Source: Armatimonadota bacterium (lineage in GTDB: Bacteria; Armatimonadota; Fimbriimonadia; Fimbriimonadales; Fimbriimonadaceae). Taken from it: a stretch of 64,000 nt of DNA. The DNA lies in the NCBI GenBank assembly GCA_016125185.1, contig WGMG01000006.1, positions 1,054,001 to 1,118,000 on the forward strand. The letters run 5' to 3'. How positions within the stretch are numbered: the first letter of the stretch is position 1; every line of letters starts with the position of its first letter. The position numbers and the translations under genes are program-made. This document shows positions 1-64,000 of this stretch, one piece after another. Under the pieces are notes generated by a model. It was not told where the DNA came from. It saw only the letters and a program-made list of their open reading frames with translations, and searched no databases.

Positions 1-1251
1 CTTGAGGACATCTTCCTCACGAATGTGGCGGCTGCTGGCAGCCTCGCGGAGTGTTCCCATTCGGAACTTGAGCAGGTTGTCATGGTGCTGACGAGGGTCC
101 ACTTATGCAGCCGAGAACCTAGCGGAAAGTTCAGCGTCCACCCGGCCGTCCGCGACCACTTCTACCGGCTTTTTCGAGACACCACGGAAATTCACGGCGC
201 TATCAGCGACCATCTGCTTTCGTTGTCGACTCGGCCCGGTATTGGTCTGCCGACAGAGAAAGAGTCGCTCGACCTGCTGGAAGAGCTTATTCACCATGCG
301 ATTCGAGCCAATCGCATGGCGGACGCACTGGAAATCTATCGCTACCGAATGGGTGGAAACGAGCATCTCAACGTCAACTTGGGCGAATATACGCGCACCT
401 TTCGAATCCTCTCCGCCTTTGAGACGTGCCCCGACCCCAGCGGGATGTACTATTGCCTGCGGGCCTTTGGGGACTTTGAGGAGGCACTGAAATGGCGGCC
501 CCAAAATCGCTACATTCGCATCGCCAATGGACACCTTGAAGCCCTGCGTGACGATGCGAACGAAACGACACGCCGCGCGGCTCGGTATTTGTTGGGCGAA
601 TCGGGGCGAGTGCCGGATCGAATGGCAGATTTTCCGATATCGGCGGCTCATCTACACCTTTTGGCGAATAGCCTCGACGACGCCGAGGCCGCGGCGAACA
701 ACGAGGCCAAAGTCGCACTTTATCAAGACGACAAGTCGAGAGCCGAACTGGCTTTGGCCGAGATCGACCGGAGGCGAAGCCATTTGTCGGATGCTCGCAG
801 AAGGCTCGACCGAGCGGCAGAGTGGGTGCTCCGATCCGGCTCTCACGAGCATCTTTGTCTTCTGTTCTTGTTTCGTGGCCGGATGGACCTGGATTTAGGA
901 GACCACAAGTCGGCCCTCTCCACTTTGCAGGAAGCCCAGACGATTACGTTGGAATCGCAATTCCGCCTTGTGGGCGTCGAAGTTGCGGCCGAAATGTGTC
1001 GGGCTTTGACAGCAGGGGGACGGTTGGAGGAGGCTCAATCTTTGGCCGAAAGCGCCGGGCAGGCGGCGGCCAAAATGCGATACGTGTATGGAGAAATGAT
1101 GGTGATCAAGGCGGCGGTCGATCTTGCCACCATCACGGAGAATAAGGATGCTGTGCGGCAATCGCTTATGCGGCTGCTCGAGCTTCAAAAACTCGTCAAC
1201 GATCCTCTCGCTTCCCGAACCGAATTGGCCCTGAAGCAGGTGCAGAATTGA
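1..1251 (+). CDS. STAND/TPR-type regulatory protein, C-terminal part (5' truncated)
   Basis: The frame is open to the first base, so the protein begins upstream; 416 residues are visible. The first ~60 residues resemble the winged-helix segment that follows an NB-ARC/STAND ATPase core (FSVHPAVRDHF is typical of such segments). The rest is helical, with repeated Ala/Leu/Arg helix pairs (ALEIYRYRMGG, DAEAAANNEAKVAL, SALSTLQEAQTI) that read as degenerate TPR repeats. STAND proteins couple ligand sensing to NTP-dependent oligomerisation, but the ATPase core is not in view, so the signal and output are unknown. The GTG at 25 is an internal codon rather than a start. The gene ends 102 bp before pilB on the same strand. 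The family call is from sequence style only. Confidence 0.6.
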   Translation, partial: LEDIFLTNVAAAGSLAECSHSELEQVVMVLTRVHLCSREPSGKFSVHPAVRDHFYRLFRDTTEIHGAISDHLLSLSTRPGIGLPTEKESLDLLEELIHHAIRANRMADALEIYRYRMGGNEHLNVNLGEYTRTFRILSAFETCPDPSGMYYCLRAFGDFEEALKWRPQNRYIRIANGHLEALRDDANETTRRAARYLLGESGRVPDRMADFPISAAHLHLLANSLDDAEAAANNEAKVALYQDDKSRAELALAEIDRRRSHLSDARRRLDRAAEWVLRSGSHEHLCLLFLFRGRMDLDLGDHKSALSTLQEAQTITLESQFRLVGVEVAAEMCRALTAGGRLEEAQSLAESAGQAAAKMRYVYGEMMVIKAAVDLATITENKDAVRQSLMRLLELQKLVNDPLASRTELALKQVQN

Positions 1252-1353
1252 AACTTCTAACATGGGGCTTTCGTCAAAATAGAACTTGGAACGAATTGGT
1301 ACGTTCTGTGCTTATTAATTGCGTGTGGGAACTGAGTTGAATAAGGTGTCGGC

Positions 1354-3072
1354 TTGATACTTAATGAATCTCTGAATCGGAGACGGATTCTTGGCAGACT
1401 CGGCGAGCGTCTGCTAGCCGAAGGCGCGATCGCGGACGAGACTCTGCGGCAGGCTTTGGAACTTCAGCAGAGCAGTGGCGGCTTTCTCGGCGAACTGCTG
1501 GTTTCGCTTGGCGCCATCACTCCCAGCCAACTTCGCGGACACCTGGAAGAGATCACCGGTTTTCCTTTCGTGGACATCTCGGAGGTCGATATCGACCGAG
1601 ACCTTTCCACCCAGCTTCCCGAGCATTTTGTGGTTTCGAACCTCGTCCTTCCATTTCGAGAAAAGAATGGCAGTATTCACGTAGCGATGGCCGATCCGCT
1701 CAACCTTTCGCTGGTTGACGAGATTCGAGCGTCCTTGGGACGACCAGTCGTGCCATATTTGGCACTTACGCAAGACCTCGAGTTTGCGATCAAGCGGGCG
1801 TTCGACGTCCGACAAAAGACGCGATCGGTCCTCGACGAAATCCAAATCGACCGCGGAGTCCAAACGAGCCAAATCGACGAATTGATCGATCAGGTGGAGG
1901 AAGCTCCCCTAGTCCGCTTGGTTTCGAGCGTTCTGCTAGCCGCTTCTAGTGCGGGCGCTAGCGACATCCATGTCGAGCCTCAGGAAGGCAATGTCCGGGT
2001 GCGGTTTCGAGTCGATGGTGTTCTTTACGACCAGATGACGATCCCCACAAGTCACCTGGCGGCCTTTGTTTCGCGACTGAAGGTCATGTCCGGGCTGAAC
2101 ATCGCCGAGAGACGACGACCTCAGGACGGAAGATTTACCATCAAGGATGACTTGGACAATCGGTTCGATGTTCGCCTTAGCATTATGCCTACCGTTTACG
2201 GCGAGAAGGCGTGTATGCGGTTGCTGGAAAAGTCGAACTCCATCGCCAAGATGGACAAGCTCGGCTTTATGTCGGACCAAAAGGCCAAGTTTGAGCAGTT
2301 CGTTCGTCGGCCACATGGCCTCGTGCTGGTTACCGGGCCGACGGGATCGGGTAAATCGACCACGCTTTATACGGCGCTGCAGAGCATCAACGATTCCAGC
2401 AAGAACATCAACACGATCGAGGATCCGGTCGAATACAAAATTGCCGGAATCAACCAGATGCAGGTGGACGTCAAGACGGGCGTCACCTTTGCGACTGGCT
2501 TGCGAACGCTGGTGCGCCAAGACCCCGACGTGATTCTGGTTGGAGAAATCCGCGACCGTGACACAGCGGAGATCGCTATCCAAGCGGCCCTAACGGGACA
2601 CCTGGTGCTGAGCACTCTGCACACGAATGACGCGCCCAGCGCGCTCGTTCGCCTTCAGAACATGGGGATCGAGCCGTTCCTCATCAGTTCGGCGGTAATC
2701 GGCGTAGTGGGCCAACGCCTGTTGAGAGTTTTGTGTCCCTATTGCCGAGAGACCTACACGCCTACCATCGACGAAATGATGTCGGCTCAGCTTCCGATTG
2801 GATCGGGAGAATCGATGCCTCATTTGGCGAACCCAGTCGGGTGCCGTCGGTGCGATAACCGTGGTAGTCGAGGCCGAACCGCAGCAATGGAAATCTTTGG
2901 AATGACCGATGAGATGCGAAAGTTAGTTCTTAAGGAAGCATCGGCAAATGAGCTATACGATCTGGCGCGTCGAGAAGGTATGGTAACGATGCGAGAAGCC
3001 GCGATCAATAAGGCACTTGACTTGCAAGTGTCGCTGTCGGAACTTCATCGCGTGTTTTCACAAGAGGATTAA
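1354..3072 (+). CDS. pilB: Type IV pilus extension ATPase PilB (GspE family)
   Basis: Hexameric cytoplasmic ATPase that drives pilin polymerisation. The first ~150 residues form an MshEN/GspE N-terminal domain (LGELLVSLGAITPSQL, then HFVVSNLVLPF). The catalytic core carries the Walker A motif GPTGSGKS near residue 328, an Asp box and Walker B region (RQDPDVILVGEIRD), and the His box (TGHLVLSTLHTND). A four-cysteine zinc motif (CPYC near 460, CRRC near 498) is typical of PilB/GspE and absent from the PilT retraction ATPase. The length of 572 aa is normal. The TTG start at 1354 follows an AAGGTG Shine-Dalgarno at about 1341. It is the first gene of the pilus operon; pilC follows after 3 bp. Confidence 0.96.
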   Translation: MILNESLNRRRILGRLGERLLAEGAIADETLRQALELQQSSGGFLGELLVSLGAITPSQLRGHLEEITGFPFVDISEVDIDRDLSTQLPEHFVVSNLVLPFREKNGSIHVAMADPLNLSLVDEIRASLGRPVVPYLALTQDLEFAIKRAFDVRQKTRSVLDEIQIDRGVQTSQIDELIDQVEEAPLVRLVSSVLLAASSAGASDIHVEPQEGNVRVRFRVDGVLYDQMTIPTSHLAAFVSRLKVMSGLNIAERRRPQDGRFTIKDDLDNRFDVRLSIMPTVYGEKACMRLLEKSNSIAKMDKLGFMSDQKAKFEQFVRRPHGLVLVTGPTGSGKSTTLYTALQSINDSSKNINTIEDPVEYKIAGINQMQVDVKTGVTFATGLRTLVRQDPDVILVGEIRDRDTAEIAIQAALTGHLVLSTLHTNDAPSALVRLQNMGIEPFLISSAVIGVVGQRLLRVLCPYCRETYTPTIDEMMSAQLPIGSGESMPHLANPVGCRRCDNRGSRGRTAAMEIFGMTDEMRKLVLKEASANELYDLARREGMVTMREAAINKALDLQVSLSELHRVFSQED

Positions 3073-3075
3073 TCC

Positions 3076-4329
3076 ATGCCGACCTTCAAATACGCGGCTC
3101 GCGATGCGAGTGGGAAGTCCGTTACGGGAGTAATGGACGTCGAAAGCGAAACTGAACTGCGTAAGGCGCTAAGGATGAACGACTTGTTTTTGGTCAAGTC
3201 GTCAAACCACTTAAAAGGTGCGACCCAGTCGGTTTCGTCGGCGGGACGCGGAGGGCATTCACCTAGTATTTTCGACCGAAAGCCTAGCCTTCAAGATTTG
3301 GTGATCGCTATGCGGCAGCTTGGAACGACGGTCCGGGCAGGCCTGCCGTTGGTTCAGGCGCTAGAACTCGTCGGTTCTCAAACTAATAAGCCGGCTTTGG
3401 CAAGCGCGTTTGTCGATCTCGAACGGGCTGTATCAGAAGGAAACATGCTCTCAACCGGGATGCGTAGCCACCCGAAGCTCTTTACTCCCTTAATGGTTTC
3501 ATTGGTCGAGGCTGGAGAACTCGCGGGAACCCTCGATCAGACCTTAGAAATTGCCGCCATGCAATTGGAAAGGGAAGCCGACCTTCGACGAAAAGTTCGC
3601 GCGGCAACGGTTTACCCTAAGCTCGTAGTGGCCGCTTGTATTGGTACGATTGCGGTCATGCTGACTGTCGTTGTCCCCGTCTTTGCCGAGGTTTACCAGT
3701 CCCTCCACGCGCAGTTGCCGACGGCAACCACTACGCTCATCAAGGTTAGCGAAGTCTTTGTGCACTATTGGTGGGCCGCCGTTCTGATCGTCGGAGTGCT
3801 CTCCTACGGGTTCAAGCGATACCGGACAACGCAGAACGGAAAGATTGTCGTCGATGTTGCGCTGATGAAGATTCCGGTTTTAGGTGTAGTACTGCGCAAG
3901 ATTTCCATAGCGCGGTTCGTTCAGACCCTGGCGGGTGCGCTCAAAGGCGGCGTTCCGGTTCTCCAAAGTTTGACTATTGCCGGTTCGACGGCGGGTAACG
4001 CCGTCATCGAACGGGCCGTAAATGACTCGGCCAAGAATGTGCGAGATGGATCGACGATTTCGGAAGAACTCCAGAAATCCGGCGAGTTTCCTTTGATGGT
4101 TACCCGCCTTGTGGCAGCAGGCGAAGCCACTGGCAACCTAGATACCATGCTCGAAGAGATAAATAAGTTTTACGAGCAAGATGTCGAGTATGCGGTGAAC
4201 AACTTTACTCGGATGATCGAGCCGGTTATGACTATTTTAGTTGGTGGCATTGTTCTGGTCGTACTCTTGGCTCTCTACATGCCAATCTTTAGTCTCGGAA
4301 AAGCCGTTCAAAATTCGGCGCTAAAGTAA
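3076..4329 (+). CDS. pilC: Type IV pilus inner-membrane platform protein PilC (GspF family)
   Basis: Polytopic inner-membrane protein on which PilB acts. The N-terminus (MPTFKYAARDASGKSVTG) is the family signature. Two T2SSF domains follow (about 75-200 and 280-400), each with the conserved pattern LVQALELVG / VLQSLTIAG and a GE-containing loop (LVEAGELAGTLD, LVAAGEATGNLD). Hydrophobic segments lie near residues 180-205, 225-245 and 380-405. The length of 417 aa is typical. It is separated from pilB by 3 bp and surely co-transcribed with it. Confidence 0.96.
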   Translation: MPTFKYAARDASGKSVTGVMDVESETELRKALRMNDLFLVKSSNHLKGATQSVSSAGRGGHSPSIFDRKPSLQDLVIAMRQLGTTVRAGLPLVQALELVGSQTNKPALASAFVDLERAVSEGNMLSTGMRSHPKLFTPLMVSLVEAGELAGTLDQTLEIAAMQLEREADLRRKVRAATVYPKLVVAACIGTIAVMLTVVVPVFAEVYQSLHAQLPTATTTLIKVSEVFVHYWWAAVLIVGVLSYGFKRYRTTQNGKIVVDVALMKIPVLGVVLRKISIARFVQTLAGALKGGVPVLQSLTIAGSTAGNAVIERAVNDSAKNVRDGSTISEELQKSGEFPLMVTRLVAAGEATGNLDTMLEEINKFYEQDVEYAVNNFTRMIEPVMTILVGGIVLVVLLALYMPIFSLGKAVQNSALK

Positions 4330-4767
4330 CTTGTCGAGTCGGAAGCCTGGGTTGGCCCGCCCACACTGCCAAAACCTCCGATTCAAGACTCCCTGTAACG
4401 GAAAGTAGGTATTGCTTTGTGGCTACAACTTTCTGACTAAGATTTACCGTGGCCCCTATATTTGGATGTAGGCGCGATGTACGGATATATCACTGCGCGA
4501 AATTCTCGGAATAGTGATAATATTTATTTGAATATTGTCGACAATAGAAGAGTAATGTCGGTTGTCTTTGTCAGCCACTATGAACAGACTTTGGCAACAT
4601 CGTAAGGTTGCCAGTGTATAGAGAAAGTTATCGAAATTTTTGCGCACATATACTTCTCTATATTGAAATTGGCATATAATGTGCAACGGTCTTCATTGGC
4701 CATACATAACCTGCGCGTTCGTCGTCTGCCGAACAAGCGGGCTCTGCATTGGAGAGATACAAAACAA
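4330..4767 (+). promoter_or_regulatory. 438-bp pilin leader/promoter region
   Basis: An AT-rich non-coding stretch between pilC and the major pilin. A consensus -10 (TATAAT, 4675-4680) lies about 88 bp before the pilin ATG; no good -35 is visible at 16-18 bp. The predicted mRNA would have a leader of roughly 80 nt. The length and base composition suggest that the abundant pilin has its own promoter within the operon. No convincing ORF was found here; reading frames that extend the pilin upstream to 4663 lack a ribosome site. Confidence 0.45.
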
Positions 4768-5148
4768 ATGAAAAAGTCTATTAAGAAGGGGTTCACGCTT
4801 ATTGAGCTTCTGGTCGTCGTTTTAATCCTGGGTATCATCACCGCGGTCGCTTTGCCGGCCTACATGAGCTCCATCAAGGATGCTCGAACGAAGACTGCCG
4901 TCACCAACGCTCGGATCATCGCAACTGCGGCTCAGCAGATTGCTGTTCGAACCGGCGCTTACCCGGCTGACTTCACGGACGCTACGTTCCTTGCCGATCT
5001 TGGTGGAGCCATTCCTACCAATCCGTGCACGGGAACTGCACTTGCCGCTGACTGGGGCTACGTTCCGACCGCAACGTCGGCTACGATCACTCCGGTTGCG
5101 ACCAACTGCAACGCGATCACCGCAATCACCGTCAAGATCAATCCTTAA
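4768..5148 (+). CDS. Type IV major pilin / GspG-like prepilin
   Basis: 126-residue prepilin with a short basic leader (MKKSIKKG) and the class III processing site G/FTLIELL with Glu at mature position 5, followed by a ~20-residue hydrophobic helix (VVVLILGIITAVALPAY). The globular domain contains two cysteines (PCTGT and NCNAI) that could form the C-terminal disulfide loop of type IVa pilins. The ATG at 4768 is chosen over the upstream frame extension because it gives the leader peptide and is preceded by GGAGAG at 4751-4756. It is followed by a strong terminator, which fits an abundant subunit transcript. Assembly would use PilB, PilC and PilQ encoded around it; the prepilin peptidase is not in the window. 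Confidence 0.93.
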   Translation: MKKSIKKGFTLIELLVVVLILGIITAVALPAYMSSIKDARTKTAVTNARIIATAAQQIAVRTGAYPADFTDATFLADLGGAIPTNPCTGTALAADWGYVPTATSATITPVATNCNAITAITVKINP

Positions 5149-5176
5149 TCAGGATCTCGTCTACACTCTCAAACAG

Positions 5177-5221
5177 ATGGTTTGACCGGGTAATTGCCCG
5201 GTCAAACCATGAATTATTTTT
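5177..5221 (+). terminator. Rho-independent terminator after the pilin gene
   Basis: Perfect 14-bp inverted repeat (5177-5190 and 5197-5210; arm ATGGTTTGACCGGG, loop TAATTG) followed by GAATTATTTTT. It lies 28 bp after the pilin stop. It probably ends a short abundant pilin mRNA and attenuates readthrough into the pseudopilin genes. Confidence 0.88.
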
Positions 5222-5248
5222 CGGGTTTAACTCCTGCGGTCTGGAAAT

Positions 5249-7066
5249 ATGCGGAGAAGCAAGCGCAATTTTGGCGGTGTTCTGGTCACGGTCTTGGTGA
5301 TCGTCATCGTTTCGTCGATGATTGTCGCGGCCACGCTGATGCTTTCAGCCCAACACTACTCGCTTGGATTTTCGGAGGCCCGTTCAGAGTCAGCGCTTCT
5401 CTTGGCAGAAGGCGGCATCAACGACGAACTGACGTTCATTTCAAAGAACATCGGCAACTCCAGCATCACATCGATTTCATCGCAACCGGTGGCGGCAAAC
5501 GGCGAAACGGCCATCTATCCCGGAGAAGGTTCCATCATCAAAGGCCGCAAAGGCTCGATCAGCGGAACCGACGGAAACTTTTGGGTCTACACCAGCCAAG
5601 ACCAGGCGGGCACGACCGGATGGGACGGCAAAACTTCGGGATTTTGGATTACAGCAAGGTCTTACGTGCGTGGGTCGTGGCGCAAGGTTCAGGCTCAAGT
5701 CACGAATTCTTCGATCTTCAGCCTGTACGCCGTTTTCGCCCTTGCGAACTATGGCAACAGTTCCCCGGCGATCTCGCTTCAAAGCTCCGATGTCATCGTC
5801 GTCGGGACCGCAGGTACCAACGGCATCATTTCGAATAACTCGAGTTACCCTTCTTTCAAGCTCGACAACGGAATCAACGCGAATCGAAGCGTCCAGACCG
5901 GAACCGGCTTTTCCAACACCAACCTTACCGACGCGAACGCGGGCGCCATATACGTTCAGAACACACCGGTCACCTATCCGTTAACTTCTAGTGTTCTCAG
6001 CCGTACCTTTGGGCTTAGCACCGGCACCGATCCGTGGACGTACATCTCAGGTCACTCCAGCAATGCCACGGGTGTCTATACGTTTCGCTCAAATGCGACG
6101 GGGTCGCCGCCGGCGATCAATACGTCCAACTGCCAGGCGATGTCGGGTGGGGTCAGCACAACCCTTTCCAATTCGGGCGGAAATTTGGGCAGTTGGGCCA
6201 ACGCTGGCACGTCGCGAAAGTCCTCCTTCACGATCACGAATGTTTCGAAAGCATCAGGGAGCAGTCTGATCGAAATTACCCTTCAATCGAATCAGGGGAC
6301 CGGACTCTTCCCGACCGGTCGAACCGTGACGATTTCTGGCGTTTCTGGTACGAACGGGATCGACACCGCGGCCAACGGTACATGGGCGATTACGCTCACC
6401 AACGATGGAACGGGAAATGGCGCTAATAACAAGATTCACTTTACGCTGACCGGTTCGACGTTCCCTAACGGAGCCTCGTATTCCAATAACTCCGGTTCGG
6501 TTTCCATCGGTGTTCGCACGCTCATCTTTGAACCAGGCGACTACTACTTTAATAACATTAGCCTGCCGTATAACTCGCAGACGGACCTCTATATTGACCC
6601 GAACGCCTTGGCGAGCGGCGGAACTCCGGGACAGGTGCGCTTTTGGATCAACGACACATCGGGCGGCGCACAAAACGACAATATTCAGTTGCAGGTGAAC
6701 GTTGCGGGTGGATTGACCGACCCTAGTCTTTTCCGAATTTACGTCGGGAAGAAAGGGAAGACCTTCCAATTCTCTCGACCATCGAATCCAGTGGACTACC
6801 TCGGAACCGCGCTGACCGGGGACTTCAACGTCTACGGAGGTGTTTACGCGGTCTGCAACGCCCCAGGCGATGCGTCAAGCGGATCGACGATCATCTTCGA
6901 CGGCCCCACTGCGACTGGCAGTCCGCGGATTGTCCTCACCGGATCGCTTCTGGCCGACTCGGTCAATTTCAACGGCAATTGTAAGATCGTCTACAATCCT
7001 GCGTCTAATCCTTCCGATCCAGTTGGAGCGGGAATCATTTCGGGTGGCTACAACGATGGCGGGTAG
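5249..7066 (+). CDS. PilX-like minor pilus assembly protein, large secreted domain
   Basis: 605 aa. A short basic N-terminus (MRRSKRNFGG) is followed by one hydrophobic helix (VLVTVLVIVIVSSMIVAATLML) and a conserved Glu/Ala stretch (ALLLAEGGINDEL) typical of the PilX N-terminal region. The remaining ~550 residues are extracytoplasmic, rich in Ser, Thr, Asn and Gly, with beta-strand character; the segment ITLTNDGTGNGANN near 385-400 suggests beta-solenoid or Ig-like structure. There is no canonical FTxxE pilin motif, as is usual for PilX-type proteins. The stop overlaps the next start by 11 bp. The function in minor-pilin complex or adhesion is inferred from family and position. Confidence 0.72.
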   Translation: MRRSKRNFGGVLVTVLVIVIVSSMIVAATLMLSAQHYSLGFSEARSESALLLAEGGINDELTFISKNIGNSSITSISSQPVAANGETAIYPGEGSIIKGRKGSISGTDGNFWVYTSQDQAGTTGWDGKTSGFWITARSYVRGSWRKVQAQVTNSSIFSLYAVFALANYGNSSPAISLQSSDVIVVGTAGTNGIISNNSSYPSFKLDNGINANRSVQTGTGFSNTNLTDANAGAIYVQNTPVTYPLTSSVLSRTFGLSTGTDPWTYISGHSSNATGVYTFRSNATGSPPAINTSNCQAMSGGVSTTLSNSGGNLGSWANAGTSRKSSFTITNVSKASGSSLIEITLQSNQGTGLFPTGRTVTISGVSGTNGIDTAANGTWAITLTNDGTGNGANNKIHFTLTGSTFPNGASYSNNSGSVSIGVRTLIFEPGDYYFNNISLPYNSQTDLYIDPNALASGGTPGQVRFWINDTSGGAQNDNIQLQVNVAGGLTDPSLFRIYVGKKGKTFQFSRPSNPVDYLGTALTGDFNVYGGVYAVCNAPGDASSGSTIIFDGPTATGSPRIVLTGSLLADSVNFNGNCKIVYNPASNPSDPVGAGIISGGYNDGG

Positions 7067-7583
7067 TCGGCGCAGAACGCGGCTTGGATTCACGATCATC
7101 GAAGGGATTGTCGCGGCGCTGATCATGGCGCTCGCCATTGCCGGAATGTTTGCCGGTTGGAACGCCATCGACTGGCGATACTACTCGACCCGGGAGGCAG
7201 TGCAGGCCGCCCAAATCGGTCGGGGTGAGTTGGAGCGGGCCAAAGTCTATGGCGCCGATAACCTCCCCGTAGGATCCTACGATACCAATACCCAACTTGG
7301 GACATGGACGGGGTCCTACATCTCGTCGTCCGGAGCCTGGAGCTCGGGTGGAACCGCTTACTACGATTTAACCGGTACGCCGGTGGCCAGTTCGACCGCG
7401 GCGGGCGTCAAGTTTTCGGCTCAGATGACGATCACCGACTCGGACGTGCGGCCGAATCTAGCCAACACGTCTTACGCCTTTACCGTCACTAGCAAGCGGG
7501 CTGCCGTTATCACGGTTCGTCGGATATCCGACAGCCAGATTCTCTTTACACAGGGCACCAATCTGGTTCGAGGGGGAATATGA
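7056..7583 (+). CDS. PilV-like minor pseudopilin
   Basis: 175 aa with a prepilin-type N-terminus: basic leader MAGSRRRTRLG, then FTIIEGIVAALIMALAIAGMF with Glu at mature position 5. The hydrophobic helix is followed by a small Ser/Thr-rich beta domain ending DSQILFTQGTNLVRGG. The ATG at 7056 is chosen because it directly precedes the leader; the longer open frame from 6840 lies inside the previous gene. It overlaps the preceding gene by 11 bp and the following one by 4 bp (ATGA), indicating translational coupling in a minor-pilin block. Confidence 0.85.
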   Translation: MAGSRRRTRLGFTIIEGIVAALIMALAIAGMFAGWNAIDWRYYSTREAVQAAQIGRGELERAKVYGADNLPVGSYDTNTQLGTWTGSYISSSGAWSSGGTAYYDLTGTPVASSTAAGVKFSAQMTITDSDVRPNLANTSYAFTVTSKRAAVITVRRISDSQILFTQGTNLVRGGI

Positions 7584-8137
7584 GTCGAAGAGGAACGTCG
7601 CTGATCCAGGTTTTGGCCGCGGTTGTCATCATGTCGGTTCTATCCGCAGGTGTCTTCCAGGCCGTGGTAAACCTGGTCAAGGAAAGGGAATTCAGCGCCA
7701 AGAATCCGACGATTCAGGAAGATGCTCGGCAGATGGCCAATCTTTTGGCGGGTGCATTCCGCCGTTCGTCGCTGTGCACTTCGACCGACTCTGGCTGTAC
7801 GTTGAACTCGGCCGTATCGAGCTTTTCGGCAAGTGGCGTCACGATCTACACGCGTCCGTCTTCCACGCTAGTCCAGACGGCTTACGGCATTACGAACGGT
7901 TCTTTCACGAAAACTGTCGGAGGGACCTCTACGACCCTCTACACGGACGCAAGTCTGAACATTACGTACTATTCGTCGAACTCTTACAATGCGACTTCGA
8001 TGACGGCAACAGCGCCTGGATCGTTGTCAGGACCGAACCTTGTGGCGGTCAAAATCCAGGCTACGATTACGAGGAGCGGATTCGTGGGAACGTATTCGAC
8101 GATTGTTCGGCTGAGGAACAGTCCAAAACGTCTCTAG
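7580..8137 (+). CDS. PilW-like minor pseudopilin
   Basis: 185 aa. N-terminus MSRRGTSLIQVLAAVVIMSVLSAGVF: a basic leader and a hydrophobic helix as in prepilins, but the processing site reads G/TSLIQ with Gln instead of Glu at position 5. The soluble part contains a two-cysteine loop (LCTSTDSGC) and is Ser/Thr-rich. It starts in an ATGA overlap with the upstream pseudopilin. The PilW-like role follows from gene order (X-V-W block before pilM). The Gln5 substitution could place it at the pilus tip, as for GspK-type subunits that also lack Glu5; that is inference. Confidence 0.75.
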   Translation: MSRRGTSLIQVLAAVVIMSVLSAGVFQAVVNLVKEREFSAKNPTIQEDARQMANLLAGAFRRSSLCTSTDSGCTLNSAVSSFSASGVTIYTRPSSTLVQTAYGITNGSFTKTVGGTSTTLYTDASLNITYYSSNSYNATSMTATAPGSLSGPNLVAVKIQATITRSGFVGTYSTIVRLRNSPKRL

Positions 8138-8186
8138 AGTCTTGGATTTGTGTTAAAAACGGGTAAATTTGCTAGGCTAAATTTCA

Positions 8187-9785
8187 ATGGCGCGCGAAAC
8201 GGAACACATAGGAATCGACATAAGTGAGCACGAGATTCGTGCCGTCCAGCTTCGCACCCGAAACGGCAAACCGGCAGTGGTTAAGGCGGCTTGGGTGCCA
8301 ATTCCTGAGAACGCCTTTCAGGATGGTCGAGTCAAGCACATCGGAGCGCTTTCTTTGGCCCTTAAGCGCCTCTTGGAGTCGTCCGGTTTTGGGCGCGCGA
8401 CTTCTCGAGCGGTGCTGAGTGTCAGCAGTGACCGACTTGCGATTCGAAACATTGCGATTCCGCCGGTTCCAGATTCAGAGCTAGCCGCAGTCGTCGCCGG
8501 AGAGGTCGAGCATTTTGGACTGTTGCAGAGCAGGGGCGGCGCTTTTGGCTTTATTCGGCTTCTGCCGCCCAACCGGACCGCCTCTACCGGATCCCAACAG
8601 GTGACCGTGATGGCGGTGGATGACGAGTTGACGTCCCAACTTCGCGAAGTCGCCGAGCGGGCCAACGTTGAAGTCGTTGCGCTCGAACCAAGCGCACTTT
8701 CCATGCTTCGGACCGTAGCGGCGGCGACGCCAGCCAGCGGAACGGCCTTTACGCTGATCGTCGGCCGGGAATTTACGGACGCGATCTTTTGGATCGACGG
8801 AGGGTTGGCCGCTTATCGGCGGTTGGACGTGGGCTCGATCATGATGATGCCGGTCGTGCGGCATCGTGAGGTAGTGGTGGCCGATTCTGCCGCTACGGCC
8901 GTCTCCGACCCCCTAGAAGGGCTCCATGAGGGGGCGGTAGATCGCTTGGCCCTGGAAACTCGACGAACCATCGAATATCTTCAGCGAGAGTTTGCTGATT
9001 TCGCTGTGTTGGATCGAATTCAGCTCATCACCGATTTTCAGCCGATGGAGCCGCTCGCGAGAGTTCTCTCACGACAATTCGGAATCGAAACCTCGCTCGT
9101 CATGGTTCCGACATCACCGCAAGATTCTTCGACCGCGCAGGCCGAAATGTCCGGGGTGGGCGGAATTCGATATTCAACCGCCTATGGCCTGGCTTTGTAC
9201 AACGCGATGATGCCGGGAAGCAAAGTTCCGAAGTTGGACTTGTTCTCGACTCAGCGGACCGCCCAGGTCTACGAGGCGACGAAACGTAACTTCGCGGGTT
9301 CCATCGTCGTTTCGGCTCTGGGCATCGCGCTCGGAGTACTCGGCTTTGTGATGTACAACATGCAGATTTCTCGCGTGGAGGGCGTGATTGGCTCGACCAA
9401 CGCCCAGACGGCGGCGATCGAGGCGCAGATCGACCAAACGATGGAAGAACGGGCGCTCCACACAAGGCAGTACCGAGCCTTGCGAAAGGAAGGAGTGCCG
9501 ATCGGCGCAATGATGGACTACATCGTTGGGAGTCTGCAAAGTGGAGTCGGCCTTAAGTCGGTAACCGTGGGCTCCGACCTCAAAGTGGTTATTTCTGGTG
9601 AAGCTGTCGACGAGGCGTCGGTCATCAAGACTACTCAGAATCTACAAAGGAGTCCGGTCCTCAAGGGACTGATGATCAATTCCTTCTCTCGTATCGAGAA
9701 CCAAGTCGGCAACGGTATCCAATTTCAGTTAAGCGGGCAGACGGTCTCGATGGACCGAATCAAGATGCCGAAGGAGGCCAACTGA
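8187..9785 (+). CDS. PilM-PilN fusion, pilus alignment subcomplex
   Basis: 532 aa. Residues 1-~350 form an actin-like PilM ATPase fold (IGIDISEHEIRAVQL at the phosphate-1 loop, later GGIRYSTAYGLAL). A single transmembrane helix (about 368-391, GSIVVSALGIALGVLGFVMY), a coiled-coil-like stretch (AAIEAQIDQTMEERAL) and a PilN-type periplasmic ferredoxin-like domain (VGLKSVTVGSDLKVVISGEA) follow. In most species PilM and PilN are separate and PilM grips the cytoplasmic tail of PilN; here both are one chain. The ATG at 8187 lies 49 bp after the pseudopilin gene; the stop overlaps pilO by 1 bp. Confidence 0.88.
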   Translation: MARETEHIGIDISEHEIRAVQLRTRNGKPAVVKAAWVPIPENAFQDGRVKHIGALSLALKRLLESSGFGRATSRAVLSVSSDRLAIRNIAIPPVPDSELAAVVAGEVEHFGLLQSRGGAFGFIRLLPPNRTASTGSQQVTVMAVDDELTSQLREVAERANVEVVALEPSALSMLRTVAAATPASGTAFTLIVGREFTDAIFWIDGGLAAYRRLDVGSIMMMPVVRHREVVVADSAATAVSDPLEGLHEGAVDRLALETRRTIEYLQREFADFAVLDRIQLITDFQPMEPLARVLSRQFGIETSLVMVPTSPQDSSTAQAEMSGVGGIRYSTAYGLALYNAMMPGSKVPKLDLFSTQRTAQVYEATKRNFAGSIVVSALGIALGVLGFVMYNMQISRVEGVIGSTNAQTAAIEAQIDQTMEERALHTRQYRALRKEGVPIGAMMDYIVGSLQSGVGLKSVTVGSDLKVVISGEAVDEASVIKTTQNLQRSPVLKGLMINSFSRIENQVGNGIQFQLSGQTVSMDRIKMPKEAN

Positions 9786-10384
9786 TGAGACCCGAGCCGT
9801 ATCGAATTCTTGGATGGATCGTGCCAGCGATCTGCTTCGCGATTGCGACTTTCATCATCTTTTCGAAGCATGCGGCGTTCACCGCCAAGCAGAGCGAACT
9901 AGATTCCGCCAGTCTAAAGCTTCAGTCGGCGCGGACTCGCAAGACCGAGTTGGACCAGAAGCTGCCTGACCAATGGTATGCGTCGGTTCCGGCAAACTCC
10001 AACGAGGAGACGCAATTCTTGAACGACTTGCGGGAGCGGATGCACTCGACGGGTGTCGTGCTCATGCAGTGGACCTCGAAGGTGCAGAGCTACGGAGTGA
10101 ACGCCAATGGCCAACCCGATCTGGCGGGAGGCGAGAACGCCGCCCTTCTGAAGGGAATCACCCGAGTCGACTGCGACCTCACCGTTGGCGGAGAGTACTC
10201 AGCCCTTCGACAGTTCATTGCCGGCCTGACTAGTTCAGACCGACTGTTTGCCCTGCATAACATCAACTGGAATCGGTCGGACAAGAGCGCCAACCAGTTG
10301 ACCTTCTCGCTTTCGCGGTATGTCGCTCCCGAAGCACGGGCGGCACAAACTCCCAAGACTCAAACCGAGGCATCTATGCCATGA
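9785..10384 (+). CDS. pilO: Type IV pilus inner-membrane protein PilO
   Basis: 199 aa bitopic membrane protein: a short cytoplasmic N-terminus, one TM helix at 12-32 (IVPAICFAIATFIIFS), a coiled coil (about 40-60), and a ferredoxin-like periplasmic domain. PilO pairs with PilN to link the cytoplasmic PilM ring to the secretin. Sequence identity in this family is low, so the call rests mainly on topology and on the canonical M-N-O-Q order. It starts 1 bp inside the previous stop and overlaps pilQ by 4 bp (ATGA). Confidence 0.85.
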   Translation: MRPEPYRILGWIVPAICFAIATFIIFSKHAAFTAKQSELDSASLKLQSARTRKTELDQKLPDQWYASVPANSNEETQFLNDLRERMHSTGVVLMQWTSKVQSYGVNANGQPDLAGGENAALLKGITRVDCDLTVGGEYSALRQFIAGLTSSDRLFALHNINWNRSDKSANQLTFSLSRYVAPEARAAQTPKTQTEASMP

Positions 10385-12189
10385 AATCAAAGCTAACATC
10401 CTTACTTGCTGTGGCTGCGGCCCTTTCTGGGGCCCAAACGCAATCTTCCGACTCCATTTCGATGGTGTTCTCCAATACCGAGGTCGGGGTCGTTCTGAAG
10501 GCACTTGGACTGCGTACCGGAGCCAATATCATCTATGTGGCCGGGAAGGACAAGGTCACGGTTTCCTTGTCCGTCAAGGTCAAGACGACGGAAGAAGCTA
10601 TCCAGAGCGTGGCTTCCTCGGCGGGACTTGCCTACCGAAAGGTCGGAACGATGTTCGTGGTTGCTTCGCCGTCGAACATGCGCCAGGCGTTAGAGCCTTA
10701 TTGCGAGACCGCCCTGTATACGCTCAAAGTAGGGAAGGCCGCGGACATTTCTCCCAAGCTTCAGGATCATCTTCCATTTGCGACGGTAACCCTCAAGGGA
10801 GCCAAGATCCAGGTCAAGGGGCTTCCCGAAGACCTGTCGCAAGCTCGAAGCGAGATCGACGAGTACCAAGCTGATATCATCGCCCGTCAAGAAGTCACCG
10901 ATGTCGTGCTGCTCGACAATATGAGTGCCACGGAGATGCAACCCCTGTTGGAAGGCTTGTATCCCGACGTGAAGTTTTCGGCGACGAAGTCGGATAAGGA
11001 AGCGGGCGCGCTGGGCCTCTCCGGTCCGAAGGGCATGGTCGATATGGCCAAGCAGACGATCACCAAGCTCGATGCTGGCCGGTCGGCAGGACCGAATGCG
11101 GTCGTCTATCGAGTTTATGAACTGAAATACACCAGTGGACCTTCGATTTCAGAATTCCTGAAGGCGGCGATGCCGGACGTCGAAGTGTTTACCGGTCCTG
11201 AGTCGTATATTCCGCGCCGGGCGGTCTTTAATCCAATCTCGGCTCTTTTGAATAGCGGTTCGAGCACGAGCCTAATCGGGGGCAACAGCGGAAACCAGCA
11301 GGGAAGCCAACAAAGCAGTCAACAGAATGGCGGGAATAACCCGAATGAGTTGCCGATCAAGGTCGGCGACCGTGCGAAAAGCATCGTCTTGAAGGGGCGT
11401 GCGTCATCGGTCGAAGACAGCCTGAAGCTCATCGCCGAGTTGGACAAGAAGCCAAAGCAGATTGTGGTCGAGGTCAACGTAATCGAGACGACGCCTGAGA
11501 CGAATCAGGACACCGGAATGCTGTATAACTGGTCGCCCTTCGATTTTGTCGAAGTACCGCCGGGTACGACGTTACTTCATGACCCAGGTGGCCAAGCACC
11601 TGTCGATTCAGTTACCACGAGACCCGCCGGTTTCGGGCAATTCAGCCGAGTACCTTCGAGCTTCCGGGCCATCCTCAGCGCGATGGTGACGAATAAGACA
11701 GCGAAGATTCTGGCTCGCCCCAAGATCGATGTCGTCGATAACGGCAACGGCTCGGTATTCATTGGAGACACGATCCGGGCGCTGGTGACCACGCAAGGAC
11801 AGTTGGGTGCCCAGAACGTACAGATTCAGGAGTTTCCGGTCGGAATCATTCTCCTGATCGCTCCTCGCGTCAACTCGGACGGCAATATCACCCTTCACGT
11901 CAATCCGATCGTGAGCGCCGTGACGTCCATTGGCGACAATAACGTTCCGCAGACCAGCGTTCGCGAGGCGGACACGACCGTCATCGTGAAAAGTGGTGAG
12001 ACAATCGTCTTGGGCGGCCTGATTCGGGATTCCGATGTCAAGACGATCCAAGAGGTTCCGTTCCTGTCGAAACTGCCGATCATCGGCGAACTTTTCAAGC
12101 GACGAACGAGCAGCCATAGCCGAACCGATATCATTGTTAGCATTACGCCCCACATGGTCTCGGACGACCCCAAATCCCCGGATAAGTAG
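10381..12189 (+). CDS. pilQ: Outer-membrane secretin PilQ/GspD
   Basis: 602 aa with a signal peptide (MKSKLTSLLAVAAALSGAQT). An STN-like domain follows (SISMVFSNTEVGVVLKALG, about 25-90), then N-domains (YRVYELKYTSG near 240) with a Gln/Asn/Ser-rich linker (about 295-325), and the C-terminal secretin beta-barrel domain (about 420-597) with the signature VPFLSKLPIIGELFKR. The secretin forms the outer-membrane pore through which the pilus exits. An outer-membrane secretin supports a diderm host. No separate pilotin gene is visible; PilP-like protein follows after 2 bp. Confidence 0.95.
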   Translation: MKSKLTSLLAVAAALSGAQTQSSDSISMVFSNTEVGVVLKALGLRTGANIIYVAGKDKVTVSLSVKVKTTEEAIQSVASSAGLAYRKVGTMFVVASPSNMRQALEPYCETALYTLKVGKAADISPKLQDHLPFATVTLKGAKIQVKGLPEDLSQARSEIDEYQADIIARQEVTDVVLLDNMSATEMQPLLEGLYPDVKFSATKSDKEAGALGLSGPKGMVDMAKQTITKLDAGRSAGPNAVVYRVYELKYTSGPSISEFLKAAMPDVEVFTGPESYIPRRAVFNPISALLNSGSSTSLIGGNSGNQQGSQQSSQQNGGNNPNELPIKVGDRAKSIVLKGRASSVEDSLKLIAELDKKPKQIVVEVNVIETTPETNQDTGMLYNWSPFDFVEVPPGTTLLHDPGGQAPVDSVTTRPAGFGQFSRVPSSFRAILSAMVTNKTAKILARPKIDVVDNGNGSVFIGDTIRALVTTQGQLGAQNVQIQEFPVGIILLIAPRVNSDGNITLHVNPIVSAVTSIGDNNVPQTSVREADTTVIVKSGETIVLGGLIRDSDVKTIQEVPFLSKLPIIGELFKRRTSSHSRTDIIVSITPHMVSDDPKSPDK

Positions 12190-12191
12190 CC

Positions 12192-13310
12192 ATGAACACC
12201 GATGATCGCAAGAAACTAGTCGGCCTCGTGGTAGGCATTGTGCTCGTCTTTGCCTTCGTGTTTTGGCGCGTTTCTGGAATCTTGGCCCCGACGACCGCGA
12301 TCGCGCCTGCTCCGATCGATCTAACGGCAAATGCGGCTCCGCTGGTCGCGACGGCGAGCAACGAACCGGTCGAGGCGGACCCCCAGATCGACCTAAACGA
12401 TCGCATCATCCCACCCGCGGCCGATCCCTTCCAGTCGGTTGTCTCAAATACGCCAAAGCCAATAGTTACGCCGTCTGCACCGGTGAATACGGTGACGCCG
12501 AAGCAGAGCGAGATTCCGCCGCTGCCCTTAGGCGATACGCCAATACAGGCCGAACAGCCGGAGACCCTCCTCCTCAGCGGGCTTGTGGGTGGACCGAAGC
12601 CGCTGGCCATTGTGCAGATTGGCTCTCAGTCCTATGTGGTCCGCGTGGGCCAGACTTTCGGCAACGGCTACATTGTGAACGCGATCACGAGGGACAGCGT
12701 GGTGCTGAAGCGCGAAAAGACGATCATTAAGCTGTTCATTGGCCAGCAAGGCGACAGCGGCATCAAACTTCAAGCCCGAAAGCAAACCATGTCCAAGAAT
12801 GTCCGGGCCAAGAAGTCGAATGACGACGTGCTGATGGCGATGGCAGGGCCAGACGAGTCGGAGGAGTTTGCCGATATCGAGCCTGCGGTCTTGTTTGCCC
12901 AAAGCGATGTCGACCCGTTCCGCGAAGTCATTCCCAAAGCCACAAAGGCCGTGGTAAAAGCAAAATCGAAGCCGGCCAAAAAGGTCCGAACTAGGCGGCG
13001 AACACCGGTCGAACCAGACGAATTGCCACCGGCCGACCCAGGTCAGTACTTGCCGATGCAGGGCACGCTGCCGAATCCGGCCGAGGAGCAAACGCCTGCG
13101 CCCTCCATTTCGGTCAGCGGGATTATCTCTGGCACGAATGCCGTGGCTATCGTCCACATCGGCGCTAAGACATTTGTGGTTGGGAAGAATGAGCTATTCG
13201 ACGACGGCTATCGAGTCGTGGAATTCGGTCAGTACTTCGTGAAAATCAGGCACGGCAAAGATGTGCTTCGCCTGATGGTCAGCGACGATCCGACCCCGCC
13301 AGAAAACTAG
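12192..13310 (+). CDS. PilP/GspC-like secretin-coupling protein with duplicated domain
   Basis: 372 aa. One N-terminal TM helix (about 9-26, LVGLVVGIVLVFAFVFW), a Pro/Ala-rich linker, then two similar beta modules. Each begins with DPF (DPFQSVV; DPFREVI) and ends with a small beta domain: SGLVGGPKPLAIVQIGSQSY (about 133-190) and SGIISGTNAVAIVHIGAKTF (about 310-365). This fits the PilP/GspC homology region that contacts the secretin N0 domain, here present twice in one chain. It lies 2 bp after pilQ and probably ends the operon. The paralogy of the modules is visible by eye; the PilP role is inferred from position. Confidence 0.7.
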   Translation: MNTDDRKKLVGLVVGIVLVFAFVFWRVSGILAPTTAIAPAPIDLTANAAPLVATASNEPVEADPQIDLNDRIIPPAADPFQSVVSNTPKPIVTPSAPVNTVTPKQSEIPPLPLGDTPIQAEQPETLLLSGLVGGPKPLAIVQIGSQSYVVRVGQTFGNGYIVNAITRDSVVLKREKTIIKLFIGQQGDSGIKLQARKQTMSKNVRAKKSNDDVLMAMAGPDESEEFADIEPAVLFAQSDVDPFREVIPKATKAVVKAKSKPAKKVRTRRRTPVEPDELPPADPGQYLPMQGTLPNPAEEQTPAPSISVSGIISGTNAVAIVHIGAKTFVVGKNELFDDGYRVVEFGQYFVKIRHGKDVLRLMVSDDPTPPEN

Positions 13311-13326
13311 GTTCGCCCTCTTGTTC

Positions 13327-13376
13327 CGGCGAGTCACGCCGAAAATCTTCATAGGGCTAACGCAAGCCTTATGAAG
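13327..13376 (+). terminator. Tandem hairpins after the pilus operon
   Basis: Two adjacent inverted repeats: CGGCG-AGTCA-CGCCG (13327-13341) followed by AAAAT, and a 12-bp stem with one mismatch (13347-13358 with 13365-13376, loop AACGCA). Neither is followed by a T-run on the plus strand, so intrinsic termination is uncertain. The second stem ends 5 bp before the ATG at 13382 and could instead affect initiation of that gene. Confidence 0.4.
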
Positions 13377-13381
13377 AGAAA

Positions 13382-13786
13382 ATGGCGACAAATTCCGGTG
13401 CAATAAGTCCCAAAGGCTTTTATTTCCGTCTCTTCCATCATATGCTGTGTTCGGGACGGCAAATGGTTGCGAGGCTACTGAAGCAAAAAGTTCTGGCTGA
13501 GACGGTGATCCTGACCTTGCTTTGCGCGTTCGATACCTATTGGACGCTCATCCTCGTCCGAATGGGAATTGGGCGGGAAACCAATCCTGTTTTAGCCAAA
13601 AGCATTGAGATTTCCAACTGGGCATTCCTCGCTCTCAAACTCAGTTCATTCCTCGTCCCCATCGTGATCCTCGAATTCTTGCGCCAAAAGCACCCGAACC
13701 TGATTCTCAAGGCCATGCGCATCGGCACCATCGGGTACATCGCCGTCTATCTCATTGGATCGATCAAGGTTAACGGTCTCTTCTAA
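13382..13786 (+). CDS. Small polytopic membrane protein (DUF5658-like)
   Basis: 134 aa with about three TM helices (VILTLLCAFDTYWTLILV, FLALKLSSFLVPIVILEF, IGTIGYIAVYLIGSIKV). The FDTYWTLILV...NPVL pattern resembles small DUF5658-type integral proteins of unknown function. The ATG at 13382 has a weak AAGAGA ribosome site; 13442 is an alternative start that removes a non-hydrophobic N-terminus. It precedes the VKOR-DsbA gene by 4 bp, so the two are probably co-transcribed, but nothing ties it directly to disulfide formation. Confidence 0.6.
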   Translation: MATNSGAISPKGFYFRLFHHMLCSGRQMVARLLKQKVLAETVILTLLCAFDTYWTLILVRMGIGRETNPVLAKSIEISNWAFLALKLSSFLVPIVILEFLRQKHPNLILKAMRIGTIGYIAVYLIGSIKVNGLF

Positions 13787-13790
13787 GCGC

Positions 13791-14885
13791 GTGAGCTCTC
13801 AAACCTGGACGGATGCAGAGGCCCGCTCTGCAAGAAATCATAACAACCTCTCTATCGTGCTTGGCTTTGTCGGCCTGTACATTGCCGGCTCGCTGACAGC
13901 CGCCCACTACCTCCATGGGCTTTTGCCTTGCGGAGCGTCTAACGGATGCGAAAAGGTGGCCGCTGATCCCTCGTCGGAGTGGATGGGCGTTCCCGTTTCG
14001 GCTTTTGGTCTGGTCGGCTACGCTATTCTGACTCTGCTGGCGGTCCTTCGGTCGATGGGAATTGCGGTAAGGCGATCGACTCAGCTTGGGTTCTTCACAT
14101 CGCTCATCGGTCTGGTCGTAAGTGTCGGTCTTACGCGCCATTCGGTGGTGGACATCGGCGCCCTCTGCACCTGGTGCCTGGCATCGGCGGCGACGATGGC
14201 CATCCTCTTCGTCTGCCACATGGCCTTGTTGCGTCGAAAGGTCGTGTCTCTTGCGCCCGGCAAGATGACAGTCCTTCTTCCGGCTTTGAGTTTGGTTCTC
14301 GTCATTCTTGGCCTTTTCGCCACCACCCGGACACTCGCCAAGCCGACGCCGGTCAGCATTGATCTGGCCGCTTTGCGGGCGATTCCTCAGGCGGACCTCG
14401 TTGCGAGCGATGATCGCGTGATGGGTTTGCCGACCGCAAGCATCACGCTGGTTGAGTTTGCCGATCTGTCGTGCGAGTCCTGCAAGGAAATGCATGCGAA
14501 GCTCGTGGAATTGGTCCAGCGGTACCCATCCGTGCGGCTGGTGTTCCATCATTTGCCGTTGACCTTCCTACCTGGCCACCAGCTTTCCGAGCAGTTGGCC
14601 GTGATTTCGGAAGGAAGCAAGTCGGACCAGGAATTTTGGACCTTCGTTTCGAACATTTACGGTTCCACGAAGGACCACCCGTTTGAAGCCAACGCGATTC
14701 ACGACAAGGCTTTGCTGGCCAAAGCAACCGCCAAGGTTCAGCGCGACATCGCGCTTGCGAAGCGGCTCAAGATCGACGAGACTCCGACGTACATCATCCT
14801 GACCAAGGACGGCTCCCGCACCCCGGCGCGCGTCAACGAGCTGTTCTCAAAACTGCAGGCGCTTTTGACTCCTGGCGGTTCGTAG
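13791..14885 (+). CDS. VKOR-DsbA fusion, periplasmic disulfide generation
   Basis: 364 aa. Residues ~15-150 form a VKOR four-helix membrane domain with the loop cysteine pair (LPCGASNGCE) and the quinone-site CXXC (CTWC) in helix 4. After a further TM helix comes a thioredoxin-fold DsbA/DsbG-like domain with CESC as the active site (ADLSCESCKEMH) and a cis-Pro-containing segment (DETPTYIIL). The fusion would oxidise substrates and pass electrons to quinone in one polypeptide. Menaquinone is a likely acceptor, since mqnC is encoded nearby at 34488. GTG at 13791 is chosen because it lies just after the previous stop; an in-frame TTG at 13755 is inside the upstream gene. Confidence 0.9.
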   Translation: MSSQTWTDAEARSARNHNNLSIVLGFVGLYIAGSLTAAHYLHGLLPCGASNGCEKVAADPSSEWMGVPVSAFGLVGYAILTLLAVLRSMGIAVRRSTQLGFFTSLIGLVVSVGLTRHSVVDIGALCTWCLASAATMAILFVCHMALLRRKVVSLAPGKMTVLLPALSLVLVILGLFATTRTLAKPTPVSIDLAALRAIPQADLVASDDRVMGLPTASITLVEFADLSCESCKEMHAKLVELVQRYPSVRLVFHHLPLTFLPGHQLSEQLAVISEGSKSDQEFWTFVSNIYGSTKDHPFEANAIHDKALLAKATAKVQRDIALAKRLKIDETPTYIILTKDGSRTPARVNELFSKLQALLTPGGS

Positions 14886-14927
14886 ATTGGTCAACCCGGT
14901 CTGCTTGTGATCTCAGTTGCTTCAAAA

Positions 14928-16184
14928 TCATCCCTTGGCGACTTCCCAATCGCCTTTTCTTGGTCCCGGTACAAGTTTCCATCCTGGGTTTAGGGTCAGT
15001 TTCCAGGTCATTCCTTTGGAAGGATCGGTTCCTGTGGCGGCTTGGACCCACGAATTCTTGTATTGGCTGTCGACCAAGACTGGTCCAGTCGTTTCGAGTA
15101 CGCCCCACTCTTCGGACAGTTTGCTGCCGAGATAGACGGTTCCGGTCGGAGGCATTGGGTACACAGCATTCGGATCGAAGGTGAAGTTGCCCGTAGAAGG
15201 GAGATGTAGGCGTGGCCCCTCGATTAGGGTCTGCCGAAACTCCTTTAGCTGCTTGGTCCGTTCTTCGTCTCGCTTTGTCTCTTGCTTGATCAGGGAGTTG
15301 CCGTCATAAGCTTGGGCCCTCTTTATTGCCTCAGCGTGGTCTACTTTGCCAACCGCGATATGAGCGGCGGAAGCAAGCAGTTCCGATAGACTAGATTTTG
15401 GGTTTAGACCCTTTCGCCAGTGTTCGTCGTATTGATCCAACAGGAGGCCGTAAGCAGGTCCCGTTTCGTAGGCAAATGCGTAGGTCAGCGAAGGCTTGAG
15501 GGAATTGAGTTTGAGTCGTCCGGCCATGTAGTACCTTCCTTCCGAATTGGTTCGGCCCGAGCAACAGATGCCGGTGTATTCGGCCATTCCCTCGTGCACT
15601 TCCATCCGGTCCTCATTTTCTGCCGCGCTAGGAAACAGCGAGCGACGATATGTTCGGAAGGTTAGAGCATCGGAAAGGGCAGTCTTCCGTTCGTCTCCCC
15701 AAGCCGGGAGAGCTTTCGCTAGTGCTCGGTACTCCATCAGCAGCCAGATTCGACCTTCCTTTGAGTCAAGGTGTTCGTTGTGGGTGATGGCTGGAGGCAG
15801 ACCGATGTCTGACTGAATGCGGTGCCAGGACTCGTGCATGATAAGTCGGGACCGGTCAACTGGACGCTCTGGTAGTGGCCACATGATGACCGACCACTTG
15901 ACGCCATTCCAGTCCATCGCCGTATTCGCAGCCGCAAAACTGAGGGGAACCTTGCCCACGAATACAGTCCCGGCAGATGTAAGTGCGCCCTTCTGGTCGG
16001 CCTGGTTCGCGACAATATCGCCGGTTTGGGGATCAACAAAGAGAGTTGGTCCATACAGTTTTGCTCCCCACAAAGCTCCTGCGTCATCCTGGGATGCCCA
16101 CGATGCCTCCTGAAAGTAACGGACAGCAAGGTTTAGGTCGATTGAGAAGACCGACCGGAGGAAGATTGTGGCGGCAAGAATCAC
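14928..16184 (-). CDS. Exported zincin-like metallopeptidase, unassigned family
   Basis: 418 aa with a hydrophobic N-terminus (MILAATIFLRSVFSIDLNLA) that could be a signal peptide. HESWH at 117-121 is an HExxH zinc motif, and EGMAE at 198-202 provides a third ligand Glu (E202), the gluzincin pattern. The region between is helical (RIWLLMEYRALAKAL). The C-terminal ~90 residues look like a beta domain (NFTFDPNAVYPMPPTGTVYLG, GMTWKLTLNPGW). I cannot name the MEROPS family. It is transcribed alone, convergent with the VKOR-DsbA gene. Function as a secreted protease is inferred from the motif. Confidence 0.6.
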   Translation of the reverse strand: MILAATIFLRSVFSIDLNLAVRYFQEASWASQDDAGALWGAKLYGPTLFVDPQTGDIVANQADQKGALTSAGTVFVGKVPLSFAAANTAMDWNGVKWSVIMWPLPERPVDRSRLIMHESWHRIQSDIGLPPAITHNEHLDSKEGRIWLLMEYRALAKALPAWGDERKTALSDALTFRTYRRSLFPSAAENEDRMEVHEGMAEYTGICCSGRTNSEGRYYMAGRLKLNSLKPSLTYAFAYETGPAYGLLLDQYDEHWRKGLNPKSSLSELLASAAHIAVGKVDHAEAIKRAQAYDGNSLIKQETKRDEERTKQLKEFRQTLIEGPRLHLPSTGNFTFDPNAVYPMPPTGTVYLGSKLSEEWGVLETTGPVLVDSQYKNSWVQAATGTDPSKGMTWKLTLNPGWKLVPGPRKGDWEVAKG

Positions 16185-16242
16185 GACATCAGTCTGTCAC
16201 TAGGAACTCGACTGAACATTGAATATCGTTGATGTTTTGTAT

Positions 16243-17064
16243 CTAATTTGCCTGGCTCCGATAGGCTCGAGGCGAAAGCCCGTAAGCCTGCCTAAACGTC
16301 CGCGAAAGATGTGCCTGATCGGCAAAACCTGTCTCAGCGGCTATCAACGCAATGCTGTCAGTGGATTGGCTTAAGCGTTCGGCGGCGGCGCATAACCGGC
16401 GGCGTCGCACATAGTCGCCGATCGTCATCCCTTTGTTACGGTGAAACGCTCGACAAAGGTGGGCGATTGAGACTCCGGCCAGGCTAGCCAACTCCGACAA
16501 TGATTGGTTTTGACTCAAGTCCTCCTCTAGTCGATTGCAGACCATGGCAAGCCACGTGGGGCCGTCGCTCGGTCGAGTGTCGCTTCTCAAAACGGCGAGA
16601 ATAACCTGCATAGCCGCGCAGTGAATTTCGAAGGACGAAGAGGGAGCGGAAGTTAGAAAGTGGCGCTTAAGATTTGCAATAGCGGCGGACAGGTCCGAAC
16701 TACGTAGGACGCGTGGGTGGGTCAATAAGTCTGATTCACTAGACAGAAACCGTTCTAGGCTTCGAGATATTTCGATGCTGAGGCTGTGGGTGCCGTCGGG
16801 ACCCATGATGTCGCAGTGGCTTTGGTCCTGGGGTACGAGCAACACCGATCCCGCATTGCACACAAACTTGTGCTCGCCGTACTGTTCGACGAACCCGCCC
16901 TTTAGAACGATGGTGAAGTGGGGATAGATATGGGAGTGTTGACCAATGCGAAGGTTGGAAGGGAACCGATTTTCGGTCAGAAGTAGGTTCTGGATTCGCA
17001 GACGACGGACGGTCTTTCCGCTGTACTCACCCAACTCCATTTGCCGGACCGGATTCCGAGACAT
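16243..17064 (-). CDS. AraC-family transcriptional regulator
   Basis: 273 aa with an N-terminal cupin-like sensor (about 20-110; HSHIYPHFTIVLKGGFVEQ) and a C-terminal double helix-turn-helix (about 175-273) ending with the family signature GFADQAHLSRTFRQAYGLSPRAYR. The ATG at 17064 gives the usual AraC length; a longer open frame runs to 17616 but would sit under the cupin gene. It is divergent from the cupin protein with only 33 bp between starts, so it probably controls that gene or itself. The effector is unknown. Confidence 0.88.
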   Translation of the reverse strand: MSRNPVRQMELGEYSGKTVRRLRIQNLLLTENRFPSNLRIGQHSHIYPHFTIVLKGGFVEQYGEHKFVCNAGSVLLVPQDQSHCDIMGPDGTHSLSIEISRSLERFLSSESDLLTHPRVLRSSDLSAAIANLKRHFLTSAPSSSFEIHCAAMQVILAVLRSDTRPSDGPTWLAMVCNRLEEDLSQNQSLSELASLAGVSIAHLCRAFHRNKGMTIGDYVRRRRLCAAAERLSQSTDSIALIAAETGFADQAHLSRTFRQAYGLSPRAYRSQAN

Positions 17065-17097
17065 GAAGGGAGTGTACTCACCGGGTAAAACCACTCT

Positions 17098-17475
17098 GTG
17101 AAGCAGTGCCGAATCGTTCGAAAACAAGAGTCCTTTCACGGCAAGCAGGGACTCGATTATTTCGCGGGAGTCTCGGCTGAATCCACCGGATCTGAAGCGA
17201 TCTGCATGCACATGCTTGTGATGCCGCCGGGGGCGAGCGCCAAACCACACTACCACGAGAGCCATGAGACGGCCATCTATCTGCTTTCGGGTGTGACGGA
17301 ATTCAAGCACGGTCCGAACCTCGAATTTTGTGACCGCGTGGAAGCAGGCGAATATGTGTATATTCCGGCCGGAGTGCCGCACCAGCCGTACAACCCCGGC
17401 ACGGAGCCGGCGGTCGCTATTATCGCGCGTACCGACCCAAACGAGCAGGAAAGCGTCGTGCTGATCGACGGCTAG
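17098..17475 (+). CDS. Single-domain cupin protein
   Basis: 125 aa cupin. Metal-binding motif 1 is visible (GASAKPHYHESHETAIYLLSG: HxH, Glu) and motif 2 as AGEYVYIPAGVPHQPYN (His). It starts at GTG 17098, divergent from the AraC gene, and overlaps the ClcA gene by 4 bp at their convergent 3' ends. The ligand or reaction cannot be deduced from the sequence. Confidence 0.85.
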   Translation: MKQCRIVRKQESFHGKQGLDYFAGVSAESTGSEAICMHMLVMPPGASAKPHYHESHETAIYLLSGVTEFKHGPNLEFCDRVEAGEYVYIPAGVPHQPYNPGTEPAVAIIARTDPNEQESVVLIDG

Positions 17476-19058
17476 TCGATATCCGCAGTCGGGCTGTGGG
17501 TCAGGAGTTCGAGGTCGTGCAGAGCCTTCTTCGAGGTCGATACAACCGATATCTTCATGTGCTCGCGCAGGACGGTGTTGCCATTCGGGATGTACTCGCG
17601 ACTGCCGTTGCTGCACAGCACCACTAGCACGCCTTTCGGCAAGTGGGCGTCCTTTAGCTTGAGGCCAACCAGCGTTGAGTCCGGACGAATCTCGGTCTCC
17701 ACGAAGCGACGCTCATCATCCTCGACCTCGAATCCGCGCATCGAGGCCAATCGCTGGAGCAAGGCTTCGTAGATCGGGATGTCGCGCATGTTTTCGGCTA
17801 CCGCGTACGCCGCGAACGCGGTTACCAAGAGAGGCAGGAGCAGGTCGTAGCTTCCCGTCATTTCGCCGATGAGGATGACGCCCGTCAGCGGTGCGCGGAC
17901 TACGCCGGAGAACATGCCGCACATGCCAGCCACCGCACAGGCGGCCACGGTGACGCCGCCCTGCAAACCGATCATGACGGCCAGTTCGTGCGAAACTAGG
18001 CCAATGAGCGCACCTAGAGACAGCAGGGGGGCAAAGATGCCACCCGGAACGCCGGTGGCATAGCAAACGTGGATCAGCACGAAACGGAGCATGAAGAAGC
18101 CGATCGCGAGAAGGAGGGGAATTTCGCCCTTGATGGCCAGTTCGCTAAGGCCGTGCCCACCACCGATCAGGTCTTTCGACGCCACAAATGCGATCGCCAG
18201 CAGGATGCCGGTGATGAGCGCTACTTTGATCGGCGACTTGACGCGAATGCCATCAAAGGCCGACTGCGTGCCTAATAGCGCTCGATTGAACAAGACGCCC
18301 AAGAATCCGCCGAGCAAACCAACCACAGCAAAGAGCGGTAAAGCGGCCAGCGACGGAGCCTCGATATGCGGGACCTCGAACACCGGAAACTGGCCAGACG
18401 CCAAGCGCGAAATGACGGTGGCCACCGCCGCACACAAGAGGGCAGCGACAAAGACGATCGGCTGGAAGTCGCGCTGAAGCTCTTCCAATACAAATGTCAC
18501 ACCGGCTAGCGGAGCATTGAATGCCGCCGCCAAGCCAGCCCCAGAGCCCGCCGCGCTGAGCGCGCGACGCTCTCGATTGTTGGCGTTGGTGAGAGTCGCC
18601 AAGCCCTGCCCGACGGCGCCACCCATTTGAACGGTTGGGCCTTCACGACCCATGGCCAAGCCCGAACCGAGGGCAGCCAATGCGCCGAGGAACTTGACCC
18701 ACAAAATGCGGAGCCAATCCATCTTCATATGGCCTTCCAGGACCGCCTTCATTTGCGGAATTCCCGAGCCACTCGCATCGGGCTCCAGGCGACCGATGAG
18801 GAGGGCGACATAGGTGCCGATGGTGCCGATTACGGCAATGACGAGAAAAGAGATCCATGGTGAACTCGGCAGAATCGCAAGCACATGCTCGCGGGCATTT
18901 TCACACAACTGAAGGCCGATTCGGAAGGCTACCGCCACTAGGCCAGAACCAAGACCAACCAAGACGGCGCGGGGAAGGAGACGCTTTCGGACGACTCGGG
19001 CCTGAAGAAACTCCTGAACCTCAAGTTGGCGGGCGGTTTGGGTCGATCCCTCAGACAT
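17472..19058 (-). CDS. CLC-type chloride/proton antiporter with TrkA-C domain
   Basis: 528 aa. The membrane domain (about 20-430) has the three anion-site motifs: SGSGIPQMK, GREGPTVQ (with the gating Glu found in H+/Cl- exchangers) and GGIFAPLLS. A C-terminal RCK_C/TrkA-C domain (about 450-520, LVGLKLKDAHLPKGVLVV) probably binds a ligand and gates transport. The ATG at 19058 lies inside the end of the ArsR gene (8-bp overlap), so the pair is translationally coupled and ArsR presumably represses the transporter. Anion selectivity cannot be settled here, but the motifs are those of Cl- rather than the fluoride-specific CLC-F branch. Confidence 0.92.
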   Translation of the reverse strand: MSEGSTQTARQLEVQEFLQARVVRKRLLPRAVLVGLGSGLVAVAFRIGLQLCENAREHVLAILPSSPWISFLVIAVIGTIGTYVALLIGRLEPDASGSGIPQMKAVLEGHMKMDWLRILWVKFLGALAALGSGLAMGREGPTVQMGGAVGQGLATLTNANNRERRALSAAGSGAGLAAAFNAPLAGVTFVLEELQRDFQPIVFVAALLCAAVATVISRLASGQFPVFEVPHIEAPSLAALPLFAVVGLLGGFLGVLFNRALLGTQSAFDGIRVKSPIKVALITGILLAIAFVASKDLIGGGHGLSELAIKGEIPLLLAIGFFMLRFVLIHVCYATGVPGGIFAPLLSLGALIGLVSHELAVMIGLQGGVTVAACAVAGMCGMFSGVVRAPLTGVILIGEMTGSYDLLLPLLVTAFAAYAVAENMRDIPIYEALLQRLASMRGFEVEDDERRFVETEIRPDSTLVGLKLKDAHLPKGVLVVLCSNGSREYIPNGNTVLREHMKISVVSTSKKALHDLELLTHSPTADID

Positions 19059-19380
19059 CTTCAGGCATTTCCGTAGCGTCCGGGACTCCACGCAGACCAT
19101 GGACGATACAGAATTCCTCGGCAGTGTCGACCATTTTTGCCACCCGAGGACCACGTACTTCGTAGATGCGGCTGGTGCCGCTTCGGGTGACCTTGATGAG
19201 GCCCACCCGTTCTAAAACCGCAAGGTGCTGAGAGGCGCTGGATTGTCCAATTTGGAGCCGCTCCGTTACGGCCGTAACATTAAGAGGTTCTTTGATGATC
19301 TCCCGAACAATGAGAATACGCGTCGGGTTCGAGAGGGCACCGAATAGAGACGCTACTCGTTCTACAGTCTCTGTATTCAT
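19051..19380 (-). CDS. ArsR-family winged-helix repressor
   Basis: 109 aa. Core wHTH: LFGALSNPTRILIVREI, then recognition helix ERLQIGQSSASQHLAVL and beta wing GLIKVTRSGTSRIYEV. The metal-site motif ELCVCDL of the alpha-3 arsenic/cadmium sensors is replaced by TERLQIG, and only one Cys (EEFC) is present, so metal sensing of that type is unlikely. The ATG at 19380 is used; a TTG lies one codon upstream. It overlaps the CLC gene and has a large palindrome just before its start. Confidence 0.9.
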   Translation of the reverse strand: MNTETVERVASLFGALSNPTRILIVREIIKEPLNVTAVTERLQIGQSSASQHLAVLERVGLIKVTRSGTSRIYEVRGPRVAKMVDTAEEFCIVHGLRGVPDATEMPEDV

Positions 19381-19408
19381 CAATACTTCATTATATAATG
19401 ATATATTG
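19381..19408 (-). promoter_or_regulatory. Predicted ArsR operator overlapping the -10 box
   Basis: A 28-bp dyad immediately upstream of the arsR ATG: 12 of 14 positions of each half are symmetric. The centre is the perfect 12-bp palindrome CATTATATAATG (19389-19400) and the edges are CAATA/TATTG. The minus-strand -10 TATAAT lies inside the palindrome, as expected for autorepression. Confidence 0.65.
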
Positions 19409-19555
19409 TTGAATATCTATAGGAAGAGTACGAAATCTCGTATTTTTAGAGTGTATAGCAAGTTGGCCGTTTAGACGGTGAAAAGGTTCGATTTCCTAGC
19501 ATAAATCATAGACCCGGACTGAGTGGGTAGCATGGGCTAACGGTCAAAGGAGCCC

Positions 19556-22384
19556 ATGTCGAACAACCTCTCTCGTCGCGATTTCATTGCCACCACCACT
19601 GCCGCTGCCGTTGTCGGTCCGCTTGCCGCCTCCGCTCCCGCTCAGCAGGAGCCTATGCGATTAAAGGCGAAGAATCCGAAGCTCCGGTCGAGAACCGAGC
19701 CGGAGGTGTATACCGGTGCGGACCTCAAGTACATCGGCATGCCGATCGGCGGGCTCTTTGCCGGCACGGTGTACCTTGGTGGTGACGGCCAGTTGTGGAA
19801 CTGGGACGTGTTTAACCAGAAGAAGGAGGGCGCAGTCGAACGGACCAACACAACCTTCATGGGCGAGACGCTCTCGCAGGGCACGGGTGCTAACTACGTC
19901 GATCCCGTGCACCAGCAGTCGCCGTTCACCCAGCGGTTTGAATTGATTCTGCTTGGAAAGCCGGAAAAGCGCGTTCACTTCGGCACCATCAAATTTCGCG
20001 GCGAGTATCCAGTCGGAAAGGTGTCGTACTCTCAGGCCGACGCCGACGTGGAAATGACTCTCGTCGCCTTCTCACCGTTTGTTCCCCTTGAGGTTGAGAG
20101 TTCTTCTTTCCCGGCCACTACGCTCACGTTCGCGATCAAGAACACGGGAGCGGCTTCGGCCAGCTATCGTCTGCAGTATTTTACGGACAACCCAGTCCTT
20201 TCGCACAGCCGGACAACGCGGAGCGACTTCAGACTCATGTCGGCTAAGACCGACTCGGGAGGCGTGCTCTTTTCGGCCCAACCGACGGCTAACGAAGCGC
20301 GTCGGCGGCGGCCCGTCATTTTCGAAAACTGGTCGTCCGGCACTTACGGCAAATGGGTCACCACGGGTACCGCCTTCGGCCCTGGACCCCGAAAGGTCAC
20401 CGACCTGCCGTCGTACATGGGCCCTGTCCACGCGGGCACCGAATACGTAGTCAACACCCACAACAATCGCAATGGCGAAGACGTGGTTCAGGCCGACCAG
20501 CATGTCGGCACCCTCACCTCGCCCGAGTTCACCATTGACCGTGATTACATCAACATGCGCGTCGGGGGCGGTAGCCACAAGGGGCAGACTTGCGTGAACC
20601 TGCTGATCGATGGCCGAGTGGTGCGGAGCATCACCGGGCACGACAGTAATGAGATGGCGTGGACGGCGCTCGATGTTCGCAGCTTCAATGGCCAGATCGC
20701 TGTCATCCAGGTCGTCGATAGCTTCACCGGCGGTTGGGGGCAGATTTCGCTGGGCGAAGTCGAGTTTAGCGACACTCCGCGTAACCAGACTCCCCTCGTC
20801 GAGGCGCCCGACTTCGGCACGTTTTGCGTGGAATTTGTTGGTGGGAGCGATGTCGCTAATGACATTGCGAGCAGAACGGTCGAACTTCAGCCAGGGGAGA
20901 CCAAAGAGGTTACGCTCGTGGTGGCTTGGCACTTTCCCAATGTCGACCGCTCGCTCCCGGGCAAACAAAATTGGTACGCCACCAAGTGGAAGGATGCCGC
21001 CGCAGTTGCCGCCGACCTCATTGCGAATTGGACGACCCTCCGCGACAAGACGCTGGCTTGGAACCGCACGTGGTACGACTCCACGTTGCCGCATTGGTTC
21101 CTCGATCGAACATTTGTCAACACCAGCATCCTCGCGACGACGACATGCCATCGGTTTGAGGATGGACGATTCTACTTTTGGGAGGGCATCGGGTGCTGTG
21201 CGGGAACCTGCACGCACGTGTGGGGCTACGCTCAGGCGATCGGCAGGGTGTTTCCCGAAGTCGAACGATATCTACGCTCCAAGATTGACTTCGACTTCGC
21301 CTTTCATAAGGACTCGGGCGCGATCGATTATCGCGCCGAATACCACCGAATCGTGGCCCACGACGGACAGTGTGGGTGCATTCTGCGCGCGTATCGCGAG
21401 CACCAGATGTCGGCGGATAAGGCTTTCCTGACCGGCATTTGGCCCAACGTGAAGCAGGCGATGCAGTACCTGATCAACCAGGACCAGGGCCACGATGGCA
21501 TCCTGGACGGGGCGCAGTACAACACGCTCGACACCGCTTGGTACGGCGAGATCGCCTGGATTTCTTCGTTGTATGTGGCGGCGCTGCGCGCGAGCGAAGC
21601 CATGGCTAAAGACATGGACGACTCTGAATTTGCCGACCAATGTCGCTCCATCGCCGAATCAGGCTCTCAACGATTGGTGTCGCAATTGTTCAACGGTGAG
21701 TACTTCATCCATAAGATCGACCCGAACCATCCCGAATCGAACAACACCAACAACGGGTGTCATATCGACCAGTTGTATGGCCAATCGTGGGCGCACCAGG
21801 TCGGCCTGCCGCGGATTGTGCCGAAGAAGGAAGCGCTCTCGGCTCTGGGAGCACTATTCAAGTACAGCTTTTACGATGATGTGTGGGAATATCGGCGCAA
21901 GGTGCGCGGGATTCCCGGGGGACGTTGGTACGCCATACCAGGTGATCCGGGCTTAGTGATGTGCAGTTTTCCGCATGGCGGGGCCGCCGAGTCGGTGGGC
22001 AAGGGCGGCGACGCCTGGGCGACCGGTTACTTCAATGAGTGCATGAGTGGCTTTGAGTATCAGGTTGCCGCCCATATGATCGCCGAGGACATGGTGGACG
22101 AAGGGCTTGCGCTCGTATACGCCATTCACCACCGCTATCGCCCTTCGATGCGCAACCCTTACAACGAAATCGAATGTAGTGATCACTATGGTCGGGCGAT
22201 GGCCTCGTACGGAGCCTTCGTCAGCATGTGCGGCTTCCAGGTCGATGGTCCGAAGCACAAGATGTCCTTTGCTCCAAAAGCGAAGGGAGCATTTCGTTGC
22301 GCGTTCATCAATGAACAGGGTTGGGGGACATATAGCCGAACCGGAGCAGGGAAGGAGTCGGTCGAGTATGCCCACAGGACCTAA
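19556..22384 (+). CDS. GH116-family beta-glucosidase/glucosylceramidase-like enzyme, exported
   Basis: 942 aa with a Tat-type signal (SRRDFIATTTAAAVVGPLAA). The N-terminal beta domain (YIGMPIGGLFAGTVYLGGDG) and the C-terminal (alpha/alpha)6 domain match GBA2-like GH116. By family comparison, the nucleophile is the Glu in FWEG (E543) and the acid/base the Asp in YNTLDTAW (D659). A beta-sandwich-like insert (about 245-420; VNLLIDGRVVRSITGHD, GWGQISLGEVEFSD) interrupts the N-terminal domain and resembles lectin-like modules of other secreted glycosidases. AAAGGAG at 19546-19552 supports the ATG. The substrate (beta-glucoside or xyloside) is not determinable. Confidence 0.85.
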   Translation: MSNNLSRRDFIATTTAAAVVGPLAASAPAQQEPMRLKAKNPKLRSRTEPEVYTGADLKYIGMPIGGLFAGTVYLGGDGQLWNWDVFNQKKEGAVERTNTTFMGETLSQGTGANYVDPVHQQSPFTQRFELILLGKPEKRVHFGTIKFRGEYPVGKVSYSQADADVEMTLVAFSPFVPLEVESSSFPATTLTFAIKNTGAASASYRLQYFTDNPVLSHSRTTRSDFRLMSAKTDSGGVLFSAQPTANEARRRRPVIFENWSSGTYGKWVTTGTAFGPGPRKVTDLPSYMGPVHAGTEYVVNTHNNRNGEDVVQADQHVGTLTSPEFTIDRDYINMRVGGGSHKGQTCVNLLIDGRVVRSITGHDSNEMAWTALDVRSFNGQIAVIQVVDSFTGGWGQISLGEVEFSDTPRNQTPLVEAPDFGTFCVEFVGGSDVANDIASRTVELQPGETKEVTLVVAWHFPNVDRSLPGKQNWYATKWKDAAAVAADLIANWTTLRDKTLAWNRTWYDSTLPHWFLDRTFVNTSILATTTCHRFEDGRFYFWEGIGCCAGTCTHVWGYAQAIGRVFPEVERYLRSKIDFDFAFHKDSGAIDYRAEYHRIVAHDGQCGCILRAYREHQMSADKAFLTGIWPNVKQAMQYLINQDQGHDGILDGAQYNTLDTAWYGEIAWISSLYVAALRASEAMAKDMDDSEFADQCRSIAESGSQRLVSQLFNGEYFIHKIDPNHPESNNTNNGCHIDQLYGQSWAHQVGLPRIVPKKEALSALGALFKYSFYDDVWEYRRKVRGIPGGRWYAIPGDPGLVMCSFPHGGAAESVGKGGDAWATGYFNECMSGFEYQVAAHMIAEDMVDEGLALVYAIHHRYRPSMRNPYNEIECSDHYGRAMASYGAFVSMCGFQVDGPKHKMSFAPKAKGAFRCAFINEQGWGTYSRTGAGKESVEYAHRT

Positions 22385-22387
22385 CTC

Positions 22388-22966
22388 TTACGTCATACAG
22401 GCGAAATAATAGTAGTTCTCGCCTTCATCTACGGCGTTCCCAACCAGTTCGAGTCCGTTTTCTTGAAGGCACGCTTCATATGCCTCTTGACCGAGCGAAC
22501 GGGATTCGTGGCCGGTCATTCCATCCAACCAGGTGCAGACGTCGCGTGGCGAGGTGAAGAGAAAGTGACCTCCCGGGTTTAACGCGCGTGCGACTTTGCC
22601 GATCAGCTCCCGCTGAGCATCGGCAGTTAGGAGAAACATCAGACCCCACGAGACCATGGCATCGAACTTTCGGTCGAAAAAGCTCGAGTCTTCGACGGTA
22701 CTGCATTCGACCATTTGCGATGGGAAGCGTTGGCGAAACTCCTGCACCAATGTTTCTGAAGCATCCACGCCGAAGACGTTAAAGCCGTCCTCGATGAGAA
22801 CCTGAGAGATCGGCACTCCGCTTCCGCAGCCAATGTCGAGGATGGTGGCACCGGGCGCAAGAATGCGAGCCCACTCGCGGACCTTTGTCGCCCCAATCGA
22901 GTTCGAGCGTGCTTCCGCAATGGTGTGTGCGATCGCCTCGTAACCATTTGATCGGTCAATCTGCAC
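22388..22966 (-). CDS. Class I SAM-dependent methyltransferase
   Basis: 192 aa Rossmann methyltransferase. Motif I is ILDIGCGSGVP (about 41-51), followed by the acidic end of beta2 (VFGVDAS), motif IV-like FDAMVSWGLMF, and post-motif ALNPGGHFLFTSP. It resembles the broad Methyltransf_11/25 group; the substrate is unknown. It is convergent with the GH116 gene, 3 bp apart, and divergent from the LacI gene. Confidence 0.85.
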   Translation of the reverse strand: MQIDRSNGYEAIAHTIAEARSNSIGATKVREWARILAPGATILDIGCGSGVPISQVLIEDGFNVFGVDASETLVQEFRQRFPSQMVECSTVEDSSFFDRKFDAMVSWGLMFLLTADAQRELIGKVARALNPGGHFLFTSPRDVCTWLDGMTGHESRSLGQEAYEACLQENGLELVGNAVDEGENYYYFACMT

Positions 22967-23006
22967 GTCATCATTCTACATCCTTTATAGCACCCTTAAA
23001 AAAGTC

Positions 23007-23035
23007 TTCACAATCTGCAAAACCCGTGTTACAAT
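23007..23035 (+). promoter_or_regulatory. Sigma-70-type promoter of the first LacI cassette
   Basis: -35 TTCACA (23007-23012), 17-bp spacer, -10 TACAAT (23030-23035) with an upstream TG (extended -10). The transcription start is expected near 23042, just before the operator-like repeats. Confidence 0.7.
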
Positions 23036-23043
23036 GCCATATC

Positions 23044-23070
23044 AACCGTTTCATATGAACCGATTCATAT
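23044..23070 (+). promoter_or_regulatory. Predicted LacI-family operator (autoregulatory)
   Basis: Contains a perfect inverted repeat ATATGAA-CCGA-TTCATAT (23053-23070) and an overlapping 10-bp palindrome TTCATATGAA (23050-23059). The same bases form two direct repeats (AACCG then T/A then TTCATAT) 14 bp apart. The site lies between the predicted transcription start and the lacI ATG at 23075 and ends only 4 bp before it. Confidence 0.7.
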
Positions 23071-23074
23071 AAGT

Positions 23075-24118
23075 ATGCGAACGCGATTGAAGGATGTAGC
23101 AGAGCGGCTGAATCTTTCTCCCTCCCTGGTTTCCGGGGTCCTCAATGGGAAGGAAAAGGTCTGGGCTTCCGAGGAGACTCGAACGAGGATCTTCGAGGCT
23201 GCGCGTAAGCTCAACTACCAACCCAACACTGCGGCCCAAGCCCTTAGCAGCGGCAAAACCAATACTATTGCCCTTGTCTACCGCCGCTTGGAAGGCATGA
23301 ACTACCGCTTGGCGTACACCGGCCTCGTCGATGTCTTTTCGGAGGAACTCCAAAAGCGCGGCTACGACCTTCGCGTCGCTAACTTCGGTACCCGCGAGGA
23401 AGTTCTCGACAACCTGCGCAAGCTCGCCAGTTCGCGAGCCTGCGACGCTATGATCTTGTGGGGTAGGGAAGCCGACACGGAGGAACAGGCCCTGCTCTTG
23501 GAGAGCCTCGGCATCCCCTTCATCGTCAAAGGACGCCACGAGGTGAAGCACCCCAACTGGCGACAGATCGACTTCGACCATGAATGGACAATGTCCAACG
23601 CTCTTCAGACCGTGGTTGAGCAGGGGCATCAGCGAATCGCCTATCTTGGGTTCGACAGCGACGATGGCTTCGTCCACTCTCTTCGTCGTGGCTACGTCGA
23701 GGCGCACCAACGGCTCCTCGGACGCGCTCCCGACCACCGTTTCTTCGCGGAGTTCGACGACGAACTTGTCCCCAACGAGAAGCGGATCACCGAGTGGTTG
23801 GCATTGCCAGAAGACCAACGTCCGACCGGCTTCGTCATTGGCTCGGGCAACTTCGCCTGGCATGCCCTCGAAGGTTGCCTCGCCCGCATCGGCAAGACCC
23901 TCGGCGAAGATTACGCCGCTGCCGGCATCACGTCCTGCTTCTTCACCCTTATGTTCGGCGAAGCGATGGCCTACCAAGGCATTGAAGTCGACAACCTCGC
24001 CCGCTTCGGCTCGCCGGAACTGCTCGACTTCCTGATCTCCGGCAAAGAGAGCGAGCAGACCATTATTCGCTTCCGACCCGAGCTGTCGCCGGCTCCTACC
24101 CTGAGGCTCAAGCCGTGA
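23075..24118 (+). CDS. LacI-family transcriptional regulator (cassette A)
   Basis: 347 aa. N-terminal HTH (TRLKDVAERLNLSPSLVSGVLNG) and hinge helix region (LNYQPNTAAQALSSGKTNTIAL), then a periplasmic-binding-protein-like effector domain (about 65-340). LacI proteins are usually repressors released by a sugar. It is first in a plus-strand set: DUF1559 pseudopilin, lipoprotein, GH99-like hydrolase and phosphoesterase. The sequence offers no classical ribosome site because the operator occupies that place. The effector is not known. Confidence 0.92.
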   Translation: MRTRLKDVAERLNLSPSLVSGVLNGKEKVWASEETRTRIFEAARKLNYQPNTAAQALSSGKTNTIALVYRRLEGMNYRLAYTGLVDVFSEELQKRGYDLRVANFGTREEVLDNLRKLASSRACDAMILWGREADTEEQALLLESLGIPFIVKGRHEVKHPNWRQIDFDHEWTMSNALQTVVEQGHQRIAYLGFDSDDGFVHSLRRGYVEAHQRLLGRAPDHRFFAEFDDELVPNEKRITEWLALPEDQRPTGFVIGSGNFAWHALEGCLARIGKTLGEDYAAAGITSCFFTLMFGEAMAYQGIEVDNLARFGSPELLDFLISGKESEQTIIRFRPELSPAPTLRLKP

Positions 24119-24209
24119 CCTGTTTTCCTGCCCATTCGTCCCTGCCGCGCCCCTCGCGCTCGACCATGCCTGACAATGTCGTTCAGGATGCTTTTAGAGG
24201 AAAAATACT

Positions 24210-25034
24210 GTGAAATTCAACCCATCGAAGCGTGCATTCACACTCATAGAACTTCTCGTCGTCATCGCGATTATTGCCATTCTTGCCGCCATTCTTTTCC
24301 CCGTTTTCGCCCAAGCCAAGGAGGCCGCCAAGAAGACCACTTGTCTGTCCAACCAGAAGCAGGTCGGTCTTGGGGTGATCATGTATCAGGGCGATAACGA
24401 CGACACTTTCCCCATGGACCAGTACTGGGACTACAGCAACCCTTCCGCCGCCCAAATTCGTTGGTTCGACAGCGTCTATCCCTACATCAAGAACGGCGAC
24501 AAATTCACCTTCAATGGCCGTGCGAGCGGCAAGGGCGGACTCTTCCACTGCGCGTCCACATTTGACCAGGAAGCCGTGTATGGCGTCCATAACTGGCTCT
24601 TCCCAGATGGCGGTAACGTGCCGTGGATCAACTCGGCGACCACCGCTACAGTTACCTCGACCGCCGTCGATGAGCCCGCCATCAAGGTCTTCCTCACCGA
24701 AAAAGGCTTGAACAAAGGCAATTCGAACTGGCTCCAGTTCATCGCCGACGAATGGGGATGGGTCGATACCGTGGGTAACCCCCCGGGAACGGTCGATGGT
24801 CACCACTGGGACATCGACCACAGCATCAACCGCGACTGCGACTTCGGCGCTTCGGATAGCTTTGACCCGACCCAGTGGGACACGTACGCTCAATGCGGAA
24901 GCTTCCCACGCTATCGTCATGCCGACAGTGCCAACATGGTGTTTGCCGATGGCCACGCGAAGGGCATGAAGCGCGGAAGCGTCATGTGGTACCGCAACAT
25001 CTATATCTCGGGCATCATGCCGGCACCGTACTAA
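24210..25034 (+). CDS. DUF1559-type pseudopilin with H-X9-DG motif (cassette A)
   Basis: 274 aa. Basic leader MKFNPSKRA, then [20 protein letters not shown] with Glu5, followed by the lineage-typical [13 protein letters not shown] and [18 protein letters not shown]. The C-terminus has the H-X9-DG signature (His, nine residues ADSANMVFA, Asp-Gly, then HAKGM). These proteins are processed like pilins and are abundant in Planctomycetota and Armatimonadota; their role is not established, with surface structures or glycan capture proposed. It starts at GTG 24210, 91 bp after lacI. Confidence 0.9.
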
Positions 25035-25045
25035 GGATGGGAACG

Positions 25046-25270
25046 ATGATTCGAACATCGCTACTTTTCGCCGGATTGGCTCTGGTTTTGACGGGATGCG
25101 GTTCGTCGGTGTCGGAGGCGGTTCAGTCTCCGGCCGACGCATCCGCGGCCCAAATCAAGGCGCTCGACAACAATCCCAACATGCCGGAAGCCCAAAAACA
25201 GGCCCTCAAGGCAAGGTTGGAGCAACAGAAGGCGGCAGGCCAAGCTTACGCCAATTCGCCCAAGAAGTAG
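25046..25270 (+). CDS. Small lipoprotein (cassette A)
   Basis: 74 aa with signal MIRTSLLFAGLALVL and lipobox LTGC. The mature part is a short helical, Ala/Gln-rich peptide (MPEAQKQALKARLEQQKAAG). The ATG at 25046 is preferred to 25037 because AAGG at 25033-25036 is then 9 bp away. It sits 11 bp after the pseudopilin gene, mirroring the layout at 30791-31913. Confidence 0.8.
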   Translation: MIRTSLLFAGLALVLTGCGSSVSEAVQSPADASAAQIKALDNNPNMPEAQKQALKARLEQQKAAGQAYANSPKK

Positions 25271-25322
25271 CTTCGTTCGGCTCCGAATCGGCACGTCGCT
25301 TGCGGCGTGCCTTACAATCATT

Positions 25323-26450
25323 ATGATGATATCGCTCTGCCTCGCCCTGGCTCTGCCGAAGGTGATCATGGCGCACTACATGCCGTGGTACCAAGCCAAG
25401 CCGTTCCACTCGGATTGGGGATGGCATTGGACGATGAACCACTTTAACCCGGACGCAGGGACGATCGCATCGCAATTCCACCCGGTTATCGGTCCGTACG
25501 ATTCTCAAGACTCGGACGTCATCGAGTATCAACTCCTCACTATGAAGCTAGCTGGGATCGACGGGGTGTTCATCGATTGGTACGGCATCGACGATCTTTG
25601 GGACTATCCGTTCATTCACAAGGCGTCGCAGATGGTCTTTGAGGAAACCAAGAAGCTGGGCATGAAGTTCGGCGTGGTGTACGAGGACCAAACGTTAAAG
25701 TACTTGATCGAGAACAAGGTGGTGAAGACCGAGGACGCGGTTGCCGATGGCCGACGAGCAATGCGTTGGCTGGAGACCAACTGGTTTTCAGGGAAGAACT
25801 ACTTGCGGATCGACGGAAAACCCGCCCTCCTGGTATTCGGCCCCCAGTACTACCAAGACGGCGACTGGTCGAAAATGCTATCCGGCATCGATGTGTCGTT
25901 CTTCACTCTACACCATCGTCGCGCCAACGCGATCGGCGGCTACGATTGGCCATTGCCGCAAGGCGGAAACGAAGGATGCGAGAAGGAAAGACTTGCGTTT
26001 CTGGACCGGACCAAGTCCTGGCCGGTTTATATCGCCGGTGCCTATCCCCGCTTCATAGATATCTATAAGGAGGCGGGGGTTCATGGCTCTTGGGGAACCG
26101 TCACCGACGATGATGGTAAGACCTATCGACACACGCTGTCGGAGGCGTTGCAGGGTTCGGCTCCGGTAGTCCAGATCGCAACTTGGAACGACTGGGGAGA
26201 GGGAACCGTGATTGAACCGTCAAAAGAGTTCGGTTATCGCGATCTCGAAGCCACCCAATCACTCCGCAAGCAATATGTCGAACCAACGTTTCGCTTTACG
26301 CCGGACGACCTCCGACTGCCAGAAAAGCTCTTCCGCCGACGCAAAGAGGCCAAGGCAGATAGGGAGACCTTGGATCGTGTTGCTGCCTTGCTTGCCCAGG
26401 GCCAATGCGAGAGGGCCCAGAAATTGCTGGACATCAGCATCGGTACATAG
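25323..26450 (+). CDS. GH99/GH71-like exported glycoside hydrolase
   Basis: 375 aa with a short hydrophobic N-terminus (MMISLCLALALPKVIMAHYM) that is either a signal or the first strand. Family features: HYMPWYQ, GVFIDWYG (Asp at the end of a beta strand), KPALLVFG, and TWNDWGEGTVIEP near the C-terminus, as in GH99-like endo-alpha-mannanase/mannosidase folds. The final ~50 residues are a helical tail. It follows the lipoprotein by 52 bp and is probably part of the LacI cassette A regulon. The exact substrate is not inferable. Confidence 0.78.
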   Translation: MMISLCLALALPKVIMAHYMPWYQAKPFHSDWGWHWTMNHFNPDAGTIASQFHPVIGPYDSQDSDVIEYQLLTMKLAGIDGVFIDWYGIDDLWDYPFIHKASQMVFEETKKLGMKFGVVYEDQTLKYLIENKVVKTEDAVADGRRAMRWLETNWFSGKNYLRIDGKPALLVFGPQYYQDGDWSKMLSGIDVSFFTLHHRRANAIGGYDWPLPQGGNEGCEKERLAFLDRTKSWPVYIAGAYPRFIDIYKEAGVHGSWGTVTDDDGKTYRHTLSEALQGSAPVVQIATWNDWGEGTVIEPSKEFGYRDLEATQSLRKQYVEPTFRFTPDDLRLPEKLFRRRKEAKADRETLDRVAALLAQGQCERAQKLLDISIGT

Positions 26451-26554
26451 CCCAACCTGTTGCGACAATATGAGCAGTCAATTTTTGGGAAAAGCTTCGC
26501 CGAGATAACAATGGCCCAGCCACTCTTAACACGACCGTGATACGATCACAACAA

Positions 26555-27499
26555 ATGACGCGTCGCGAACTCCTCGTCGCCGGTGGATGCCTGGCCCTTA
26601 GTCGCCTCGAAATTCCTCTCGCCTTGGCTACTCGGCCGAAGAAGGCTTTCCGCATGGCCGTCATCACCGACATCCACCACGGCCTCGCGCCCGATGCAGA
26701 GACTCGATTCGACGCCTTCTATGAAGCCGTCCATCCTCGCAAGGACATCGACCTCATCCTCCAACTGGGTGATTTCTGTTATTCCGATCCCGGCTCGGTC
26801 GAGTTCGTCAAGAAGTTCCAATCGCTCAAGCCCCCCAAGATTCAGGTCCTGGGTAACCACGACATGGACAAGTGCGACAAGACAGCCGCCATGAAGTTCT
26901 GGAGCATGAAGTCGCGGTACGGTACCCACGACACTCGCGGCTTCCTGTTCGTCTGGCTAGACCTCAACCACTTCAAAAAGAACGGCGAGTTGGTCTCCTA
27001 CGCCAACGGCAACTACTTTACCGACAATGCCACCTACAACTGGGCCGATCCAGAACAGCTTGCCTGGCTGGAGCAGACTCTGCTCAAAGCCAAAAAGCCG
27101 GTGATCCTCCTTTCTCACCAGCCGCTGGGCTTCGCGGAGCCCAACCAGAGCCTCCCGCCCGAGCAACAGCAGATCGTCGACCTGCTTGCCAAGTGTGCAA
27201 AGGCGAATCCTAAGGGGGCGGTTGCGGTCTCGATGTTCGGTCACCTCCACGTCGACCGCCTAGAGCACGTCGAAAACATCCCGTTCTATTGCGTCAACTC
27301 AGCCAGCTACTTCTGGTCGAGCGGCATGTGGCCTTATACCAAGCCACTTTTCGCTTTCATGGAGTTCACCACCGACGGCAAACTTGTTGTTGAAGGCGTG
27401 CAAGGCGAATTTGTCAAAACGCCACCCAAGGCCTCGGATAGCGTCGTTGGCCGCTCGGCTTCTATTGATGATCGAGCCGTCGTCTTGAGCAAAGCGTAA
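26555..27499 (+). CDS. Exported calcineurin-like metallophosphoesterase
   Basis: 314 aa. Tat-like signal (MTRRELLVAGGCLAL) then the five metallophosphoesterase motifs: ITDIHHG, LQLGDF, LGNHDMD, LLSHQPLG and FGHLHVD, which supply the two-metal site. The ATG at 26555 is chosen to start just before the twin arginine; GTG 26537 is in frame. It belongs to the run of plus-strand genes after lacI. It could be a phosphatase for phosphorylated sugars released outside the cytoplasm; the substrate is inference. Confidence 0.86.
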   Translation: MTRRELLVAGGCLALSRLEIPLALATRPKKAFRMAVITDIHHGLAPDAETRFDAFYEAVHPRKDIDLILQLGDFCYSDPGSVEFVKKFQSLKPPKIQVLGNHDMDKCDKTAAMKFWSMKSRYGTHDTRGFLFVWLDLNHFKKNGELVSYANGNYFTDNATYNWADPEQLAWLEQTLLKAKKPVILLSHQPLGFAEPNQSLPPEQQQIVDLLAKCAKANPKGAVAVSMFGHLHVDRLEHVENIPFYCVNSASYFWSSGMWPYTKPLFAFMEFTTDGKLVVEGVQGEFVKTPPKASDSVVGRSASIDDRAVVLSKA

Positions 27500-27557
27500 G
27501 ACCCCCAAGTCTGGATGCAAGGGGGCCGGGGTATTCGCATGAACGTGCGAAATCGAT

Positions 27558-28058
27558 CTAGCCTTTTCGGCCTTTTAGTTTTCCTTTCTTCGAGCCATTG
27601 GCGGTGCCTGACTTGGTCTTGGTATTGCCATTTGAGCCGGTACCGCTGACTGTGTAGTCATAGCCCGAACCGGTGTTTGTTACCGTTCCCGAGCCCGACG
27701 CCGTCTTCCCGTTCGGACCAGTAGCCGTTCCGGATCCACTTACGGTTCCGTTGCCGTACGTGGCTTGACCGGAAGCCGATGCCGACTTGCCCTTTGGTCC
27801 TGTAACCGTACCGCTCGCCGAGGCTTTGCCTTTGCCATAGGTCACATTGCCGTTACCGCTAACGGTCTTGCCGTTCTTGCTTGTCGCGGTTCCACTTCCC
27901 GAAACCGACCCGGGCTTCGAGGTTACAGTTCCGCTGGCGGTTCCGCCCCGCTTGGTTTGGCCCGATTTGCTCTTTGTGCCATGCGATGGCTTCTTTTGGG
28001 CGGGGCTGGCGGCGGCCAGGCAGAGGACGAAGAAAAGTGCGAGAGAAAGTGTCTTCAT
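27558..28058 (-). CDS. Secreted Gly/Ser/Thr repeat protein
   Basis: 166 aa. Signal peptide MKTLSLALFFVLCLAAASPAQ, then near-perfect short repeats of the form GSGTATGPNGKTxSG / ASGTVTGPKGKSASA / GNGNVTYGKGK (period about 14-16 residues, about seven copies), then a basic tail (KKGKLKGRKG). The repeat period and Gly-Thr-Val alternation suggest a beta-solenoid or extended surface polymer. No enzymatic motif. It is upstream-adjacent to another small secreted protein (10 bp after 28068 gene's stop in transcription order). Confidence 0.72.
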   Translation of the reverse strand: MKTLSLALFFVLCLAAASPAQKKPSHGTKSKSGQTKRGGTASGTVTSKPGSVSGSGTATSKNGKTVSGNGNVTYGKGKASASGTVTGPKGKSASASGQATYGNGTVSGSGTATGPNGKTASGSGTVTNTGSGYDYTVSGTGSNGNTKTKSGTANGSKKGKLKGRKG

Positions 28059-28067
28059 TCGAAATCC

Positions 28068-28550
28068 TTAGGGGTTCTTCTTTGGCAGGTCGTTGATGAT
28101 GGTGAATATGTCGTCCTTGATCAGCATCACGTCGTTTTGGGTGATATTGCTAGCCTGCGCGATCACCTTCGCCGCCGACATCACGGCCTGAACCTGAGCG
28201 GGTGTCACATTGGCGCTATTGAGCACCGCCATTCCAGCCTGGTAGATCTGCGCCTTTTCCGCGTTCGTGATAGTCCCGTCTGACTTCGCGTTCTTCACCG
28301 TGGTCTGCAGGTTGGAGACCAATGCCGGGTCGGGCTTGTTGCCGGTCGTGACGATCGAGTTCACTGCCGATCGCAGAGCCTGTAGTTCGTCCTGCGTCAC
28401 ATCCGATCCAGCCGAGATCGTCTTGACGTCCGTCATCAATTTTTCGACGTCGGCCTTCAGTTGCGCACCGTTGCCGCCTCCTCGAGTCTGAGCCAGAGCG
28501 CCGAATGGCAGGGCGAGGACAACGATGGCGGCGAGTGTTTTCAGTTTCAT
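28068..28550 (-). CDS. Small exported helical protein of unknown function
   Basis: 160 aa. The ATG at 28550 gives a clean signal peptide (MKLKTLAAIVVLALPFGALAQ) and is preceded by GGAG; the frame open to 28673 has no ribosome site. The mature protein is helical and internally repetitive (VEKLMTDVKTISAGSDVTQDE vs LVSNLQTTVKNAKSDGTITNA vs VMSAAKVIAQASNITQNDV), three related helix pairs that resemble a short bundle. It is divergent from the response regulator and could be its target. Confidence 0.72.
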   Translation of the reverse strand: MKLKTLAAIVVLALPFGALAQTRGGGNGAQLKADVEKLMTDVKTISAGSDVTQDELQALRSAVNSIVTTGNKPDPALVSNLQTTVKNAKSDGTITNAEKAQIYQAGMAVLNSANVTPAQVQAVMSAAKVIAQASNITQNDVMLIKDDIFTIINDLPKKNP

Positions 28551-28718
28551 CTGTGTTTCTCCTCTAGGTCGTGAACCTATGGAAGGATTATTCGTCGTTA
28601 ACTCCAAAAGGTTGGTCGGCGTCGTGTCGGGCGAATGTATAGAAGTGTAAAGAACCTTCAGGCTCAGGTTCACCTAGCGTAATCTAAATTCAAATCCTAT
28701 AATGGTGATGCCCGTTTT

Positions 28719-29432
28719 ATGAGTCCGTCTGCCTTCAGCCAGCTCCCGATTCTCATCGTGGACGACGACGTGGCGCTCTGCGAACTTTTTTACGAAATCC
28801 TCGATCAGGAGGGCTTCGCGGTGGAGACCTGTCACACGGGCGTCGATGCCGTCGCCCGCATTGTCTCTGGTCGCTATCGGCTGGTAGTGCTGGACTTCAT
28901 GCTTCCGGGCAAAAGCGGTATCGACATCCTTCGCGAAGTGCGTACCCAGTCATCCACTCCGGTGTTGATGCTCACCGCGAGGGGAAGCAATATCGACCGC
29001 ATCGTCGGGCTCGAGCTTGGGGCCGACGACTACGTGTCCAAGCCGTTCGATGCCCGCGAGGTCGTCGCTCGCATCCGGGCTATCATCCGACGGACCGACG
29101 CTAACGTTAGTCAGCCCGACCTCCTTCGCCTCTCTGATCTCTCGATTAATCCTCTCAGCCGTACCGCCTATCGTGGAGCCGAACCGCTCGACCTTACGGC
29201 CGCCGAATTCGATATTCTCTCCGCTCTGATTTCCGCACCTGGTAAGGTCGTTCCTCGCGAAGAACTTTCGAACTGCCTGGGACGCGAACTCCTTCCATTC
29301 GATCGGAGCATCGACATGCACATCAGCAACCTCCGCAAGAAGCTTGGTCTTGGCGTAGACGGTCTGGACCGCATCAAAACCGTGCGTAGCTACGGCTACC
29401 TGCTCGCCGTCCCGGCTGACCCATCGCCATGA
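28719..29432 (+). CDS. OmpR-family response regulator
   Basis: 237 aa. Receiver domain with acidic pair D15/D16, phosphoacceptor D59 (VVLDFMLPGKSG), Thr (LMLTARG) and Lys (YVSKPFD). A C-terminal OmpR/PhoB winged helix follows (about 135-230; LTAAEFDILSAL, IDMHISNLRKKLG, IKTVRSYGYLL). It overlaps the sensor kinase gene by 4 bp. The divergent small secreted proteins at 27558-28550 are plausible targets, based only on proximity. Confidence 0.95.
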   Translation: MSPSAFSQLPILIVDDDVALCELFYEILDQEGFAVETCHTGVDAVARIVSGRYRLVVLDFMLPGKSGIDILREVRTQSSTPVLMLTARGSNIDRIVGLELGADDYVSKPFDAREVVARIRAIIRRTDANVSQPDLLRLSDLSINPLSRTAYRGAEPLDLTAAEFDILSALISAPGKVVPREELSNCLGRELLPFDRSIDMHISNLRKKLGLGVDGLDRIKTVRSYGYLLAVPADPSP

Positions 29433-30757
29433 AGCGCTTTTTCTGGTCTCTCTACATTTCTCTGTTCATCGGCGTCGCCCTGACGGTCCTACTCCAATTC
29501 GTCTTTCTGCTTAGCGTTTCGACGCGATCGTTTGGTTTTCGGCATTTCCAGGAGATGAGCGCGTCCACGATGCAGGCTCCCGGGACTCTCGCCGCCAAGT
29601 ATTTGGAAGAGCAGGGGCCCGATGCTTGCCGAGCCTATCTCCGCTCTCTAGGAACCTCGAAGGAACTTAGTTACGGTCTTGTCTCGAACGGGGTGGGTTA
29701 CGGCGACTTGCAAGAAGGTTGGCGGAGCGTCTACGAAGCCAGTTTGAAGAAGCAAGGAAGGGAGGTCAGATTCTCGATGACCGGCCCGATCTCGGCTGCT
29801 AGCTATATTGGTGGCACGAGCCGCTCCGTCTTCATTGTCCAAGCTCCTCCGCTTGGCAGTCCACTCACCCTCATTCGGGTGTTCCTCATCATTGCGGTGC
29901 CGGTGCTGATGTGTCTTATCGTGGCTCGTCGATACGCGCTCCCGGTTGAACGCCTTCGTGCCGCTGCCCATCGGATCGCGAACGGCGACTTATCCGCCCG
30001 GGCCGGTGAAGGAAAGCGAAGATTCGCCGAACTGGAAGACCTTACGACCGACTTTGACCAGATGGCGACCACTCTTGAAGAACAGGCCAAGGAGCAGACC
30101 CGCTTTCTTGCCGACGTATCGCATGAAATTCGGTCTCCGGTCGCGCGCATGAAGCTGGTCAACGAACTGCTGCGGAAGAATCCGCCCAACCGAGAAGACC
30201 TACTGGATCGACTGGATCAGGATTGTGAACGCCTTGGATGGATGGTGGGACAGTTATCCTCGCTGTCTCGCCTCGATCACCACCAGGTTCTCGACACCCG
30301 CGAATACGACCTCGCCGGCCTGGCTCAGAGTGTGGTGGAGCAGTACTCGCTGGAGGCATCGGCCAAGAAGGTTTCGCTGAGCTACGAAGGTCCACTATCC
30401 CTTAGTCAGCACGGCGAACCTGGGTCGATCTATTCCGCCTTGGAAAACTTAGTTCGCAACGCGCTCCGATTCGCCCCCGCCAGCACGGCGGTAACGGTCC
30501 ACCTCTCGACCTTGGACCATTGGGCAGCCCTCCAGGTGCTCGACCAAGGTCCAGGCGCACCAGAAGAGATCGTCAACCGCTTGACGAAGCCGTTCTATCG
30601 TGGCGTAGACCAACCGGCGGGAGGCCAGGATGGTTTGGGCTTGGGTCTTGCCATCGCCGGAAGAGCGGCAAAGGCCAACCACGGCACTTTGGAACTTAAG
30701 AACCGACCCGAAGGCGGCTTTTCCGCAACCATCAAACTCCCTTTGCTGAAGGCATAA
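29429..30757 (+). CDS. Sensor histidine kinase (CpxA/EnvZ type)
   Basis: 442 aa. Two TM helices (about 8-30 and 150-172) bracket a periplasmic sensor of ~120 residues. HAMP linker (RRYALPVERLRAAAHRIANG), then the dimerisation box DVSHEIRSPVARMK with phospho-His H232, N box (ENLVRNALRFAP), G1 (LDQGPGAPEE) and G2 (GLGLGLAIAGRA). Architecture matches CpxA. ATGA overlap with the response regulator. Confidence 0.95.
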   Translation: MKRFFWSLYISLFIGVALTVLLQFVFLLSVSTRSFGFRHFQEMSASTMQAPGTLAAKYLEEQGPDACRAYLRSLGTSKELSYGLVSNGVGYGDLQEGWRSVYEASLKKQGREVRFSMTGPISAASYIGGTSRSVFIVQAPPLGSPLTLIRVFLIIAVPVLMCLIVARRYALPVERLRAAAHRIANGDLSARAGEGKRRFAELEDLTTDFDQMATTLEEQAKEQTRFLADVSHEIRSPVARMKLVNELLRKNPPNREDLLDRLDQDCERLGWMVGQLSSLSRLDHHQVLDTREYDLAGLAQSVVEQYSLEASAKKVSLSYEGPLSLSQHGEPGSIYSALENLVRNALRFAPASTAVTVHLSTLDHWAALQVLDQGPGAPEEIVNRLTKPFYRGVDQPAGGQDGLGLGLAIAGRAAKANHGTLELKNRPEGGFSATIKLPLLKA

Positions 30758-30782
30758 AAAAGCCCTGGCCGAAGCCAGGGCT
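30756..30782 (-). terminator. Terminator of the minus-strand LacI cassette
   Basis: Perfect 9-bp stem (30761-30769 AGCCCTGGC with 30774-30782, CGAA loop) flanked by an A-run at 30756-30760, which is a T-tract on the minus strand. It lies 8 bp beyond the stop of the lipoprotein gene at 30791 and also sits just after the kinase stop. Confidence 0.8.
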
Positions 30783-30790
30783 CAGTGAAC

Positions 30791-31108
30791 TTACTTGCCG
30801 CCCATTCCGCGGTCGGGAGCCGTCATTCCTGGAGGTCCTCCGCCCGGCGGGGGAGCCGTGGAGTTTCCTTTCATATCGGAGCCCGGCGCCATGCCCGGGG
30901 CAGTCGTTTGAGCGCCGCCGGTTCCACCACCGTTGCCTCCACTGCTGATGCCTCCCGGACCTTTCTTGGCCGGATCCGTCTCCTTCCAAGGCGGAACGCC
31001 TGGCGTGTATTTCACCTGTCCTTGGTCCAAGTCTCCGGCTCCGCACCCAATGAGGGCGAGGAGCGCGGCGACCGCCAGCGATGCGATGAGGGTATTTCGG
31101 TTCTTCAT
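30791..31108 (-). CDS. Gly/Pro-rich lipoprotein (cassette B)
   Basis: 105 aa. Signal MKNRNTLIASLAVAALLAL with lipobox LIGC; the mature region is low complexity (Gly, Pro, Thr) and probably unstructured. The ATG at 31108 lies 4 bp after the pseudopilin stop, so the two are one transcript; the frame open to 31402 is shadow coding. Corresponds in position to the lipoprotein at 25046. Confidence 0.82.
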   Translation of the reverse strand: MKNRNTLIASLAVAALLALIGCGAGDLDQGQVKYTPGVPPWKETDPAKKGPGGISSGGNGGGTGGAQTTAPGMAPGSDMKGNSTAPPPGGGPPGMTAPDRGMGGK

Positions 31109-31112
31109 AGGC

Positions 31113-31909
<797 letters not shown>

Positions 31910-31913
<4 letters not shown>

Positions 31914-32968
31914 GATGTCTCACCTTTGAGCAAAACCGGGGTGGGGCCAAGCGTGGTCCCAGGGGAGAGTGAAATTGGAAGGGTTTCTTCGATCAGCGGG
32001 CCGTCGTAGCCGCTGACGTAGCGATCCAGAATGCGGACACCCATTTCCGCCAGAATTTCCAGATCGACGTGAATGGACGCCGCGACATGGCCAGATCGAG
32101 CAGGCCAGCGAATACCGTCGTAGCCGATAACGGAAAGCTGACTGGGAACAGAAACGCCGATGCGCTCGCAGGCATCGAGCACGCTGTAGGCCAGTTTGTC
32201 ATGCCAGCAGAATAGAGCTGTCGGGGGGGTGGGTTGACCCAGGAGCTTCTGTAGCACCTCGTCGATGGCCTCGGCATGAACGTGTTCGCAGACCATCAGT
32301 TCCTTGATGCCCCGTTTGGCCAGCCATTTACCCAGATTGCGGACGCGGGTTTCGGCGTCGCGGATGTCGCTGCCTTCGCTACTGAATGCTGCAATGTTTG
32401 AGTGGCCGAGGTCGACCAGCGTTTTGGCTAAAATCTTGAGTCCGGTGTCGTTGTCATCTGCCACGGAAGGGAACATGCCCGCGTGATCGCGAGTGTTGAG
32501 CAGAACCACGGGGAGATCGCTTCGGCGCAGGAGCTCCATCAGCGGGTCCTTCGTGTCGGGAGCGAACATCAGCACACCGTCTGCCATGCCACCGTTGAGG
32601 AATTCGTAGCTCTCCTGGTTACTCCGCTGGTAGTTGCATTGGACCAACACGTCGTATCCGTGCGAACCGCCGGCGTACTCGATCGACGTCGCCAGCTTGT
32701 CCATGTACAGGTCACTGCTTTTGCGATGTCGGAAGCCGTTGTAGAAGGAGATGATATGGGAGCGCCCTTTGCGAAGGGAGCGGACGAGCATGTTCGGCGC
32801 GTAATTCAGTTCCGCAGCGGCTTTCAATACGCGGCCTTGGGCGTTTTCCGAGATTCGGCGAATCTCATGTTTCCCGCTTAAAACCAGGGAAGCCGTCGTG
32901 ACCGAAACTCCGGCCTTATCGGCTACTGCCTGCAGCGTTGCCCTATTTTGGTTCCTCTTCGTTCCCAT
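31910..32968 (-). CDS. LacI-family transcriptional regulator (cassette B)
   Basis: 352 aa. HTH ATLQAVADKAGVSVTTASLVLSG, hinge LNYAPNMLVRSLRKGRSHII, and a ligand-binding domain of about 270 residues. Its stop overlaps the pseudopilin start by 4 bp, so regulator, pseudopilin and lipoprotein form one operon. The operator-like repeat at its own promoter suggests autorepression. Confidence 0.92.
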
Positions 32969-32977
32969 AAGCTTCGT

Positions 32978-32995
32978 TGCTCAATTATTTGAGCA
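32978..32995 (-). promoter_or_regulatory. Predicted LacI-family operator (cassette B)
   Basis: Perfect inverted repeat TGCTCAA-TTAT-TTGAGCA (7-bp arms, 4-bp centre), the same geometry as the cassette A site but a different sequence. It lies between the -10 box and the lacI ATG (9 bp away). Confidence 0.7.
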
Positions 32996-33022
32996 TTATA
33001 CGACTCTTTCGGAAAATGTGAA
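32995..33022 (-). promoter_or_regulatory. Promoter of cassette B
   Basis: On the minus strand, -35 TTCACA (33017-33022), 16-bp spacer, -10 TATAAT (32995-33000). The -35 hexamer is identical to that of cassette A. Confidence 0.68.
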
Positions 33023-33280
33023 GGGGTTTTGCATCGAAATTACAAAAATGCCCTCGTTTAGGTTCAAAAATTGGTCCCAAAGCGGCTAAGAAGTTGCGCA
33101 AATGATTTAGCAAGCTTTTCCTGCGCAATCCTACACCGACCCATTCGGGCCGATGTAGGCATGAAGACGGGATGAAGAAGCCAGTTTGAACCTGGGCAGC
33201 CATCATTTCCAAATAATTTCCAAACAAATCTTTGGGACTCTAGATCAACGCGGTCGATGAATCCGCGACAGGAGAGCACC

Positions 33281-33313
33281 ATGGCACCGGAAGCACCACC
33301 AGGCATTCGCTAA
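33281..33313 (+). CDS. Possible 10-residue leader peptide
   Basis: Reads MAPEAPPGIR then TAA, preceded by GGAGAG (33271-33276) at good spacing. It lies in a 429-bp intergenic region (32969-33397), before a GC-rich hairpin and the Ig-like lipoprotein genes. A short proline-containing ORF ahead of a hairpin resembles an attenuation leader, but it could be chance; there is no second line of evidence. Confidence 0.3.
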   Translation: MAPEAPPGIR

Positions 33314-33348
33314 ACCATCTTTCCTTCCAATCCAAAAACCCCAACAAC

Positions 33349-33368
33349 AGCCCGCCGCAAGGCGGGCT
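33349..33368 (+). terminator. GC-rich hairpin before the Ig-like lipoprotein gene
   Basis: Perfect 8-bp stem AGCCCGCC-GCAA-GGCGGGCT with a GNRA-type loop, followed by CCTTCTC rather than a pure T-run. It may terminate or attenuate transcripts from upstream, about 30 bp before the ATG at 33398. Confidence 0.5.
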
Positions 33369-33397
33369 CCTTCTCATCCCTTACGACAGGAACAAAC

Positions 33398-33787
33398 ATG
33401 ATTCGACCCAACATTCGAACCTGGGGACTTCGGTCCTCGTTAGCCGTCGCACTCGTCGCTACGCTGATTGCGTGCGGGGGAGGCGGAGGCACCGCCACCG
33501 TGGCTGGACCGTCCATCGTTACCCAGCCCAGCTCCGTATCCGTCGCCGAAGGCAGCGCGGCATCGTTCTCGGTGACCGCCTCGGGAAGCGACCTCCAGTA
33601 CCAGTGGTACAAGGACGGGGCCACCCTCTCCGGTGCCACCACCAGATCCTACTCCGTCGCCGCTGCGGCTACGACCGATATCGGCAGCTACTACGTCGTC
33701 GTCTCCAACATTGATGGATCGGTTTCCAGCGATGTCGTCAGTCTCAGCGTAACCGGCAGTGGAGGGCTGGATACGACCATCAAATAA
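33398..33787 (+). CDS. Lipoprotein with one Ig-like domain
   Basis: 129 aa. Signal with lipobox LIAC (Cys about 26) followed by a poly-Gly linker, then an immunoglobulin-like domain (SIVTQPSSVSVAEGSAASFS, LQYQWYKDGATL, DIGSYYVVVSN) of the I-set/Ig_3 type common in bacterial adhesins. The C-terminus ends GSGGLDTTIK, similar to the next protein. Likely surface or outer-membrane attached; partner unknown. Confidence 0.82.
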   Translation: MIRPNIRTWGLRSSLAVALVATLIACGGGGGTATVAGPSIVTQPSSVSVAEGSAASFSVTASGSDLQYQWYKDGATLSGATTRSYSVAAAATTDIGSYYVVVSNIDGSVSSDVVSLSVTGSGGLDTTIK

Positions 33788-33792
33788 ACCTC

Positions 33793-34482
33793 ATGATCAA
33801 CTGTAAACTTCACCGATTTTGCGCCTATGCCGCCCTCGTCGCAACGCTGAGCGGGTGTGCGGGCTCGTCCTCGACAGCCTCAGCAACTGGCCAAGCGACC
33901 ATGACGATCACCTGGCCCGACCAGTCTCGTTTGATTCCCGAGGCATCCAACAGCATCAACGTTTCGCTATGGCAGGGTACGACCGTGATCGCTAGCAAAA
34001 CCGTTGCCCGGCCCACGTCGAGCAACCAATCCACACTCAGCTTTACGGGTCTTCCATCGGGAACTCTCACGCTGGTGGCTCAAGCATTCCCGTCAACCGA
34101 CGGAAGCGGAGTCGCCCAGGCTAGCGCCACTCAAAGCGTGGCCATCACCGCCGCGAGCACCACTTCGGTAACCGTGACCATGGCCTCGACGATCACAACT
34201 CTGTCGGTATCGCCCAGCACGGTCTCTTTGGACCCCGGATACACGCAGTCGCTGACCACCACGGCATTCGATTCAACGGGCGCTACGGTGTTGATCACCG
34301 CCTCGACCCTTACTTGGGCATCGTCAGATACGTCGGTCGCTACTGTTGATTCGCTGGGCGTCGTGACTGCAGTCGCCTCGGGTTCGGCCACCATCACAGC
34401 CACTGAAACAGAGTCGGGCAAGACCGCCACATCGACCGTCACCGTCTCTGGGACGGGCGGCGCGAATGTAACCGTCAAGTAA
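33793..34482 (+). CDS. Lipoprotein with Big_2-type Ig-like domain
   Basis: 229 aa. Signal with lipobox LSGC, an N-terminal beta domain (about 35-130, SRLIPEASNSINVSLW), then a BIG2 domain (about 135-220: TTLSVSPSTVSLDPGYTQSL, LTWASSDTSVATVDSLGVV, ASGSATITATE). The C-terminus GTGGANVTVK resembles that of the preceding protein. It follows that gene by 5 bp, so the two are co-transcribed. BIG2 domains are typical of surface adhesion or scaffold proteins. Confidence 0.82.
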   Translation: MINCKLHRFCAYAALVATLSGCAGSSSTASATGQATMTITWPDQSRLIPEASNSINVSLWQGTTVIASKTVARPTSSNQSTLSFTGLPSGTLTLVAQAFPSTDGSGVAQASATQSVAITAASTTSVTVTMASTITTLSVSPSTVSLDPGYTQSLTTTAFDSTGATVLITASTLTWASSDTSVATVDSLGVVTAVASGSATITATETESGKTATSTVTVSGTGGANVTVK

Positions 34483-34487
34483 AGAGG

Positions 34488-35573
34488 CTAGACCAGTTCG
34501 TAGCGGGTGTTTCGTCGGTGCGGGGTGTATCCGGCATCGACGATCAGCCGCTCGAACTCCTCGGCGTTCAAAATGAATTTGTTACCTGCCGCCGAGACCA
34601 CGTTCTCCTCGATCATCACGCTTCCGAAGTCGTTTGCACCGTACTTGAGGCCCATCTGGGCGATCTTTGGACCCTGGGTCAGAATCGAAAGCTGGATGTT
34701 ATCGAAGTTGTCGAGGAATATTCGCGAGACCGCCAGCGTTCGCAGATAGTCGGCCGCTGAAGCCTTCTGTGGAATCTGAAGCTTGGTGTCCTCCGGCTGG
34801 AAGTTCCAAGTGACAAAGGCTCGAAACGGCGAGCACTCGTCTTGGAGATCACGGATGCGCGAGAGGTGCTCGATTCGGTCGTCGATTGTCTCGACGTGGC
34901 CAAACATCATTGACGCCGTGCCCTTGAGCCCCATCGAAGCCGCTGTGCGCATGCACGCCAGCCAGTCCTCGGTCTTGTCCTTGTAGGGGGCGATGATGTT
35001 GCGCACGCGGTCCACAAGAATCTCGCCACCGGCGCCGGGAATGGAGTGCAAACCCGCGGCGTGGAGCCGCTTCAGTGTCTCGGGGAGCGTCAGTCGGGAG
35101 ATGTGGGCGACGTAGATGATCTCGGCCGGAGAGAGGGCGTGGAGGATCACGTTCGGGAATCGCTCCATGACCTTACTGAAGACGCGCTCGAAATAGTCGA
35201 TCTTCAGCGCTGGATTGAGGCCGCCCTGGAAGAGAATTTCAACACCGCCCTTATCGACCGTATCTTGGACCTTTTCTAGGATAGCTTCGTCCGAGTGGGT
35301 GTAGCCTTCGTCGTTGCCCGGCGGCCGGTAGAAGGCGCAGAATTTGCACCGCACCCAGCACACGTTCGTGTAATTGAGGATGCGCCCGACGATGTAGGTG
35401 ACGGTGTTCGGGTCGGTCCTCTGCTCGCGTCGGAAGTTCGCCAGCGCGGCGACTTCGACTGGATTTGGATGGTCGAAAAGAAACTTTGCTTCTTCGCTGG
35501 AGATGCGCTGGTTGGCGTAAACCTTATCTGCAATCGTGTCGATCGAGATGCCGGGAGAAGTTGTGAACGCCAT
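34488..35573 (-). CDS. mqnC: Dehypoxanthine futalosine cyclase MqnC
   Basis: 361 aa radical SAM enzyme of the futalosine menaquinone pathway; it closes the ring of dehypoxanthine futalosine. The cluster motif CxxxCxxC is C72-C76-C79 within CWVRCKFCAFYR, the CAFYR form typical of MqnC/MqnE. Downstream features (ILFQGGLNPAL, HSIPGAGGEI, GTASMMFGHVE, WNFQPEDTKL) also match. It stands alone, convergent with the Ig lipoproteins (5 bp), and is the last host gene before the island; the left inverted repeat begins 32 bp upstream of its start. Confidence 0.95.
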   Translation of the reverse strand: MAFTTSPGISIDTIADKVYANQRISSEEAKFLFDHPNPVEVAALANFRREQRTDPNTVTYIVGRILNYTNVCWVRCKFCAFYRPPGNDEGYTHSDEAILEKVQDTVDKGGVEILFQGGLNPALKIDYFERVFSKVMERFPNVILHALSPAEIIYVAHISRLTLPETLKRLHAAGLHSIPGAGGEILVDRVRNIIAPYKDKTEDWLACMRTAASMGLKGTASMMFGHVETIDDRIEHLSRIRDLQDECSPFRAFVTWNFQPEDTKLQIPQKASAADYLRTLAVSRIFLDNFDNIQLSILTQGPKIAQMGLKYGANDFGSVMIEENVVSAAGNKFILNAEEFERLIVDAGYTPHRRNTRYELV

Positions 35574-35605
35574 ACCGATATTCTACTCAGAATAACGGAT
35601 GAAGT

Positions 35606-35648
35606 TTCAGAAATTGCCATAGGTACGCAGTCCTTTACAGCTTGAACC
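35606..35648 (+). repeat. Left terminal inverted repeat of the island
   Basis: 43 bp reading TTCAG...GCTTGAACC inward; includes the invariant core CCATAGGTACGCAGTCC. It pairs with 47880-47922 in inverted orientation with three mismatches (positions 6, 11 and 29 of the repeat). It lies 32 bp upstream of the mqnC start codon. Confidence 0.85.
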
Positions 35649-35694
35649 TGAGCTAGATTTCAACTGAATCTGAAAGTAGTTTTGGGTAACTAGA

Positions 35695-36075
35695 CTAGCT
35701 TGAATCGCCCATATTGGTCCGAATTTGCTTTAACGTCTGAATGACCTTGTCAAGTGCTGGACCAAACTGGGAGTTCTCCGGTCCAGACGGAAATCTATCC
35801 TTATTCTGAGTTAGCCATTGCTCCAGTTCCTTTATAGAGGCTGTACATGCTTTCAAGTTCTGGTTTTCCTGGCTAAGCGATTCGGCTTCATTAATGAGTT
35901 CGTTACAAACTCTCCATATGCCAGCCGCCTGGAGTCCCCATTCTCCGGGAAAATTTCCTCCAAACGCAGTTTTAGAATCTATGGTTCCGTAAAGTTCTAT
36001 CGGAATTTGGCGAGTAGTATTAGGCGCAAGTCCGACTTCCGTGACTACAACTCTTCCGAATGAACGTGACGACAT
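35695..36075 (-). CDS. Hypothetical protein, soluble
   Basis: 126 aa. Mixed N-terminal strands (GRVVVTEVGLAPN, IPIELYGTID) followed by a helical, probably coiled-coil half (ELINEAESLSQENQNLKACT, SIKELEQWLTQNKDRF). No recognised domain. Its start overlaps the end of the upstream 88-aa gene by 31 bp, so the two are coupled. Island cargo. Confidence 0.55.
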   Translation of the reverse strand: MSSRSFGRVVVTEVGLAPNTTRQIPIELYGTIDSKTAFGGNFPGEWGLQAAGIWRVCNELINEAESLSQENQNLKACTASIKELEQWLTQNKDRFPSGPENSQFGPALDKVIQTLKQIRTNMGDSS

Positions 36076-36311
36076 TCGGTCATTTTACTTTGCAATTGGG
36101 CAAGTTCATCCATCTCGCTTTTTCGCCGCTCATTTGCGGTTCTGTGGTCAAGAATTGCTCGTTCCTGTTCGAGCCGTATTTGCTCAAGTTTCCTAGCAAG
36201 CCTTATAGTTGAGCTCACAAGGTCTTCTGCTTGTTTGTGTTCAATGCTCTGGCACTTATTATCTTTGGGAGGCTGGATTGAAATTATATGGGCATCGACA
36301 GAATTGTTCAT
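36045..36311 (-). CDS. Hypothetical small coiled-coil protein
   Basis: 88 aa from the ATG at 36311 (MNNSVDAHIISIQPP). The C-terminal two thirds is a long charged helix (LARKLEQIRLEQERAILDHR, RRKSEMDELAQLQSKM), probably a coiled coil. A longer frame from 36350 would run through the 36322-36357 hairpin and is less likely. No family recognised. Confidence 0.5.
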   Translation of the reverse strand: MNNSVDAHIISIQPPKDNKCQSIEHKQAEDLVSSTIRLARKLEQIRLEQERAILDHRTANERRKSEMDELAQLQSKMTECRHVHSEEL

Positions 36312-36321
36312 GCCCCGACTT

Positions 36322-36357
36322 ATACAGGATGCAGTCGGGGCGGACTGCACCCTGTAT
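36322..36357. repeat. 15-bp inverted repeat (hairpin) upstream of a small gene
   Basis: Arms 36322-36336 and 36343-36357 match at 14 of 15 positions (core TGCAGTC / GACTGCA, loop GGGGCG). It lies 11 bp before the ATG at 36311 on the minus strand; no T-run follows. The loop sequence AGTCGGGGC recurs inverted at 36312-36320 beside the start codon, so alternative RNA folds could hide or expose the start. Confidence 0.6.
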
Positions 36358-36436
36358 TCAGTCGGTTATACCGCTTCAAGTGGGAGTTGAGAATGCTCAC
36401 GAACGGTTGAAGCTGAAATAAGCAGTTGCTCCCGGA

Positions 36437-37213
36437 TTATTTTTCGCCAATATCCCAGTAGTGGACATTGAGATTAATTACATCTTTCATGAAAATTACA
36501 AGATAGTCGGAGTCAGTAATCCAAACGAATGGAGCATACACGTCCATCCCGTTCTTTTCCTGTTCGAGAACATCAGATAAAACTGCCCGTTGGGCACAAA
36601 TAAGAAGAATTCTGTCAAGAGTTCCATCGTCGGCGAAATAGTACTTGTCTACAATTCCTCGGTATATAAACGTTTTGCTGTCTTGTTCAACAAGAACGGA
36701 TGTAAAGACAGCATCAACGTTGCTGCTCGGGAACGGTCCAGCCATTTTGTCGAAATCAAGGATATTGGATTCGAAAAGGTAATACCAAGGATGGTCAAAA
36801 CGCAACAACCTCGATTGCAGGTCACACCTACCGGCCCGGACAAAAACGTGCAAAATAACCGCAAACAAGTATGAGCATATGTACAAGACCGAGAAATACG
36901 CTGCGATTGCTCCAGCATTTGACGAGACATTTTTTAAAGCTAGGCTAAACTTGTCATTTCCGCTCGCGGGCCCGAAAAGTAGGGCCATAGCGTATTCTAT
37001 GTTTACTCTTTTTTGCGGATAGAAATGGTCGATTCCAGTAATAAATGCCAAGTGAAGTACGACTGAAATCACTGCGCTGAATGCAGCTTCTTCGGCAATA
37101 GATTTGGCTTTGAATGGATGAGCCTGGAACGTTCCTCGCAAATATGAATTACGTGCAATAACGCCTGGCAACAGGAGAAGGAGTATTAGAAGCGCAGGCG
37201 CAGCGAAGTTCAT
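36437..37213 (-). CDS. Membrane protein resembling DUF6338
   Basis: 258 aa. Three hydrophobic segments: 4-20 (AAPALLILLLLLPGVIA), about 45-62 and about 98-120 (AAYFSVLYICSYLFAVILHV). The C-terminal ~130 residues are soluble (VDAVFTSVLVEQDSKTFIYRG, DSDYLVIFMKDVINLNVHYW), with a beta-rich pattern like DUF6338 proteins. Function unknown. Such proteins occur in defence neighbourhoods, but I cannot confirm membership without a profile search. Confidence 0.6.
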   Translation of the reverse strand: MNFAAPALLILLLLLPGVIARNSYLRGTFQAHPFKAKSIAEEAAFSAVISVVLHLAFITGIDHFYPQKRVNIEYAMALLFGPASGNDKFSLALKNVSSNAGAIAAYFSVLYICSYLFAVILHVFVRAGRCDLQSRLLRFDHPWYYLFESNILDFDKMAGPFPSSNVDAVFTSVLVEQDSKTFIYRGIVDKYYFADDGTLDRILLICAQRAVLSDVLEQEKNGMDVYAPFVWITDSDYLVIFMKDVINLNVHYWDIGEK

Positions 37214-37230
37214 CGACCTCGCTTATATTA

Positions 37231-37419
37231 TCACTCTGGGTTAGAATTTGGATTAGTAATACGACCGGACCGGTCGGTTGCGCTCCTGATGACATAAGTT
37301 TTGTTGCCGTATCGAAACTCTCGCAGTCCCTCGGGCTTAAAAGCAGCGTCCACCATGTCACGTCGGGCTCGGGAATCCCGCAGAATCTCTTTCACCAAAT
37401 TGGATTTGTGAGCTTCCAT
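37231..37419 (-). CDS. Small hypothetical protein
   Basis: 62 aa, MEAHKSNLVKEILRDSRARR... with a KTYVIRSATD strand and a polar tail. An AGAGAG ribosome-site-like sequence precedes the ATG. It lies 17 bp upstream of the DUF6338-like gene and may be co-transcribed. No family recognised. Confidence 0.5.
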   Translation of the reverse strand: MEAHKSNLVKEILRDSRARRDMVDAAFKPEGLREFRYGNKTYVIRSATDRSGRITNPNSNPE

Positions 37420-37441
37420 GTCTCTCTATTATGACGCCTGA

Positions 37442-37488
37442 AGGGCTTTCACTACTGCGTGGAGCGCAAATATTGAAGTAAAAGCCCT
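37442..37488. terminator. Inverted repeat between nuclease and small gene
   Basis: 11 of 12 matching arms (37442-37453 AGGGCTTTCACT and 37477-37488) with a 23-nt loop, followed on the plus strand by GCTTTTAG. It sits just past the stop of the nuclease gene (37500) on the minus strand. The loop is long, so a terminator role is only possible. Confidence 0.3.
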
Positions 37489-37499
37489 GCTTTTAGAGT

Positions 37500-38501
37500 T
37501 CATGCAGCTTCAAGCGGAAGTTGAGCCTGCGCACCAAGGACGTCTTTTCCAGCTTTGCAGATAGGCAGAAATGAACAGAGACGGCAGTTGTGTGGCACTG
37601 GTTTGGGCTGGAAGTCCTCGAAGTCGGCGAAGAAGACGTTGCTTCCATGCTCATCCTGCATCTTATGCACCATGTTCATTTCCTGACCATGATGGTTGAC
37701 AATTTCAGTTCTAATCTGGTCCAGCTCATTTGAATTGACTTCATGCGCAACCCACGCTGGACGAGAATGTAAGAAGTACGGAACGGTACGAACTGACTCA
37801 AGGGCAATGTTCGAGTTAAGTGCGTAGAGTGAGTAGGCCGTCAACTGCTTCCTGCAGCTTTGATATGAGCTTGCTGAGAATTTGCCAGTTTTCCAGTCGA
37901 TGAAGAAGAACTCGCCCTCGTGCCTCAACGCGAGGTCGTAAGGCGTGTAGATGCGTAGGCCATTGCACTCGCTAAGTCCAAGTTTTGCCGACGCATCAAC
38001 ATACGGAACTGCCGAGTTCGAGTTGTTGACATCAAGCCATTCCTTTCTGTCCGTCGTTTGCAGGAACTGCAGGGCCGGCGATTGGTAGAAGGCATCCAGT
38101 CCGTCGGACACGGCTTTTCGACCCGCATTTTCAAGTTCTTCACTCGGCCCAGAGTTGAAGTGGTGCATCAGGACGGACCCCGCACCCGGATTCTTTCCAT
38201 CTTTTACCTTGCGTGCAAGGGCCAAGCTGTCGCTGAGCGCAGTGTCGAATCTCTGAATCGCATATTCTTTTGGGTTTGGTCCGAGGACACCATTCTTCTT
38301 ATATTGGTGCAGCGTAACTGCAATGAAAGAATGGATGATGTCTCCGACGAGGAGGGGAATCGTACGCGCATTTTTCAAGAAAATGTACGTATTCTGCCTT
38401 TCTTCGCCCCATGGGTAGTAGTTGTAAGCAAACGCCCGGGGGCACCGCTTCAGCAGAGCTTGTCGCGAACAACTCCAACTTACGTTCCTTGCTGTGCCCA
38501 T
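37500..38501 (-). CDS. PD-(D/E)XK nuclease of the RecB/Cas4 type with Fe-S cysteines
   Basis: 333 aa. All RecB-family motifs are visible: motif I His (GDIIHSF, H57), motif II Asp (YTPYDLAL, D189), motif III D-x-K (IDWKTGK, D202/K204) and the QxxxY motif (KQLTAYSLY, Q219/Y223). Cysteines C20 (RCPRAFAY), C306, C309 and C315 (CRLCSFLPIC) match the Cas4/AddB four-Cys [4Fe-4S] arrangement. So it should be a metal-dependent DNA nuclease, active-site intact. Its ATG lies inside the end of the DDE-protein gene (22-bp overlap), implying the two are made together. No cas genes or CRISPR array are nearby, so it is not an adaptation Cas4. Confidence 0.85.
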   Translation of the reverse strand: MGTARNVSWSCSRQALLKRCPRAFAYNYYPWGEERQNTYIFLKNARTIPLLVGDIIHSFIAVTLHQYKKNGVLGPNPKEYAIQRFDTALSDSLALARKVKDGKNPGAGSVLMHHFNSGPSEELENAGRKAVSDGLDAFYQSPALQFLQTTDRKEWLDVNNSNSAVPYVDASAKLGLSECNGLRIYTPYDLALRHEGEFFFIDWKTGKFSASSYQSCRKQLTAYSLYALNSNIALESVRTVPYFLHSRPAWVAHEVNSNELDQIRTEIVNHHGQEMNMVHKMQDEHGSNVFFADFEDFQPKPVPHNCRLCSFLPICKAGKDVLGAQAQLPLEAA

Positions 38502-39532
38502 GTGAAGCCCTCCTGCAGTTCAGTCCCAAAGTCAATCCATTCCCGATTTGCTTTTCTCGTGGACGCATTTGGTGTGGGTCGACCACTGGACCGCCAATAT
38601 GGAACTGCCTTAACGCTCATTACGGCCGTGGCAAGTTCAGGAAGCATTGCCAATGGCGTTGAGAATCTTCTTCCTTCAAACCGGAAGCAATACTCGTCCA
38701 AATAGCCCTGGATATGACGCTTCGAAAATGAACCTTGATGACATCCCCTGAGAATCCTTTTCAGCAAGGAGAAGACGCGGTGAATTCTAGGCAAATATCC
38801 TTCTGCGACTTTGCTACCGTCGCGCATTCTGTTTGACTGGTTTTCCTTGTAGGCAACCATGGGAGCATGGAAGAACTGCGGAGAACGATATGGACTGCCG
38901 TCTGAAAAGATAATTGAGCCAGGTGCAATTTGGTCTGACTGAAATGTGCGGACCTCTTTAGCGATGGTCTTGTTGCTTGTGACGAGTCTGAGTCTCGCGC
39001 GGCCGCTTCCAGATTTTCGCTGTTCAACCGCACCCGCAACGATGGTTTTAGTTGGGTCGGATAAACCAGCGAGGTTGGCACCTTCCTTTTTGGAGCCAAA
39101 TACCATCAAGTCGGCTTCGACCGCCCCCGTCAATGGTGGGCGGCCATCCATTTCTTTGCTGATTGCTCGACGGATTTCCCGGAGCCAGCGCAAAGCGGTG
39201 TTATAGCTTCCAAAACCCATCACCCGTTTCAATTCCAGCGCACTAATGCTCTGCTTGGAACTGATAACGTAGAACAACGCTGTGAGCCACTCACGGAGCG
39301 GCTTTCGCGAATTGTGCAGAACGGTTCCGGACCTAAGGGAGGTTGCCTTGTCGCAAGAAGCACAAATCCATTCTTCGCGCTTAGTGCGAAGATAAGCCAT
39401 CTGGAATCCGCAATGAGGACATACAAAGCCGTTTGGCCAACGAACGCTGAACAAGTAGTCGCGACAAGCCTCTTCCGTTCCGAAAGTGTCGTGGAATTCC
39501 AGCGTCGTTCTGGGGAAATTAGCAAAATTCAT
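38480..39532 (-). CDS. IS1595/ISXO2-like DDE protein with altered third catalytic position
   Basis: 350 aa. N-terminal zinc ribbon (CPHC 38-41, CASC 57-60), the IS1595 helical linker (SLRSGTVLHNSRKPLREWL), then an RNase-H-like core: D141 in VEAD, D211 in FSDGSPY. The third site normally reads E or N seven residues before Lys (E-x6-K); here it is H251-x6-K258 in IHRVFSLLKRI. The ATG at 39532 follows GGAGGGG; the 350 residues slightly exceed usual IS1595 transposases. It overlaps the upstream 134-aa gene by 14 bp and the nuclease by 22 bp, and has no IS-type inverted repeats tightly around it. It may serve the whole island rather than being a lone IS. Confidence 0.85.
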   Translation of the reverse strand: MNFANFPRTTLEFHDTFGTEEACRDYLFSVRWPNGFVCPHCGFQMAYLRTKREEWICASCDKATSLRSGTVLHNSRKPLREWLTALFYVISSKQSISALELKRVMGFGSYNTALRWLREIRRAISKEMDGRPPLTGAVEADLMVFGSKKEGANLAGLSDPTKTIVAGAVEQRKSGSGRARLRLVTSNKTIAKEVRTFQSDQIAPGSIIFSDGSPYRSPQFFHAPMVAYKENQSNRMRDGSKVAEGYLPRIHRVFSLLKRILRGCHQGSFSKRHIQGYLDEYCFRFEGRRFSTPLAMLPELATAVMSVKAVPYWRSSGRPTPNASTRKANREWIDFGTELQEGFTWAQQGT

Positions 39533-39923
39533 ATTCCCCTCCGCAAGCATTGCATCTTGCAATCGGGCGATACATTTGCAACCATTCCCAAAGCTTTCTG
39601 TTGTCGGAAAGGTCCATATTCAGCCTTACAATAACGTAACTGGCAAGTTGGTCGGTAAACGAAACGTTCTCGACACAAGGAATCGTTGAGAGGGCTACTA
39701 CAACGTGCATCATCGTTTCCTCGTCATCAAAGTTACTTTTCAGGAGCCATAACGTTGCCTCGGCGTAGCTATCGGTTCTTTCCCAACTCAGGCTGTGGAA
39801 CATGTATTCGACTTCATTCGGCCCTGAAATCCTGAATCCAAAGCGTCGAGATGCAGCTTCCAAGAAAATCGCTCGAGCAGTCAATTCCATCGCAATTTCC
39901 GTGTTGTAGCCAATCTGGTTCAT
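39519..39923 (-). CDS. Hypothetical protein, first of the DDE-nuclease trio
   Basis: 134 aa. Soluble, mixed alpha/beta (SRRFGFRISGPNEVEYMFHS, EATLWLLKSNFDDEETMMHV) with a C-terminal cysteine cluster (CNACGGEYEFC) that could bind zinc. No domain recognised. Its last codons contain the ribosome site of the DDE protein, a close coupling that suggests a shared function, perhaps target or partner binding. That role is inference from gene order only. Confidence 0.6.
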   Translation of the reverse strand: MNQIGYNTEIAMELTARAIFLEAASRRFGFRISGPNEVEYMFHSLSWERTDSYAEATLWLLKSNFDDEETMMHVVVALSTIPCVENVSFTDQLASYVIVRLNMDLSDNRKLWEWLQMYRPIARCNACGGEYEFC

Positions 39924-40101
39924 GCGTTACCTCCGAGGAAAGTTCTCGCGCCTTGGGTAGGCAAATTAACGAAACGGTTGTGAGATTTACTTCTAAATGA
40001 CATTTAATCACCATCTAAGGCTCCATTTGAGCCATAGATTTATTAAACGCCGCTCGCTTCGGTAAATGGACCGGGGCCTTTACCAGTTTGGGCCAGTTAA
40101 A

Positions 40102-40395
40102 TTACTTGTTTGAGCTCAGGAAATGGCGATTTCCATCATCGAGACCCGCCGGAAAGAGTTCTTCGGCAGGCTTTTGCAGGATGCTAATGAGAACGGCAGC
40201 TGTCTTCAATCTGGGTCGAGTCCACCCCAATTCCAGACCCTTAATGGTCGAAACCGAAACTGGATTGAAGCGAACTGGGTCTTGAACGACCAATTGCTCG
40301 GCCAGCTTAGTGAGTTGGTCACGAGTGAGTAATTTCTCTTCTCGAACTGCCCGAAGGTTATTCGGATATTTCCCTCGGACTTTCTCGTTCGGCAT
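40102..40395 (-). CDS. Xre-type helix-turn-helix regulator
   Basis: 97 aa. HTH_3 fold: NLRAVREEKLLTRDQLTKLA, recognition region VSVSTIKGLELGWTRPRLKT, and AAVLISILQKPAEELFP. Longer loop than usual between helices 2 and 3 (VVQDPVRFNP). The ATG at 40395 is used; a TTG is one codon upstream. It lies 178 bp before the trio on the same strand and may regulate it. The intervening 39924-40101 holds a 5-bp hairpin (40019-40033) but no gene. Confidence 0.75.
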   Translation of the reverse strand: MPNEKVRGKYPNNLRAVREEKLLTRDQLTKLAEQLVVQDPVRFNPVSVSTIKGLELGWTRPRLKTAAVLISILQKPAEELFPAGLDDGNRHFLSSNK

Positions 40396-40433
40396 CAAGC
40401 ATATTATTGGCTTGAGCGAATCGAATTTTCAAT

Positions 40434-41159
40434 CTACTTCAGGACGACATTGTTTTCATATCGCCATAGTTTCCCGCTGGCGTCGCGTCGATATGTCAGT
40501 AGCGTAATGGCGTCTCCTGGATGCTTACCGAATGTGGCGTCGGCCAATGGGTCACCCGAATTAAAGCTGTTGAGGATGCTTCCGTTGGCCGCAATAAGGA
40601 AGTCTCCTGCTCGAATTCCGCTGTTCCATGCTGGACCTCCCTTGCTAATTGAATTGACGTACCAGCCCTGGCCAGGAGACAAGCCGCACTCCTGAGCGTT
40701 TGACGCAAGTATCGGTTCAAGACTCACACCAATCCCACTTGGCTTGGCATTCTCGGCACTCCGCCCTGATGTGACTTGATTCGCAGTCGCTCCCAGCTCA
40801 ATCAAATGCTCGACGAAGCCATTTCCATCACGCAAAGCCAGAGATTTTGGCTTAGCCGAGTAGTTGTAGTCCACGATGGTCAAAGAAATTTTGGCTCCAG
40901 AGGGTCCAGTCACCACAAGGTATGGATAGTCGACTGCGTACTTCAACACGTTGCCGTTGGAATCCGTATACGAACCATCTGACTTAAAGTTATAAATCGT
41001 TCCAAGTTCTTGGCTCTTCCACGAGCCCACTAGGTTGGCCTCCATGGCGACGCCTTGCGAAGCGTGTCCAACCGATGAGCAGGATGCCATCACCAAAGCG
41101 GTTAACGCTAATGCAACACACATATCTATTTTTGAGAAGTAACTTGCCATTTGTGCCAT
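40434..41159 (-). CDS. Lipoprotein with a C-terminal PDZ domain
   Basis: 241 aa. Signal with lipobox MASC near residue 27, a lipocalin-like/DUF-type strand region (LVGSWKSQELGTIYNFKSDG, about 40-120), and a PDZ domain (about 145-235: GIGVSLEPILASN, VNSISKGGPAWNSGIRAGDFLI). No protease domain, so it is probably a binding or sensing lipoprotein. ATG at 41159; 41150 is an alternative. It is divergent from the Xre regulator at 41236, with operator-like repeats between. Confidence 0.75.
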   Translation of the reverse strand: MAQMASYFSKIDMCVALALTALVMASCSSVGHASQGVAMEANLVGSWKSQELGTIYNFKSDGSYTDSNGNVLKYAVDYPYLVVTGPSGAKISLTIVDYNYSAKPKSLALRDGNGFVEHLIELGATANQVTSGRSAENAKPSGIGVSLEPILASNAQECGLSPGQGWYVNSISKGGPAWNSGIRAGDFLIAANGSILNSFNSGDPLADATFGKHPGDAITLLTYRRDASGKLWRYENNVVLK

Positions 41160-41199
41160 ATGTCTATCTTTGACATAAGTATATGTCTATCTTGGGCAT
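41160..41199. promoter_or_regulatory. Tandem operator-like sites between divergent genes
   Basis: Two copies of the site ATGTC-TATCTTT-GACAT: 41160-41176 (perfect 5-bp dyad) and 41183-41199 (ATGTC-TATCTTG-GGCAT), 23 bp apart. A third, weaker match lies inside the PDZ gene (about 41123-41138). The arrangement suggests binding by the adjacent Xre protein and control of both divergent genes. Confidence 0.65.
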
Positions 41200-41235
41200 G
41201 TCGATGATTGAAAGTCAAGCTATGGGCCATAGGCC

Positions 41236-41529
41236 GTGGTCAAGTCGATTTATTCGAATGAATACAAACTGATGGTTCGTCTCCTTCGAGAGGCGAGGGA
41301 AGGTCATGGCATAACGCAAGAGCAAGTTGCACAGAAACTAGACATAACGGCTTCGATGCTCTCGAAGTGGGAACTTGGACAACGGCGGATTGACCTGCGT
41401 GAATTGTCCCTATATCTTCAAGCATGCGGTGTTGACATCGTTGAGTTCGTCAGTTCCTGGCAACAAGCTATCGGTGACGGCGATGGAACCATAAGTCTCA
41501 AGAAGGGCAGACCTGGCGCACGCAATTAG
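41236..41529 (+). CDS. Xre-family repressor
   Basis: 97 aa. HTH_3: MVRLLREAREGHGITQEQVAQ, KLDITASMLSKWELGQRRID, LRELSLYLQACGVDIVEF. GTG start at 41236. It is followed 21 bp later by the convergent 3' end of the membrane gene. Likely binds the repeats at 41160-41199. Confidence 0.85.
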   Translation: MVKSIYSNEYKLMVRLLREAREGHGITQEQVAQKLDITASMLSKWELGQRRIDLRELSLYLQACGVDIVEFVSSWQQAIGDGDGTISLKKGRPGARN

Positions 41530-41550
41530 TCCGTCGCCATGAAATGATAG

Positions 41551-42381
41551 TTAGCTTTGCCCAATTGAATTTGGCTGGGAACTCGCTGAACTTTCGAACT
41601 GAGGCACCGCACTATTTAAACGGTTGGCCTCAAAAAGAGCTTTGCGCTTCTCACGTTCTTCTTCCATTCGCTCCTGTTCAAACAGGCGATTCTCAAGAAC
41701 AGACATATCAAGCTTCTTCACATCAACTTCTTTTCTGTCAAAGTACACTTTGAGCTCGTTGAGGTATGTAAGGCTAGGAGGACGGAAAGTTTTCAACTTT
41801 CTTTTCGTAACGAATACATCGGAAGCAAGTGCTTCCTCAGCATCAACCAGAGCACGAAGGTCACTTATCAATGCAGATGCATGGCCATATGCATCCCCAG
41901 CTTGACCATATTCAAACGACCTCGCGTCAAGGGTGAATCCTAAGCTTCCATCCATTACAAAACTTACATAGGAACTAAGGTGCTTGTCTGGAAGGTTGCA
42001 CCAGTCGGGAATCAACCCATATTTCTCGGCTTCAAGAAGTGCCTCATCAGACAGTCGTGCGAAGTTATCGACATGACGCTCATAATTTGCTTGAGACCTT
42101 AAAGCTACTTCTTCAAGATTCGACTTTTTGTTGAGGTCAGAATAACGGGCATCACCCGCCGCAGACCTTGCTCCAACCACCGCGGCGATTAACCTTCGAA
42201 GTGTATCGGCCTTTTCCAAGTGGCGGTCCCGAGTGCGAACAGCAATGGCATGTCGACGGTCGATACCTTCCTTATATTTGGCAACCAGGATATTCCCGAG
42301 AATTGTTCCTCCTCCAATCGTGAGGAGGACAGGAATAAGAATTGTCCACCAATTAACTGCTTGTTGCGTCGCGTCAGCCAC
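41551..42381 (-). CDS. Hypothetical membrane-anchored protein
   Basis: 276 aa. One TM helix at 11-32 (WWTILIPVLLTIGGGTILGNIL) then a long helical cytoplasmic region (YKEGIDRRHAIAVRTRDRHLE, LKTFRPPSLTYLNELKVYF) ending in a charged helix and Ser/Gln-rich tail. No domain recognised. Single-TM proteins of this kind occur in phage-defence islands, but no function can be assigned. Confidence 0.6.
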   Translation of the reverse strand: MADATQQAVNWWTILIPVLLTIGGGTILGNILVAKYKEGIDRRHAIAVRTRDRHLEKADTLRRLIAAVVGARSAAGDARYSDLNKKSNLEEVALRSQANYERHVDNFARLSDEALLEAEKYGLIPDWCNLPDKHLSSYVSFVMDGSLGFTLDARSFEYGQAGDAYGHASALISDLRALVDAEEALASDVFVTKRKLKTFRPPSLTYLNELKVYFDRKEVDVKKLDMSVLENRLFEQERMEEEREKRKALFEANRLNSAVPQFESSASSQPNSIGQS

Positions 42382-42501
42382 TTCCTAATATTTAACTACG
42401 GAATGAGGGCATCGGGTCGTTACACACAGCAAAACTGAATTCGTTGACGGCAACAAAGACATAACTCTCTGGCCAACATTACGCGCCTCCGTGTAAGCTG
42501 T

Positions 42502-43737
42502 GTGCGGATGCGGATAACTAAGCAGCCGAGTGGTGGTTCAAGCAGAACGGGAGGCCGAGGCGAATTCGAATTAGCGGAAGACGTTCCCGGTGGGCCTCGA
42601 GTAACGGACCTTTTTGAACATGACCTCATTCTGCAATATGGTTCTGTTGAACTGCCAACCGGAATATTTCTGACCAAACAAGGTGGTAAACGACGCCTCC
42701 GACTTCGAAACAATCGTGAGACTTTCCACATTGGGAGGCAAGCCGCGGCAATCCTGATGTTGCCAACACCAATTAGAGATGAGGCAAGACTTGAGGGCGG
42801 TCAACCAGTGCTCCGTTCGGACGGTTACTTGCTCCACCATATAGAATTGGAAGAAGTTGAGGTCCTTAGACCAGTCACTTTAGAGGATGGCGTCGTGAAA
42901 TCTCCGGGCCTATTTAGAGCCAGAGCCAATACCATCATTTATGGCAATCAGGCGTTCCAAGCTGAGACATTGGCGATAGGACAACGTGTAAAAGAAATAG
43001 AACTCTTATGGCATGCCCGCAATAGCTTCCCAAGCGACCTCTCTAATCTTCTTGCGATGCACGAGTCTGCAGTTAAGTCTGGCTCGGCCGTGCCAAAAGC
43101 GCTGACCCAAATCGTTGAGTCCATTCAGAAAACGTTCGCAGCATTCTCTGCCGACATGGGAGTTGTCTACAGCGAACGCGAAGACGTCGTTCCAGCTATG
43201 CTCCGAGCCCTCCGGGAAGAAGTGGATGAGAAGGACAAGCCTCTATCCCTCGAGCAAATCCCACCGGACCAGTTGGACATTCGCCGGCGTGAAATCGAAA
43301 AGTGGCAAACCTGGGCAAGGCGACGCGGACCTCAGAGTACAAAGTTTAAACGGGAGGTTAGGGAGGCATACGATTGGACATGCCTCGTTTGCGGAAATAG
43401 ATTTCCTCCAACTGACATAAGCCGCAATCCTGGAGTAGATGCTGCTCACATTTTGCCGTGGTCAGATTTTGACCTTGACCATGTAAGCAATGGTCTATGT
43501 TTGTGCAAACTTCATCACTGGGCGTTCGATGAGGGAATTCTTAGGATTGTTCACAGAGAAGGACAATACTTAGTCGAACTGGCTCCAGGTGCTGAAGAGC
43601 GCATTCTGCAACCCCAGTTTTCGCTAGAATCGTTGCGAGCGGTGACGGGAGTTATTCCGTCCTACAGACTTCCCAATGCTATTGCGGAAAGACCGAATCC
43701 ACTATTGCTAAGCAGGCTATACGAGGAGCTGAACTAA
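42502..43737 (+). CDS. HNH endonuclease, likely restriction nuclease
   Basis: 411 aa. N-terminal ~250 residues have mixed strands (LILQYGSVELPTGIFLTK) and helices, possibly a recognition domain. The C-terminal HNH domain (about 290-360) contains CLVCGNRF with zinc-type CxxC, DAAHILPWSDF (HNH His) and NGLCLCKLHHWAFDEG. It converges with the cytosine methyltransferase, stops overlapping by 4 bp. That pairing and the Vsr nearby suggest the nuclease of a type II restriction-modification system; recognition sequence unknown. GTG start at 42502. Confidence 0.82.
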   Translation: MRMRITKQPSGGSSRTGGRGEFELAEDVPGGPRVTDLFEHDLILQYGSVELPTGIFLTKQGGKRRLRLRNNRETFHIGRQAAAILMLPTPIRDEARLEGGQPVLRSDGYLLHHIELEEVEVLRPVTLEDGVVKSPGLFRARANTIIYGNQAFQAETLAIGQRVKEIELLWHARNSFPSDLSNLLAMHESAVKSGSAVPKALTQIVESIQKTFAAFSADMGVVYSEREDVVPAMLRALREEVDEKDKPLSLEQIPPDQLDIRRREIEKWQTWARRRGPQSTKFKREVREAYDWTCLVCGNRFPPTDISRNPGVDAAHILPWSDFDLDHVSNGLCLCKLHHWAFDEGILRIVHREGQYLVELAPGAEERILQPQFSLESLRAVTGVIPSYRLPNAIAERPNPLLLSRLYEELN

Positions 43738-44729
43738 GCTCGAGCGAGCAGAAGTTCTTTTTCTTGGTCAACATCGACAACCTCATGTTCGAAAGGCATC
43801 TGTGTTCCAAGGTAGAGCATCATACGCTCGGCTAGCCACTCGGCCACTGGAACTGTCACAGCGTTTCCAAGTGCGTGGTACCGCAACGAATCAAGTTTGT
43901 CTATGTCGGCCGGTTGCTCGTCGGGTAAAGTCCAATCCGTGGGAAAACCCTGAATCCCCTCACATTCCTTTGGCGTAAGACGCCTTACACGGCCGTCAGG
44001 ATATGTCACATATGTTCGACTCCAGTCTGTGCCAGTGTGCCTGGCCGAACAAGCATATAAACAATAAGCTAGTCCTTGGACGATTGGTCCTTTGACAGAA
44101 TCTCCAAAGCTGCTCTTAAAGGGGGAAATAGACTCCTTCCCATTCGGTCGGCGCGGCGCATCATTCCCGACGCTGCATTCGGGCTCAAAAAGTATCTTTG
44201 CGGAACCTCCCCGGTCTCGATGACATCCAACAATAAAGACTCTTTGGCGCGACTGGGCGACTCCGAAGTGTCGAGAATTAAGCACTCGCCATCCCACGCT
44301 ATACCCGAGGTCGGCCAACGTGCGAACAACGATTCCGAAGTCCCGTCCGTCGTGGGAAGAGAGAAGTCCCGGAACGTTCTCGATAAGAAGAACTCGGGGA
44401 AGTTGCTCTCCAACGAGTCTCGCAAACTCGTAGAAGAGTCCTGAACGACTTCCTCGCAAGCCGTCACGTTTACCCATTCGGGCGAGTGAGACGTCTTGGC
44501 AGGGAAATCCTCCAACCCAGATGTCAGCGGCAGGGACATCTGCGGCTGTAACTTTTTTGATGTCTGTTTTCCTTTTGACATTGCTCCAGTTCTTCTCCAG
44601 AATAGTATTGCAAAACGTATCTATTTCGCACTGAAATGCGATTTCGTATCCGGCTCGTTGGAAGCCGAGGTCGAAGCCCCCAATTCCAGAAAAAAAGGAA
44701 GCCACTTTAGGCTTGACTACGGTGCTCAT
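43734..44729 (-). CDS. DNA (cytosine-5-)-methyltransferase
   Basis: 331 aa. Motif I FFSGIGGFDLGFQRAGY (about 12-28), motif IV with the catalytic Cys FPCQDVS (C77), motif VI IENVPG (E117), motif VIII QSRQRVFIVG, and motif X region YHALGNAVTVPVAEWLAERM. All needed motifs are present. It starts inside an ATGA overlap with the RHH gene. It probably protects DNA against the HNH enzyme, or is an orphan; 5mC creates the T:G mismatches that Vsr repairs. Confidence 0.95.
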   Translation of the reverse strand: MSTVVKPKVASFFSGIGGFDLGFQRAGYEIAFQCEIDTFCNTILEKNWSNVKRKTDIKKVTAADVPAADIWVGGFPCQDVSLARMGKRDGLRGSRSGLFYEFARLVGEQLPRVLLIENVPGLLSSHDGRDFGIVVRTLADLGYSVGWRVLNSRHFGVAQSRQRVFIVGCHRDRGGSAKILFEPECSVGNDAPRRPNGKESISPFKSSFGDSVKGPIVQGLAYCLYACSARHTGTDWSRTYVTYPDGRVRRLTPKECEGIQGFPTDWTLPDEQPADIDKLDSLRYHALGNAVTVPVAEWLAERMMLYLGTQMPFEHEVVDVDQEKELLLARA

Positions 44730-44962
44730 ACTTCTGAGGCCCCGCGCTTTCTGGTCTTTCCAGAGATTTCATTCACGTCGCCGCCACAAGTTTCGACCAG
44801 CATCTCGCATGCTTTTCGAACCACATATCCGACAGATACATTGTTTCGTGAAGCAAGCTCAGTTAGGGCTTCATGCTGGGAACGAGGAAAGCTGACACTC
44901 TGACGAACCGTGGGTTCGTCCTCTTTCAGATGTTTTGCCGCAGCCCTCAATTTGTTCACCAC
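44726..44962 (-). CDS. Ribbon-helix-helix/CopG-like regulator in the RM block
   Basis: 78 aa. The segment RQSVSFPRSQHEALTELASR followed by NNVSVGYVVRKACEMLVE is the ribbon strand and two helices of an RHH DNA-binding fold. Located between vsr and the methyltransferase with ATGA overlap to the latter, so it may be a controller (C) protein or a DNA-binding partner. That role is inference. Confidence 0.72.
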   Translation of the reverse strand: MVNKLRAAAKHLKEDEPTVRQSVSFPRSQHEALTELASRNNVSVGYVVRKACEMLVETCGGDVNEISGKTRKRGASEV

Positions 44963-44981
44963 AGTGCACCAAGATGCACCA

Positions 44982-45464
44982 CTATACCGTGAATACGGTC
45001 GAAGAGGGCGAAAGGTCGCAAAAAACCCTTCGCAATTTATTCACAGCTTCACCTATATCGTGTTTTAGCTCACATTCCCAGAAGGTCATGACCGTCCAGC
45101 CTGACGCCTCCAGAAGTCTGCACTGCTCTTCAAATCGTGTGCGATTCCTTTGGACTTTGCGTAACCAATATTCAGTATTGGTTTTTGGTGGGCGAATCCT
45201 GCCGCGTGCCTCGCATCGTGGACAACCATGCCAAAAACATCCATGGATAAACACTGCGAGTCTGACTGAGGAAAATGCAATATCCGGTTTCCCAGGCAAT
45301 CTTGCTACATTCTTTCTATAGCCCTTCAAGCCACTTTGCCAAATAGTACGACGGAACTCGATTTCGGGTTTTGTGCCCGTCGAGCGATTGGACCGCATCG
45401 ACTTGCGAACGGGCTCGGTGGTTTCTAAAGAAGTTCGGAGCTTCTCGAAGTTAACCGACTTCAT
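44982..45464 (-). CDS. vsr: Very short patch repair endonuclease Vsr
   Basis: 160 aa. Family features: KSMRSNRSTGTKPEIEFRRT, GKPDIAFSSVRLAVFIHGCF, then WHGCP with the zinc-ligand His/Cys and GWTVMTFWECEL. Vsr nicks 5' to the T in T:G mismatches arising from deaminated 5-methylcytosine, countering mutation caused by the linked methyltransferase. The ATG at 45464 gives the usual length; the frame extends to a TTG at 45521. It leads the minus-strand vsr-RHH-dcm run. Confidence 0.93.
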   Translation of the reverse strand: MKSVNFEKLRTSLETTEPVRKSMRSNRSTGTKPEIEFRRTIWQSGLKGYRKNVARLPGKPDIAFSSVRLAVFIHGCFWHGCPRCEARGRIRPPKTNTEYWLRKVQRNRTRFEEQCRLLEASGWTVMTFWECELKHDIGEAVNKLRRVFCDLSPSSTVFTV

Positions 45465-45675
45465 TAGTACATTGTGAACCGGCCGAGCAGAAATCTTGGA
45501 GCGAAACTTTGCTACTCGCAAGAAATCGAGGACATCTTTCAGATTTAGTTATGAACCGACGAAATTGCCGGCAACTTCTAAAGCTCCTGTCTTCGTCAAG
45601 TGAAAATCTGAGTCATAAGCTCGCCGTCCGAAGTCTTGGAGGACCAGACAAGCTGGCCCTCCGTGTGGAGCTTTC

Positions 45676-45816
45676 TTACTTGCCTTTTTTAGGAGCAGGC
45701 TTGATGGTCTCCACGACCGTGGTGCTCGGTCGGCGTTCGGCCTCGCGCACCGGGATGAACTGGCCGGTTCTTGCGTCGCGGCCGATTTGATGTGGAGAGG
45801 GTTTGGGGGATTTCAT
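45676..45816 (-). CDS. 46-residue basic protein of an 'RDAxTGxFxxVxEA' type
   Basis: Too short for standard calling. 46 aa, MKSPKPSPHQIGRDARTG... then QFIPVREAERRPSTTVVETI. GAGG four bases before the ATG is a good ribosome site. The motif RDARTGQF...RPSTTVVE recurs in small proteins of mobile regions in many bacteria; I know of no experimental function. It is divergent from the RHH gene at 45928, sharing its promoter region, and could belong to the same regulatory unit. Confidence 0.68.
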   Translation of the reverse strand: MKSPKPSPHQIGRDARTGQFIPVREAERRPSTTVVETIKPAPKKGK

Positions 45817-45865
45817 TTTTCCTCGTCCCGATTTTCACCGGGTTCATCATAATATACGCAAGAAT

Positions 45866-45917
45866 TAGCTAAAAAGTAGCTACTATTTGGACAAAATGTG
45901 GAAAATTGTCGTAGAAT
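45866..45917 (+). promoter_or_regulatory. Promoter and RHH operator candidate
   Basis: Two TAGCTA boxes (45866-45871 and 45877-45882) separated by 5 bp form an inverted repeat, followed by a promoter with -35 TGGACA (45888-45893) and -10 TAGAAT (45912-45917), 18-bp spacer. The site lies between the divergent 46-aa gene and the RHH-GNAT operon. Confidence 0.5.
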
Positions 45918-45927
45918 GAATATGTAA

Positions 45928-46149
45928 ATGAGTGAATCTGCTGCCAAACGAACGATGACTTTGAACCTGAGCGAGTCCGAAATGAAGGACCTCGAGGCTC
46001 TCTGCCTTCGTTATGACATGAACAAAACGGCCCTCATGAAAAAGGCTTTCCGAATGTTCTTGATGATTGACCAGCGGCTACAAAAGGGCGAAAAGCTATT
46101 CGCTGAAGATGAAAAAGAAAACAAGAAAGCGGAGCTAGTTGTGTTGTGA
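45928..46149 (+). CDS. Ribbon-helix-helix protein, possible antitoxin
   Basis: 73 aa. TMTLNLSESEMKDLEALCLR then YDMNKTALMKKAFRMFLMID is an RHH fold; a charged tail (KGEKLFAEDEKENKKAEL) could neutralise a partner. It overlaps the GNAT gene by 4 bp (GTGA), a common antitoxin-toxin layout. Antitoxin role is inferred from fold plus layout. Confidence 0.68.
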   Translation: MSESAAKRTMTLNLSESEMKDLEALCLRYDMNKTALMKKAFRMFLMIDQRLQKGEKLFAEDEKENKKAELVVL

Positions 46150-46754
46150 AATTGAAATTACGCGATGGCGTCACATTGGAACCGGTGGAAGCCGAACTGC
46201 TTTCCCCGGTGAGTTCGGAAGACTTGGTCGAAGCGGAATCCAAATGGGTGCCTCGACTCCGTGACGTCTACACCGAGATGGTGGCATTGGGCCAAATAGA
46301 ACGAGTCTATGTCTGGCAATCTCGGTGGAAGAGCAAGGATGCACTCTTAAATGACCCCAACTACTTAATTATCGGCATAAGGGCCTCAAATCAGGTTCAA
46401 GGCTTGGCGAAGTTAATAGTGAAGGGCCACGCATCCAAGGTCGACGGCAATCTACCCATTGTATATATTGATTTCGTGGAATCTGCCCCATGGAACGTCA
46501 AGCGATATATGGACGCCATTGGCCAAAACCAGCGATTCAAGGATACTGGACTCGAACTTTTGAAAGCGGCGATTCGGCACAGCGTTGACATTGGATGCCA
46601 GGGCCGAGTGGGACTGCATTCCCTCGTCGAATCTGAAGGATTCTACAGGTGTGCGGGAATGACTGAACATGGCAAAGATGGAAACAAGAATGGACTGGTT
46701 TATTTCGAATTCGCTACGGCAGAAGCAATGACCCTCATAGGAGAAACACAATGA
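46146..46754 (+). CDS. GNAT-family acetyltransferase, possible toxin
   Basis: 202 aa. Central strand/helix NYLIIGIRASNQVQGLAKLI, then GLELLKAAIRHSVDIG and GLHSLVESEGFYRCAGMTEH, which fits the C-terminal GNAT half where Tyr acts as acid. The acetyl-CoA binding (Q/R)xxGx(G/A) motif is not obvious, so activity is uncertain. It is longer than TacT/AtaT toxins (about 160-180 aa). Starts at GTG in overlap with the RHH gene and overlaps the next gene by 4 bp. Confidence 0.68.
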   Translation: MKLKLRDGVTLEPVEAELLSPVSSEDLVEAESKWVPRLRDVYTEMVALGQIERVYVWQSRWKSKDALLNDPNYLIIGIRASNQVQGLAKLIVKGHASKVDGNLPIVYIDFVESAPWNVKRYMDAIGQNQRFKDTGLELLKAAIRHSVDIGCQGRVGLHSLVESEGFYRCAGMTEHGKDGNKNGLVYFEFATAEAMTLIGETQ

Positions 46755-47071
46755 CAGAACGTGAAAAATCTCTGCGTGACAAAATTGACAACTGCGCGGA
46801 AGAAAGTGGAAGCCTATTGGCTGCTCCAAGTAATGAAACGATTGACATCAGAGAATGGATAAGTCAGGTTAACAAAGAATATCCAGTTGAAAATACTGGC
46901 GAAGAAAAGACAATCGAGTTCAAGCGCCGCTTTCTCGCCAAGTCTTTTGAGCAAAGCGCACAGGCAATGCAGCTCGCGGCACGAAACTTTGATGTCTTCC
47001 CGGACGAAACCATTGAAGCTCTATACGAAGAAGCCATGGACTTACAAAAGAGGGCGGATGAGAATCCGTAA
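46751..47071 (+). CDS. Hypothetical protein in the RHH-GNAT-ImmA operon
   Basis: 106 aa, acidic and helical (SLRDKIDNCAEESGSLLAA, FKRRFLAKSFEQSAQAMQLA, DETIEALYEEAMDLQKRAD). No HTH is evident, although genes just before ImmA/IrrE peptidases often encode their HTH substrate. ATGA overlap with GNAT. Function unknown; it may be the cleavage target or an adaptor for the downstream peptidase. Confidence 0.6.
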   Translation: MTEREKSLRDKIDNCAEESGSLLAAPSNETIDIREWISQVNKEYPVENTGEEKTIEFKRRFLAKSFEQSAQAMQLAARNFDVFPDETIEALYEEAMDLQKRADENP

Positions 47072-47073
47072 CT

Positions 47074-47844
47074 TTGTTGAGTCGCTCAATTGACCCGGAA
47101 GTGGCCGCTTATGCGTTCCTTGATGAACTGGAAGTCGAAGATTACAGGCAAATCGACCCACAACTCTTTGCCGAATGCATCGGCTTAAAGGTCCGAGCGG
47201 TGAAATTGCCAGGGCTCGATGGATGTTTAATGAGGCTCGGCAAGCACGGAACCATCCTTCGTAATAGCCTGGTTGATTATCCTCCTCGGGTCCGATTCAC
47301 CATCGCGCACGAGCTAGGACATTGGTTTCTGCATCCCAACCACAGCCAGGACTATCTCTTCGAAGAAAATGCCCTTGCGAGATACAAAAGGAGCCAAGTG
47401 GAAGATGAGGCAAATACCTTTGCCGGGGCACTTCTCATGCCGAGAAAGTGGTTCGGGAAAGGTCTCGTGAACATTCCACCGCTCGTTCAGCCAATCATCG
47501 AACTCGCAGACAAATTCGATGTTTCGATAATGGCCGCAACGAAACGATACATGGATTTGACGCTGATGCCCTCAGTGGCAATCTCCTCAGACGGAGAACA
47601 TGTGCGGTGGACATGGCCGTCCAATGGAGCCAAGGTTTTCATAAGGGCCGGAATGGAAATCGACCCGGACAGCACAGCCTATGATTGTCAAGACACGCCA
47701 GAACAAGCAACCCGAATCGGTCCAGTAAAGAGCACCGGTGATATGTGGTTTCCCAATCCGTTCAGCGATGACGAAGTGCTCATTGAGGAGCAGTCATGTC
47801 GGCTCAACCAAGACATCGTTCTTACACTAGTTCGAATCATATAA
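47074..47844 (+). CDS. ImmA/IrrE-family zinc metallopeptidase
   Basis: 256 aa. HELGHWFLH at 79-87 is the HExxH site of this family, and the downstream EDEANTFAGALLMPRKWF contains the third ligand Glu. ImmA of ICEBs1 cleaves the repressor ImmR to activate excision; IrrE cleaves DdrO after DNA damage. The C-terminal ~90 residues are an extra beta domain (WTWPSNGAKVFIRAGMEI). TTG start at 47074 (or 47077), 2 bp after the preceding stop. It is the last gene in the island, 35 bp from the right repeat. Confidence 0.9.
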   Translation: MLSRSIDPEVAAYAFLDELEVEDYRQIDPQLFAECIGLKVRAVKLPGLDGCLMRLGKHGTILRNSLVDYPPRVRFTIAHELGHWFLHPNHSQDYLFEENALARYKRSQVEDEANTFAGALLMPRKWFGKGLVNIPPLVQPIIELADKFDVSIMAATKRYMDLTLMPSVAISSDGEHVRWTWPSNGAKVFIRAGMEIDPDSTAYDCQDTPEQATRIGPVKSTGDMWFPNPFSDDEVLIEEQSCRLNQDIVLTLVRII

Positions 47845-47879
47845 AGAAGTAGTTTCAATCTTTTGTGAAAGCGGTTCCT

Positions 47880-47922
47880 GGTTCAAGCTGTAAGGGACTG
47901 CGTACCTATGGAAATTGCTGAA
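47880..47922 (-). repeat. Right terminal inverted repeat of the island
   Basis: 43 bp; its reverse complement matches 35606-35648 at 40 positions, including a 17-bp run. It lies 14 bp from the stop codon of the flanking lipase-like gene. Confidence 0.85.
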
Positions 47923-47936
47923 ATCTGCCTATAGCC

Positions 47937-49211
47937 TTATCGAACTACTGGCGGAATCATCATCATGGGCGGCTTTTCGACAAGGCGTTGCCGTAAGAAT
48001 GAGGCCATATACTGCTGGCTCGGTTCCCAGTGTAGGAGTCGGCTGTGGCGCATCGTGGCTCCGTCGAGGGGCGAGAATCCGACATATCGGTCGATGCTCT
48101 TCGTCGTCTTCTCAACCCGGATGTCGTTCGAGAGTACGACCCAGAAGGGAAGTCCGGTGCCGATCTGCGATGCACCGAGCGTCTCGGTGACGATACGCAG
48201 AATGGGCAGATAGTAGAAGGGGCTTGCCGCGACGGTCATAACGAGAGTGATTACGAATTTCACGTCGTCCGGCGTCTTGAGGGGTAGAAGGAGCACCAAG
48301 ACCAGACTAGCGGCAAACCCGAGGATGGTGGACGCGGGTCGTACACCCTTGACCACGATATTCACGATCCCGCGAGCTAGCGCGACGCCAGCCAAGGCCA
48401 ACGGCGCCCGGAGCATAAAGGCGTTCCAAAAGCCGAGAACGCCGACCGGCATCAGAGTCATTAGGTTGATGGTGGCAAAGATAAACGCCGCGGTCCAGAC
48501 ACACCCGTCGATCGTGCCCATCCACCGCAGGAATTTGAAGGCAAACCCCCAGAGGTACACCCAGATGTTGGCCTCGTCGAACGCAGAACCCAGCAGGACT
48601 ACGTTTTCGCTCGATGGGAGCCTCAGGTTGTAGTCGTCGAGGTTGTCCCTTCCCGAACGCAGATAGGCGAGACGGAACAGGATGGTGACCACGAAGAGGC
48701 CGAACGCCTTGATGGCGGCCGTTCCGGGTGGATCGGAGACGGAGAACGCCAGGAAACCCAGGAGGGGAGCGAGTACCGACTCGACGACGCCCAATACCGC
48801 TCTCTTCAGAGATTTTGGAGGCGTATCGACCCACATGAACGGCGTGGAGACGCAGACAAGGCCATCCATCCTCGGCTTGCCTTGCTTCCAAAGGTTCCGC
48901 TCACACATGAGGGCGACGGTTCCGCCGTGGCTGTGGGCGATCACGAAGACTTGGTCGTACCGCTGGCGAAGCTCGTCGATTTTTTCCTCCAGAATCTGAG
49001 ATCCTTCTTCGCGGGCTCGGTGAGAGTTGTTAAGGTTAAGAATGGCTCTTCTTGGCCACCGAATCTGGTGGATATCGGCGCTCGTCAGCCCTAGTTGGGA
49101 CCCGAGAATTGGCTCGATCGAACGCGTATCGATGCTATTAGCAAATGTGCCATGGACGAAAATGACGGCAACTCTCCCCACAATGACCGACCCGTGGGGC
49201 GATGATAACAC
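47937..49211 (-). CDS. Membrane-associated alpha/beta-hydrolase (lipase-like)
   Basis: 424 aa. N-terminal hydrolase part: VAVIFVHGTFANS (oxyanion HG), VFVIAHSHGGTVALMCERN (GxSxG-type AHSHGG nucleophile Ser near 92). From about residue 145 it has several hydrophobic segments (SVLAPLLGFLAFSVS, LFVVTILFRLAYL, GVLGFWNAFMLRAPLALAGVAL, TILGFAASLVLVLLL), and ends with a soluble tail. Substrate unknown. It is the right host flank of the island. Confidence 0.72.
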   Translation of the reverse strand: MLSSPHGSVIVGRVAVIFVHGTFANSIDTRSIEPILGSQLGLTSADIHQIRWPRRAILNLNNSHRAREEGSQILEEKIDELRQRYDQVFVIAHSHGGTVALMCERNLWKQGKPRMDGLVCVSTPFMWVDTPPKSLKRAVLGVVESVLAPLLGFLAFSVSDPPGTAAIKAFGLFVVTILFRLAYLRSGRDNLDDYNLRLPSSENVVLLGSAFDEANIWVYLWGFAFKFLRWMGTIDGCVWTAAFIFATINLMTLMPVGVLGFWNAFMLRAPLALAGVALARGIVNIVVKGVRPASTILGFAASLVLVLLLPLKTPDDVKFVITLVMTVAASPFYYLPILRIVTETLGASQIGTGLPFWVVLSNDIRVEKTTKSIDRYVGFSPLDGATMRHSRLLHWEPSQQYMASFLRQRLVEKPPMMMIPPVVR

Positions 49212-49256
49212 GAATCCGAATCTGCAGGGCAGTTTGGCGTGCCGATGGACCCAGTA

Positions 49257-51338
49257 CTATCTTTTCTTATTCGCCGCCATCTTGGCCCGAATCTCCTCCG
49301 CCGCTTTCACGACCTCAGTGTCATGCTTACTGAGGGTTAGCTCTTCGTCCAAGTACTTGTTGGCAAGGTCGTTTTGACCATCGAACGCGTACAGCAGGGC
49401 CAGATTCTGGCGAGGCGAAACGAAGTCCGGCATGATATCGATACAGGTCAGGTACGCCTTTTCGGCCCCCACATAGTCACCGATCTCTTCGAGCGTCGCT
49501 CCATACGGGAAGATGATTTGGGGGTTATTCGGTTCCCAAGCCATCGCCAGTTCGAAGCAGTCCTTTGCCCGTTGCCACATCTTTCGCTTCATGAAGAAGA
49601 GCCCCCGGCGGGTGTGCGCATAGCTCATCGCCTCGCGGGTTAGGCGGTGCTGATGTCCATTTGGTTTCGAGAACATTTCGGGATGTTGCGCCATGAATTC
49701 ATCGTCGGCCTTTAGGACTTCGTCATTCGTCGTCGGTCGTTCGAGCAACTGGACGAGGTACCCGTGCGGCAGGCAGTAGTCAGCTAGCCACGGGCAGGTT
49801 CCCGCCGTGAACTCGGTGAACAGCGGTCGGTGGCGAATCTCGTCGTCCGACACGACATAGGGCAGGGAAATCGGGTTCTGAGACGGCGTGGTGATGCACT
49901 TCGTCATGAAAGTCTTCTTCATTTCCAGCGTCCACTTCGAGGAATTCTGCGCGGTCAGGCCGTTTTGCGGCATACCAAACGTGAAGTACATGCCAGGCGC
50001 GAGGTGATTGGCAAAATGCTCGTAGCCAACAATGTGCGACGCGTCATCGGTAAAGGTCGAGAGGATCGCGTTGTCTGGAAGACCAGCTACGTAATCTTTG
50101 GCGTAGTCCACCGGCGCAATGTAGTTGCGCATGGTCTCTTGCGACAGATGGAATGGGAACGTACCGGCCAGGCCTAGAGCCGCAACCGAGAGTCCGCCGA
50201 CGCGAATTTTGTCCGTGACCTTGTGACGCATGTCCAAGAGCCAGACGGCTCCCATTGCGCCAAGCATCGAGAGTCCCATGTAGATCGGGATATGCCAGTC
50301 GCGAACGCCGTAGAAGCGGATATACATGAGGTCCATGCCCTTCTGATGAAGGTGTCCCAAGAGCATGAGGATGCCGTAGGGAACGATGAGCATGAGGATC
50401 CATGAGAGCGGACGTCGGGCTCGGCGGAAGCCGAGAACGAAGCCGAAGACGGCCAAAACCGTGCTAATCGCGCCCATCTCACCGAAGAGGTTGTAGCTTC
50501 GAAACCACTCCTTGATGAAGCCGGTCGGAGCGGCGGTGAATGGCCGCGTATCCCATTGCTGGCGCGTCACGCTGAACACAAAATTCTGCCATGTGTTGGG
50601 GTGTCCCCAATTCATCACCGGGTTGGCGTGCGATCGAATTGGAAGGTAGATGAAGACGAGAAGACCGGTCAGTACGCCCCCGATTCCGCACAGCACCGAC
50701 TTCCAAATCTTGACTTCCTTGCGCTTCTGGATGACCGGAAGCAGGAAGAGAAAACCGAGGATGACCTGGCTGGGGTGGTTGCCGACGGCGAGACCCCACA
50801 GCAGGCCCATCAACCAGTACCACTTGGCTTTGGGGTTGCCTTCGTTGGTCTGGATAACCAACAAGATGGCGGCCATGATGGCGGTCATGAGCGTGTACTG
50901 CTCGGCGATGAACGATTGCTCGAGGAAGGCACCCGTGCCCATGACGCTGAGCGCGGCGATGATGGCTGTCAGCCAGCGAATGGGATTGGCTCGGTCGCTG
51001 AAGTGTCGGAACACGAAGGCACCGGCAAAGGCCACCGTGATCGCGCCACAAAAGGCACTGAACAGGTTAGCCGACCTTGCGGCTTCGGCTCCGAAGGTGA
51101 ACAAACGAAAGATGAGGTTGAGGATCATCCACGTCGGGGCACCGGGAGAGTGGGGAAGTCCGGCGCTGTACACGGCCAGCGAGAACTCACCGCTATCGTG
51201 GAACGAGACGGCTGGGGCGCAGTTGTATGCCAGGATGGGGAACGCGACGGCGAAGAGCGCGACCGTTACCCAGACGGCGGGAATGGACTCAGCACGATCA
51301 CGCGTGCGAGTCCGAATGGCGGAAAGACCTCGAACCAC
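49257..51338 (-). CDS. DUF2723/TMEM260-like membrane protein with TPR tail
   Basis: 693 aa. N-terminal ~330 residues contain about ten TM helices with the family motif CAPAVSFHDSGEFSLA (acidic loop) and GLPHSPGAPTW, characteristic of DUF2723 GT-C-type glycosyltransferases. The C-terminal ~170 residues are TPR-like (RAKDCFELAMAWEPNNP, GDYVGAEKAYLTCIDIMP). By analogy with TMEM260, an O-mannosyltransferase, it may glycosylate exported proteins; substrate unproven. Next to the lipase-like gene (45 bp). Confidence 0.82.
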   Translation of the reverse strand: MVRGLSAIRTRTRDRAESIPAVWVTVALFAVAFPILAYNCAPAVSFHDSGEFSLAVYSAGLPHSPGAPTWMILNLIFRLFTFGAEAARSANLFSAFCGAITVAFAGAFVFRHFSDRANPIRWLTAIIAALSVMGTGAFLEQSFIAEQYTLMTAIMAAILLVIQTNEGNPKAKWYWLMGLLWGLAVGNHPSQVILGFLFLLPVIQKRKEVKIWKSVLCGIGGVLTGLLVFIYLPIRSHANPVMNWGHPNTWQNFVFSVTRQQWDTRPFTAAPTGFIKEWFRSYNLFGEMGAISTVLAVFGFVLGFRRARRPLSWILMLIVPYGILMLLGHLHQKGMDLMYIRFYGVRDWHIPIYMGLSMLGAMGAVWLLDMRHKVTDKIRVGGLSVAALGLAGTFPFHLSQETMRNYIAPVDYAKDYVAGLPDNAILSTFTDDASHIVGYEHFANHLAPGMYFTFGMPQNGLTAQNSSKWTLEMKKTFMTKCITTPSQNPISLPYVVSDDEIRHRPLFTEFTAGTCPWLADYCLPHGYLVQLLERPTTNDEVLKADDEFMAQHPEMFSKPNGHQHRLTREAMSYAHTRRGLFFMKRKMWQRAKDCFELAMAWEPNNPQIIFPYGATLEEIGDYVGAEKAYLTCIDIMPDFVSPRQNLALLYAFDGQNDLANKYLDEELTLSKHDTEVVKAAEEIRAKMAANKKR

Positions 51339-51423
51339 ACTTTAGGTTTCGGCAGGTTCGCGGGAATCTGGAGAAATTACCAGGTTGAACTTTGGTCTTC
51401 AGGGTTTGCAGAAATGCTGATAA

Positions 51424-51627
51424 CTCCCCTCCGGTTCGCTTCGTGTTGCTCGCTTACCGACTCCCCGCTGGAGAGTAGCATGGTTATAACCTTCTGCCAA
51501 GTTTGGATCCACAAGTTCATTCAAAATCATTTCCAAGGGCACATTGAACCTGGTTTGGTGCGGACCGAAGGTACGAAATCGCTACTCTCCAGCGGGGAGT
51601 CGGTGAGCACAGCGAACTAGAGGGGAG
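51424..51627. repeat. REP/MITE-like inverted repeat pair in the 51339-51637 gap
   Basis: A perfect 23-bp inverted repeat (51457-51479 and 51581-51603) sits inside longer imperfect arms (51424-51479 and 51581-51627). Each half has inner symmetry (ACTCCCCGCTGGAGAGT). About 100 bp separates the arms. It resembles a bipartite REP/RAYT-type element or a miniature transposon. Nothing else is seen in this 299-bp gap. Confidence 0.75.
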
Positions 51628-51637
51628 AAGGTTGATA

Positions 51638-53464
51638 CTACTTCGCCATCTGATAGAACCTGATGAAGCTGGCGTTCTTGCCGCCCTGCTCGACGCTGAT
51701 CGTGGCCTTCTGGAAGTCGGCGGCGGTTGCCTCCTGGATCTTGCAGAACTTGTTCGGGTTGCGGTCGGCGATGGGGAACCAGTCGCTTTGAACCTGAATC
51801 ATGATGCGATGGCCCTTCTTGAAGGTGTGCATCGTCTCATTCATCTTGAAGGCGACCTTGGTCACCTCGCCAGGCGTGATCGGCTTGGGGTTCGAGAAGC
51901 TGTCGCGGAACTTGCATCGGAAGATGTCACTTCTGACCATCATTTGGAAGCCGCCTAGCTTCTTGTTCGGGTCGGTAGCGGATACGTCTTCGCTATCCTG
52001 CGGATACTCATCGATCACCTTCACGACGAGGTCACAGTCGGTTCCCGTGGTCTTGATGAACATGTTCGCGTCGATCTTGCCGACGATCTGCGTGTCGCGG
52101 TCCAGGACCGCCGACCGGTAGGTCAGCACGTCTGGGCGAGTCTCGAAATAGCGCTGGTCGTAGATGAGCCAGTCACGCGGCGCGTTGCGGCTTTCGTTGT
52201 AGTTGGCCAGGTACGGCGTCGGGTTCGACGGATCGTTTTCATACGACGACTCGCTCGATGCGCCATCAGGTACCGACGTCAGCATCTTGTTCGCCCCTAG
52301 ATACAGCGAGAATGGCGAAAGGTTCTTGGGCGGCCACACGTCGAATTGGTGCCATTTATTGGCCCCGGTTTCGAAGATGTTAGCCTCGGCGGGAGCGGGG
52401 ATGTTCTTGTTGTTGAGGTACTTCTCGAAGAAGGGAAACTCGATGTGCTCCTGGTAGTAGTCGCCAGTGTTGGAGCCGAACGACACTTCGCCGAGCACGT
52501 CTCCGGTGCGAGTGAAACCGCCGTGATACCACGGGCCCATCACAATGAAGTTGGGTGTCTTGTTATATTTCTCGCCCGCCTGATACAGGTTGAGCGCGCC
52601 CCACATGTCTTCCTTGTCGAAGAATCCGCCGACGGTAAGCACGGCGCAATGGACGTCCTTAAAGTGATCGGGCAGAGATCGGTCCTTCCAGTACTGATCA
52701 TAGGTGTCATGCGAGACCATCTCGTTCCAGTAGGGAATCAGGCCGCGGTAGTACTTCTTTTCGAGGTCGGCGATGGGGCCGGCGTCCAGATAGAACTGGT
52801 ACCCGCTCTTGCCTTCGCGGTCGATGACCGGTCGTTGGCCACCCCGGGGAACGTCGAAGAAGGTCGAGAAGTCGAACGACTCTTGCAGATACAGCGCGCC
52901 GTTATGGTGGCAGTCATCGCCGATGAACCAGTTGCTGACCGGAGCCTGAGGTGAAACCGCCTTGAGCGCCGGATGGGTGTGGATGGCCCCGACGCCCGCA
53001 TAGAAGCCAGGATACGAGATGCCCCAAAGGCCGATGTTGCCGTTGTTTTTGGGCACGTTCTTGACCAGGAATTCGCAGGTGTCCCACGTGTCAGTAGCTT
53101 CGTCGACCTTCTCTTTGCCTGTCTTCATCGGTCGAACGTTGACAAAGTCACCCTCGCTCTTGCCCTTGCCGCGCACGTCCTGATAGACGTAGATGTAGTT
53201 CGCTTCGGCCATCCATTTGTTGCGGATTCGCGGTCCACCTTGAAGCGAGCCAGCCCCATAGCATGTGCGCTCCATGATCATCGGCGACTTGCCGTCAAGC
53301 GCCTTTGGCACCCAGGCGATGGTGTATAGCTTCACGCCATCGCGCATGGGGATGTTGTACTCGTAGCCTTCGTACTGGTCGCGGTAGTTGGGCCGCTGTT
53401 GCCGCTGAGCGCAAGCGGAAGAAACGATTACTAAAGTCGCGAATGCTAAGGAGAACGGTTTCAC
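51638..53464 (-). CDS. CocE/NonD-family serine hydrolase, exported
   Basis: 608 aa with a signal peptide (MKPFSLAFATLVIVSSACAQ). N-terminal alpha/beta-hydrolase: MRDGVKLYTIAWVPK, YIYVYQDVRGKGKSEG, and nucleophile elbow GLWGISYPGFYAG (Ser about 150). A C-terminal jelly-roll (about 390-600; VLTYRSAVLDRDTQIVGKID, HRIMIQVQSDWFPIADRNP) completes the X-Pro dipeptidyl-peptidase/alpha-amino-acid-ester hydrolase architecture. The natural substrate may be a peptide or ester; not determinable. Confidence 0.88.
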   Translation of the reverse strand: MKPFSLAFATLVIVSSACAQRQQRPNYRDQYEGYEYNIPMRDGVKLYTIAWVPKALDGKSPMIMERTCYGAGSLQGGPRIRNKWMAEANYIYVYQDVRGKGKSEGDFVNVRPMKTGKEKVDEATDTWDTCEFLVKNVPKNNGNIGLWGISYPGFYAGVGAIHTHPALKAVSPQAPVSNWFIGDDCHHNGALYLQESFDFSTFFDVPRGGQRPVIDREGKSGYQFYLDAGPIADLEKKYYRGLIPYWNEMVSHDTYDQYWKDRSLPDHFKDVHCAVLTVGGFFDKEDMWGALNLYQAGEKYNKTPNFIVMGPWYHGGFTRTGDVLGEVSFGSNTGDYYQEHIEFPFFEKYLNNKNIPAPAEANIFETGANKWHQFDVWPPKNLSPFSLYLGANKMLTSVPDGASSESSYENDPSNPTPYLANYNESRNAPRDWLIYDQRYFETRPDVLTYRSAVLDRDTQIVGKIDANMFIKTTGTDCDLVVKVIDEYPQDSEDVSATDPNKKLGGFQMMVRSDIFRCKFRDSFSNPKPITPGEVTKVAFKMNETMHTFKKGHRIMIQVQSDWFPIADRNPNKFCKIQEATAADFQKATISVEQGGKNASFIRFYQMAK

Positions 53465-53606
53465 TGAGGGGAATCTTACAGGATTTGGCCCTCGAGGTGG
53501 TGCAAGAATTCAACTTTCGGCCTCGTCGGACGTATGTTCAAATGGGACCGTCGGCGAAAGAACCGACAGCCGATGAGTTCGCGCAACACCTATACTGGAG
53601 CCAATC

Positions 53607-54764
53607 ATGATGCTGATTCTCGCCGTCGCGATGCAGATTTCCAACCCGCCTGCCGTTCAGAAAGCGGAAGGTGCGGTGTTCGCAGTCAACACGCCTGACC
53701 AACGCGCTTACGGCTTTGCGATCGGGAACGGCAAGTACTTGATGACCTGCGATTATGTGGTCGGCTCGGACTCCAAGATTACGATCCACGACGGAAAGAA
53801 CAAGGACTTCTTTGGCTACCTCGTCTTTCATGATGCGAAGATGAATGTGGCGGTGTATCGGATGGACCACACGGTTTCTCGTTCCTTAACGATTTCCGCC
53901 GAACCGCTTCCCGTCGGTAAACGGTTCTACGCGATCGGGGGTGGGTTTACGTTTCAAAGCACCCTCAGCGGCATTCGCCAGGATAATGGCCGATCGATTA
54001 TTCAAATCAAAGAGCCGATTGGGCCTCAGCTACCCGGCATCCCGATCCTCGATGCGAAAGGAATCGTACTCGGCATGGTTCAGCCGATCAAGACAGATTC
54101 TGACAAGAGCGACTATGGCTTGGCGGCCTCCGACCTTGACAAGGTTCTCCGTCAAAACGCTGGTCCCGCCCAACCGACCACGTTTGTCGGTAAGCTTGGT
54201 CGGGTCGCCGAGGCCACCCGCGTGGCCGAATTGCCCGATCTAGACTCCCGAACCTATTTCGTGGCCAGCCAAGGGCAGTACCTCGTGGTCGACGACTACA
54301 ACAACGAGTTCATGAAGGTTCTCCTGCCGAACGGCACGTACGGCTACATCTTGGCCGCTATGGTGACGATCGAGAGTCCTACGCTGACGATGGGCACTCC
54401 GGGCGTGGCGAACGGGTACGAGGTCCTGCGGGTGGTGAACACGTTTGATGCGTCAACGCTCCACGCAACGACAAATGAGGCCGATTGGCGCAAGGAATGC
54501 GCCCGGTTTGTGGCTTTGGTGTTCTCGACGGCGGGGCGAGAAATCTCAAACGACCTCGACGTTCAGCTCGACATCGGGCACGACGTGCCAACGGCGGACG
54601 ACCTTCAAGCCGGTGATCGGCTGTACTTCGGGCAGAAAGGAAAGTTGATGGCGGCGATCTACCTCGGCAACGACCAGTACATCTCGGTTGGTCGAGATGG
54701 GAAGCTGGTCAAGGCGAACTTTTCGGGCGACTCAGCCAAGCCGTACTTTGCCGCTCGGCATTAG
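53607..54764 (+). CDS. Trypsin-like plus NlpC/P60-like protein, catalytic residues lost
   Basis: 385 aa with a short N-terminal hydrophobic segment. Residues ~20-190 resemble a DegP/S1C fold but lack the triad: the His of TNAHVVG is Tyr (TCDYVVG), the Asp of NDLAVLKI is Asn (MNVAVYRM), and GNSGGP reads LPGIPIL. Then comes an SH3-like region (about 200-255, NEFMKVLLPNGTYGYILAAM) and an NlpC/P60-like domain (about 285-385; KECARFVALVFSTAG keeps Cys, but the HVGIYLG His reads AAIYLG and the later His is missing). So both domains look like pseudo-enzymes, perhaps a cell-wall binding or scaffold protein. Confidence 0.6.
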   Translation: MMLILAVAMQISNPPAVQKAEGAVFAVNTPDQRAYGFAIGNGKYLMTCDYVVGSDSKITIHDGKNKDFFGYLVFHDAKMNVAVYRMDHTVSRSLTISAEPLPVGKRFYAIGGGFTFQSTLSGIRQDNGRSIIQIKEPIGPQLPGIPILDAKGIVLGMVQPIKTDSDKSDYGLAASDLDKVLRQNAGPAQPTTFVGKLGRVAEATRVAELPDLDSRTYFVASQGQYLVVDDYNNEFMKVLLPNGTYGYILAAMVTIESPTLTMGTPGVANGYEVLRVVNTFDASTLHATTNEADWRKECARFVALVFSTAGREISNDLDVQLDIGHDVPTADDLQAGDRLYFGQKGKLMAAIYLGNDQYISVGRDGKLVKANFSGDSAKPYFAARH

Positions 54765-54867
54765 GAACGGCGTCGTTTCTTAGTCCGTGCTTAACACAAC
54801 CACGTGGAACACTCAGCAGAGTCTTAAGCATGTGCCGGGCCACGCGCCTAGACGAACAGACCGGCAC

Positions 54868-55440
54868 CTAGTTCAAGCCGCAGGTAGAACTAACAACTAT
54901 GACTGAATACGATTCAGCAAAGATTGATGTTGCCTACGAGAGGTATGACAAAGAGGTTCGAGCCGGGAATTATGATTCGGCGGGCGAAGAATTGTTGGCT
55001 ACTCTCGTGTCGATTGGAGGTTGTGGCGAAATTGCACTGGAAAGGCTCCGAACAACGAAAGTCTTCGTCGAAGGGTATCTATACATATTTCTTATGCTCG
55101 TAGATGACGATCGGTTTATTGGCGAATTTTCGAAATACTTCAACCACCCAAATAGCGACATAATTGCAGCCACATTTAAGGCCCTTGCGCAAAGGGCACA
55201 GGCTAGCGACCAGGTTTTGGAGCAGGCTTGTAGCGTGATGCTTTGGTCACAAAGGTCCGAACTATGCAATATATCAGCGATTGTGACGTTCCAAAAACTG
55301 AATTTGAGTGTTCCAAGTTTCCTCGCATCGCTAGGCCCAAATTCTTCGCAGCTGCGAAGTGAGCTTAAAGCATCTGGATTACCAATAGTCCAAAACAAGC
55401 GATTCACTTGGTGATCCAAGTGGACCTTAGGTTTAACTAG
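54868..55440. repeat. Imperfect inverted repeats around a single gene
   Basis: Left 54868-54885 (CTAGTTCAAGCCGCAGGT) and right 55424-55440 match as inverted copies with one gap and a few changes. The left copy resembles part of the island repeat (about 14 of 19 with 47878-47896). They flank the AT-rich gene at 54899; this could be a small cassette or coincidence. Confidence 0.35.
54899..55414 (+). CDS. Hypothetical helical protein, HEAT-like
   Basis: 171 aa. Helix pairs (AGEELLATLVSIGGCGEIAL, YLYIFLMLVDDDRF, IAATFKALAQRAQASDQVL) look like HEAT/ARM-type immunity or adaptor proteins; no motif supports a function. It is more AT-rich than its neighbours and isolated, so it may be acquired. A perfect 7-bp hairpin (55405-55422) overlaps the stop codon. 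Confidence 0.55.
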   Translation: MTEYDSAKIDVAYERYDKEVRAGNYDSAGEELLATLVSIGGCGEIALERLRTTKVFVEGYLYIFLMLVDDDRFIGEFSKYFNHPNSDIIAATFKALAQRAQASDQVLEQACSVMLWSQRSELCNISAIVTFQKLNLSVPSFLASLGPNSSQLRSELKASGLPIVQNKRFTW

Positions 55441-55500
55441 CCGGCACTCCGAAAATGAGGCTCACAAGGCACCTAAACATGCCACGACAGCTAGTTGGCA

Positions 55501-56253
55501 CTAGCTGATGTACGAGCCATTCTGCATCAGCAATCGCTCGGTCCAGCGCTCGATGAGGTGCATATTTGGTTCGTCGACTTCGCCATCCTTATACCGGCGG
55601 ATGAACGCTAGCAGGGTAGTGCCCTCGATATTCATCACGAAGCTGGGGATATGGGACCCTGACCCAATCAGGATTTGGGTCATTGGGTCCGTCCGAATAA
55701 GCTCGACACTCTCAAATCCGACTTCGCGGATTGAGTTGTTGAACCATGTCAGCGGCTGGTGATTGAACTCGCCCGTTTTGGTGTTGAGGGTCCACACGTA
55801 GTGGTTGTCCTCCAGGAAATAGTGCCCGGCGAGAATGGACGGCAAGCCGGGCATGTCTGCAACGATTCTGCTTCGATCGAGGCAAGGGAAATAAGTGGAA
55901 CCCTCCAGGTCCTTCAGGTGAACGGCAGTCACATGCTGGTCGATTTGCGACCGGCGCACGATGTAGAACATCGGGACTCCATCATTTGTGCACGTAAACG
56001 CGCAAGCCTCACGATTGCAGAAGACCAAGTTCGTATAGCGAGGCACGATCAACACCGCCGCGTGGTCCGACTTTCGAACCAATACGGTATCCGGCACCTT
56101 GCCATGCTCGACGGAAGTCCAGGCGTACCCCTCGGGTGCGTCCCATTGACCCGCTCCCCACGGAGCGAACCGCGGCGATCCGTCCAAAATCGACTGGAGC
56201 CTCAGCTCCTGCGATTTCGTCATGAATTTCGAACTCAGTACATTCGAATGCAT
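55501..56253 (-). CDS. Hypothetical protein
   Basis: 250 aa, soluble, alpha/beta composition (VLVRKSDHAAVLIVPRYTNLV, GVPMFYIVRRSQIDQHVTAV, FLEDNHYVWTLNTKTGEF). No domain recognised. Divergent from the ABC transporter operon, with a perfect palindrome (CATTCGAATG) at its start. A hairpin (55489-55506, 7-bp arms) overlaps the stop codon but lacks a T-run. Confidence 0.6.
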   Translation of the reverse strand: MHSNVLSSKFMTKSQELRLQSILDGSPRFAPWGAGQWDAPEGYAWTSVEHGKVPDTVLVRKSDHAAVLIVPRYTNLVFCNREACAFTCTNDGVPMFYIVRRSQIDQHVTAVHLKDLEGSTYFPCLDRSRIVADMPGLPSILAGHYFLEDNHYVWTLNTKTGEFNHQPLTWFNNSIREVGFESVELIRTDPMTQILIGSGSHIPSFVMNIEGTTLLAFIRRYKDGEVDEPNMHLIERWTERLLMQNGSYIS

Positions 56254-56280
56254 TGGGTTCAGTATAAATTTGACTTATGC

Positions 56281-56290
56281 CAAACGTTTG
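56281..56290. promoter_or_regulatory. Palindrome in the ABC transporter promoter region
   Basis: CAAACGTTTG, a perfect 10-bp palindrome with the central CG typical of LacI/CcpA-type operators, lies 98 bp before the permease ATG and 28 bp from the divergent start at 56253. A TTGACT -35-like hexamer ends at 56276. The regulator is not identified. Confidence 0.4.
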
Positions 56291-56387
56291 AAATTTGGGC
56301 CTTTCCCGGTAAGAAACAAGCATTCCTCCCTGGGGAATCGTTGAAATTCAAGCCTTTCGAGTGTAAGATGGGCATTCCTAAGACGCC

Positions 56388-57272
56388 ATGAAGCACAAGT
56401 TTCGTGAGAACCTGACCGGCTACCTTTTCATTTCGCCCTGGCTCATTGGATTCTTTGTGTTCACGCTGTACCCGTTCTGCCAGTCGTTCTATCTCAGCCT
56501 CACGCGATACAACATCATCCAGGATCCGAAGTTCATCGGCCTGGCCAACTACCGCATGATGCTGTTCCAGGACGACTTGTTTTGGAAGTCGCTTTGGGTG
56601 ACGATCAGGTTCGCGCTCGTCTCGGTACCGGTGGTGCTCGTGACCGGCGTTTTGCTGGCGCTTCTGCTCAACATCAACGTCAAGGGCATGACGGTCTTCC
56701 GCACCATCTTCTACCTGCCGTCCATCGTTCCCGCCGTCGGCACCACCGCGATCTTTATGTGGATTCTGAACCCACAGGTCGGCCTGGTCAACAAGATTCT
56801 CGCTTGGTTCGGCGTGCAGGGTCCGGTTTGGCTGAACGACCCGCAGTGGTCGATGTGGAGCCTGGTGCTGATGGCGATGTGGGGCGCGGGAGGATCGATG
56901 GTGATCTACCTGGCTGGCCTCAAGGACATCCCGCAATACCTCTATGAAGCGGCGACTCTGGACGGCGCAAGTTCGCTCACCAAGACGCGCGTCATCACCT
57001 TGCCCATGCTCTCGCCAGTGATCTTCTTCAACCTGGTGATGGGCGTTATCAGCACATTTCAATACTTCACGCAGGCGTTCATGATCTCGAATGGGTCGGG
57101 CGGACCGGAAGACAGCACGCTGTTCTATGCCCTTTACATGTTCCAGCGGAGTTGGAAGTACCTCGACCTCGGCTACGGAAGCGCGATGGCGTGGGTGCTG
57201 TTCGTGATCATCGTGGCGATCACGACCGTGATCTTCCGAACTCAGCGAAAGTGGGTGCACTATGGACGCTAA
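56388..57272 (+). CDS. Sugar ABC transporter permease (MalF/UgpA type)
   Basis: 294 aa with six TM helices and the EAA loop EAATLDGASSLTKTRVITLP that docks to the ATPase. N-terminus FRENLTGYLFISPWLIGFF is typical of carbohydrate uptake family 1. It overlaps the binding-protein gene by 11 bp. No ATPase is encoded here; as in many such systems a shared MsiK/MalK-like ATPase elsewhere may serve. Confidence 0.95.
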   Translation: MKHKFRENLTGYLFISPWLIGFFVFTLYPFCQSFYLSLTRYNIIQDPKFIGLANYRMMLFQDDLFWKSLWVTIRFALVSVPVVLVTGVLLALLLNINVKGMTVFRTIFYLPSIVPAVGTTAIFMWILNPQVGLVNKILAWFGVQGPVWLNDPQWSMWSLVLMAMWGAGGSMVIYLAGLKDIPQYLYEAATLDGASSLTKTRVITLPMLSPVIFFNLVMGVISTFQYFTQAFMISNGSGGPEDSTLFYALYMFQRSWKYLDLGYGSAMAWVLFVIIVAITTVIFRTQRKWVHYGR

Positions 57273-58605
57273 GCGATTGATCGTACGAGTAACAGTGGTC
57301 GCCGCATTGGCGGCCGTCGGCTACGGCTTGGTGACGGCCAAGATGCCGGGTAAGACTCTGCCGGGTCGCACCAAAGTCGTGTTTTGGCACCGCTGGGGTG
57401 GCTATTGGGAGAAGATCGTCGACAAAATCGTCGATCGGTTTAACCAGTCGCAGACGGAGTACGAAGTCGTTCCCTTGTTCGTGCCGTCGTCGGGAAGCGA
57501 GACCAAGTTCATGCTCTCGACTATCGGGGGTGACCCGCCCGACGTGATGTCGATGGGTTCGGACTCGATCCCCTCCATCGCCGTTGGCGGACTGCTGACC
57601 GACCTCGAAACCCTCATGACGCCCGAGGAACGCGAGTACTTCCACCGAGTGCCGTACCCTGGCGTTCGGGAGTGCGGACAGTTCCGAGGAAAAACGTACG
57701 GCATTACGATTGGGGCCGATCTCATGGCGTACTACGTGAACGCTGACGAGCTTCGGGCTGTTGGCGCTGACCCCGACAAGCCGCCGAAGACGTTCGAGGA
57801 ACTGGTCGAGCTCGGCAAAAAGCTGACGAAAAAGGACGAGAAAGGGAACATCATCCGCATGGGCTTTAGCACTGGCGATCTGATGACTCAGTCCATCGCT
57901 TGGGGCGGAGGATTCTACGACGCCAAGACGGACAAGCTGACCATGGATACGCCCGAAAACGAGGCGGCGCTAACCGCCCTGGTGGAGCAGAGGAAGACGG
58001 TTGGGTATGAAAACGCCCAGCGGTTCTGGTCGTCGCAGAACACCGGCTCTAGCACTGGCGCATGGTCCTTCATTCCTGGCGCGGTGGCGATCACTTACGA
58101 CGGTCAATGGCGAGTGGACGAGATCCACCGAGCCAAGCCAGACATGGACTACCGAATCTGGCCATTGATCCCGCCCGCTGGCGGCAAACCGTATGCGGGC
58201 CTGCTCGGCGGAAACTACATGATCATTCCAACCTCGGCGAAGCAAAAGAAGGGGGCGTTCGAGTTCGTGAAGTTCTGGAGCGGATTGACCCACCCCGAGC
58301 GAGCGGCCGAGTTCTACAAGTGGGGTGGCTGGGTACCGCTCTCGCCGGACGTGGCCAAGGCGCCGATCTATCAGGAATTCCTGAAGGACAACCCGCAGTT
58401 TAAGACGTTCATCGACATTCTCAGCGGGCCAAACTGCCATTCCAAGCCGCCGATCGGCTACCTGCAGTACTACATGGACCAAATTTCGCGGGTCGAGGAT
58501 CAGGCGTTGCGGGGCTCGGTCACGCCCAAGCAAGCCCTTCAGCAGTTGCAAACAACCGTTGACAACGAACTTCGGAAGCGCAAGGAGCTTGGCTTTGACG
58601 ACTGA
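57262..58605 (+). CDS. Extracellular sugar-binding protein of the ABC transporter
   Basis: 447 aa. N-terminal hydrophobic segment without a lipobox (RLIVRVTVVAALAAVGYGLV), so it may stay membrane-anchored. SBP family 1 features: VVFWHRWGGYWEKIVDKIVD, GGDPPDVMSMGSDSIPSIAV, GAWSFIPGAVAITYDGQWR, AKQKKGAFEFVKFWSGLTHP. The ligand cannot be told from the sequence. Placed between the two permeases. Confidence 0.93.
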   Translation: MDAKRLIVRVTVVAALAAVGYGLVTAKMPGKTLPGRTKVVFWHRWGGYWEKIVDKIVDRFNQSQTEYEVVPLFVPSSGSETKFMLSTIGGDPPDVMSMGSDSIPSIAVGGLLTDLETLMTPEEREYFHRVPYPGVRECGQFRGKTYGITIGADLMAYYVNADELRAVGADPDKPPKTFEELVELGKKLTKKDEKGNIIRMGFSTGDLMTQSIAWGGGFYDAKTDKLTMDTPENEAALTALVEQRKTVGYENAQRFWSSQNTGSSTGAWSFIPGAVAITYDGQWRVDEIHRAKPDMDYRIWPLIPPAGGKPYAGLLGGNYMIIPTSAKQKKGAFEFVKFWSGLTHPERAAEFYKWGGWVPLSPDVAKAPIYQEFLKDNPQFKTFIDILSGPNCHSKPPIGYLQYYMDQISRVEDQALRGSVTPKQALQQLQTTVDNELRKRKELGFDD

Positions 58606-59464
58606 CGGACGGACGAGCCTACCGAAGTATCAGCGCGTGTTGGTGTACACGGTCTTGGTCCTGCTGTGCATCCCGCCCCTGCTTCCGCTCCTCTGGATGA
58701 TCAGCACATCGCTGAAGGACGACACGCAGATCTACACCACCTCGGGCACGAGCACGACCGCGTTTAGCATCACCAGTTTGATCCCGAGCCCAGTCCATTG
58801 GAGCAACTATCCGCAATCCCTGCAGTCGATGCCGTTCTTCGTGTACCTGCGCAACACGCTCATGCTATGCTTCTTGACCGTCATCGGAAGCGTGGCCAGC
58901 AGCGCGGTGGTGGCGTACGGGTTTGGTCGCATCCAGTTCAAGTATTCGGGTTTCTGGTTTGCGGTGATGCTGGCGACGATGGCCCTGCCGGGGCAGGTCA
59001 CCATGATTCCGATCTTCTCCATGTTCCGGTCGCTCGGCTGGTACGGAACCTATTTGCCGCTTGTCGTGCCAGCGTTCTTCGGTGCGCCATTCTTCATCTT
59101 CCTGCTCACGCAGTTCTACAAGACGCTTCCCACCGAATTCGCCGAATCGGCCAAGGTGGACGGAGCGAACGAATGGACGATCTTCGTCCGCCTGATTCTT
59201 CCGCTTAGCCGACCGGCGTTGGCCACCTGTGCGCTATTCGCTTTCCTGGGTGCCTGGAACGACTTCTTTGGCCCTCTACTATACATTAGTGATCCGAGTA
59301 AGTACACTTTGGCTTACGGGTTAGAGCAGTTCGTGAGTAATCACTACACGAACTGGGAACAGCTCATGGCGGCTTCGGTGATGTTCACCATTCCCATCGT
59401 GGTGTTGTTCTTCTTCGCCCAGAAAACCTTTATTCAAGGAATTGCAACGACAGGCGGCAAGTAG
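58595..59464 (+). CDS. Sugar ABC transporter permease (MalG/UgpE type)
   Basis: 289 aa with six TM helices and EAA motif ESAKVDGANEWTIFVRLILP. The TTG at 58595 is chosen because AAGGAG at 58581-58586 is 8 bp away; it then overlaps the binding-protein gene by 11 bp, the same as the previous overlap. An earlier TTG at 58559 is also in frame. The stop overlaps the following GTG by one base. Confidence 0.92.
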   Translation: MTTDGRTSLPKYQRVLVYTVLVLLCIPPLLPLLWMISTSLKDDTQIYTTSGTSTTAFSITSLIPSPVHWSNYPQSLQSMPFFVYLRNTLMLCFLTVIGSVASSAVVAYGFGRIQFKYSGFWFAVMLATMALPGQVTMIPIFSMFRSLGWYGTYLPLVVPAFFGAPFFIFLLTQFYKTLPTEFAESAKVDGANEWTIFVRLILPLSRPALATCALFAFLGAWNDFFGPLLYISDPSKYTLAYGLEQFVSNHYTNWEQLMAASVMFTIPIVVLFFFAQKTFIQGIATTGGK

Positions 59465-59991
59465 TGGGGTCGAATCAATACATTGTTCGAAGTCCGGATG
59501 GGCGGGAGTACGGTCCTGTCGATTTGGTCACGCTCCAGCAATGGGTTCAGCAGGGAAGAGTCACTCACGATACCAAAGTCCGCAACCTCGGTAACGGCAT
59601 GCTCCTGATGGCGAGCAATATGCCGGAGCTCGACGGGCATTTTGCCGCTCTTTACCCTCGCCAGCACGCGGCCATCACCTCGGGAATGCTTTACGCAGGG
59701 AACCAGGCACCCGTCGCCGATCATTGGGAGGATTACAAGTTCGTCTTCATCATGAGCGTGTTGGGGCTCGTGCTTTCGCTCGCCATTGGCTGGTTTTCGA
59801 TTGTCTTCTGCATTGTGGGAATGGTGCGGGCCTGGAAGGCAGCGAAGGAGCAGAAGCCGATGTCCGGCTTAGCGTTTACCATTGCCCTCTTTTGCATGTT
59901 CGGCGCAATTGCGATTCCGTTTCTGATGGGCTTTTGGATTGAAAGCGTCCTCAAGAGCTTTCTCCATATTGGAAAAGCGTCGGACAAATAG
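59464..59991 (+). CDS. GYF_2-domain membrane protein 1
   Basis: 175 aa. N-terminal GYF_2 module (QYIVRSPDGREYGPVDLVTL, QQWVQQGRVTHDTKVR) followed by a linker and a three-TM-helix DUF4190-like domain (FIMSVLGLVLSLAIGWFSIV, MVRAWKAAKE, ...FLMGFWIE). GTG start. Overlaps the permease stop by one base. GYF_2 domains probably bind proline-rich or unfolded segments; role unknown. Confidence 0.82.
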   Translation: MGSNQYIVRSPDGREYGPVDLVTLQQWVQQGRVTHDTKVRNLGNGMLLMASNMPELDGHFAALYPRQHAAITSGMLYAGNQAPVADHWEDYKFVFIMSVLGLVLSLAIGWFSIVFCIVGMVRAWKAAKEQKPMSGLAFTIALFCMFGAIAIPFLMGFWIESVLKSFLHIGKASDK

Positions 59992-60040
59992 GTTTTCCGG
60001 GTTTGAATCCGCGACGAAATCGTGAATAATGTTGCGGTTT

Positions 60041-60517
60041 ATGCAGTATTCCGTGCGGGGTTCCGATGGCAAGCTTTATGGTCCAGTCGACTTACAAACG
60101 ATTCAGTCTTGGATCGCGGAGGGTCGGGTAGTGGGATCGACCGAGGTCGTCGATCAGCTTTCCAATCGAACCGCACCAGCGGCGGAATTTACCGAATTTG
60201 GTATCGGTTCGGCGTCTCCTGCTGAGGCACCGCCCGCGCACTACTCGGCCTACCCACGGGCACAAGCTCAGCCAGCGGCGAATGTGAAGGTTCGTACGCG
60301 GTTGTGGGGCATTGTTGGATGGACGGTTCTAGCCGTGATCGTTTCGTTCTTTTTCAGCTTTTGGCCGATCTGGATCTGCGGTTGGAATATCGTCGATGGA
60401 TTCCGCGCTCGGGCGGCTCGCGACCCTCAAGCACCTGCGTGTATGGCGGTGGCCGTGGGGGGCTTCATGGTCATCACCCTTTGGTCGCTTATCAAGTACA
60501 AGATTGGCGCCTGGTAA
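60041..60517 (+). CDS. GYF_2-domain membrane protein 2
   Basis: 158 aa. MQYSVRGSDGKLYGPVDLQT, IQSWIAEGRVVGSTEVVDQL, a linker with AYPRA, and two TM helices (IVGWTVLAVIVSFFFSFWPI; ACMAVAVGGFMVITLW). Start at 60041 by analogy with the paralog at 60609; 60029 is an in-frame ATG. The upstream sequence GTGAATAAT is repeated before the next paralog, evidence of tandem duplication. Confidence 0.8.
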   Translation: MQYSVRGSDGKLYGPVDLQTIQSWIAEGRVVGSTEVVDQLSNRTAPAAEFTEFGIGSASPAEAPPAHYSAYPRAQAQPAANVKVRTRLWGIVGWTVLAVIVSFFFSFWPIWICGWNIVDGFRARAARDPQAPACMAVAVGGFMVITLWSLIKYKIGAW

Positions 60518-60608
60518 GTACTGAATTTCGAGAGAAGCCTAAATTGCGCTTTATTTACAATTCTTTCATCCGTATTTGCCGGACTTGCGTGAATAATAGG
60601 AGGGTTTT

Positions 60609-61100
60609 ATGCAGTATTCAGTACTCGGAACGGACGGAAACAAGTACGGTCCGGTTGATTTACCAACACTTAAGCAATGGGTTTCGGAGGGGCGGGTGTA
60701 CCCGACCACGCAGGTCACCAATCACGCGTCCAACATGACATTGACGGCATCGCAGATGCCCGAACTCGGGTTGGCAGCCGCAAACGCCTACGGAGCCGTT
60801 GCGCCCCCAGCCGCCTTCAGTCAGTATCCTCGTGGAGCGACGATGGGCGGAATGCCCGTGCAGACGAGGAACTATCTCGGCATCATCATCATTCGAGTCT
60901 TGCTCGGCGTCGGGCTCTCCTTGATTTCCAGCTTTGGCGGCCTTATTTTTACCGGCTATGCGCTGTATTACGGCATCCGGGCGTACTCGTCGGGTCGTGA
61001 CTCCAACGGTCTGGCTTGTCTATTGATTTCCGCCCTGGGCTTCACGTTTGTTGTCCTTTATACGATCTACAAGTTCTCGACCGGAATGTTCCGGTACTGA
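60609..61100 (+). CDS. GYF_2-domain membrane protein 3
   Basis: 163 aa. MQYSVLGTDGNKYGPVDLPT, LKQWVSEGRVYPTTQVTNHA, linker ending QYPRGATMGG, then TM helices (IRVLLGVGLSLISSFGGLIF, and the final ALGFTFVVLYTIYKF). AGGAGGG precedes the ATG, an ideal ribosome site. Stop is 1 bp from the convergent pdxH stop. Confidence 0.82.
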   Translation: MQYSVLGTDGNKYGPVDLPTLKQWVSEGRVYPTTQVTNHASNMTLTASQMPELGLAAANAYGAVAPPAAFSQYPRGATMGGMPVQTRNYLGIIIIRVLLGVGLSLISSFGGLIFTGYALYYGIRAYSSGRDSNGLACLLISALGFTFVVLYTIYKFSTGMFRY

Positions 61101-61101
61101 T

Positions 61102-61728
61102 TTACGGTGCAAGGCGATGGATGTTCCATCCGTCGCCTTGCCGGATGTACGCAAAGCGATCGTGCAGGCGAGCTTTGCGGCCCTGCCAGAACTCAACATA
61201 GGTCGGAATCAGTCGATAGCCGCCCCAGTGATCGGGGCGTTCTATGGTTGATTGCTCCTGCATTTCTCGCATCGCCTGCTCCAATTCCTTTCGATCATCG
61301 ACGATTTGACTCTGTGGGCTGATCGCCGACGCCGCTTGGCTGTCCTTGGGGCGTGACGCGAAATACGCGTCGGACTCTTCGGTCGGAACCTTCGCCACTC
61401 GCCCCTCGACACGGACCTGGCGCTCCAGTACGCCCCACCAGAAGCAGAGCGCGGCGTGGGGATTTTCTCCGAGTTCCATGCCTTTGCGGCTGAGGTAGTT
61501 GGTGTAGAAAACGACGCCCTCATCGAGGCCCCGCAACAACACCATACGGGCCGAAGGAAGTCCCCCTGCGCTTACGGTGGCGAGCGTCATGGCCATCGGC
61601 TCGATCACCTTCGCGTTGGTGGCATCCTGCAGCCAGAGGCGAAGCTGTTCGATAGGATCAGCGAGTAGGTCGGGAAAATCTAGCTTGCCGGACGTGTATT
61701 CGGAGTGTCCGCCATCGAACATGGTCAT
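61102..61728 (-). CDS. pdxH: Pyridoxamine 5'-phosphate oxidase PdxH
   Basis: 208 aa FMN-binding oxidase making pyridoxal phosphate. LPSARMVLLRGLDEGVVFYT (FMN/PLP site), NYLSRKGMELGENPHAALCF, WWGVLERQVRVEG, and the C-terminus WNIHRLAP (typical RLAP ending). The ATG at 61728 gives the usual length; the long upstream frame is antisense to fpg. Confidence 0.94.
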   Translation of the reverse strand: MTMFDGGHSEYTSGKLDFPDLLADPIEQLRLWLQDATNAKVIEPMAMTLATVSAGGLPSARMVLLRGLDEGVVFYTNYLSRKGMELGENPHAALCFWWGVLERQVRVEGRVAKVPTEESDAYFASRPKDSQAASAISPQSQIVDDRKELEQAMREMQEQSTIERPDHWGGYRLIPTYVEFWQGRKARLHDRFAYIRQGDGWNIHRLAP

Positions 61729-61768
61729 GCCTGTATTTTGGCAGACGGGGCATCGGCTAAAATCATTC

Positions 61769-62611
61769 GTGCCCGAACTGCCCGAAGTCGAAACCGTCCG
61801 TCGAACGCTGGAACGAACCCTCGTTGGAAAGAAGATCATCGATGCCGAAATCGCCACCGATGACATCGTCTTCAAGGGCCTCTCACCAACCATCGTTCGC
61901 GACGCAGTCGTCGGGCGGACCGTTAACGCGGCAGGGCGGAGAGGAAAGTACTTCTGGCTCGAACTGGACGAGAAGCCGTGGCTCTTTGCCCACCTCGGTA
62001 TGGCCGGTTGGCTCCGCGAGATCGGCGCGCCAACGATCCGGCTTCGGGAGCACGGCCAAGCTCCAATGGAGGACGCCGAAGGACGGCCGAAATTCCTCAA
62101 AATGCTCCTGACCGCCGAGGACGGGCGTAAGGTCGTCATGACCGATGGTCGGCGTCTGGCCCGCATCTGGCTGGGTGAGTCCCCCGACAAGGACCAGGCG
62201 ATCTCCAAGCTGAGCCGAGACATGTACCTCGACCTACCGACGGCCGAGGAAATCCACGCGAAGGTCGTCAAGAAGAGTGCGCCGATCAAGGCCATTCTGC
62301 TCGATCAGGCCGTGTTTGCTGGGGTCGGCAACTGGATTGCCGACGAAGTGCTGTACGTGGCCGGGATTCGACCTTCACGGCTCGGAAACTCGCTCAGCCT
62401 CAAGGAGACCGCTAAGCTCCGCGAGGCGATTCGATTCGTCCTCGACCACGCGGTGAGTGTTGGCGCCGACAAAGAGCAGTTCCCGGATACTTGGCTCTTT
62501 CACTACCGCTGGGGCGGCACGAAAGGCGATGATCTGATCGAAGGTCAGCCGATCGTGAGAGAGCAGATCGGTGGCCGCACCACCGCGTGGGTGCCTTCGC
62601 GGCAGAAATAG
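61769..62611 (+). CDS. Formamidopyrimidine-DNA glycosylase, zinc-less type
   Basis: 280 aa starting at GTG 61769, which places the catalytic Pro and Glu (PELPEVETVRR) directly after the removed Met. The Lys of RRGKYFWLEL and the H2TH helix (GVGNWIADEVLYVAGIRPSR) are present. The usual C-terminal zinc finger (CxxC-x16-CxxC) is absent; it reads RWGGTKGDDLIEGQPIVREQ then IGGRTTAWVPSRQ, so the beta hairpin survives without cysteines, as in plant and fungal Fpg. Expected to remove oxidised purines such as FapyG; 8-oxoG preference may differ. Confidence 0.88.
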   Translation: MPELPEVETVRRTLERTLVGKKIIDAEIATDDIVFKGLSPTIVRDAVVGRTVNAAGRRGKYFWLELDEKPWLFAHLGMAGWLREIGAPTIRLREHGQAPMEDAEGRPKFLKMLLTAEDGRKVVMTDGRRLARIWLGESPDKDQAISKLSRDMYLDLPTAEEIHAKVVKKSAPIKAILLDQAVFAGVGNWIADEVLYVAGIRPSRLGNSLSLKETAKLREAIRFVLDHAVSVGADKEQFPDTWLFHYRWGGTKGDDLIEGQPIVREQIGGRTTAWVPSRQK

Positions 62612-62648
62612 CTTTACAAGTAGGTGAGCTTCCAGCTAATCTGATGGC

Positions 62649-63458
62649 GTGCAACCGCCACAAAATTACGCCCAGTACCCACGAGGTCATGGTGGACCAG
62701 GGCGACCGTATCGCGGACCAGGCGTCTACCTCGACTACATCACCGAATCTTTCCAGATCGTGACGCGAAACGCAGGCGTTTATGTGCTTGGCTCGTTGAT
62801 TATCATAGCTATCGTCTACGCCATCAATATTCCAGTTAGCCTACTCAGCAATACGATTGCATATGGATCGCCGCTGGGAACGCCCCGAGCCACAAGACTA
62901 GAAGACTTTTTACCGATGATGGCAAAGGCACTTCCGATCAGCATGGTGGCGTCAATCATTCCTGGCGCGATCATGCAGACTCTCTCGACTGGTATCGCTT
63001 TATGCGCCATCGAAGAAGCCGACACCGGAACAACAACCTTCGGAACTCTATTCTCAGGATTCAAGTGCTTCGTACCCCTTATCGGGACAAGCTTCATCTT
63101 TCAGATACTTTCGCTCGTTGGGTTTTGCCTCTGCATTGTTCCGTTCTTCTTCATTGCAGGACTACTTTGCTTTGCTCCTATAATCGTCGTGAAAGAAGGA
63201 TTGGGCCCTATCGCCGCCGTCCAGCGCTCTGTACAATTGTTGGGTCCATTTTGGCTCGCGATGGGCGGATTCTACTTCTTGGCCAGTCTTGTTGGCGGAC
63301 TGGGCATTTGCGCCTGTATAGTCGGGTTCATCTTTACCATGCCGGTCCTCTACGTGTGCATCGGCCTGCATTATCGAGAATTCCGAGGCCCACTGAATCC
63401 AGGATTCCAAGTCGGATACCCAGCAGCTCCGCCCTATGATCAGCCACCGGGACGATAG
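62649..63458 (+). CDS. Multi-pass membrane protein with GYF-family linker
   Basis: 269 aa from GTG 62649. The N-terminus (MQPPQNYAQYPRGHGG) matches the QYPRG linker of the GYF_2 proteins at 59464-61100, but no GYF_2 domain precedes it. Six or so TM helices follow (LGSLIIIAIVYAINIPVSLL, ILSLVGFCLCIVPFFFIAGL, LGICACIVGFIFTMPVLYVC), resembling DUF975/GDPD-like membrane domains. Either it has lost the GYF_2 part or the true start is elsewhere. Confidence 0.62.
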   Translation: MQPPQNYAQYPRGHGGPGRPYRGPGVYLDYITESFQIVTRNAGVYVLGSLIIIAIVYAINIPVSLLSNTIAYGSPLGTPRATRLEDFLPMMAKALPISMVASIIPGAIMQTLSTGIALCAIEEADTGTTTFGTLFSGFKCFVPLIGTSFIFQILSLVGFCLCIVPFFFIAGLLCFAPIIVVKEGLGPIAAVQRSVQLLGPFWLAMGGFYFLASLVGGLGICACIVGFIFTMPVLYVCIGLHYREFRGPLNPGFQVGYPAAPPYDQPPGR

Positions 63459-63461
63459 AAG

Positions 63462-64000
63462 TTAGACTTCGACCTTCTTCAGCGCTTCGAGGGCGGCTCG
63501 AATGTTGTAATCACACTTTTCGAGCTGCTCTCGGGCTTCGTCCTTGGTGGCATTCGACAATTCGCACACGATGCGTACGCACCGTTCGCGGAGCTTCTTG
63601 TTCTTGGCCTTGACATCGATCATCAGATTCTCGATGACCTTTCCGTTGAGGACCATCGCCCCGGTTGAAATTCGGTTTAGCGCCAGCTTTTGCGAGGTGC
63701 CGGCCTTGAGCCTGGTCGAGCCCGTAAGGACCTCGGGGCCGGTATCCAGGAGGATGCCGAGGTCGGCGGCTTCCAAAAGTGGCGTGTTCTTGTTGTTCGA
63801 GATTCCGCAGGTCCACGACCCCTTTTGGCGGGCATGCTTGATCGCCGACACGACGAACGCGGTGGAACCGCTGGCGGCCAGGCCAATAACCACGTCTCGC
63901 GGGCCAACGCCCATGAGGTTGAGAATCTGGATCGACGCCGTCGGGTCATCTTCGGCGTCTTCGACTGCCTTCTCAGTGGCGGCAGAGCCACCCGAGACGA
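63462..64000 (-). CDS. murQ: N-acetylmuramic acid 6-phosphate etherase MurQ, C-terminal part
   Basis: The frame is open to the last base of the window, so the N-terminus lies beyond it; 179 residues are visible. SIS-domain features: AEDDPTASIQ, VVIGLAASGSTAFVV and LTGSTRLKAGTSQKLALNRI, then STGAMVLNGKVIENLMIDVK; a UBA-like tail follows (ATKDEAREQLEKCDYNIRAAL). MurQ cleaves the lactyl ether of MurNAc-6P in peptidoglycan recycling. Confidence 0.93.
   Translation of the reverse strand, partial: VSGGSAATEKAVEDAEDDPTASIQILNLMGVGPRDVVIGLAASGSTAFVVSAIKHARQKGSWTCGISNNKNTPLLEAADLGILLDTGPEVLTGSTRLKAGTSQKLALNRISTGAMVLNGKVIENLMIDVKAKNKKLRERCVRIVCELSNATKDEAREQLEKCDYNIRAALEALKKVEV

Follow-up and report, generated by a model that had tools for sequence, protein, structure and literature searches.

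An IS1595-family transposase gene and an overlapping Cas4/ACE1-family nuclease gene in the core of a cargo-carrying transposon from Fimbriimonadia

The window analyzed here, a stretch of 64,000 nucleotides from an Armatimonadota bacterium of the class Fimbriimonadia, contains a DDE transposase gene that overlaps the gene of a PD-(D/E)XK nuclease, which raises the question of whether the two proteins act together in moving the surrounding island. A sequence-only reading had described a trio of overlapping genes and proposed that it encodes a two-part transposase. ORF coordinates confirmed the trio, with overlaps of 14 bp between the small gene and the transposase gene and 22 bp between the transposase and nuclease genes. 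The same reading had overlooked an XRE gene at 40102-40398, as well as the inverted repeats and the target duplication that bound the island. The core region is as follows, the loci counted being the five described below:

37500-38501, minus strand: PD-(D/E)XK nuclease, Cas4/ACE1 family, core gene, 333 aa (PF12705, 4.7e-11; AF2 model and PDB match; 5/5 loci)
38480-39532, minus strand: IS1595-family DDE transposase, core gene, 350 aa (zinc ribbon and DDE domain; D141, D211 and the H in HRVFSLLK; alignment with ordinary IS1595 transposases; tree)
39519-39923, minus strand: small protein without assigned function, 134 aa, accessory (2/5 loci; no family; homologue in G046 only)
40102-40398, minus strand: XRE-type regulator, core gene (weak HTH_3; orthologue upstream of the DDE gene at 5/5 loci, 41-43% identity)

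The transposase is counted from an internal ATG, the longest frame having a TTG start at 39562. Its assignment as an IS1595-like DDE protein was borne out by PF12760 (6.5e-15), PF12762 (1.6e-13) and NF033547 (9.7e-37), all above cutoffs. Besides PF12705, the nuclease gave weak matches to Cas4 and, in PADLOC, to Argonaute-associated Cas4-like nucleases, and its gene is present in a single copy in the host genome (4.52 Mb, 13 contigs). As had been noted from the letters, domain searches assigned no family to the small protein; the best folds for its AF2 model (pLDDT 81) were weak secretion-chaperone/YbjN-like matches, so we make no claim about its function.

When 113 genomes of the class were searched with a transposase profile, five loci in four genomes scored above 500 bits (the window, G046, G032 and two loci of one genome, G027a and G027b) and ordinary IS1595 copies reached at most 310 bits, a gap that is partly by construction because the profile was built from those five; with a profile of four transposases, G032 scored 223 bits, within the range of ordinary copies. 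At all five loci of this subclade (5/5) the transposase gene is followed directly by the nuclease gene and preceded by an orthologous XRE gene, whereas neither gene was found beside the ordinary IS1595 copies of the class (loci with about 1.5 kb of flank). Since the nuclease and XRE genes are always present in the subclade, the element is not a typical IS1595 member. The transposase and nuclease genes overlap by 22 bp in the window, 23 bp in G046, 8 bp at both G027 loci and at least 10 bp in G032. A search of 291 genomes of the phylum for the XRE family itself gave seven matches, of which five lie at the loci described here. The small gene occurs only in the window and G046 (2/5). Of the proposed trio, the DDE-nuclease pair is thus constant, but the third constant partner is the XRE regulator, and the conserved unit is XRE regulator, IS1595 transposase and ACE1/Cas4-family nuclease. 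Within the subclade the conserved gene order holds and homologues do not occur mainly alone; beyond it, ordinary IS1595 transposases and most wider relatives of the nuclease occur without each other.

In the transposase tree the five proteins group together with 90% bootstrap support, or 100/97 when G032, which has a long branch, is left out; the ISCsp2-like IS1595 transposases are the sister group of this clade. In the nuclease tree the window protein pairs with that of G046 and G027a pairs with G027b (100/99 for both pairs), and the clade that includes G032 is weaker (67/57); both trees give the same two pairs. The constant overlapping position and the matching trees suggest that the nuclease takes part in the transposition reaction.

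The borders were scanned for as inverted repeats flanking the operon with a direct duplication outside them, and the window element was found to extend over 35618-47910 (12,293 bp), bounded as follows:

35610-35617, unstranded: target-site duplication, left copy GAAATTGC, an identical 8-mer immediately outside both inverted repeats
35618-35648, plus strand: terminal inverted repeat (TIR), left, CATAGGTACGCAGTCCTTTACAGCTTGAACC, 30/31 identical to the right end and inward-facing
47880-47910, minus strand: TIR, right, CATAGGTACGCAGTCCCTTACAGCTTGAACC on the minus strand, pairing with the left end
47911-47918, unstranded: target-site duplication, right copy GAAATTGC, the same 8-mer as the left copy

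The 31-bp TIR consensus, CATAGGTACGCAGTCC(C/T)TTACAGCTTGAACC, has exactly two copies in the 4.5-Mb genome, with a chance expectation of none in the window. The scan gave a single solution in the flanks scanned at each of the window, G027a and G027b, and control scans of 60 shuffles and 40 unrelated real pairs gave 0 matches. In G027a the 31-bp TIR is CTCACCTAACTGGTCGTGTCAGGTAGGAACC and the 9-bp duplication, which lies at the downstream gene's start codon, is ATGACGCAA; G027b has a 31-bp TIR, T(A/C)TGGGTATCTGGTC(G/C)TTTCCAGTTAGAACC, and a 9-bp duplication, ATAGCGTAT, which can also be read as 7 or 11 bp because the target is nearly palindromic. These two elements measure 7,265 and 5,436 bp. At G046, a weaker inverted-repeat pair (18/22) with the 9-bp duplication ATTCCTAAT (ATTAGGAAT in operon orientation) bounds 13,597 bp; these borders are graded likely because the left flank is repetitive. 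No TIR was found at G032, where the upstream contig is only 1.1 kb. A simple search for inverted repeats that covered 5.2 kb around the operon gave no TIRs because the element is larger; they emerged in wider scans. The overlapping pair is present at five loci, at least three of them within elements having both TIRs and target duplications, so that the proposed check for conservation of the pair in TIR-bounded elements had a positive outcome, and it is close to certain that the island is a transposon.

With respect to the insertion site, the island is flanked by mqnC (34488-35573) on one side and a hydrolase/TPR gene pair on the other. In G021 and G022 the homologue of the TPR gene adjoins that of mqnC and the island is absent, a comparison made at gene level; the alpha/beta hydrolase gene of the window (47937-49211) is likewise absent from that arrangement and does not lie beside mqnC in the relatives examined. 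A base-precise empty site was not found, and a search of a relative with the joined flanks of G027a gave no contiguous match. On either side of the G027b insertion (L061, about 8800-9100 and 14550-14850) lie intergenic repeats that are nearly identical and share CCTTTTTTCAAAAAGG as a hairpin-like core.

These observations bear on the idea of domestication, in which transposase and nuclease would together have become a system for defence or DNA processing that no longer moves. Its low copy number, the His-to-Tyr change at G032 and the lack of a TIR found there (the contig being short on one side), and surroundings rich in defence genes would fit such a system. We regard it as highly improbable, because intact TIRs and target duplications are present at three independent loci that differ in both cargo and insertion site, and because the neighbourhood is empty in relatives when compared gene by gene.

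The ends of independent elements resemble each other, with 21/31 positions shared between the window and G027b and 19/31 between G027b and G027a, and neither value was reached in 20,000 column permutations. Ordinary IS1595 loci, in the same scan, showed 8-bp duplications and lengths of 1.0-2.3 kb, and their ends carry a TATC-GGTT core like that of G027b. This shared core and the presence of other IS1595 copies in the same genomes are what might be expected if another IS1595 transposase of the genome moved the island in trans and the resident pair were not the mover. Such an origin is scarcely credible, since the ordinary copy tested from G027 (L096) has different ends, matched at 16/27 positions or fewer anywhere in the five loci, whereas elements whose transposase belongs to this DDE subclade have ends that are alike. 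L096 (G027:C24) lies within a stretch whose translation looks RHS/YD-repeat-like, and no clean direct duplication is seen at its outermost ends.

The transposase residues D141 and D211 are kept at 5/5 loci, and the third catalytic position is His at 4/5 loci and Tyr in G032. The same His occurs in the alignment in ISCsp2 and other ordinary IS1595 relatives and, judged from this alignment, is native to the group. We considered that the DDE protein had been inactivated by a change of E to H, and rejected this because ISCsp2-like elements carry the same H; ISCsp2 is present at several sites in some plasmid records. In the G027a and G027b elements D or G stands in place of the K of HRVFSLLK; given these changes together with the H-to-Y change in G032, some copies may be impaired.

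An alignment of seven relatives of the nuclease showed D189, D202-W-K204, Q219, Y223, C20, C306, C309 and C315 to be invariant, in agreement with the Cas4/RecB-like nuclease with an intact PD-(D/E)XK core that had been read from the sequence. These residues are as expected for an Fe-S PD-(D/E)XK enzyme, the Fe-S cluster being a prediction. In Foldseek, the AF2 model (pLDDT 86.6) had ACE1 (9iab, 1.1e-8) as its top PDB match, followed by Dna2, AddB, AdnAB and RecB, and TnsA was absent from the top 50 PDB matches. The predicted fold of the nuclease is Cas4/ACE1-like, not that of TnsA.

The cargo of the window element comprises the following genes:

36437-37213, minus strand: membrane protein, weak DUF6338 (PF19865, 0.028, below cutoff)
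40434-41159, minus strand: lipoprotein-like and PDZ protein (PF17820, 4.6e-7; distant match in the G046 element)
41236-41529, plus strand: second XRE regulator (PF01381, 1e-15; 44% identity to the gene at the same position of the G046 element)
41551-42381, minus strand: membrane/coiled-coil protein (matches two genes of the G046 element, 6e-15 and 4e-10)
42502-43737, plus strand: HNH restriction endonuclease (PF13391, 1.3e-11; NF045808, 3.2e-14, below its cutoff)
43734-44729, minus strand: C5-cytosine DNA methyltransferase (PF00145, 5.4e-64; TIGR00675, 1.6e-68)
44982-45521, minus strand: Vsr mismatch endonuclease (PF03852, 1.9e-22)
47074-47844, plus strand: M78 peptidase, CapP-like (PF06114, 3.8e-16; PADLOC capP, 1.3e-45)

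Within this cargo, the HNH, C5-methyltransferase and Vsr genes make up a restriction-modification set. The window element has one recognised transposase gene. No CBASS genes were identified near the CapP-like peptidase gene, which lies at the right end of the element and is preceded by a small upstream gene. The G046 element has a DUF6338 gene at the same end as the window's, with no BLAST match between the two. Its cargo includes an N6/N4 methyltransferase gene overlapping the gene of a 759-aa protein, which reads like a GHKL-type ATPase although it has no Pfam match; this pair is followed by the order XRE, unknown gene, DDE and nuclease, and a PIN-domain gene and copies of the window's membrane protein are also present. 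A trypsin-like protease is carried by G027a, whereas the cargo of G027b consists solely of genes with no assigned identity. Cargo therefore varies among elements, and the XRE-DDE-nuclease core is constant. We also observed that the G046 XRE gene overlaps the large GHKL-like gene, with the DNA methyltransferase gene ahead of the latter, and that in L146 (G019:C12, 7559-9527) a gene related to the core XRE gene immediately precedes the gene of an HATPase_c (GHKL) protein, with genes resembling those of site-specific recombinases on both sides.

The main rival is that the nuclease is itself cargo co-translated with the transposase, an ACE1/Cas4-like defence or competitor-clearing enzyme travelling with the element. 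Most of its wider relatives have no DDE partner, its closest solved structure and its PADLOC matches are Argonaute-associated, and the remaining cargo is defence-like. Against this, no other non-regulatory gene stays beside the DDE gene at all five loci, where the nuclease gene always follows directly and overlaps it; other cargo changes, and the transposase and nuclease trees share two pairs. We consider this explanation rather unlikely, and hold that the three genes probably form the core that mobilizes an IS1595-family transposon by means of a two-protein machine. Points against such a machine are that most members of the broader nuclease superfamily have no DDE gene beside them, that the fold of the nuclease is Cas4/ACE1-like and not that of TnsA, that the catalytic region of the transposase is altered in some copies, that ordinary IS1595 elements move without a nuclease, and that transposition is here read from anatomy.

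In this two-protein machine, the zinc-ribbon DDE protein would bind the 31-bp ends and cut and join the transferred strand at a stagger of 8-9 bp, in the manner of other IS1595 elements. The same DNA would be the substrate of the nuclease encoded by the overlapping gene, whose most likely task would be to cut or trim, at the ends, either the non-transferred strand or a flap, so that the long element could leave its donor cleanly, a role like that of TnsA in Tn7; the XRE protein would repress the operon. We favour a TnsA-like cut of the non-transferred strand, and flap trimming or removal of donor ends would serve nearly as well. The proposal of a two-part transposase for the island is thus supported in its anatomy (TIRs, target duplication and constant pairing), the role of the nuclease remaining an interpretation.

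Tn7 has a DDE enzyme and a PD-(D/E)XK nuclease encoded side by side, and is large, of low copy number and with defence-like cargo. The likeness to TnsA/TnsB that had been suggested extends to all of these features: adjacent DDE and PD-(D/E)XK genes, a large element, defence-like cargo and low copy number. In contrast to Tn7, the DDE protein here has IS1595 domains only and is not TnsB, the nuclease is Cas4/ACE1-like by fold (PF12705) and not TnsA, the DDE gene precedes the nuclease gene, and the target duplication is 8-9 bp, not 5; a Tn7-like division of labour would be an analogy of roles. TnsC, TnsD and TnsE were not recognised among the cargo proteins scanned, small ORFs being covered in part. 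ACE1, the Argonaute-associated Cas4-family enzyme (PDB 9iab, 9iac), is the best match of the nuclease in sequence and fold, but here the partner is a transposase and no Argonaute gene was recognised at these loci. With CRISPR-adaptation Cas4 and the nuclease domains of AddB, RecB and Dna2 the nuclease shares the PD-(D/E)XK core, the Cys cluster and Foldseek matches; unlike them, it has no recognised cas partner and is not helicase-fused. Among the neighbour proteins scanned, cas searches gave only weak matches of the nuclease to Cas4 and one weak Cas1 match in a coiled-coil ORF.

Merlin relatives have 8-9 bp target duplications. The transposase resembles ISCsp2-like IS1595 elements and transporter IS such as ISNha5 in its zinc ribbon and DDE_Tnp_IS1595 domain, with D-D-H as in ISCsp2, and the elements resemble IS1595-family IS in having TIRs with a similar core and duplications of 8 bp (window) or 9 bp (G027a, G027b, G046). 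They differ in the nuclease gene overlapping the transposase gene, in the C-terminal extension of the transposase, in the upstream XRE gene and in length, 5.4-13.6 kb against about 1-2.3 kb. The IS1595 family has an 8-bp target duplication and usually a single transposase as sole mobility gene (PMC8101967). Passenger genes of IS1595 elements, including regulators, are already known (PMC11891212, citing Siguier 2009). The pairing with a partner nuclease is new as far as the literature found, a search conducted largely outside subscription journals having yielded no such IS1595 element.

We give about an even chance to the wider reading of a Tn7-independent heteromeric DDE and PD-(D/E)XK transposase, in which an IS1595 element recruited a Cas4/ACE1-family nuclease and an IS of about 1 kb became a cargo transposon spreading restriction-modification and other defence genes. 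If the nuclease does take part in transposition, the division of labour of Tn7 would have at least two evolutionary origins, each with its own parts, and nucleases of the Cas4 family would have a role beyond CRISPR adaptation and Argonaute systems. Whether addition of a nuclease turns a small IS into a cargo-carrying cut-and-paste element becomes a testable question, and the defence-gene island now has clear element borders.

The unit is known solely from this class, most phyla being unsampled, because it was not found in plasmids or IMG/VR (both by nuclease search), in phages, or in 349 Pseudomonadota genomes, a set that held no positive control; DDE matches in IMG/VR were ordinary IS1595 without the nuclease. 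In L064 (G028, 1-12000), a relative of the nuclease without a DDE partner lies near a large adenine methyltransferase-like gene (PglX-like by eye). Two contigs of G019 (C30 and C40; L067 and L068) start, within their first 250 bases, inside similar nuclease fragments, which suggests that a repeated element broke the assembly.
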